From IMG/VR virus record IMGVR_UViG_3300045135_001534, positions 1-21,443 of that record: a stretch of 21,443 nt of DNA; one strand, written 5' to 3'. The notes below the pieces were generated by a model. It did no database searches. It was not told the DNA's origin and worked only from the letters and a program-made list of their open reading frames with translations. Source of the stretch: a virus. The translations under genes were made by a program, and so were the position numbers. Below, piece by piece: positions 1 to 21,443 of the stretch. Position 1 is the first letter of the stretch. Each line of letters opens with the position of its first letter.

Positions 1-786
1 CTGGTAAACTGAAGATCCTTTTATTTGCTCAACATCTCCACTTTTTACCTCAACAACAGCAGTAAAAGCGTCAATATACAGTGAATTTGATGGAGATATA
101 GTATTTTCTTTTGGAAGAACTATTTTGGATTCTTCACCATACAGTAATTTAAATAAAATTTCAAAGGAATTAAGTGTACCCTTTGCCGAATAAAAATCTT
201 TTATCTTTGATAACACTAAATTGGGATCTATTCCCTCATAAAAAGAAATATTTTCAAATCCAGGAAGATATTTTTGTTTGAAATAAAACAAAAATTCTTT
301 GAGAAATAAATTTCCAATATTTTTTACAACTGTTCCACTAGAATGTCCAACAGATTCTGTAGAATTAAAAGTATAACTTATATTAGTAGTATATTTCCCT
401 AAAGAAGTTGCTCCACTAAAACCTCTATAGCAGTTTACAAATTCAGTATCAGTCTTATATTCATATCCAATAATCTCATCATCAATTTGAAGCAATCCAT
501 ACTTATCTGGCCATCCTTCTGTAGATTCGACCGTAATAGTTGAATCATAATTTTCTATATCTACAGATAGTATTGTAGAATCTACAATAGAAAATAATTT
601 TTCAACAGTCCTATACTTAAGGATATTTCTAATCAAATCAATATCAGATCCATATGCCTCTCTGGATCTAAAATATGTCTTTAAAAAATCTAAAAATAGC
701 GGATTCTCTTCCAGAATAAAATCTGGAATTAAATTAGAAATAAAGTCTTCGACTCTAACTTTTTGTTCCTCTAAATTTATATACAT
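1..786 (-). CDS. Virion structural protein, probable baseplate wedge component (3' end outside window)
   Basis: An open frame starts at the ATG at 786-784 and runs through the left window edge without a stop, giving 262 visible residues. The ATG lies 1 nt after the gp6 stop (TAG-G-ATG), so it is probably translated by coupling with gp6. The N-terminus is acidic and hydrophobic. Around residues 90-125 is a segment of the form YGLLQIDDEIIGY...CYRGFSG, a pattern I associate with structural proteins next to gp6 in T4-like cyanophages. Its position directly after gp25 and gp6 suggests a baseplate wedge role, in the place of T4 gp7. The family assignment is inference from position and style. That the frame is real and incomplete is seen directly. 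Confidence 0.7.
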   Translation of the reverse strand, partial: MYINLEEQKVRVEDFISNLIPDFILEENPLFLDFLKTYFRSREAYGSDIDLIRNILKYRTVEKLFSIVDSTILSVDIENYDSTITVESTEGWPDKYGLLQIDDEIIGYEYKTDTEFVNCYRGFSGATSLGKYTTNISYTFNSTESVGHSSGTVVKNIGNLFLKEFLFYFKQKYLPGFENISFYEGIDPNLVLSKIKDFYSAKGTLNSFEILFKLLYGEESKIVLPKENTISPSNSLYIDAFTAVVEVKSGDVEQIKGSSVYQ

Positions 787-787
787 C

Positions 788-2680
788 CTATTTTATTCTG
801 TAAAATCCTTGTTTGTTATACTGTGGTGTTGCTTTATAGGTTACTCCAGAAGCATCAGAACCAGATGAAATATCATCTCTAATCATAGTTACAGTTGAAT
901 TCTGAACTGCAATGTTTAAAAATAAATCACGCAATCCGAGAACATCATATGAAGAGGGCAGACATTCAATTTCTACAATACCAGTTGATAGATTTGTAGA
1001 AGTTATATTCAAACTATCTATAAACAATTCTCCAGTGCTGTAATTGACTGTTCCAACATTACTCTCAACTATTTCTGGCAAATTATTTTGACCAATTTTA
1101 AATAATAATAATGTTCCATTGACATTATCATTTACAACATCAGTCAAGTATAAAGTATCTGTATACTTATCAATCGTAAATCCAGTACTCCTAATATTAT
1201 ACGAAGAACCGACAGGATTGAATAAACTATTTCCATAGCATAATTCATAACTGAAATATGAATTAAATTGTGGAACAAGTTGTCTCATTAATACTATATT
1301 TGTCACGTTGGACATAACAGAAACATCAGTATTATCAACCATTGATGTGAAGTTTGAATACTTAAATCGTCCTCCAAATCTAGTCAAATCTTCATTTCTA
1401 GAGTATTTAGAAATATTGTTGAATATTTTTGTTTTTACATTATCTGGAGAATCTGAAAATCTAGAGTTATAATATGCATTAACATTAAGTTCAATATAAA
1501 GATATTTTAAATCTTCAATAACAACATCAATTCCAACAGGAGAATATTTTTTTAGTTCTTCCTTAATATAATTTTTATCAAATAAAGATAGGAAAGAAAA
1601 ATTATCTGGTTTAATAGAAACAAAAACCTTTCCATACTGAGGAGGATTTAATGTTTCTCCTCCATAGGCAACAGCAGATTCTGCCTTGGGAAATAATTTT
1701 GGTATCAATGTTTCATAATCAGCAGTAGTAACAGCTCTATTTTGTGTTGCAAGATATCTACTAGCATACTTTTTAATAGAATCTATAGACTCTATTTCAG
1801 ATCCACCTAAAGAAGGTTGATCTACGGTGGGAATTATTCCAGAAATAGGAATAATGCTTCCAGAATCATCAGTCAATCTCCCATTAAATACAAAATTCTG
1901 GATACCATTACCCTCAGATTCATTACAGACAATATATGATACTTCTACAACATTACCAGTTTCAAGTTTTTTACCAATAAATCCATCACCAAATATTAAT
2001 TCATATCTTTGATCACGGTATTCCTTAACAATAAAAATATTTTTATCTGAAGTTGCCCCAATAATATTGTCAACCAAATTAAATTTATTGTAAATTTGAG
2101 ATGATGCCGAATCTTTTACTTTTACTAAAATTGTAGTTGTATCAATATTGGAATTGTCAAGAATAAATCTTTGAGATTTTAATGAAGTATCAACTGTAAA
2201 ACTTTGTGTTACAAGATTACCTTCAAATATTTCAACTTCACTGAAAATAGCTTTCAAATTAGATACTGGTGCAGTTATATCTTCAGATATGGAAAATGTA
2301 TTGATAGAAGAATCGAGATTAGAAATTGCAACTATACCTTTAGATAAAGTTACAAAAGATGGAAGATTAGTATTATCAAAAGTTAAATTAAAACTTATCT
2401 TTGCTCTGGCAGATCTAGATGATCTTGGAACATATCCAACATTTTCTGCATGGGAAATTACATTCTCTCTTACACTAGCACTGTGTAGGAAAGATTCATT
2501 TGCCACCATATTGGTGTTATATGAATTGATATAAGTGTTATATGCCAATATATCAATAAGGATCGATAAGTTAGATCCCTCAAAATCATAATCTGTAAAA
2601 TTACTATTAGATTTTAGATAATCCTTAATGGATTGTTTAACTCCATCAAAATCTAAATTTAAGTACTGTGTTGGTGCCAT
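788..2680 (-). CDS. 6: Baseplate wedge protein gp6
   Basis: This 630-residue protein matches the T4-like gp6 family, which forms the inner ring of the baseplate wedge. The N-terminus has the typical form: residues 1-50 contain YLNLDFDGVKQSIKDYLKS followed by a YDFEGSNLSILIDILAYNT-type stretch. Residues 50-85 contain the conserved NESFLHSASVRENVISHAE-like segment. The middle (about residues 200-420) corresponds to the baseplate J/gp6 core, with the EYRDQRYELIFGDGFIGKK and TTADYETLIPKLFPKAES signatures. The length is close to T4 gp6 (about 660). The start lies 4 nt after the gp25 stop and the gene is followed 1 nt later by another structural gene, so this is a baseplate operon. No defect is visible. 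Confidence 0.95.
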   Translation of the reverse strand: MAPTQYLNLDFDGVKQSIKDYLKSNSNFTDYDFEGSNLSILIDILAYNTYINSYNTNMVANESFLHSASVRENVISHAENVGYVPRSSRSARAKISFNLTFDNTNLPSFVTLSKGIVAISNLDSSINTFSISEDITAPVSNLKAIFSEVEIFEGNLVTQSFTVDTSLKSQRFILDNSNIDTTTILVKVKDSASSQIYNKFNLVDNIIGATSDKNIFIVKEYRDQRYELIFGDGFIGKKLETGNVVEVSYIVCNESEGNGIQNFVFNGRLTDDSGSIIPISGIIPTVDQPSLGGSEIESIDSIKKYASRYLATQNRAVTTADYETLIPKLFPKAESAVAYGGETLNPPQYGKVFVSIKPDNFSFLSLFDKNYIKEELKKYSPVGIDVVIEDLKYLYIELNVNAYYNSRFSDSPDNVKTKIFNNISKYSRNEDLTRFGGRFKYSNFTSMVDNTDVSVMSNVTNIVLMRQLVPQFNSYFSYELCYGNSLFNPVGSSYNIRSTGFTIDKYTDTLYLTDVVNDNVNGTLLLFKIGQNNLPEIVESNVGTVNYSTGELFIDSLNITSTNLSTGIVEIECLPSSYDVLGLRDLFLNIAVQNSTVTMIRDDISSGSDASGVTYKATPQYNKQGFYRIK

Positions 2681-2684
2681 ATTA

Positions 2685-3083
2685 TTAAATTAATATTTGG
2701 ATTGATTGGGGGATATCAGAAATACCAATAATGTTATATGTTATTGTAATTTCCACACTATTACTTTCCTCAACAAGAGAAAAATTAACGGCATCAACTT
2801 TTACTCTAGGTTCATAGTTAGCAATTAATGTTTTTACATTACTAACATAACTATCAAACCCATAATCGGTATCTAAGGTTCCCAGTGAAAATAATATATC
2901 TTCACTAGTAGAACCTATATTAGAGTCAAAAAATCTATCACCCAATCTAGTTCTGACTAAATTGATGACAGATTTTTTTATTGCATCTTCATTTTTTAAT
3001 ACCAAAATATCTTTAGTCACAGGATGCTTTTTAAAGCTGAGACTAATATCTTTAAATGATCGTGATTGGTATTCTACTGCCAT
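2685..3083 (-). CDS. 25: Baseplate wedge protein gp25 (gp25/W lysozyme-like fold)
   Basis: A 132-residue protein of the T4 gp25 family, a small wedge protein that joins the inner tube side of the baseplate to gp6 and gp53. The sequence has the expected layout: an N-terminal FKDISLSFKKHPVTKDI segment, a central INLVRTRLGDRFFDSNIGS motif, which is diagnostic of the family, and a C-terminal beta-rich part ending in TYNIIGISDIPQSIQILI. T4 gp25 is also 132 residues. The start is preceded about 25 nt upstream by a late-promoter-like GATAAATA (minus strand). The gene is followed 4 nt later by gp6. Family proteins resemble lysozymes in fold but act structurally. Confidence 0.95.
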   Translation of the reverse strand: MAVEYQSRSFKDISLSFKKHPVTKDILVLKNEDAIKKSVINLVRTRLGDRFFDSNIGSTSEDILFSLGTLDTDYGFDSYVSNVKTLIANYEPRVKVDAVNFSLVEESNSVEITITYNIIGISDIPQSIQILI

Positions 3084-3107
3084 TCATGACAACAAACTTA
3101 CTAAATT

Positions 3108-3115
3108 TATTTATC
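3108..3115 (-). promoter_or_regulatory. Late-type promoter element GATAAATA upstream of gp25
   Basis: The minus strand reads GATAAATA 25 nt upstream of the gp25 ATG, in the short gap before it. NATAAATA-type elements are known as late promoters of T4-like cyanophages, recognised by the gp55-type sigma factor. Position and gene type both fit. Confidence 0.65.
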
Positions 3116-3123
3116 ACCAAAAT

Positions 3124-3837
3124 TTAATAATCACATAGTAGATGTTGATCATCAAGTTCCGATATATAAGATTCTGTTAATAAAATAGCCTTTGATGTCG
3201 ATTCTTTTGATCCATAATGATGATCATCACTATCACCATATCGTTCTAAATTAAAATCATTCTCTACCTGATAAACCTTTGTGGATACTTTAAAGTCTGG
3301 TTGTTTTGGTTCTTTAGGAGTCAGGGAGAGATCATAAACTCTCATTCTATTATTTGGATACAATGCATACTGTCCATTATCTAATTCGATAAGATTGAAT
3401 GACTTATGCTCCTCCGGAGTTTCTGCTGTAGAATAATCAACCACATCAGGATCATTGTGATAATTGTCTAGAGTGCAGACATATGACCCTTTAATCTGTC
3501 CAAAATCTCTTGTATATACCTCAAATGCCATTGAGGCAATAAACTGCTTATGAATGCTTACAACACCATAATCCATGCAATTCCAAAACTGCAAATTCTT
3601 TAAATCTAAATCGGGAGTAGGTGTTTCTGGTCGTGATACGAATGCAGAAATTGGTAATTTATCATACAATGCACCATACTCTGGTAAGAAAGTTTCAAAG
3701 TAAAATGCCCTTCCAGGAATTGACTTTGCAGAGACCCATACCCCCTCTACAAACTCACCATGTCCATCCTTAAAGTCTCTTAAATATTCTCTTCTGACCC
3801 AAACTTTTTCTGAAGGCAAATTTGTAATTAATGTCAT
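3124..3837 (-). CDS. Conserved-looking phage protein of unknown function beside gp25
   Basis: A 237-residue protein with no fold I can name. The N-terminal third (LPSEKVWVRREYLRDFKDGHGEFVEG) and the middle (residues 80-130, rich in aromatic residues, with FWNCMDYGVVSIHKQ) look like a compact globular domain. The C-terminal 60 residues are acidic, with a DSDDHHYGS stretch. Its ATG directly abuts the stop of the preceding 2OG-oxygenase-like gene (TAA then ATG), so the two are co-translated, and gp25 follows after a 40 nt gap holding a late promoter. Co-transcription with baseplate genes suggests a late protein, structural or virion-associated, but nothing in the sequence proves it. Confidence 0.8.
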   Translation of the reverse strand: MTLITNLPSEKVWVRREYLRDFKDGHGEFVEGVWVSAKSIPGRAFYFETFLPEYGALYDKLPISAFVSRPETPTPDLDLKNLQFWNCMDYGVVSIHKQFIASMAFEVYTRDFGQIKGSYVCTLDNYHNDPDVVDYSTAETPEEHKSFNLIELDNGQYALYPNNRMRVYDLSLTPKEPKQPDFKVSTKVYQVENDFNLERYGDSDDHHYGSKESTSKAILLTESYISELDDQHLLCDY

Positions 3838-4560
3838 TTATTTAAATCCAAAACCAACTAATGAATATCGATAATTATTTTTTAAGTATGTATTCTTTGT
3901 AATATACGGTGAATGAAGTTGATTGGCATCATAAAAAACAATACGGTTAAATTTAACAGGAGTAAAATAAACTGCATTTAATCCTTCAATATCTTTTGGA
4001 TTTACATTCCTCCAAGTCTTACCGGGGACATACTTATCATGAAGATGCATTTTATCTTTCAGTAATACCTCTCCTTCTTGATCTATAGTAGTCTTTCCAT
4101 TCCATGTATAAAACATAGTGCCACTTCTTCCTTCTTGTTCACACATCCAGTAATTTGAAACAAATGAAGTTCCAACATCATGATGTGGTTTCCAAGAATC
4201 ATTAGGACAATACATATCCGAATTAAAAATGTTAGAACACCACGCAACGTTACTCACTGGTGAAATATCACACATCAATCTTTCAAAGTGTCGAAATAGT
4301 TCACTATGAAACTTCTGCGACATTCCAGGACGATACATACCACCTCTTGCATTATTAGAAAATGCAGGAAACTTCTTTAGAAAGTTAATAAACTGATGTG
4401 GATATAATAAAAAGTCATCCATGTAATAGATGACTACTCCTCTCTTTTCAATCTTTTTTAATTTTGATTCAGGATTAATCTGACTTACTTTCTTATAATC
4501 ATCTAGATTGTAAAAAGAAAAGTCCGAAGAATCAGAATCGATTCTCCGAACTTCGTTCAT
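3838..4560 (-). CDS. 2OG-Fe(II) oxygenase-like protein (DUF6445-like)
   Basis: A 240-residue protein with the residue pattern of a 2-oxoglutarate/Fe(II) dioxygenase double-stranded beta-helix. H126 and D128 in PHHDVG form the HxD iron site, a GTMFYTW strand lies at 147-153, H216 in NQLHSPY is the distal iron ligand, and R231 in RYSLVGF is a candidate 2OG-binding arginine. An aromatic, proline-containing N-terminal region precedes the core. The length and motifs resemble the DUF6445 family of phage-encoded oxygenase-like proteins. Substrate is unknown. The neighbouring GT-A glycosyltransferase and baseplate genes suggest modification of a virion protein or glycan, which is inference. The start shares ATGA with the stop of the upstream 48-codon gene, so translation is coupled. 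Confidence 0.75.
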   Translation of the reverse strand: MNEVRRIDSDSSDFSFYNLDDYKKVSQINPESKLKKIEKRGVVIYYMDDFLLYPHQFINFLKKFPAFSNNARGGMYRPGMSQKFHSELFRHFERLMCDISPVSNVAWCSNIFNSDMYCPNDSWKPHHDVGTSFVSNYWMCEQEGRSGTMFYTWNGKTTIDQEGEVLLKDKMHLHDKYVPGKTWRNVNPKDIEGLNAVYFTPVKFNRIVFYDANQLHSPYITKNTYLKNNYRYSLVGFGFK

Positions 4561-4703
4561 CGTTTTCCTTGACCCCGATACATCTTTCGTGCTTTGTTTC
4601 GACTAGTAGATGCATACTTGGTATGCTTTCCATTACCTTGGCGAGTTTTCTTTGGTGTTGGTTCAATTTGAATGTCACCTTTCTTCAGTGCCCGCATTGC
4701 CAT
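4557..4703 (-). CDS. Small very basic protein, 48 residues
   Basis: This short frame begins MAMRALKKGDIQIEP and ends in a strongly basic tail rich in Lys, Arg, Gly and Ser (KYASTSRNKARKMYRGQGKR). It sits exactly between two well-supported genes. Its ATG follows the TAA of the 50-residue gene by 2 nt, and its TGA overlaps the ATG of the oxygenase-like gene (ATGA). Such tight coupling argues that it is real. The charge suggests nucleic-acid or ribosome binding, but the function is unknown. Confidence 0.7.
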   Translation of the reverse strand: MAMRALKKGDIQIEPTPKKTRQGNGKHTKYASTSRNKARKMYRGQGKR

Positions 4704-4705
4704 AG

Positions 4706-4858
4706 TTAGTCTTCCTCAATCAGTGTTTGAATGTCACCAGGATCTGGTGTCCCAGTATTATAGTACGAATCCGCAAATTCTTCAAGTGTATCGAGAAATT
4801 CCGATTCCGAGTTTCCCGAGTAGACCGGATCTCCCGATACAAGAATCGTATACTTCAT
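4706..4858 (-). CDS. Small acidic protein, 50 residues
   Basis: The frame begins MKYTILVSGDPVYSGNSE and ends DIQTLIEED. A beta-hairpin-like N-terminus is followed by an acidic helix (SEFLDTLEEFADSYYN). The ATG overlaps the stop of the GT-A gene by one base (TGATG), and the next gene starts 2 nt after its stop, so it is part of a translationally coupled operon. No family recognised. Confidence 0.72.
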   Translation of the reverse strand: MKYTILVSGDPVYSGNSESEFLDTLEEFADSYYNTGTPDPGDIQTLIEED

Positions 4859-5622
4859 CAGATAACACGAGTTTTTTCATGCCCCACACGACACTGTGGA
4901 TCACACCAAATCTCAAAACCAGCCTCAATGGCATCCAGACAGAATGATACGTCCTCTCCACACATGTCCTGAACCTCTCCAGACTCAAAGATTTGCATCT
5001 TAGGAGCAAACCATGGATACTTCATCTGTTCGTGCTCAAAGACCCCATTCTTGATGAGTGTCCATCCGAATCCAGTGTAATCAACCGTAAATGGTTTCTT
5101 ACGTTTCGTCATGGTTTCACCAGTCTCATGATTCATCACACCACCATTGTTACGGAAGTCGTCTTCCTCCAACCAATGTGCAACACTGGTAGTACGACCA
5201 TCTTCGGTCATATACCATCCACATGCAATATCCTTGTCGAGTGCTGCGATACGATACAATTTGTTTGTGTTGAAAATAATGTCACTATCAATCCATAACT
5301 GATAGTCATAATTTAATTTACCATCCCAAGGAATCTGATCTGGTCCACGTAGTACATTTGCTCCAAGACACTTGCAACGTGCAAAGTTTACCATGGAACT
5401 ATAGTCCTGTGAAATCTGAATCTGTGTACCGTTCTGTACTAGATCAAAACACAACTGTACAAAGTTCTTCAGATAAACATACGAAACACCCCTTCCAGGT
5501 AGACAGAACACAATCGTCTTGCCCTTTAGGACTTCCCTTCCTTGTGCTACTAGTTCTTCCTCACTGGGTCCATTTTCACTAGGTTTTGGCGTAGCTGCCT
5601 TTACTGTAAATCCTTTAGCCAT
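4858..5622 (-). CDS. GT-A family glycosyltransferase-like protein
   Basis: A 254-residue protein resembling GT2-type glycosyltransferases. After a low-complexity N-terminus, the TIVFCLPGRGVSY strand at about 36-48 matches the nucleotide-binding start of the fold. A DSD triad (residues 112-114, in LWIDSDIIF) is the metal-binding DxD-type motif. GEDVSFCLDAIEAGF (222-236) matches the acceptor-side ED motif, and H248 in the VGHEK terminus is at the usual place of the metal-ligand His. It probably transfers a sugar to a virion or host glycan, but donor and acceptor cannot be read. It heads the operon with two short genes and the oxygenase-like gene. A good ribosome binding site (AAAGGAG) and a late-like ACTAAATA lie upstream. 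Confidence 0.82.
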   Translation of the reverse strand: MAKGFTVKAATPKPSENGPSEEELVAQGREVLKGKTIVFCLPGRGVSYVYLKNFVQLCFDLVQNGTQIQISQDYSSMVNFARCKCLGANVLRGPDQIPWDGKLNYDYQLWIDSDIIFNTNKLYRIAALDKDIACGWYMTEDGRTTSVAHWLEEDDFRNNGGVMNHETGETMTKRKKPFTVDYTGFGWTLIKNGVFEHEQMKYPWFAPKMQIFESGEVQDMCGEDVSFCLDAIEAGFEIWCDPQCRVGHEKTRVI

Positions 5623-5644
5623 TGTTTAAAGTTCAACTCCTTTG

Positions 5645-5652
5645 TATTTAGT
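5645..5652 (-). promoter_or_regulatory. Late-like element ACTAAATA with ribosome binding site, upstream of glycosyltransferase gene
   Basis: The minus strand reads ACTAAATA followed by CAAAGGAG, 23-30 nt before the GT-A start. ACTAAATA differs by one base from the NATAAATA late motif and recurs at 10063-10070, also followed closely by an AAGGA/AAGGAG stretch. It lies across the stop of the 66-residue gene. Confidence 0.45.
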
Positions 5653-5848
5653 ATGATGCATCAGAAAGATTTTCCTTGCGAATGGTTTCGATATCATGAC
5701 TTGAAAAATTAATGATACCCTCTTTCATTTTATCTTCTAATTGCTCTACTGTCAAGCAATTATATACGCATTCTTTTGTCTTTTTGTCGTAGACATGAAA
5801 TATACGATCCATGCGATTTGTTTTGAATAACGACGACATATTTACCAT
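5648..5848 (-). CDS. Small protein of unknown function, 66 residues
   Basis: The protein begins MVNMSSLFKTNRMDRIFHVYDKK and contains an acidic EQLEDKMKEG helix, with two Cys in the middle. The stretch IFHVYDKKTKECVYNCLTVEQLEDKM reads like a small beta-beta-alpha fold typical of short phage proteins. Two ATGs are possible (5848 and 5839). The first has AAGG about 11 nt upstream and was chosen. It is the last minus-strand gene before the divergent plus-strand unit at 5954. Function unknown. Confidence 0.7.
   Translation of the reverse strand: MVNMSSLFKTNRMDRIFHVYDKKTKECVYNCLTVEQLEDKMKEGIINFSSHDIETIRKENLSDASY
5727..5755 (-). promoter_or_regulatory. Possible intragenic sigma70-type promoter (TTGACA-17-TAAAAT)
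   Basis: Inside the 66-codon gene the minus strand has TTGACA at 5755-5750 and TAAAAT at 5732-5727 with exactly 17 nt between them. It would fire toward the glycosyltransferase operon with a leader of about 100 nt. Because the bases also encode LTVEQLEDKM, a chance match cannot be excluded. Confidence 0.35.
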
Positions 5849-5890
5849 TCAACTTTATACCTTAAAATTTTACTTCGGAATTTTTTTTAA

Positions 5891-5908
5891 GTCAACAGTT
5901 GACAACTC
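5891..5908. repeat. Overlapping palindromes over the -35 of the plus-strand promoter
   Basis: GTCAA-CAG-TTGAC (5891-5903) and AGTTG-A-CAACT (5898-5908) are perfect inverted repeats that share bases and cover the TTGACA -35 hexamer. The position would suit an operator for a repressor. Confidence 0.5.
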
Positions 5909-5927
5909 CCCTTTTTCCCTGTAGAAT
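5899..5927 (+). promoter_or_regulatory. Near-consensus sigma70 promoter (TTGACA-17-TAGAAT), plus strand
   Basis: TTGACA at 5899-5904 and TAGAAT at 5922-5927 are separated by exactly 17 nt. Transcription would begin near 5934, giving a leader of about 20 nt before the ATG at 5954. It is the only strong plus-strand promoter I found with a gene directly behind it. A host-type promoter suggests early expression. Confidence 0.75.
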
Positions 5928-5953
5928 AACTCTGCTAAGGTTCAGATCATTCT

Positions 5954-6130
5954 ATGAATACATCTAAAACAACTCAACAACCACCTTGTCAATATGAAGA
6001 TGTTATGTTATACTATCAGGAGAAAGCAAACATGACTTCTGAATCAACTATTTGTGGATATCCTTATGGGAAAAAATTTTTATATTCAAGAGATATTGAG
6101 AGGTCGATTTCAAGATCTTATAGCTTATAA
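5954..6130 (+). CDS. Isolated plus-strand small protein, 58 residues
   Basis: This is the only gene I can support on the plus strand. It begins MNTSKTTQQPPCQYEDVMLY and ends in RSISRSYSL. It holds two Cys, many Tyr and Ser, and a YYQEKANMTSES segment. A near-consensus sigma70 promoter lies just upstream, an AAGG ribosome-binding-like site sits about 13 nt before the ATG, and a GC-rich hairpin follows at 6153-6174, so promoter, gene and terminator form a complete cassette. Host-type promoter and small size fit an early takeover or regulatory protein, but there is no recognisable fold. The alternative is that the transcript matters more than the peptide. Confidence 0.65.
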   Translation: MNTSKTTQQPPCQYEDVMLYYQEKANMTSESTICGYPYGKKFLYSRDIERSISRSYSL

Positions 6131-6152
6131 GGGACCCATTAATTTATAATAA

Positions 6153-6174
6153 GGGGGGCAAATAACTGCCCCCC
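6153..6174. terminator. Hairpin terminator between convergent genes
   Basis: GGGGGGCA (6153-6160) and TGCCCCCC (6167-6174) form a perfect 8-bp stem with a 6-nt loop. It sits between the plus-strand 58-codon gene and the end of the minus-strand genes, so it can end transcription from both sides. The U-rich side is weak in both directions. Confidence 0.65.
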
Positions 6175-6188
6175 GTTGTTAATAACTC

Positions 6189-6314
6189 TCAGAGAGTACT
6201 GTTATCAAACCAGACAATCTCTCCACTGAGGATCTTATCAATTGCCTCCAACATTTCGTTACCAGTGTTGCAGAAGGTGTGCAGATAAGAAGAATAGAAA
6301 TTGATTTCAGACAT
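6189..6314 (-). CDS. Small protein, 41 residues (tentative)
   Basis: The frame reads MSEINFYSSYLHTFCNTGNE, then MLEAIDKILSGEIVWFDNSTL, with a plausible amphipathic helix. It is preferred over a 66-codon frame in the same place (6179-6379), whose product has less natural composition. No good ribosome binding site is visible. A short frame directly upstream (MTLNSPTFQTNYHSLNV) runs into it in another phase and could be its lost N-terminus, so a frameshift is possible. Confidence 0.45.
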   Translation of the reverse strand: MSEINFYSSYLHTFCNTGNEMLEAIDKILSGEIVWFDNSTL

Positions 6315-6375
6315 TGAGTGAGTGATAGTTTGTTTGAAATGTGGGTGAGTTTAGAGTCATCACCAGGACTGAGAA

Positions 6376-6726
6376 TCATGCCAGAATCATACCATCAATG
6401 AAAGAAATGGTTTGCATCTGTTTGGTCTGAGAATCGAAGAACTTGATGAACCACTCAAATTGCTTCTGAAAGATATACTCACGTTGTGTGCCGCAAGTGT
6501 AACCAAACTCAGAAAGAATGGCATTCAGACGGGATTTAGTGGTATTGGATTGCCAACCACCATCAAACAGTTTCACAGAGTCATCACCAACCTCGGCAAT
6601 CTTGTTGCCATGGAGACGTACAACAGAAACACCGGATTCGGAATCAAAGTGAACAGAAGTGTTGGAATTCTTCCAATCTTTGTTATCTTTGATCGCAGCG
6701 ATCATTTGGGATTCGATCTTACGCAT
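6376..6726 (-). CDS. Hypothetical phage protein, 116 residues
   Basis: The chosen start is the ATG at 6726 (MRKIESQMIAAIKDNKDWKN). A longer frame reaching to 6972 reads through promoter module 1 and the 52-residue gene and is rejected. The protein looks like a compact alpha/beta domain with a SNTSVHFDSESGVSVVRLHG beta-hairpin, LFDGGWQSNTTKSRLNAILS, and an aromatic EWFIKFFD stretch near the end. I believe such proteins recur among cyanophage small genes, but no function can be named. It is expressed from its own copy of the composite promoter module, with an unusually long leader of about 57 nt. Confidence 0.8.
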   Translation of the reverse strand: MRKIESQMIAAIKDNKDWKNSNTSVHFDSESGVSVVRLHGNKIAEVGDDSVKLFDGGWQSNTTKSRLNAILSEFGYTCGTQREYIFQKQFEWFIKFFDSQTKQMQTISFIDGMILA

Positions 6727-6783
6727 GAGAGGTCCTGAGAGAAGGTTTAGAGTGTGTCGGGGTGCTCTCCCCTCCACTTCTAT

Positions 6784-6824
6784 AGAATACACGATCAGAG
6801 GGGTTCTGGGGGGTTTGGTGGACA
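6784..6824 (-). promoter_or_regulatory. Composite promoter module, copy 1 (divergent)
   Basis: The minus strand has TGTCCAC at 6824-6818 and TATTCT at 6789-6784 with 28 nt between. The upstream box is weak and overlaps the end of the 52-residue gene. This copy lacks the AAGAGTCAAAG tail and has a longer leader than the others. Confidence 0.55.
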
Positions 6825-6826
6825 GT

Positions 6827-6985
6827 TCAGAAATCGTCCTCATCTCCCAGGATGTACCCTTCCACCCATCCCGCTGTGTATCCGTCGTCTTTGGTAAAGA
6901 GTCGGATCTTAAGCAGTTTGGCAACAGCGAAGGGCAACCCGATGGCAAGGGCACCAGGAATGAGAATGGCAAGCAGTTCGTTCAT
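6827..6985 (-). CDS. Small single-pass membrane protein, 52 residues
   Basis: It starts at ATG 6985 (MNELLAILIPGALAIGLPFAV). A hydrophobic helix covers about residues 4-25, followed by a basic KLLKIRLFTK stretch and an acidic tail (GYILGDEDDF). An inner-membrane location with a cytoplasmic C-terminus is predicted from the positive-inside rule. The upstream extension in the same frame encodes the promoter module and is rejected. Its stop lies inside the upstream part of the next promoter module. Confidence 0.75.
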   Translation of the reverse strand: MNELLAILIPGALAIGLPFAVAKLLKIRLFTKDDGYTAGWVEGYILGDEDDF

Positions 6986-7008
6986 GGGTCGTTTCCTTTG
7001 ACTCTTAT

Positions 7009-7066
7009 AGTATTGCACACCCTGATCGGGTTCTGGGGGGTTTGGTGGCCACCTTATGGACCGTCC
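7009..7066 (-). promoter_or_regulatory. Composite promoter module, copy 2
   Basis: The minus strand has TGGCCAC at 7051-7045 (within the palindrome GGTGGCCACC), a divergent upstream box near 7066-7058, and AATACT at 7014-7009, followed by ATAAGAGTCAAAGGAAACG before the ATG at 6985. The gap is 30 nt. AAAGGAAA serves as ribosome binding site. Confidence 0.65.
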
Positions 7067-7077
7067 CCCAGTTTGTA

Positions 7078-7314
7078 TCAAATAGCAACGTATTCCATAG
7101 TGTTACGATTGTCGGCAGATTCCCAGGTAGAGTAGAAATCATCCCATGCCACTTTGTTTTCAACAAAGGAATCAATGTCCAGCATCTCACATACCCAATC
7201 ATATGCCATATCTACGTCGGCATTTGTATCATCGATGAATGCAATCATCTGACCCATAATGTCATCCCAGGTTGCTTGCATTTCGGGGGAGATGGTGAAG
7301 ATTGGTTGTGCCAT
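7078..7314 (-). CDS. Hypothetical acidic protein, 78 residues
   Basis: The frame begins MAQPIFTISPEMQATWDDIM and is strongly acidic and helical (IAFIDDTNADVDMAYDWVCEMLDID). It contains seven Asp/Glu clusters and several Trp. No known domain is recognised. It has its own promoter module (copy 3) and lies just downstream of the KTSC-domain gene, so the two are transcribed separately. Confidence 0.8.
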   Translation of the reverse strand: MAQPIFTISPEMQATWDDIMGQMIAFIDDTNADVDMAYDWVCEMLDIDSFVENKVAWDDFYSTWESADNRNTMEYVAI

Positions 7315-7340
7315 TTGTGTTGGATTTCTTTGACCCTTCT

Positions 7341-7397
7341 AATCTACATGAAAACAACCCCCGTGCCTATTTTGTGTGACACCTATCCGATTGGCAC
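7341..7397 (-). promoter_or_regulatory. Composite promoter module, copy 3 (divergent)
   Basis: The minus strand has upstream box GTGCCAA at 7397-7391, box TGTCACA at 7381-7375 and TAGATT at 7346-7341 with a 28-nt gap, then AGAAGGGTCAAAG. The spacing equals the best copies although the sequence has drifted. It overlaps the stop of the KTSC gene. Confidence 0.6.
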
Positions 7398-7649
7398 AAT
7401 GCTCTCGTCTTTGATATAATGATTGAAAATCTTTCCAATTGAAAATGTTTCCAGATCCTTAGATGCTTCCTCAAAACATTCAAAAACACTGCTGTCTTTT
7501 ACATCATAAAAATATACCTTATCGGGAGAACTATGAAATGACACTGATAAGATTGCCTGCTCATAATCCATTCCCATGCTACAAATACATGATGATTCTT
7601 CTGAGGTGAATGATAATTGGTAGATGGAATCAGTGATCTGAGAGTTCAT
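7383..7649 (-). CDS. KTSC-domain protein, 88 residues
   Basis: Residues about 17-82 match the KTSC domain pattern: an ESSCICSMGMDYEQAILSV strand pair, a VYFYDV tract in place of the usual V.Y.Y.xV motif, an alpha-helix with ECFEEASKD, and the closing KIFNHYIK signature in place of FN..IK. KTSC domains are small single-domain modules of unknown biochemical role, found in bacteria and phages and sometimes fused to RNA-related domains. It is preceded by a consensus sigma70 promoter (TTGACA-17-TACAAT), not by the phage-type module of its downstream neighbours. That suggests early expression. Confidence 0.75.
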   Translation of the reverse strand: MNSQITDSIYQLSFTSEESSCICSMGMDYEQAILSVSFHSSPDKVYFYDVKDSSVFECFEEASKDLETFSIGKIFNHYIKDESIVPIG

Positions 7650-7673
7650 TGAGATCTTATATGTTTGCCTCTT

Positions 7674-7702
7674 ATTGTATCATTTTTGGGGTCTGATGTC
7701 AA
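7674..7702 (-). promoter_or_regulatory. Consensus sigma70 promoter upstream of the KTSC gene
   Basis: On the minus strand TTGACA (7702-7697) and TACAAT (7679-7674) are separated by 17 nt. Transcription would start near 7667, with a leader of about 18 nt to the ATG at 7649. This is one of the two best host-type promoters in the window. Confidence 0.75.
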
Positions 7703-7838
7703 GGGGTTGACGTGTCGATCACTCGCAGGTAAAGGTCACAAGAACTGGAGGCATTTAACAAGAATTCCGCACATTTATAAGGGATTAATAAGACATAAGA
7801 ACAAAGGTTTATGAGACAATAAAATAAACAAAACATGT

Positions 7839-7846
7839 TATTTATA
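7839..7846 (-). promoter_or_regulatory. Late-type TATAAATA element in the intergenic region
   Basis: The 229-nt gap 7650-7878 holds no gene. It contains the consensus sigma70 promoter at 7674-7702 and, on the minus strand, TATAAATA at 7846-7839, which fits the T4-like late motif. It would give a second, late start for the KTSC gene region with a leader of about 185 nt. AT-rich chance occurrence is possible. Confidence 0.4.
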
Positions 7847-7878
7847 CACATTTCAAAAGTATGTTTTTTAACACATTT

Positions 7879-8940
7879 TTAACCCTTAATTAACATACTC
7901 TCCATCCAGTCCATACAATTAACCCAATCCTTAAACACCTTTCTCTCACTACATTTCTTGAACAATTCTTCCATACAATCCAATGAATAATCCCATTGTT
8001 TGCTATGATACAATTTTTCTATTTTTTTCACATAAAAACAAATATCCGCGGAGTCTTCAACATTCTTAGGATTACGGTTCTGATCAGTAAAGAAAGGATA
8101 ATCCTTGGGTAGATAATACCTTGCCTCATATTGCCAATGATCAACAAGTATAGGACATTTAAGAGCTGATGCAGTAAACCCCTTTGTAAATGGTTTGAAT
8201 GGTGCATAAGGATCATACCATCTTGTTGCCCAATGAAAAGAATAATCAGTTACAATATCCTTCCATTCATGCTTAATCTCTTCGGGTGGTTTCATATACT
8301 TTTTCATCACATTCATCCATTTTCCACCTTGCCTTTTACGCATTAGAACCATCTCTTTTGATGATAACACGTCATCAAGATTATCAGTCCAATAACTATC
8401 ATATAACCAGTCACATGTGTTCACCCATTGAATTGTATTAGGTGGAAAATTAACTGTGGGAGTTGCATCAGAAGAACCAATATATGCAATCTTTAGTTCA
8501 TCTGGTGGTTTAGAATTAGGACGTATAAAGTAATCATCAAAACCATGAATCACATATTTTACTGGTAAACCTAATGACGTATAATAAGCATATTGAGAAA
8601 TTGAAGATGCAATATGTAAATCACAAACATCAAGATCATGTTTCTTAGGAACATGATCAATCATATCAGAAACAAGATAACGAATATGACCATAAAGTTT
8701 TAATTTGTGAAGTGCATCAATATACTGAAAACACCCCTTATTTGCAATGTAGATCGTTCTTTCTTTATCATAATTACGATATAACTTTTCTTTTACAAAT
8801 TTAAAAATATTGATAGCAATGATGGGATAATCTTTTAACTTATCCAATACATTCATCACTCTTAGCTTTACATTACCAACAACAATGTTTTCATTACCAA
8901 ATCCAGAAGATGTGGCATATAATATCACAAACTGTGTCAT
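7879..8940 (-). CDS. Probable GT-B fold glycosyltransferase
   Basis: A 353-residue protein whose ATG overlaps the stop of the upstream 363-residue gene by four bases (ATGA), so the two are coupled. It has the two-domain layout of GT-B transferases. The N-terminal half ends with YLVSDMIDH..., IASSISQYAYY and VKYVIHGFDDYF, resembling the domain-swap region. The second half starts at LKIAYIGSSDA and contains PFKPFTKGFTASALKCPILVDHWQYEARYYL, similar to the K-F-xxAxAxxCPV donor-binding motif. No signal peptide or membrane segment is visible. It probably transfers a sugar. Substrate is unknown, and the fold is inferred from motif style without a search. Base composition is like its neighbours. Confidence 0.6.
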   Translation of the reverse strand: MTQFVILYATSSGFGNENIVVGNVKLRVMNVLDKLKDYPIIAINIFKFVKEKLYRNYDKERTIYIANKGCFQYIDALHKLKLYGHIRYLVSDMIDHVPKKHDLDVCDLHIASSISQYAYYTSLGLPVKYVIHGFDDYFIRPNSKPPDELKIAYIGSSDATPTVNFPPNTIQWVNTCDWLYDSYWTDNLDDVLSSKEMVLMRKRQGGKWMNVMKKYMKPPEEIKHEWKDIVTDYSFHWATRWYDPYAPFKPFTKGFTASALKCPILVDHWQYEARYYLPKDYPFFTDQNRNPKNVEDSADICFYVKKIEKLYHSKQWDYSLDCMEELFKKCSERKVFKDWVNCMDWMESMLIKG

Positions 8941-10028
8941 ATTGTTGATGAATGAATCAAATTATATTTCTTTGCCTGTTTTGCAGTATAGTTACGATCA
9001 GAAAGATCTAATAACTGTGTAAGATACTCATCTGGTGATACAATTCTTTCGGCACCTAATAATCTCTTTGCTTCCTTCAATCGTTCCTGAAACTTTGATT
9101 CATCAATATCACGAAACAATTCAGTAACTCTTCTTTTATGTTCTAATGCCTTCTCAGGATCAACACCATCTTTCATTCTTAAAATAGTAAATTGATCCAT
9201 ATTGATATACTTCATCTTTGCATCTAGCAGAAAATAATGCACACCAGCATATGTGGCATACATTGCATTACTTGTAATCTTTTGACTACAGGCATATTTT
9301 GCACCAGCAAAAAGATCTAACATTCTCCAGTGAAAGTTTTGATCTAATACAACACCACAACAAAATACTTCATATCCACGACGTTTTGCATCCTCGGCAA
9401 CACCAAGATCCACATCCTTATGAAACACACATACTTTGATCGGTTTCATTTCTTCCGGTAAATCTTCTAATTGTTTCCACATCTTCTTGTAATCAGTCAC
9501 CACAATTCGTGAGTTTGTGCTATGACGTGGAAAAAAGATTGTGCCCTTTCGTTCTACTTTATCTAACGTTCCATCCTCAGTTCGTGCCTTCTTCCAATTT
9601 GCATAAGAATAACAAAATGGTGCGGCAGTTGCTAATACTTTCTCCTTTCCAACGTTTCTTTCATAAATCGGGTCCATAAAATGAGGCCACGATAATGCCG
9701 TGCGAAACGATACTTTCTTATCACCATCAGGAAATTCATAAGGATGTAGATCCTTATGCGTATACATTTCAAAATGAATACCATGACGTGTCACACCTGG
9801 CAGTGCATGTGCTTTCAAATCTTTGCCCGTTCCTTCACTCAAATATCGTTTGATATTCTTTGCTACTCCATACACATTGTTGGGCCAATATGCCTCATAT
9901 TGTTGTGATCTTTTTAACCAATAATTGTAATACTCTACACCTTCTTTTGGTTGAGATCCGGGAATGAAAAATGTTTGATCATTTGCCATTTGGTGCATCT
10001 CTTCGATGCTTTTTTCATATGTGATCAT
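8937..10028 (-). CDS. Large protein of unknown function, possibly glycan-related
   Basis: A 363-residue protein coupled to the glycosyltransferase gene by an ATGA overlap. Residues 160-185 contain RKGTIFFPRHSTNSRIVVTDY. The region VCVFHKDVDLGVAEDAKRRGYEVFCCG is an alpha/beta strand-helix pair, and SNAMYATYAGVHYFLLDAKM resembles the nucleotide-sugar-binding end of capsule or polysialic-acid type transferases. A C-terminal coiled, basic helical segment ends in KQAKKYNLIHSSTI. I therefore suggest a glycan-processing role in partnership with the next gene, but this is a weak match. GAGAGT 5 nt before the ATG may be the ribosome binding site, and a late-like ACTAAATA sits further upstream. Confidence 0.55.
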   Translation of the reverse strand: MITYEKSIEEMHQMANDQTFFIPGSQPKEGVEYYNYWLKRSQQYEAYWPNNVYGVAKNIKRYLSEGTGKDLKAHALPGVTRHGIHFEMYTHKDLHPYEFPDGDKKVSFRTALSWPHFMDPIYERNVGKEKVLATAAPFCYSYANWKKARTEDGTLDKVERKGTIFFPRHSTNSRIVVTDYKKMWKQLEDLPEEMKPIKVCVFHKDVDLGVAEDAKRRGYEVFCCGVVLDQNFHWRMLDLFAGAKYACSQKITSNAMYATYAGVHYFLLDAKMKYINMDQFTILRMKDGVDPEKALEHKRRVTELFRDIDESKFQERLKEAKRLLGAERIVSPDEYLTQLLDLSDRNYTAKQAKKYNLIHSSTI

Positions 10029-10061
10029 GATACTCTCAGTTCAGTTATATTCTCCTTTTCC

Positions 10062-10208
10062 TTATTTAGTTTGTGTGCAAAGATCTAATTCTTCCTCTTC
10101 TTCCACATATACACAATCATATTCATCATCCTGACAATACTTTTCCAAACGAATCTCATCAAGAAATTCCATTGCATCCTTCATAAGTTTGATCCTTGTG
10201 TGAGTCAT
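10062..10208 (-). CDS. Small acidic protein, 48 residues
   Basis: The start at 10208 (MTHTRIKLMKDAMEFLDEIR) is chosen over a longer reading to 10271, which runs into the end of the upstream gene. The C-terminal third is extremely acidic (DDEYDCVYVEEEEELD). It has its own extended -10 promoter at 10239-10247. Its stop lies inside the ACTAAATA late-like element that precedes the next gene. Unknown function. Small acidic proteins can mimic DNA, but nothing here shows that. Confidence 0.7.
   Translation of the reverse strand: MTHTRIKLMKDAMEFLDEIRLEKYCQDDEYDCVYVEEEEELDLCTQTK
10063..10070 (-). promoter_or_regulatory. Late-like element ACTAAATA upstream of the two glycan genes
   Basis: The minus strand reads ACTAAATAAGGAAAAGGAG across the stop of the 48-residue gene, 35-42 nt before the ATG at 10028. 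The same ACTAAATA followed by AAAGGAG is seen before the GT-A gene at 5645-5652. Confidence 0.4.
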
Positions 10209-10238
10209 TGGAAAAAAATTGAAAGTGTACTTGATAGA

Positions 10239-10247
10239 ATTATAGCA
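10239..10247 (-). promoter_or_regulatory. Extended -10 promoter TGCTATAAT at a gene end
   Basis: The minus strand reads TGCTATAAT, a perfect TGnTATAAT extended -10, and its TATAAT shares bases with the last sense codon and stop of the 43-residue gene. The -35 region (TTACTA) is weak, as is usual for this class. Transcription would start about 24 nt before the ATG at 10208. Confidence 0.5.
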
Positions 10248-10371
10248 TGAATTCCTCAACATAGTAATCAACAGTTACCTCATACTTTGATGCTTCCTCT
10301 TCAATACATTCGATGAAATCAGTGAAAACCTCATCATTGTCAATTTGTGAACGCAATTCAGAAAGTGTCAT
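10240..10371 (-). CDS. Small acidic protein, 43 residues
   Basis: The frame runs MTLSELRSQIDNDEVFTDFI... and ends YYVEEFML, acidic and probably helical. It lies between two other small genes with no large gaps. A plausible start is the first ATG in the frame. The end coincides with an extended -10 promoter for the next gene. Too short to assign a family. Confidence 0.65.
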   Translation of the reverse strand: MTLSELRSQIDNDEVFTDFIECIEEEASKYEVTVDYYVEEFML

Positions 10372-10410
10372 AAAAAATAATAATTTGTAACTATACTATT
10401 TAACACCTAA

Positions 10411-10638
10411 TTATTCATTTTCAAGCAGATCAGGATAATACTCTTCCACTTCTTCTACCAGTTCATCGACACTATACTTGTCATATGACTCTCTCATGTA
10501 ATCATATAGACACGCATACATTGTTTTCAAATCCATATCATCCAGCATTTGATTGATAAGATTGGATTGAAGTTCATCACGATCGATAATGTTTTCTTTC
10601 ATGGTGTTAGGATCAGTGGGAAAAGAAACGAATGACAT
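10411..10638 (-). CDS. Conserved small acidic protein, 75 residues
   Basis: The C-terminal two thirds (LKTMYACLYDYMRESYDKY, then SVDELVEEVEEYYPDLLENE) is an acidic helix-loop-helix of a kind I recall as frequent in T4-like cyanophage genomes. The ATG at 10638 overlaps the upstream stop by one base (TAATG), so this start is preferred over an internal ATG at 10602, although the first 12 residues (MSFVSFPTDPNT) look like an added leader. Function unknown. Confidence 0.8.
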   Translation of the reverse strand: MSFVSFPTDPNTMKENIIDRDELQSNLINQMLDDMDLKTMYACLYDYMRESYDKYSVDELVEEVEEYYPDLLENE

Positions 10639-10811
10639 TAGAATGAAAGATAGGGATGATTTGGTTTTAGTTTGTTGTCACCATCATGCTCATAATCAAA
10701 CTCATATACAGGAGAGTATTCATCCCGTCCGATGTCATAAACCATCACATCTTTTTTGAGTTGATCTGCATCGAGTTGCAACAATCGCACCAAAAGTTCA
10801 GAATAAGTCAT
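10638..10811 (-). CDS. Small protein, 57 residues
   Basis: It starts at ATG 10811 (MTYSELLVRLLQLDADQLKK), which overlaps the stop of the 83-residue gene (TGATG). An ATG farther upstream lies inside that gene and is not used. The N-terminal amphipathic helix is followed by YDIGRDEYSPVYEFDYEHDG, which resembles small beta-rich phage proteins. Coupled on both sides. No family assigned. Confidence 0.75.
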   Translation of the reverse strand: MTYSELLVRLLQLDADQLKKDVMVYDIGRDEYSPVYEFDYEHDGDNKLKPNHPYLSF

Positions 10812-11062
10812 CAGCAAGAGCAAGAAAGTCCAGAATTGAAAAGTTGTGCCTCAGTGTGAAAATCAGTCACTTCATAACCATAACCCTCAACACGGGAATC
10901 AATCTCACGTTGCATATCTTTTTTGTTGATATAACGCATGGACTGTTGATCGGTCATGAAATTAACAACTTTGAGCATGAGACGATTGTGAATCTCACCC
11001 GTGGCAAACTTGACGGGATAGAAATCAACAACCATGGAAGAATCTTTAGAAGTGAGTTGCAT
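10811..11062 (-). CDS. Hypothetical protein, 83 residues
   Basis: It begins MQLTSKDSSMVVDFYPVKFAT, with a likely alpha/beta fold and a C-terminus FNSGLSCSC holding two Cys. It is the first gene after composite promoter copy 4, heading a run of three coupled genes (83, 57 and 75 residues). The start is 30 nt downstream of the -10 hexamer. Unknown function. Confidence 0.78.
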   Translation of the reverse strand: MQLTSKDSSMVVDFYPVKFATGEIHNRLMLKVVNFMTDQQSMRYINKKDMQREIDSRVEGYGYEVTDFHTEAQLFNSGLSCSC

Positions 11063-11091
11063 CGTTTGAGGTGGGTTGCTTTGACTCTTTT

Positions 11092-11148
11092 AATATACAG
11101 GTTTTAGGTGCCCGTGGGGGAAATAGTGGACACCTTACGGACTGTCAC
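11092..11148 (-). promoter_or_regulatory. Composite promoter module, copy 4
   Basis: On the minus strand: box GTGACAGT (11148-11141), box TGTCCAC (11132-11126), 28-nt gap, TATATT (11097-11092), then AAAAGAGTCAAAGC. The gap starts with GGGCACC-compatible pairing to GGTGTCC (7 bp including a G-U pair). Its 55-bp core is nearly identical to copies 5, 7 and 8. Confidence 0.8.
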
Positions 11149-11312
11149 CAGATCTCAGTCCATCGTTTGTGATTTGCTTTGGTGATGTTACCTTGTTTCA
11201 ACATGTTGTCACACACGTTGACAAAGACTTGAAACTTTTGCTCTCGGGTGAGAGTATCTGCTCCGTCGCATTGTTTCATCACACGGATCATTTGTGCTTT
11301 AGAAGTGATCAT
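11145..11312 (-). CDS. Small basic helical protein, 55 residues
   Basis: The frame reads MITSKAQMIRVMKQCDGADT and continues to KANHKRWTEIW, a compact, lightly basic helical protein with two Cys. Its ATG overlaps the stop of the upstream 43-residue gene (ATGA). A plus-strand frame covering the same bases is its mirror and is ignored. The promoter module of the next gene overlaps its 3' end: the GTGACAGT box begins just after codon WTEI. Confidence 0.68.
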   Translation of the reverse strand: MITSKAQMIRVMKQCDGADTLTREQKFQVFVNVCDNMLKQGNITKANHKRWTEIW

Positions 11313-11440
11313 TTAGATGAAATGATAGAAACTTTGAGTGTTTTAGGATCTAATACTTTAATGAACTTAGGTTGTTTTGTGTTGGGAATTGTTGCAAATT
11401 GATGAAATCCAACACGACGAATTACATTTGGTGTTTGCAT
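11309..11440 (-). CDS. Small basic protein, 43 residues
   Basis: It begins MQTPNVIRRVGFHQFATIPN and ends LDPKTLKVSIISSK. The composition is basic with beta-strand tendency. It is coupled downstream by ATGA to the 55-residue gene and starts 2 nt after the stop of the 52-residue gene. These three genes follow composite promoter copy 11. Confidence 0.62.
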   Translation of the reverse strand: MQTPNVIRRVGFHQFATIPNTKQPKFIKVLDPKTLKVSIISSK

Positions 11441-11442
11441 AA

Positions 11443-11601
11443 TCACATTCCGTTAAGAAAATCATGAAGTGCTTCTTCATACTCTTCATATGAAGAATAA
11501 CGGTCCCGCATGTTAGCAGGAACCTCTTTTTTAGCAGGACGGTAACACTCTTTTACGGTGTAACCTTTGGATTCAATGTAGTCAGTGAGATGGTTTTTCA
11601 T
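11443..11601 (-). CDS. Small charged protein, 52 residues
   Basis: The start at 11601 (MKNHLTDYIESKGYTVKECY) is preferred because AGGAAC stands immediately before it. A longer reading to 11667 would run into the promoter module and overlap the previous gene. The C-terminal part (YSSYEEYEEALHDFLNGM) is a Tyr/Glu-rich helix. Unknown function. It heads a three-gene run driven by promoter copy 11. Confidence 0.72.
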   Translation of the reverse strand: MKNHLTDYIESKGYTVKECYRPAKKEVPANMRDRYSSYEEYEEALHDFLNGM

Positions 11602-11607
11602 GTTCCT

Positions 11608-11667
11608 AATATGGCACAGATCCCGGCAAAAATCAAGGGGGGCCAGGACACTATACCAACTGTCCAC
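11608..11667 (-). promoter_or_regulatory. Composite promoter module, copy 11 (divergent)
   Basis: On the minus strand GTGGACAGTT (upstream box, directly after the stop codon of the nuclease-like gene) is followed 16 nt later by GTGTCCTG (11650-11644), a 30-nt gap and CATATT (11613-11608), then AGGAACATG. Spacing agrees with the other copies. The AAGAGTCAAAG tail is replaced by AGGAAC. Confidence 0.5.
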
Positions 11668-12231
11668 TCAGAAGTCCAGATAACCTTCGATTGCTTTATT
11701 GATAGCTTCAGACAAAAGTGTGGGAGGTTCAATAATATCGAACTCACCTAGATCACATTCATAATAGTCACCTAGTTTGAGTTCCATCATTGCACCATCT
11801 GCACCCTCTTGATATAAAGAACGTGCTTTCTCATCTTCAACAATCACCACACGACGGGCAGTGAGATCAATCACCATCATGTAGTCGAAAGTTTTATCCT
11901 TGCGAAAATCTTCAACAGTTTTCTTCTCACTCAGAAAAGATTTCACTTTGAACTTTTTAGTGGCATGAATGTCCTTGCGTTTGTAGAACAAATTCTTACC
12001 CATCTTCAGTTCTACTTTCTTTTTTACTTTCTTATCATCAAAGGTAAAATCATATCCAGTTTGATCCACACGTTCAAGATCTGAGAACTTTGCGATTGCT
12101 TTCTCTACAGCAGTTGCACGGGCAAAGTTATCAGCATTAGAGGTAAATCCTTTGTCATTGTAGAGAGAATCCACAACACCGAAGATTTTACCCCAGTCAG
12201 TTTTTGTTTCCAGAGAATCAATCAGATGCAT
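11668..12231 (-). CDS. PD-(D/E)XK nuclease-like protein
   Basis: A 187-residue protein. Residues 59-80 (TGYDFTF..., then VELKMGKN) match the PD-(D/E)XK core: D61 (or D65/D66), then the E74-L-K76 motif, as in many restriction endonucleases. A preceding helix and KIFGVVDSLYNDKGF at the N-terminus, plus a basic KRKDIHATKKFKVK stretch after the core, could contact DNA. The conserved strand MMVIDLTARRVVIVEDEKA follows. Fold assignment comes from this motif pattern only. It lies next to the SF2 helicase gene but is driven by its own promoter module (copy 5). A role in degrading host DNA or in a restriction-like function is inference. Confidence 0.55.
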   Translation of the reverse strand: MHLIDSLETKTDWGKIFGVVDSLYNDKGFTSNADNFARATAVEKAIAKFSDLERVDQTGYDFTFDDKKVKKKVELKMGKNLFYKRKDIHATKKFKVKSFLSEKKTVEDFRKDKTFDYMMVIDLTARRVVIVEDEKARSLYQEGADGAMMELKLGDYYECDLGEFDIIEPPTLLSEAINKAIEGYLDF

Positions 12232-12255
12232 GACTTAAATTCCTTTGACTCTTTT

Positions 12256-12313
12256 AATATACAGGTTTTAGGTTCCCGTGGGGGGAATAGTGGACAGTTT
12301 TCACCACTGGCAC
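12256..12313 (-). promoter_or_regulatory. Composite promoter module, copy 5
   Basis: On the minus strand: box GTGCCAGT (12313-12306), box TGTCCAC (12296-12290), 28-nt gap, TATATT (12261-12256), AAAAGAGTCAAAGGAA, ATG at 12231. One of the four nearly identical copies. Confidence 0.8.
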
Positions 12314-12338
12314 ATCATCAAATAATCCCTGCCAGTGG
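12304..12338. repeat. Inverted repeat containing the promoter-module box
   Basis: CCACTGGCA (12304-12312) and TGCCAGTGG (12330-12338) are a perfect 9-bp inverted repeat with 17 nt between. One arm is the upstream box of promoter copy 5, so the other arm is a further copy in opposite orientation. Confidence 0.65.
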
Positions 12339-12435
12339 TATCGACACTGAGACTCAGACTAGACTCAAATGACCCCAGTGATAGCAAGGGATCTCAAGAT
12401 ATAAACAAATGATTTTCTTTCATTTTTACTCTAAA

Positions 12436-12462
12436 GGGGCAACAGGTCATCCCTGCCACCCC
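12436..12462 (-). terminator. Intrinsic terminator after the helicase gene
   Basis: The arms 12436-12446 and 12452-12462 pair over 11 bp in the minus-strand transcript, three pairs being G-U, with a 5-nt loop, followed by UUUAGAG. In the opposite transcript the three pairs become mismatches, which points to minus-strand use. The 258-nt gap 12232-12489 holds no gene that I can support. Confidence 0.6.
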
Positions 12463-12489
12463 CGATGCAGAAAAATCAATTTATGACAT

Positions 12490-13680
12490 TCAACGACGCA
12501 CAACACTATCAAGCATCTCACCCTTTTGGAAGACAGTATCAATAACCGTCTGCAATCCTCGTTGAGTAGACACACCAACGTTAGAATAAACAGGAACGAC
12601 ACAGAAACCATAAGTCTTATTTACACCACCTTTGCGAAGCACACGACCCACAGTTTGAGTCATTTCAATCACATCCATGTTACGCATGAAAATGACTGCT
12701 TCCAGTTGACTGACGTTGATACCTTCAGACAAAATTGAACGGTGAAGAACAACAAACTTTTTGCTAGGATCTTTACCCCAAGCGTTCAGTGTCTCAAAGA
12801 ATTTCTCACGGGAAACTTTCTCACCGTCAATGATAGCACCAGTCTTGGCAGTGATATACAAATAAGAATAACCACGTTGCTCAAGTTGCTCAGCAAAATC
12901 AGTCTGGAAAATGGTAGTCAGTTGCTTTGTGGTTTTTGCACACACCAGAATCTTTTTGATGTTGATGTCATCAATTGTGGTGAGGATGTTGTTGCTCTCA
13001 AGGTGAGGAGTGATAGACTTGCGATCAACTTTGTCCATTTCGATGACATGAACCTTAGGAGGGAGAATATAACCACCATCAACCAGTTCAGGTGCAGAAA
13101 CATGACAAATCACGTTACCATAAACCTCAGGGTCATTCATGCCAGGTTTAGCAATAGTGACAGAAGTCTTACGGGTTGCAGTGAAGAAGTAGCAACGATC
13201 TGCGTGACGGGAGAAATACTCTGTAGCAGGGAAAAAGTTACGTTTGACACTGTTATGTGCCTCGTCAAAGTAAATGGTATCCACTGCAATACCAGAATCC
13301 ATCACACGATTGAGGGAATTGTAAGTGGTGAAGATGATAGTATGCTCACGCACTGTCTGACACATATCAACAAACATTTTGATACGATCAGGTTTTGTGG
13401 TGCTGAAGTGTTTGGTCTCACCACTATGAACGTGCAGCACATTTGCATTAGTAATGTGCTCAAGATACTCAGCAGAAAGTTGCTCAGCAAGAAGAATCCG
13501 GGGAGCAACTACAACAATAGTCCGCGGAACGTTCACTTCAAAACGTTTCTTAGCATCCATAATACCGACAAGAGTCTTACCACCACCGGTAGGAAAGATG
13601 CACTGACCGATAGCATTTTGCCGCAGTGCGTTGATTGCACGTTGCTGATGCGGTCGGAGAGTGATGGTCAAGTGAGTCAT
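12490..13680 (-). CDS. SF2 DEAH-type helicase
   Basis: A 396-residue superfamily 2 helicase. Motifs in order: LRPHQQRAI (Q-motif-like, 8-16), PTGGGKT Walker A (30-36), APR (59-61), DEAH (139-142), TAT motif III (167-169), SEGINV (318-323) and QTVGRVLR motif VI (342-349). All catalytic residues are present. The layout resembles type III restriction-subunit or UvsW-like DNA translocases, but it is shorter than T4 UvsW (about 503 residues). The start at 13680 is chosen because the -10 of promoter copy 6 precedes it. A start at 13740 would put the module inside the protein. It probably acts on DNA in recombination, repair or host-genome processing. An antisense frame of 320 codons is its mirror. 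Confidence 0.85.
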   Translation of the reverse strand: MTHLTITLRPHQQRAINALRQNAIGQCIFPTGGGKTLVGIMDAKKRFEVNVPRTIVVVAPRILLAEQLSAEYLEHITNANVLHVHSGETKHFSTTKPDRIKMFVDMCQTVREHTIIFTTYNSLNRVMDSGIAVDTIYFDEAHNSVKRNFFPATEYFSRHADRCYFFTATRKTSVTIAKPGMNDPEVYGNVICHVSAPELVDGGYILPPKVHVIEMDKVDRKSITPHLESNNILTTIDDINIKKILVCAKTTKQLTTIFQTDFAEQLEQRGYSYLYITAKTGAIIDGEKVSREKFFETLNAWGKDPSKKFVVLHRSILSEGINVSQLEAVIFMRNMDVIEMTQTVGRVLRKGGVNKTYGFCVVPVYSNVGVSTQRGLQTVIDTVFQKGEMLDSVVRR

Positions 13681-13697
13681 GTGCGATTGATGAATAT

Positions 13698-13756
13698 AAT
13701 ATAAACCCTCACGGGTGATCCCGCAAGGGTTAGTGGACACTTTGAGTAACTGGCAC
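13698..13756 (-). promoter_or_regulatory. Composite promoter module, copy 6
   Basis: On the minus strand: box GTGCCAGT (13756-13749), box TGTCCAC (13739-13733), 29-nt gap, TATATT (13703-13698). It carries no AAGAGTCAAAG tail. The gap is filled by a terminator-like hairpin. Confidence 0.7.
13704..13731 (-). terminator. Hairpin inside promoter copy 6 (terminator fused to promoter)
   Basis: Arms AACCCTTGCGGG and CCCGTGAGGGTT (minus-strand sense) pair over 12 bp, including two G-U pairs, with a 4-nt loop, followed by UAUAUUAUAUU. The wobble pairs work only in minus-strand RNA. It would end the 95-residue gene transcript while overlapping the helicase promoter. Confidence 0.55.
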
Positions 13757-13761
13757 AGTGG

Positions 13762-14049
13762 TTAGAGGAAAAATGATTCCAAACCCTTGTAATTTATTTG
13801 CATTGCAGTATAATTCCGCGTATCTTTTATGTCTACGCTATCACCAACTCTTTTATGGTTGATTGGGGCAAAATACTGCTGTTTTTTGGTGTTGTAGAAT
13901 CCCCAAATCGTAGAAACAGGATCATTGCTATAGTTGTAATGATTGGGATGCTGTAACCAAATAGAAAGCACATTACGTTTAAACGATTGTACTTTGTAGG
14001 AGTAACCTTCTGGAGGTTGATGGGGGAAATCATAAGGAAGTTCAAGCAT
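13762..14049 (-). CDS. Hypothetical protein, 95 residues
   Basis: It starts at ATG 14049 (MLELPYDFPHQPPEGYSYKV) and overlaps the preceding gene by 8 nt. The protein is rich in Tyr, Asn and His and ends KGLESFFL. It looks like a small beta-rich domain with WGFYNTKKQQYFAP in the centre. No function recognised. A start at 14070 would extend deep into the preceding gene without a ribosome binding site. Confidence 0.72.
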   Translation of the reverse strand: MLELPYDFPHQPPEGYSYKVQSFKRNVLSIWLQHPNHYNYSNDPVSTIWGFYNTKKQQYFAPINHKRVGDSVDIKDTRNYTAMQINYKGLESFFL

Positions 14050-14266
14050 TTTGGAAGTACAATCCAGCAACTTTCATCAGTTCGATGAGTTTATCTTGAA
14101 TTTCTTCTAGATCTTTTGATTCAAATTCATCACACTCATAAAGATCAACAGGTTCCCAATCTTCAAGTGAAATTGTTCCATCAGTCATAATAGGAGAGTA
14201 ATAAAGTTCTCCCTCAGAACAAACAGAATAAACACAACCGTAGTTTTCAGCAGTGAGCATGATCAT
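14042..14266 (-). CDS. Hypothetical acidic protein, 74 residues
   Basis: The ATG at 14266 (MIMLTAENYGCVYSVCSEGE) has GAGGT 9 nt upstream. The candidate at 14272 would be a TTG. The sequence is acidic with a helical C-terminus (SKDLEEIQDKLIELMKVAG). Its start lies 12 nt after the stop of the 44-residue gene. Unknown function. Confidence 0.75.
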   Translation of the reverse strand: MIMLTAENYGCVYSVCSEGELYYSPIMTDGTISLEDWEPVDLYECDEFESKDLEEIQDKLIELMKVAGLYFQNA

Positions 14267-14278
14267 GGTCAAATTACC

Positions 14279-14413
14279 TCAGAAATCGTTTTCAGAATCA
14301 AGAAAGTTATCAAATGATTTGTCATCAAAATCATCATCAAATTCTTTCATCTCGGGAATGTCATAGATCTCACCAGGAGCATCAGCAATTTCGGACCAGA
14401 GTTCATCAAACAT
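14279..14413 (-). CDS. Small very acidic protein, 44 residues
   Basis: It reads MFDELWSEIADAPGEIYDIP, then EMKEFDDDFDDKSFDNFLDS. More than a third of its residues are Asp or Glu. Sits in register between two other small genes. No family assigned. A role as a DNA-mimic or protein partner is possible but unsupported. Confidence 0.62.
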   Translation of the reverse strand: MFDELWSEIADAPGEIYDIPEMKEFDDDFDDKSFDNFLDSENDF

Positions 14414-14453
14414 GTTTAAAAGAAAATAGAGTGTTCAGGATGGTAAGTTTAGT

Positions 14454-14615
14454 TCACTGATCGTCAACAATCAATGACTCATCAGGAAGATTATTTGCAC
14501 GGACTTTCATTCGATTTAGTTTGGAAACATTCCAACCATTTTTTTCGGAATCAGTGACAACTCCATCAAGTTGTCTCCTTTCACTTTCAGTATGATAGTG
14601 ACGATGGTCGTTCAT
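14454..14615 (-). CDS. Small protein, 53 residues
   Basis: It begins MNDHRHYHTESERRQLDGVV, His-rich at the N-terminus, and ends PDESLIVDDQ. A GAGG ribosome binding site lies 6 nt before the ATG, and an extended -10 promoter stands just upstream. The composition is natural for a small soluble protein. Function unknown. Confidence 0.68.
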   Translation of the reverse strand: MNDHRHYHTESERRQLDGVVTDSEKNGWNVSKLNRMKVRANNLPDESLIVDDQ

Positions 14616-14640
14616 AAAAACCTCTGAATTGAACTAGTAA

Positions 14641-14649
14641 ATTATAGCA
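14641..14649 (-). promoter_or_regulatory. Extended -10 promoter TGCTATAAT
   Basis: The minus strand reads TGTGCTATAATTTAC just after the stop of the 133-residue gene, giving TGnTATAAT. It would start transcription about 19 nt before the ATG at 14615. The same TGCTATAATT occurs at 10239-10247. Confidence 0.5.
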
Positions 14650-14657
14650 CATTACCA

Positions 14658-15059
14658 TCATTTCATGTAAAGATAGGCACCAGACCAATCTGCTTTCTCA
14701 AAACATTCTTCACGGGATGCAATTTCTAGCAGACGGAAACGAACATGTTTTGCAGGTGCTTTGAATGATGCTGCCTTGTAAACTTCACCAGTCTTCTTAT
14801 CTACGAAAGCATGAACACTACGGGAGGGAGGACGATTGTGGTTAGGAACCTCCATGATGATTTTGTGGTACTTACGACCAGACTCGATCACAAACTTATA
14901 CTCAGGAGCATCATAACCAGCGACTTTGCCATGGTTACGATCCTTGAAGTTCTGCTCCAGGGCATCACACAGCATGAGAGTATACTTACGGACGTTAAGT
15001 TCAATGGTGTTCCGTGCATCTTGCGTTGCAACGTAGTCAGAAAATGTCTGAGTGGTCAT
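14658..15059 (-). CDS. Conserved phage protein of unknown function, 133 residues
   Basis: The segment SVHAFVDKKTGEVYKAASFK (about residues 81-100), followed by APAKHVRFRLLEI, is a signature I recall from widespread cyanophage hypothetical proteins. The N-terminal MTTQTFSDYVATQDARNTI starts directly after promoter copy 7. A central aromatic-basic part and a C-terminal WSGAYLYMK complete the domain. It may be a small nucleic-acid-related protein, but I cannot support a function. Confidence 0.82.
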   Translation of the reverse strand: MTTQTFSDYVATQDARNTIELNVRKYTLMLCDALEQNFKDRNHGKVAGYDAPEYKFVIESGRKYHKIIMEVPNHNRPPSRSVHAFVDKKTGEVYKAASFKAPAKHVRFRLLEIASREECFEKADWSGAYLYMK

Positions 15060-15082
15060 GCCTTTGTTCCTTTGACTCTTTT

Positions 15083-15139
15083 AATATACAGGTTTTAGGT
15101 GCCCGTGGGGAGAATAGTGGACACCTTGAGAATTGTCAC
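15083..15139 (-). promoter_or_regulatory. Composite promoter module, copy 7
   Basis: On the minus strand: box GTGACAAT (15139-15132), box TGTCCAC (15123-15117), 28-nt gap, TATATT (15088-15083), AAAAGAGTCAAAGGAA, ATG at 15059. One of the four nearly identical copies. Confidence 0.8.
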
Positions 15140-15324
15140 ATAGGTCGAATTGGTCTATCAAATTTTTCTAATCGATAACCCTCTTTGATAGCTTGCATTA
15201 TGATGTTGTCATACGAATGTGACATCAATGGAATGTTACGATGGAGAAGAAAGTCCTCACAATCTTCAGACAATGCTTCTTTACGTTCGTGGGACATTGT
15301 ATCAAGAAATGATCGATCAATCAT
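15136..15324 (-). CDS. Hypothetical small protein, 62 residues
   Basis: It reads MIDRSFLDTMSHERKEALSE and ends DRPIRPM, mildly charged and mostly helical. No ribosome binding site is obvious. Its last codons overlap the upstream box of promoter copy 7. Unknown function. Confidence 0.68.
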   Translation of the reverse strand: MIDRSFLDTMSHERKEALSEDCEDFLLHRNIPLMSHSYDNIIMQAIKEGYRLEKFDRPIRPM

Positions 15325-15354
15325 AGTGAAGAAAAAATGGTGTAAACTTTAGAA

Positions 15355-15609
15355 TCAGTAGTGTGATTCAGACCAATCAAGTTTGTCAGACCATTTTGCA
15401 ATCTGATTGTAACACTTAGTGCGGGATTCTTCATCATCCCCAAAGTCACTTAAAAACTCAAAAGCATACTTGATTCGTGTTTCGGGTTGAGACAAAATGC
15501 GATCCAGTTCTTGTTTCGCAGTTTTCTTTTCTTCCTGCTGTTTCTGATAGTTTGCATTGTAAGCAAACATTTCACGATCAACAAAAGATGTTGTGTAGTA
15601 AGGGTGCAT
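15355..15609 (-). CDS. Hypothetical coiled-coil-like protein, 84 residues
   Basis: Start at 15609 (MHPYYTTSFVDREMFAYNAN), which follows promoter copy 8. A longer reading to 15762 would run through the promoter and overlap the membrane-protein gene. A Lys/Glu/Gln-rich helix (YQKQQEEKKTAKQELDRILS) suggests a coiled coil. The C-terminal half has FLSDFGDDEESRTKC. Function unknown. Confidence 0.75.
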   Translation of the reverse strand: MHPYYTTSFVDREMFAYNANYQKQQEEKKTAKQELDRILSQPETRIKYAFEFLSDFGDDEESRTKCYNQIAKWSDKLDWSESHY

Positions 15610-15634
15610 TAGGTTGCGTTCCTTTGACTCTTTT

Positions 15635-15691
15635 AATATACAGGTTTTAGGTGCCAGTGGGGAGAATAGTGGACACCTCTTCAACTGGACC
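15635..15691 (-). promoter_or_regulatory. Composite promoter module, copy 8
   Basis: On the minus strand: box GGTCCAGT (15691-15684), box TGTCCAC (15675-15669), 28-nt gap, TATATT (15640-15635), AAAAGAGTCAAAGGAA. Much of it is also coding: the last 12 codons of the membrane-protein gene lie in it. Confidence 0.8.
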
Positions 15692-15790
15692 AAGTAATTT
15701 TGAATCTCTTTCTGCCAAAAATGAAAGATAACTCCCAAGTGCAAGGCATACAAGTATGCCACTGAGTCCGTATTGTGCGACTTTAGACAT
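15647..15790 (-). CDS. Small single-pass membrane protein, 47 residues
   Basis: It starts MSKVAQYGLSGILVCLALGS, with a hydrophobic helix over about residues 8-27, followed by a short charged tail. It is separated by 2 nt from the upstream 84-residue gene. Its final residues (VEEVSTILPTGT) are encoded by the conserved promoter-module bases and end at TAA 15647-15649. Either the protein simply runs into the repeat or the module was inserted at its end. Membrane location is predicted from the sequence. Confidence 0.6.
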   Translation of the reverse strand: MSKVAQYGLSGILVCLALGSYLSFLAERDSKLLGPVEEVSTILPTGT

Positions 15791-15792
15791 TA

Positions 15793-16047
15793 TCAATAAG
15801 AAACAATGTAGTTGAGGCAATCGTTAGGATTTTGAATAACGCTTGCTTTTGGAGGCAAAATTGAATCTATCGGTTGCAGTTTCCATTCAGATCCGTTTTC
15901 AGCAATAACAGCAAACCCGAAGACACCAGCAGTTGGCATCATATAAAGACCATGTTTTTCTGCCTGTCTGGCACTGGAAAATCCACGGGCAGTGATTGTC
16001 CAATCCTTACCGAAGTAAGCACAAATGAAATCTTTCATGGGTTGCAT
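15793..16047 (-). CDS. Hypothetical protein, 84 residues
   Basis: Starts at 16047 (MQPMKDFICAYFGKDWTITA), directly after promoter copy 9. The second Met is possible too. The protein looks like a small alpha/beta domain, with SARQAEKHGLYMMPTAGVFG and VIAENGSEWKLQPID. Such mixed folds are common among cyanophage hypothetical proteins. No function assigned. Confidence 0.75.
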   Translation of the reverse strand: MQPMKDFICAYFGKDWTITARGFSSARQAEKHGLYMMPTAGVFGFAVIAENGSEWKLQPIDSILPPKASVIQNPNDCLNYIVSY

Positions 16048-16062
16048 TGCTTTGACTCTTAT

Positions 16063-16119
16063 AGAATACAGGAAAACAGATCCAGATCAACCGATAGTAG
16101 ACACCTTTCCAACTGGCAC
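16063..16119 (-). promoter_or_regulatory. Composite promoter module, copy 9
   Basis: On the minus strand: box GTGCCAGT (16119-16112), box TGTCTAC (16103-16097), 28-nt gap, TATTCT (16068-16063), ATAAGAGTCAAAGC, ATG at 16047 (9 nt leader after AAAG). The gap sequence differs wholly from copies 4, 5, 7 and 8, so the conserved parts are the boxes, spacing and tail. Confidence 0.75.
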
Positions 16120-16123
16120 ATGT

Positions 16124-16558
16124 TTACCTGCGATTCATAGAATCATATTCATCCAAACTAGTTGTGAGTGATCTTGAGAATGAATTTTCTCTGACTTGAG
16201 TTTTTTGAATGGGTTGATTATTTTCTTTATTATTTTCTGATGGAGAAAATAAAGTAAGTGCTGCAATTCCAAGAACTATTATGAGAACTGCCCGGAATAA
16301 TCCGAATATAAATCCAAAACAACCAATAGGTTCACTATCATAACGTGGATCATCATAATTAGAAGATCCGTCGTAAGTTCCTGAACCTGTATGATAATTG
16401 TCATGATTATCATATCCATCAGAAACAGCATTGGCACCTAGAAAAATTGATCCAGGATTGCGATGAATTGCAATGTCTCTTGCTTCATTCTGACCATTTG
16501 CATGAACGTAGTCATAGAATTGACTACCATTCCGAATCAATTTGACTTCGTATTGCAT
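16124..16558 (-). CDS. Membrane-anchored protein, 144 residues
   Basis: Start at 16558 (MQYEVKLIRNGSQFYDYVHA), 8 nt after the stop of the 57-residue gene. The in-frame ATG at 16618 would overlap that gene. Residues 1-45 form a small domain, 45-78 a low-complexity Asp/Tyr/Gly linker (YDNHDNYHTGSGTYDGSSN), and about 79-104 a hydrophobic helix (CFGFIFGLFRAVLIIVLGIA). A Ser/Asn/Arg-rich tail follows. No signal peptide. The topology suggests an inner-membrane protein acting on the host envelope, which is inference. Confidence 0.72.
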   Translation of the reverse strand: MQYEVKLIRNGSQFYDYVHANGQNEARDIAIHRNPGSIFLGANAVSDGYDNHDNYHTGSGTYDGSSNYDDPRYDSEPIGCFGFIFGLFRAVLIIVLGIAALTLFSPSENNKENNQPIQKTQVRENSFSRSLTTSLDEYDSMNRR

Positions 16559-16565
16559 GATTAGA

Positions 16566-16739
16566 TTACTTAGAGGTTGCGATAAAATTGTTTTCTTTCC
16601 AGTGCTGAATAAATGCACGACGAAGCATCAGCAGTTCATCATATCGTTCCTGCTGATCTTTAGTGAAGATAAAGTTTTGATCCTTATACACTTTTTGAAG
16701 TGCTTGAAGTGACCGGAGAACTTGTGAAGATCCTTGCAT
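16566..16739 (-). CDS. Small helical protein, 57 residues
   Basis: It reads MQGSSQVLRSLQALQKVYKD, then LMLRRAFIQHWKENNFIATSK, helical and basic. The ATG follows promoter copy 10, and the stop lies 7 nt before the next ATG. No family recognised. Confidence 0.72.
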   Translation of the reverse strand: MQGSSQVLRSLQALQKVYKDQNFIFTKDQQERYDELLMLRRAFIQHWKENNFIATSK

Positions 16740-16759
16740 GTGTTTTGTTCGACTTTTTT

Positions 16760-16818
16760 AATATACAGGAAAAACAGGGCAGTGGTTAGAACAGTGTGGC
16801 AGTTTCTAAAGTGTCCAC
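16760..16818 (-). promoter_or_regulatory. Composite promoter module, copy 10 (boxes within the methyltransferase gene)
   Basis: On the minus strand GTGGACACT (16818-16810) is followed 16 nt later by a CTGCCACA box (TGCCACA at 16801-16795), a 29-nt gap, TATATT (16765-16760) and AAAAAAGTCG. Both boxes lie in the last codons and stop of the methyltransferase gene. The sequence is drifted but the spacing is intact. Confidence 0.6.
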
Positions 16819-17640
16819 ATTGTAGTTAGAAATTAGCAGTTCAGTTTTGATATTGTCTTTCGTACCTTTGTCCCCACGATGAACCATAGAATAACGAAGT
16901 TCCCAATCTTTAAGATTATAATCCTTGTAACGATTTTCTAACCATTCATTCTTATTGTAAGTGATCATGAACTGATGCGAGCATTTGTCCACATTGTCAG
17001 CAAAACTTTCATGGCTAAAAGAAGAATGAAGTTTGCGATCAGTTCCATAAAGAAAATCTTTAATGTCATAAGGAGGATCTAGAAATACGAAAACATCTTC
17101 ACCAGGAGCACACATTACCTCAGAATAATCAACATTAGTGATTTTCCAGTTCTTGATAATCTGCGAGAACATTTTTAGTTTCTCGGCACCAACAATTGAA
17201 AAGTTAGAACGTGATGCCGTCTTTGAAAATGTGGAGTTTTCAGTGAGTCCAGAATATGAACACTTGTTTAGAATGAAAAATGCCACTGCTTGCATGAAAG
17301 GTTCATAATCTTTCATCTCTTTTGCATACTGATTAAACAGATTTCGATGTGCTTCATCGTCACCATTTACTTCTTCTTTAATTTCCCTAATTTTATTTGA
17401 CAACATGACTCCTTGGTCACGCAGTTGCAACCAGAAATTAAACAAAAAGTAGTATTTGTCATTTACCCAAACAGGAACATTTGGATAGTTTTGTGACACC
17501 ATCAAAGGGATACTTCCACCACCTAAAAATGGATCACGAAACTCTTTGAAGTCTGATGGAATCCATTCTCCCAAAGTTTTGAGTGCTTTACTCTTCCCAC
17601 CAGGATAACGAAGGCAAGTTTTGAACTTTGCTGGTTTCAT
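16786..17640 (-). CDS. dam: D12-class DNA adenine-N6 methyltransferase
   Basis: A 284-residue protein with the class D12 (Dam-like, alpha) order: RYPGGKSK (11-18, motif X), FRDPFLGGGS (34-43, motif I, S-adenosylmethionine binding) and LDPPYD (187-192, motif IV, catalytic DPPY). The length is typical of Dam. It likely methylates adenine in a short sequence in phage or host DNA. The recognition site cannot be read. Many T4-like cyanophages carry one. It begins right after an intrinsic terminator, with an extended -10 (TGTTATAAT) 8-16 nt before a very short leader. No defect is visible. A defence against host restriction, or a partner of the nearby nuclease-like protein, is inference. Confidence 0.9.
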   Translation of the reverse strand: MKPAKFKTCLRYPGGKSKALKTLGEWIPSDFKEFRDPFLGGGSIPLMVSQNYPNVPVWVNDKYYFLFNFWLQLRDQGVMLSNKIREIKEEVNGDDEAHRNLFNQYAKEMKDYEPFMQAVAFFILNKCSYSGLTENSTFSKTASRSNFSIVGAEKLKMFSQIIKNWKITNVDYSEVMCAPGEDVFVFLDPPYDIKDFLYGTDRKLHSSFSHESFADNVDKCSHQFMITYNKNEWLENRYKDYNLKDWELRYSMVHRGDKGTKDNIKTELLISNYNVDTLETATLF

Positions 17641-17654
17641 ACAATTTCATTTTG

Positions 17655-17663
17655 ATTATAACA
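17655..17663 (-). promoter_or_regulatory. Extended -10 promoter (TGTTATAAT) for the methyltransferase gene
   Basis: Just downstream of the terminator at 17670, the minus strand reads TGTTATAAT. Transcription would begin near 17648, leaving a very short leader before the ATG at 17640. No -35 is visible. Confidence 0.45.
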
Positions 17664-17669
17664 TAACAT

Positions 17670-17695
17670 AAAAAAACCTCCCCGTCAAGGGAGGT
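17670..17695 (-). terminator. Intrinsic terminator after the fibre operon
   Basis: ACCTCCC (minus strand 17695-17689) pairs with GGGAGGT (17682-17676) over 7 bp with a 6-nt loop, and the minus-strand RNA continues in seven U. It separates the structural genes from the methyltransferase cluster. Confidence 0.85.
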
Positions 17696-17714
17696 CATGA
17701 CAGATATTTAATTG

Positions 17715-17824
17715 TCACCACAAATCATCTTCTTCTTCAATATCAATCACATCAACATATTCATTTTCTTCTAATTGAAGAAGATCTTGCCAGTCAAAAA
17801 ATTCTGGTTCTTTATCTTCCATTA
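17715..17824 (-). pseudogene. Frameshifted small acidic gene (about 35 codons if restored)
   Basis: From ATG 17824 the frame reads MEDKEPEFFDWQDLLQLEEN then EYMLM and stops (25 residues, stop 17747-17749). If two bases of a TATAT tract near 17757-17762 are removed, the reading continues VDVIDIEEEDDLW and stops at 17715-17717. The restored tail has the same acidic style as the start, which suggests a true gene broken by a dinucleotide change, or an assembly error, or programmed slippage. It lies between the 82-residue gene and the terminator. Confidence 0.35.
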
Positions 17825-17857
17825 GTTCTAATTCTAGGATGATGCGATATCTTCTTC

Positions 17858-18106
17858 TCATTCTTCGTCGTCTTCGATTTCATCTGTTGGAATGTCTTCG
17901 TCTTCATCATCTAGTTGAATCTCAGGGAGATTCTCAGGTTTCATAGATTCATTTTCCAGAAGACTAAAACCTTCTAGAGCACCTGATAGTTTTAGTGCAA
18001 GTTCTCTACGTTGTACCAATTCATTCTCAAGTTTTTGAATTGCTTCATTGTGTTCTTTTAATTGTGCCTTAAAAGAGTCGGTAATGTTATCTAATGCTTT
18101 TTTCAT
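17858..18106 (-). CDS. Small acidic coiled-coil protein, 82 residues
   Basis: It starts MKKALDNITDSFKAQLKEHN, followed by a heptad-like helix (EAIQKLENELVQRRELALKL) and a very acidic tail (DDEDEDIPTDEIEDDEE). A late element TATAAATA stands 36 nt upstream. Next to the tail fibre gene, it may be a structural accessory or chaperone, but the sequence shows only the coiled coil. Confidence 0.78.
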   Translation of the reverse strand: MKKALDNITDSFKAQLKEHNEAIQKLENELVQRRELALKLSGALEGFSLLENESMKPENLPEIQLDDEDEDIPTDEIEDDEE

Positions 18107-18141
18107 TTTTCAGTAACGTTATTTTGAATAATGATCACCTG

Positions 18142-18149
18142 TATTTATA
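18142..18149 (-). promoter_or_regulatory. Late promoter element TATAAATA
   Basis: The minus strand reads TATAAATA 36 nt before the ATG at 18106, a perfect T4-like late motif, between the fibre gene and the coiled-coil gene. Confidence 0.65.
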
Positions 18150-18170
18150 CAATAGAGTTTCAGAGATTTA

Positions 18171-21100
18171 TTATTTTACTAACCATCTTTCAACATCGTC
18201 ATTAATGTCAGCCATTTTCAACCAATTAGTATTATTTCTAATAGTATCAGTAATATAATCTTTTTGAATTGCAAGTTTACCCATCAATCCAACTGCATCC
18301 CATTCCGATCTTTGTTCTCTAGGAATATATTCCCGATCAGGATCAAAATCTGGATTCAAGATTCTCTCACCATCGGCATTAAGAATATAAGCATTCCATT
18401 CATCTCGTAAATATTTTTGCTCCCACTTATTCCACGCAGAACCTCCAGTAAATGCAGGATTCTTAGAAATAACTCCAATAGGAATATTTCCAGAAGTTGC
18501 AAGAGCAATCTTCTCTCCAGAAATTAAATAAACTGGTTGACCGTATCTTGGTTCATTATATGGATTACCATCTTTCCATTCAAAATACTCAGCATAGTCA
18601 ATTCCACCACCATACCAAGCACCATCAGCACTTGCTTGCCCGTTACCACGCATAACATATTCAATATCACTACCATTACTACTATATGCACCAAGGAACA
18701 TAAAACAAGTAGTACCAGCCCTGACAGCAGTCTGAACTTGCATTACTCCAGTATATGTTTGGCCAGTGGCATATTGATATAATAAGATGTGACCCCCGTT
18801 TCCAGAACCCCGGACCATTAGAGTAGTACTTGATGTTTTAGTGCTGGAAATAGTCGCAGTTTCTTCACATTTGAAAGAAGTACATCTTAAATTAGTGCCA
18901 GAAATAATTCCAGTTGTTTGGATAGCACCACCGGCCGCATGTACACCACCACCACATGAAATTGCACCCGAAACTTGCAGGTATCCATCACAATCAAGAA
19001 TATAATTATGTATGACAGAACAACAAATATGCCCATTAATAGTGAGATATTGAGCCGTAGGGGTCGTTGTATCCGCATCCCCAAATCCTAAACGCATACC
19101 ATGGGCAACTGTAAGTTGACCTTTTGTAGTAAGAGACATTGCACCTTGTGAAACGGTCATGTCAGCATGCCTCCAAAGGAAACCTCTGCTGATATCATTG
19201 TTCATAGTAAATGTCATCGCATAATCACTGCCCAAACCCCCATAAAGAAGTCCTTGTGTCATACCAATGGTATATTGAGCACTATTCCATACTCTTACCT
19301 TATCATATGTTGCAACGCCAGTACCATTATGTAAAGAAACTGAGCTTCTTTGCAATGTAGCAGAAACACCTCGTATTTGTGATCCAGAAATAAACGCAGC
19401 TTGTATAGCACCAGAAACATCTAAACCACCACAAATTGCTGCTGTTCCATTACCAGTAATTCTGAAAGATGCACATCTCAGGGTACTTGCAGATAAAAAT
19501 GCACCATTTAATTGACCATATGTCATTGCAGAGATATTTCCTCTTTGAAGATTATTAGAAGTACCTCTAAATTGTCCCGCTGATAGCACAGCAGCAACTT
19601 GCAACGAACCACAAATATCCATAGAACCACAAATTGCTGCAGTTCCACCTGTAACTCTTAGAGAAGCACATCTTAATTGCAGACCAGAAAGAATTCCTTT
19701 TGCCTGAACTGATCCTGATAGATATGACCCACCCTGAACAGTTAATGCTCCTGTTGATCTAAAAGATGATGTTCTCAAAGTAGTTGCACTTACAAATCCA
19801 CCATATTCTGGTTGAATAACAGGTGGTCTAACATATAAATGATTAGTTCCTATTCCACTCCAATTAAGAACGACAACAGATGCATACACTGCAGTTGCAG
19901 TAGGACTATAATAAAATGTCTTCGTTACCCAATCGGTTCCGATTGCAACGTTTTCTACTGTTCCTGTTATAGAACCATTTCTAGTATCTTCCTGAACAAC
20001 GGCATTTGTTGCATCATTAGATACTGCAACTTTTCCAGCAGGTAGTTCACCATCATACTCATATACTCTAATATAAAGTCCAGAACTTGCAGCAGCACTA
20101 GCTTTTACTTGAATCGTAATTCTCCATCTACCAAGAACATTTGTTGCAGAATTAACTCTAAATGCAGGAAATGCCATTCCAATCGTTTGGTCTGTTGAAC
20201 TCCGTAATTGAATAGCAGAATTAGCAGTGTTCCAGTTAATTGTACCATAATTACTATTATTATAAGCAGGAACTGCACCAAACATCTCAAAATTATAATT
20301 AGTGGCACTAACAAATCCACCAACTTGCAACGAACCACAAATATCCATAGAACCACAAATTGCTGCAGTTCCACCTGTAACTCTCAGGGAACTACATCTT
20401 AATTGCGCACCAGAAAGAACACCTTTTGCCTGAACAGTTCCTGATAGATATGATCCACCCTGAACATTTAATGTTCCCGATGATTTAAGGGATGTACATC
20501 TTAATTGATTGCCAGAAAGAGCACCTTTTACCTGAACTGCTCCCGATAGATATGATGCACCTTGAACAGAAAGTGTTCCTGCTACTGCAGCATTTCCAAG
20601 AAGATTTGTAGAACTAGTAACTGTTAATACACCACCAATAGAAGTATTACCTTTTGCCTGAACTGATCCTGATAGATATGATGCACCCTGAACATTTAAT
20701 GTTCCCGTTGTTCTGAATGATGATGTTCTTAGTTGTCCTCCAGATAATACACCCGTTACTTGTAATTGTCCACAAACACTAGTATTTCCATTAAGATCTG
20801 TTACTCCAGTGACTGTTAATGCACCACCAACTTGCGCCCCGTTAGTGATACTTAAAGATGTAGTTTGTATATCACCACCTGCAGTCAATCTACCACCAAC
20901 AGACAATGTGCCTTTTGCCTGAACTGATCCTGATAAGTATGATGCACCATTAACAGTTAATATTCCTGTTGATCTGAATGATGCTGTTCTTAGTTGTGTT
21001 CCAGAAATAACAGCAGTTGTCTCAATGTTACCAGTAGCATCAATAGTTTGAATGGCTAAAGTTTTGGATCCAGCAAGAATCTGACCATTAGCAGGATTCA

Positions 21101-21443
21101 GTGTTAAAGAACCAGATATTGTTCCAACATTACCATCACCAGCAAAGTAAATCTCATTGGGATCCATTGCAATTCCAGTAGTGGAATTGCCAATTCTAAA
21201 CCATCCATTATCAAATGTTGTTGCAGCAATAGTTGATGCTCCAGCAGGAACTGTTAGTTTGCCAGAAATAGTTGTATTACCCGAAACCTGTAGAGTGCCA
21301 TTAATGTCCGTATTTCCACCAATAGTAGTGACACCCGCTATGTTAGTGTTTCCAGCAACTGAAAGTGTTGCAGCCACATCAAGATTCGCACCAACAGAGG
21401 TATTACCCTTGATTTGAGTTACACCACCAATAGAAGTATTGCC
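18171..21443 (-). CDS. Repetitive tail fibre with C-terminal peptidase-G2-type domain (5' end outside window)
   Basis: The frame is open to the right window edge: no stop and no better start are seen, so the GTG at 21377 is internal. 1090 residues are visible. Most of the chain is a beta-rich repeat built from two motifs: LR(T/C)xS(F/L)xxTG (about eight copies) and GxSYLSGxVQxKG (five copies). AAICGSMDICGSLQV occurs twice. About 172 residues (19795-20310) form a carbohydrate-binding-like jelly-roll insertion (GRWRITIQVKAS, YASVVVLNWSG). The last 155 residues (GGGIDYAEYFEW, GEKIALATSGNIPIGVISKNPAF, WNAYILNADG) match peptidase G2, an autoproteolytic trimerisation-chaperone domain of phage appendages. 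It should form the adhesin that recognises the host surface. Confidence 0.85.
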   Translation of the reverse strand, partial: GNTSIGGVTQIKGNTSVGANLDVAATLSVAGNTNIAGVTTIGGNTDINGTLQVSGNTTISGKLTVPAGASTIAATTFDNGWFRIGNSTTGIAMDPNEIYFAGDGNVGTISGSLTLNPANGQILAGSKTLAIQTIDATGNIETTAVISGTQLRTASFRSTGILTVNGASYLSGSVQAKGTLSVGGRLTAGGDIQTTSLSITNGAQVGGALTVTGVTDLNGNTSVCGQLQVTGVLSGGQLRTSSFRTTGTLNVQGASYLSGSVQAKGNTSIGGVLTVTSSTNLLGNAAVAGTLSVQGASYLSGAVQVKGALSGNQLRCTSLKSSGTLNVQGGSYLSGTVQAKGVLSGAQLRCSSLRVTGGTAAICGSMDICGSLQVGGFVSATNYNFEMFGAVPAYNNSNYGTINWNTANSAIQLRSSTDQTIGMAFPAFRVNSATNVLGRWRITIQVKASAAASSGLYIRVYEYDGELPAGKVAVSNDATNAVVQEDTRNGSITGTVENVAIGTDWVTKTFYYSPTATAVYASVVVLNWSGIGTNHLYVRPPVIQPEYGGFVSATTLRTSSFRSTGALTVQGGSYLSGSVQAKGILSGLQLRCASLRVTGGTAAICGSMDICGSLQVAAVLSAGQFRGTSNNLQRGNISAMTYGQLNGAFLSASTLRCASFRITGNGTAAICGGLDVSGAIQAAFISGSQIRGVSATLQRSSVSLHNGTGVATYDKVRVWNSAQYTIGMTQGLLYGGLGSDYAMTFTMNNDISRGFLWRHADMTVSQGAMSLTTKGQLTVAHGMRLGFGDADTTTPTAQYLTINGHICCSVIHNYILDCDGYLQVSGAISCGGGVHAAGGAIQTTGIISGTNLRCTSFKCEETATISSTKTSSTTLMVRGSGNGGHILLYQYATGQTYTGVMQVQTAVRAGTTCFMFLGAYSSNGSDIEYVMRGNGQASADGAWYGGGIDYAEYFEWKDGNPYNEPRYGQPVYLISGEKIALATSGNIPIGVISKNPAFTGGSAWNKWEQKYLRDEWNAYILNADGERILNPDFDPDREYIPREQRSEWDAVGLMGKLAIQKDYITDTIRNNTNWLKMADINDDVERWLVK
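19595..19658. repeat. 64-bp perfect direct repeat in the fibre gene, copy A
   Basis: A 64-bp block (encoding part of the AAICGSMDICGSLQV repeat) recurs without mismatch at 20321-20384, 726 bp away and flanking the jelly-roll insertion. Confidence 0.9.
20321..20384. repeat. 64-bp perfect direct repeat in the fibre gene, copy B
   Basis: Second identical copy, on the other side of the carbohydrate-binding-like insertion. Perfect identity suggests recent duplication or gene conversion, and recombination between copies would delete the inserted domain in frame (726 nt is divisible by 3). Confidence 0.9.

Follow-up and report, generated by a model that had tools for sequence, protein, structure and literature searches.

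Putative sigma70-type promoters with an upstream 24-bp dyad before small genes of cyanophages

Within the window, the 21,443-nt stretch of viral DNA that was analysed (IMG/VR record IMGVR_UViG_3300045135_001534), and in related cyanophages we found a recurring module in which a single 24-bp dyad, TGKGMCASTT-N4-AASTGKCMCA, precedes a sigma70-type -10 hexamer at an almost fixed distance. With a probability of roughly 0.7, judged from sequence, these modules are sigma70-type promoters that are turned on by a homodimeric protein on the dyad and probably serve early small-gene operons.

Modules of the window and anatomy of the dyad

The original prediction had placed eleven copies of a composite promoter module on the minus strand of the window, and all eleven were recovered at these places (Table 1). 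Using a composite score above 14, the window gave 14 minus-strand matches, a few of which represent one module scored in two registers, compared to 0 in shuffled sequence. Dyads alone were found 10 times against 0.2 expected. The string GTGTCCACTA by itself was unremarkable (18 matches at up to two mismatches, 14.7 expected). We further found a probable but weak twelfth module, absent from the earlier list, with a terminator-like hairpin, a T run and TTGACG in its spacer. Module 11 overlaps the 3' end of dam, and the 187-aa ORF following module 6 had no Pfam or PHROG match.

Table 1. Positions of the promoter-like modules in the window and of the ORFs that follow them
Module	Span	Strand	Dyad	Dyad position	-10	-10 position	Other elements	Downstream ORF	ATG
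1	6784-6841	-	GAGGACGATTTCTGAACTGTCCAC	6841-6818	TATTCT	6789-6784	28-bp spacer	Kyano_Gp96 family	6726
2	7009-7068	-	GGGGACGGTCCATAAGGTGGCCAC	7068-7045	AATACT (poor)	7014-7009	leader ATAAGAGTCAAAGG	small hydrophobic	6985
3	7341-7398	-	TGTGCCAATCGGATAGGTGTCACA	7398-7375	TAGATT	7346-7341		phrog_714	7314
4	11092-11149	-	GGTGACAGTCCGTAAGGTGTCCAC	11149-11126	TATATT	11097-11092		phrog_500	11062
5	11608-11667	-	GTGGACAGTTGGTATAGTGTCCTG	11667-11644	CATATT	11613-11608	-35-like TTGATT	small ORF	11601
6	12256-12314	-	TGTGCCAGTGGTGAAAACTGTCCAC (25 bp)	12314-12290	TATATT	12261-12256		187 aa	12231
7	13698-13757	-	TGTGCCAGTTACTCAAAGTGTCCAC (25 bp)	13757-13733	TATATT	13703-13698		ResIII/DEAD helicase	13680
8	15083-15140	-	TGTGACAATTCTCAAGGTGTCCAC	15140-15117	TATATT	15088-15083		DUF7717	15059
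9	15635-15692	-	TGGTCCAGTTGAAGAGGTGTCCAC	15692-15669	TATATT	15640-15635		phrog_15469	15609
10	16063-16120	-	TGTGCCAGTTGGAAAGGTGTCTAC	16120-16097	TATTCT	16068-16063	-35-like TTGATC	84 aa	16047
11	16760-16818	-	GTGGACACTTTAGAAACTGCCACA	16818-16795	TATATT	16765-16760		57 aa	16739
12 (probable, weak)	17660-17719	-	GGTGACAATTAAATATCTGTCATG	17719-17696	TATGTT	17665-17660		dam	17640

The conserved part of the module had been described as two independent boxes. Our analysis showed instead that these are the two arms of one dyad: arms learned independently were mirror images of each other with a correlation of r=0.95, and a direct-repeat reading, which reached at best 0.45, was rejected. The copies starting at 12314 and 13757 carry one additional base in the dyad centre. 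An inverted repeat of this kind might also act as an RNA or DNA hairpin, which we consider very improbable here. The arms did not covary, paired counts being those expected from column composition with no compensatory changes, and mirrored arms free of covariation fit the DNA operator of a dimer rather than a hairpin. The dyad also lies upstream of the inferred transcription start and would thus be outside the transcript of the downstream gene. The RNA form was rejected on the lack of compensatory changes and of any Rfam match in the window. From the sequence symmetry, binding of a dimeric protein to the dyad is therefore the reading that we infer.

Core promoter and position of the dyad

A total of 502 modules was found, 292 of them non-redundant, with 28-31 bp between the end of the dyad and a sigma70-type -10. 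The most common hexamer was TATAAT (86 of 292). Four genomes that had not been used for training, in which dyads were picked without requiring a -10, again showed a -10 peak at 28-31 bp, with 29 bp as the most common distance. A preference for TATAAT and a distance that is held in these genomes both point to a sigma70-type -10 element. Of 89 strong dyads, 61 were flanked on one or both sides by a -10 at 27-32 bp, compared to 12 of 267 at control offsets. In three of the 89 both flanks had one, which a symmetric activator site would permit, and in about a third neither flank had a recognisable -10 at the expected distance. The distance of 28-30 nt given in the original prediction holds for the window when it is counted from the end of the dyad; counted from where the second box ends, as it had been worded, it is 26-28 nt. 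Likewise, AAAAGAGTCAAAG had been taken as a further element of the module and does occur in some copies, but not in all, and belongs to the mRNA leader. Start codons peaked 20-29 nt past the -10 (302 of 475). In module 5 the ATG at 11601 follows only 6 nt past the -10.

The claim that no -35 stands at the normal distance was right for most copies in the window, but not for the module class as a whole. Among the non-redundant modules, 89 of 292 matched TTGACA in at least four of six positions at 16-18 bp spacing, a threefold enrichment over the 29 expected. The other 203 matched in fewer than four positions, so that the -35 is poor or variable in most modules. The roughly 30% of modules with a fair -35 might work without an activator.

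The dyad centre precedes the -10 by about 41 bp and, taking the hexamer as -12 to -7, would be located near -53. This geometry bears on whether the dyad could be a repressor operator, by which an early phage product shuts early genes later while transcription start needs only host sigma70 polymerase. Dyads of such kind are often repressor sites, and basal activity appears possible with a usable -35 in about 30% of modules and a perfect TATAAT in many. However, 28 bp or more separate the dyad from the -10, clear of the core promoter, and this distance is held within about 3 bp, which is expected for contact with polymerase and not for blocking. In addition, most copies in the window lack a -35. 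We therefore consider the repressor explanation quite unlikely and infer activation from the module geometry, although in principle the dyad might equally serve a repressor or a protein of the nucleoid type.

In the mechanism that we propose, a host SigA-like RNA polymerase would read the -10 (TATAAT or TATATT) with an often weak or absent -35. A homodimer bound to the single dyad would touch the polymerase from a helical position that is fixed and, through this contact, bring it simultaneously to a large number of small-gene operons, probably early ones. Where the intrinsic terminator of the upstream operon lies within the spacer, as it does in some of the modules, the previous transcript would end where the next one starts.

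Embedded terminators and known promoter classes

A hairpin followed by a T run was found in the spacer of 25 of the 292 modules, compared to 1.1 expected, whereas most spacers had none. Composite promoter-terminator cassettes termed PeSLs have been described for T4-like phages (Arbiol 2010; Comeau 2014, as summarised in PMC4503421). As far as that summary describes them, PeSLs fuse a terminator and an early promoter into a short intergenic unit with near-identical copies per genome and may in this be akin to the modules with a hairpin in the spacer. They differ in that the conserved part here is the 24-bp dyad and most spacers are terminator-free. For S-PM2, a named stem loop at 11369-11391 (PMC4503421) begins at the 3' edge of a dyad that we found at 11347-11370, with most of its length in the spacer of this module.

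The repeats might accordingly be mainly recombination cassettes similar to PeSLs, whose identity reflects recent spread and not selection for binding of a factor. Modules 4, 6, 8 and 9 (from 11149, 12314, 15140 and 15692) are near-identical across spacer, -10 and leader, and the enrichment of terminator-promoter fusions as well as the precedent in T4-like phages agree with this explanation. In divergent phages, however, conservation is limited to the dyad, its distance to the -10 and the -10 itself, and the spacer sequence changes freely, which points to selection on binding. Spread and binding are also compatible functions, and we regard spread as the main explanation as unlikely. PeSLs in S-PM2 have been judged too sparse to explain shuffling (PMC4503421).

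The original prediction that neither a MotA box nor an NtcA box fits the module was borne out. T4 middle promoters, which depend on MotA, sigma70 and AsiA, are alike in outline, since sigma70 reads the -10 and a site for an activator substitutes for the -35 or assists it. The MotA box is short and located in the -30 region, whereas the element described here is a 24-bp dyad centred near -53. Homologues of motA and asiA are moreover absent from cyanomyoviruses (PMC2984593). Cyanobacterial promoters of the NtcA/CRP type are similar in that a dimer bound to a palindromic site activates transcription from a downstream sigma70 -10, but NtcA sites (GTA-N8-TAC near -41.5) differ from our consensus in arms and spacing, and we found no such regulon in 1.6 Mb of the host WH7803. 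T4-type late promoters read by gp55 have TATAAATA at the -10 and no upstream element, in contrast to the sigma70-like -10 and the upstream dyad at fixed spacing observed here.

The module had further been called previously unfamiliar. This is doubtful, since Doron et al. (2016, ISME J 10:1437) reportedly found a "novel regulatory element" driving the early genes of Syn9, with host-like promoters driving the middle genes. Syn9 belongs to the same phage group and carries our modules, and the early element, judged by its general description, is probably the dyad module. To our knowledge, the dyad, the fixed spacing, the S-TIM5 variant and the embedded terminator were not described there. The genes that follow the modules are probably early genes.

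Distribution and possible source of the binding protein

The module had been proposed to mark a regulon, with recurrence in relatives as the test, and it was indeed present in P-SSM2, P-HM2, S-PM2, Syn9 and the freshwater phage S-CRM01. Most of the related viruses tested were positive, among them Kyanoviridae cyanophages and P-HM2, and S-TIM5, classed outside Kyanoviridae, carried a variant form with similar sites at the same spacing. The core consensus was identical across phages of Prochlorococcus, marine Synechococcus and freshwater Synechococcus. Modules were not found in T7-like cyanophages, T4, Ma-LMM01 or the pelagiphage HTVC008M.

We screened for the binding protein among small protein families common to all eight motif-bearing genomes, and no recognisable sequence-specific DNA binder was found. 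When Syn9 ORFs were profiled phylogenetically to find a common DNA binder, the only proteins recovered were photosynthesis proteins, structural proteins and small unknown ones. Two Syn9 candidates were rejected. The product gp230 (phrog_385), annotated as "transcriptional regulator", has a relative in the dyad-free HTVC008M and no convincing Pfam domain. The 54-aa gp97 (phrog_1308), helix-turn-helix-like by eye, is missing from the dyad-bearing phages P-HM2 and S-TIM5 and is therefore not the general factor.

The activator might instead be a conserved cyanobacterial regulator that was co-opted, with the phage carrying many copies of its site. This variant of our preferred explanation concerns only the source of the protein, and we regard it as a serious possibility that falls somewhat short of even odds. 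It would agree with the consensus shared among phages of different hosts, with the similar sites and same spacing in S-TIM5, and with the result that no shared phage-encoded DNA-binding candidate was found. On the other hand, 1.6 Mb of the host WH7803 contained 12 dyads, no excess over the 9-22 obtained after shuffling, and not a single complete module, a scan that few or weak host sites would escape. Within the host family, a dyad at up to two mismatches turned up in just 13 of 151 genomes, those inspected were not in promoter-like settings, and T7-like phages of the same hosts lack the dyad. A host regulon was thus rejected, based on the lack of enrichment in WH7803 and the settings of the inspected family matches.

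More tentatively, at least two lineages of cyanophage myoviruses may use an activator of their own that comes with the virion or is produced immediately. Bound to the 24-bp dyad, it would make host sigma70 polymerase read about 10-25 promoters, which together form an early regulon specific to the phage. If true, this would be an early-promoter takeover unlike both the unaided early promoters of T4 and the MotA system, and the DNA binder may come from an undescribed family. In the ocean, T4-like cyanophages occur widely and in large numbers. How their transcription starts without alt, modA/B, motA and asiA has been described as unclear (PMC2984593). The dyad represents a precise bait for the missing factor and could be a portable promoter for cyanobacterial reporters.

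The dyad also predicts which of the numerous small genes without known function would be co-regulated in the first phase of infection. Downstream gene families recurred among phages, for example a "peptidase" gene of phrog_459, which follows a module in six phages (Syn9, P-HM2 and P-SSM2 among them), and in Syn9 the modules are located in a small-gene cluster at 43-53 kb.

Symmetry and occurrence of the modules in the window

The window, a 21,443-base virus record, encodes gp6- and gp25-like baseplate wedge proteins, a helicase, a DNA methyltransferase, Kyano_Gp96 and many small PHROG families, and its DNA matched 418 phage records, cyanophages nearly throughout. Judged by this content and these matches it is a fragment of a T4-like cyanophage. 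All eleven copies of the original prediction were present in a small-gene cluster transcribed from the minus strand, and a weaker twelfth was found (see table). The string GTGTCCACTA alone is uninformative, since it matched the window 18 times at ≤2 mismatches with 14.7 expected; the composite is informative. When a composite matrix (two boxes, both gaps and the -10) built from 80 related IMG/VR loci was applied to the window, 14 minus-strand places scored >14, a few of them being single modules hit in two registers; shuffled sequences gave no such score. Two adjacent minus-strand proteins of 353 and 363 aa (7879-8940 and 8937-10028) had no Pfam or PHROG match. A repetitive 1068-aa protein (18171-21377, minus strand), similar in its C-terminal part to a pre-neck appendage family, is probably a fibre or appendage.

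The boxes had been taken for two separate elements and proved to be arms of one dyad. Each was modelled separately, and over 239 aligned non-redundant sites base frequencies of the left arm TGTGACAGTT nearly equalled those of the reverse-complemented right arm (r = 0.95), whereas a direct-repeat reading reached r = 0.45 in its best register. Two-way choices (T/G, A/C, G/C) fell at matching positions in both arms. There was no compensatory change between arms at these sites, pairing being as frequent as arm compositions predict. Because the arms mirror each other without such change, the pattern is the signature of a predicted homodimer's operator on DNA rather than of a folded strand. The dyad centre has five bases instead of four in two window copies.

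Spacing, core promoter and embedded terminators

Using a dyad-only matrix that did not require a -10, we found a -10 peak 28-31 bp past the dyad (mode 29) in S-CRM01, S-PM2, P-SSM2 and P-HM2, all outside the training set. Among dyads scoring >18, 61/89 had a -10 at 27-32 bp on at least one side, compared with 12/267 at control offsets. Three dyads in P-SSM2 and P-HM2 had one on both sides, which suggests putative divergent promoters sharing one symmetric operator.

Additional window module and two-sided dyads
Feature	Record	Position	Strand	Observation
Module 12 (weaker)	window	17660-17719	minus	upstream of dam; spacer with terminator-like hairpin and T run; -35-like TTGACG
Two-sided dyad	P-SSM2 (NC_006883)	53915		-10 ~30 bp each side
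Two-sided dyad	P-SSM2 (NC_006883)	58535		-10 ~30 bp each side
Two-sided dyad	P-HM2 (NC_015284)	39292		-10 ~30 bp each side

The claimed lack of a -35 holds for most window copies but not for the class as a whole, in which 89/292 modules matched TTGACA at ≥4/6 positions (29 expected), ten of them perfectly. Given this and a -10, most often TATAAT, at fixed distance, the modules are by sequence sigma70 promoters with a variable -35. Sigma70-like motifs were noted earlier in S-PM2 and Syn9; cyanomyoviruses lack alt, modA/B, motA and asiA, and their early and middle control was described as unclear (PMC2984593).

Between dyad and -10, 25/292 spacers (1.1 expected) contained a GC-rich hairpin and an accompanying T run, for example GGGGAGCTTTAAGCTCCCCTTTTTT in S-CRM01. 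The stem loop reported in S-PM2 at 11369-11391 (PMC4503421) falls mostly inside the spacer of a module (dyad 11347-11370). A terminator in the spacer resembles PeSLs, promoter-terminator cassettes of T4-like phages, as these are presented in that citing paper.

Distribution among phages and hosts

Recurrence in relatives was borne out by matrix scans of S-CRM01, S-PM2, P-SSM2 and P-HM2. Dyads at ≤3 mismatches numbered 22, 14, 15 and 8 in these phages, respectively, 6 in Syn9, one each in HTVC008M and S-TIM5, and zero in T4, Ma-LMM01, P-SSP7 and Syn5. The matrix scan found no module in HTVC008M and, in S-TIM5, a small cluster of GC-richer dyad variants whose -10 lies 29-30 bp away. These variants of S-TIM5 (NC_019516; a cyanomyovirus placed outside Kyanoviridae) lie at 163774-170911, with right arm AGTGGCCCA or AACTGGCCCA and unchanged -10 spacing.

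For the host Synechococcus WH7803, the first 1.6 Mb contained dyads at shuffle level and no module. Across the host family 13/151 genomes had any dyad at ≤2 mismatches, and the loci inspected had no promoter-like setting. The dyad-like TGTGCCACTAATCAAACTGACACA was identical in host-family genomes G014 (C28:18747; four sites) and G138 (C133:5000), where inspected sites were not promoter-like. The dyad, the spacing rule, the host-versus-phage contrast, two-sided promoters and embedded terminators may add to present knowledge.

Proposed binding protein and downstream genes

With the hexamer at -12 to -7, the dyad centre would lie near -53. Fixed helical distance, no overlap with the core promoter and a mostly absent -35 argue for an activator, which would touch polymerase from the dyad at each module. 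Whether phage or host supplies it is a near-even choice: restriction of the dyad to phages favours a phage factor, and a constant consensus across hosts together with the dyad in S-TIM5 favours a host factor. Protein families common to all motif-bearing phages included no evident sequence-specific DNA binder. A conserved 54-aa protein (phrog_1308/1920; Syn9 57929-58093, locus L125:7929-8093), helix-turn-helix-like by eye, is present in 7/8 motif-bearing phages and missing from P-HM2.

Doron and colleagues reportedly described a novel early-gene element in Syn9 in 2016, which is probably the dyad module. That study and the small-gene clusters suggest early timing of module-driven genes. The start codon lay 20-29 nt past the -10 in 302/475 modules. 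DUF7717, phrog_500, helicase and Kyano_Gp96 genes were repeatedly downstream, the recurrence of DUF7717 being partly due to its use as bait. A phrog_459 'peptidase' gene followed modules in Syn9, P-HM2, P-SSM2 and three IMG/VR genomes. The element AAAAGAGTCAAAG, originally included in the module, is real in one subset as a leader variant and is not a general part; it terminates in AAAG, mostly ~10 nt upstream of ATG, and may aid translation.
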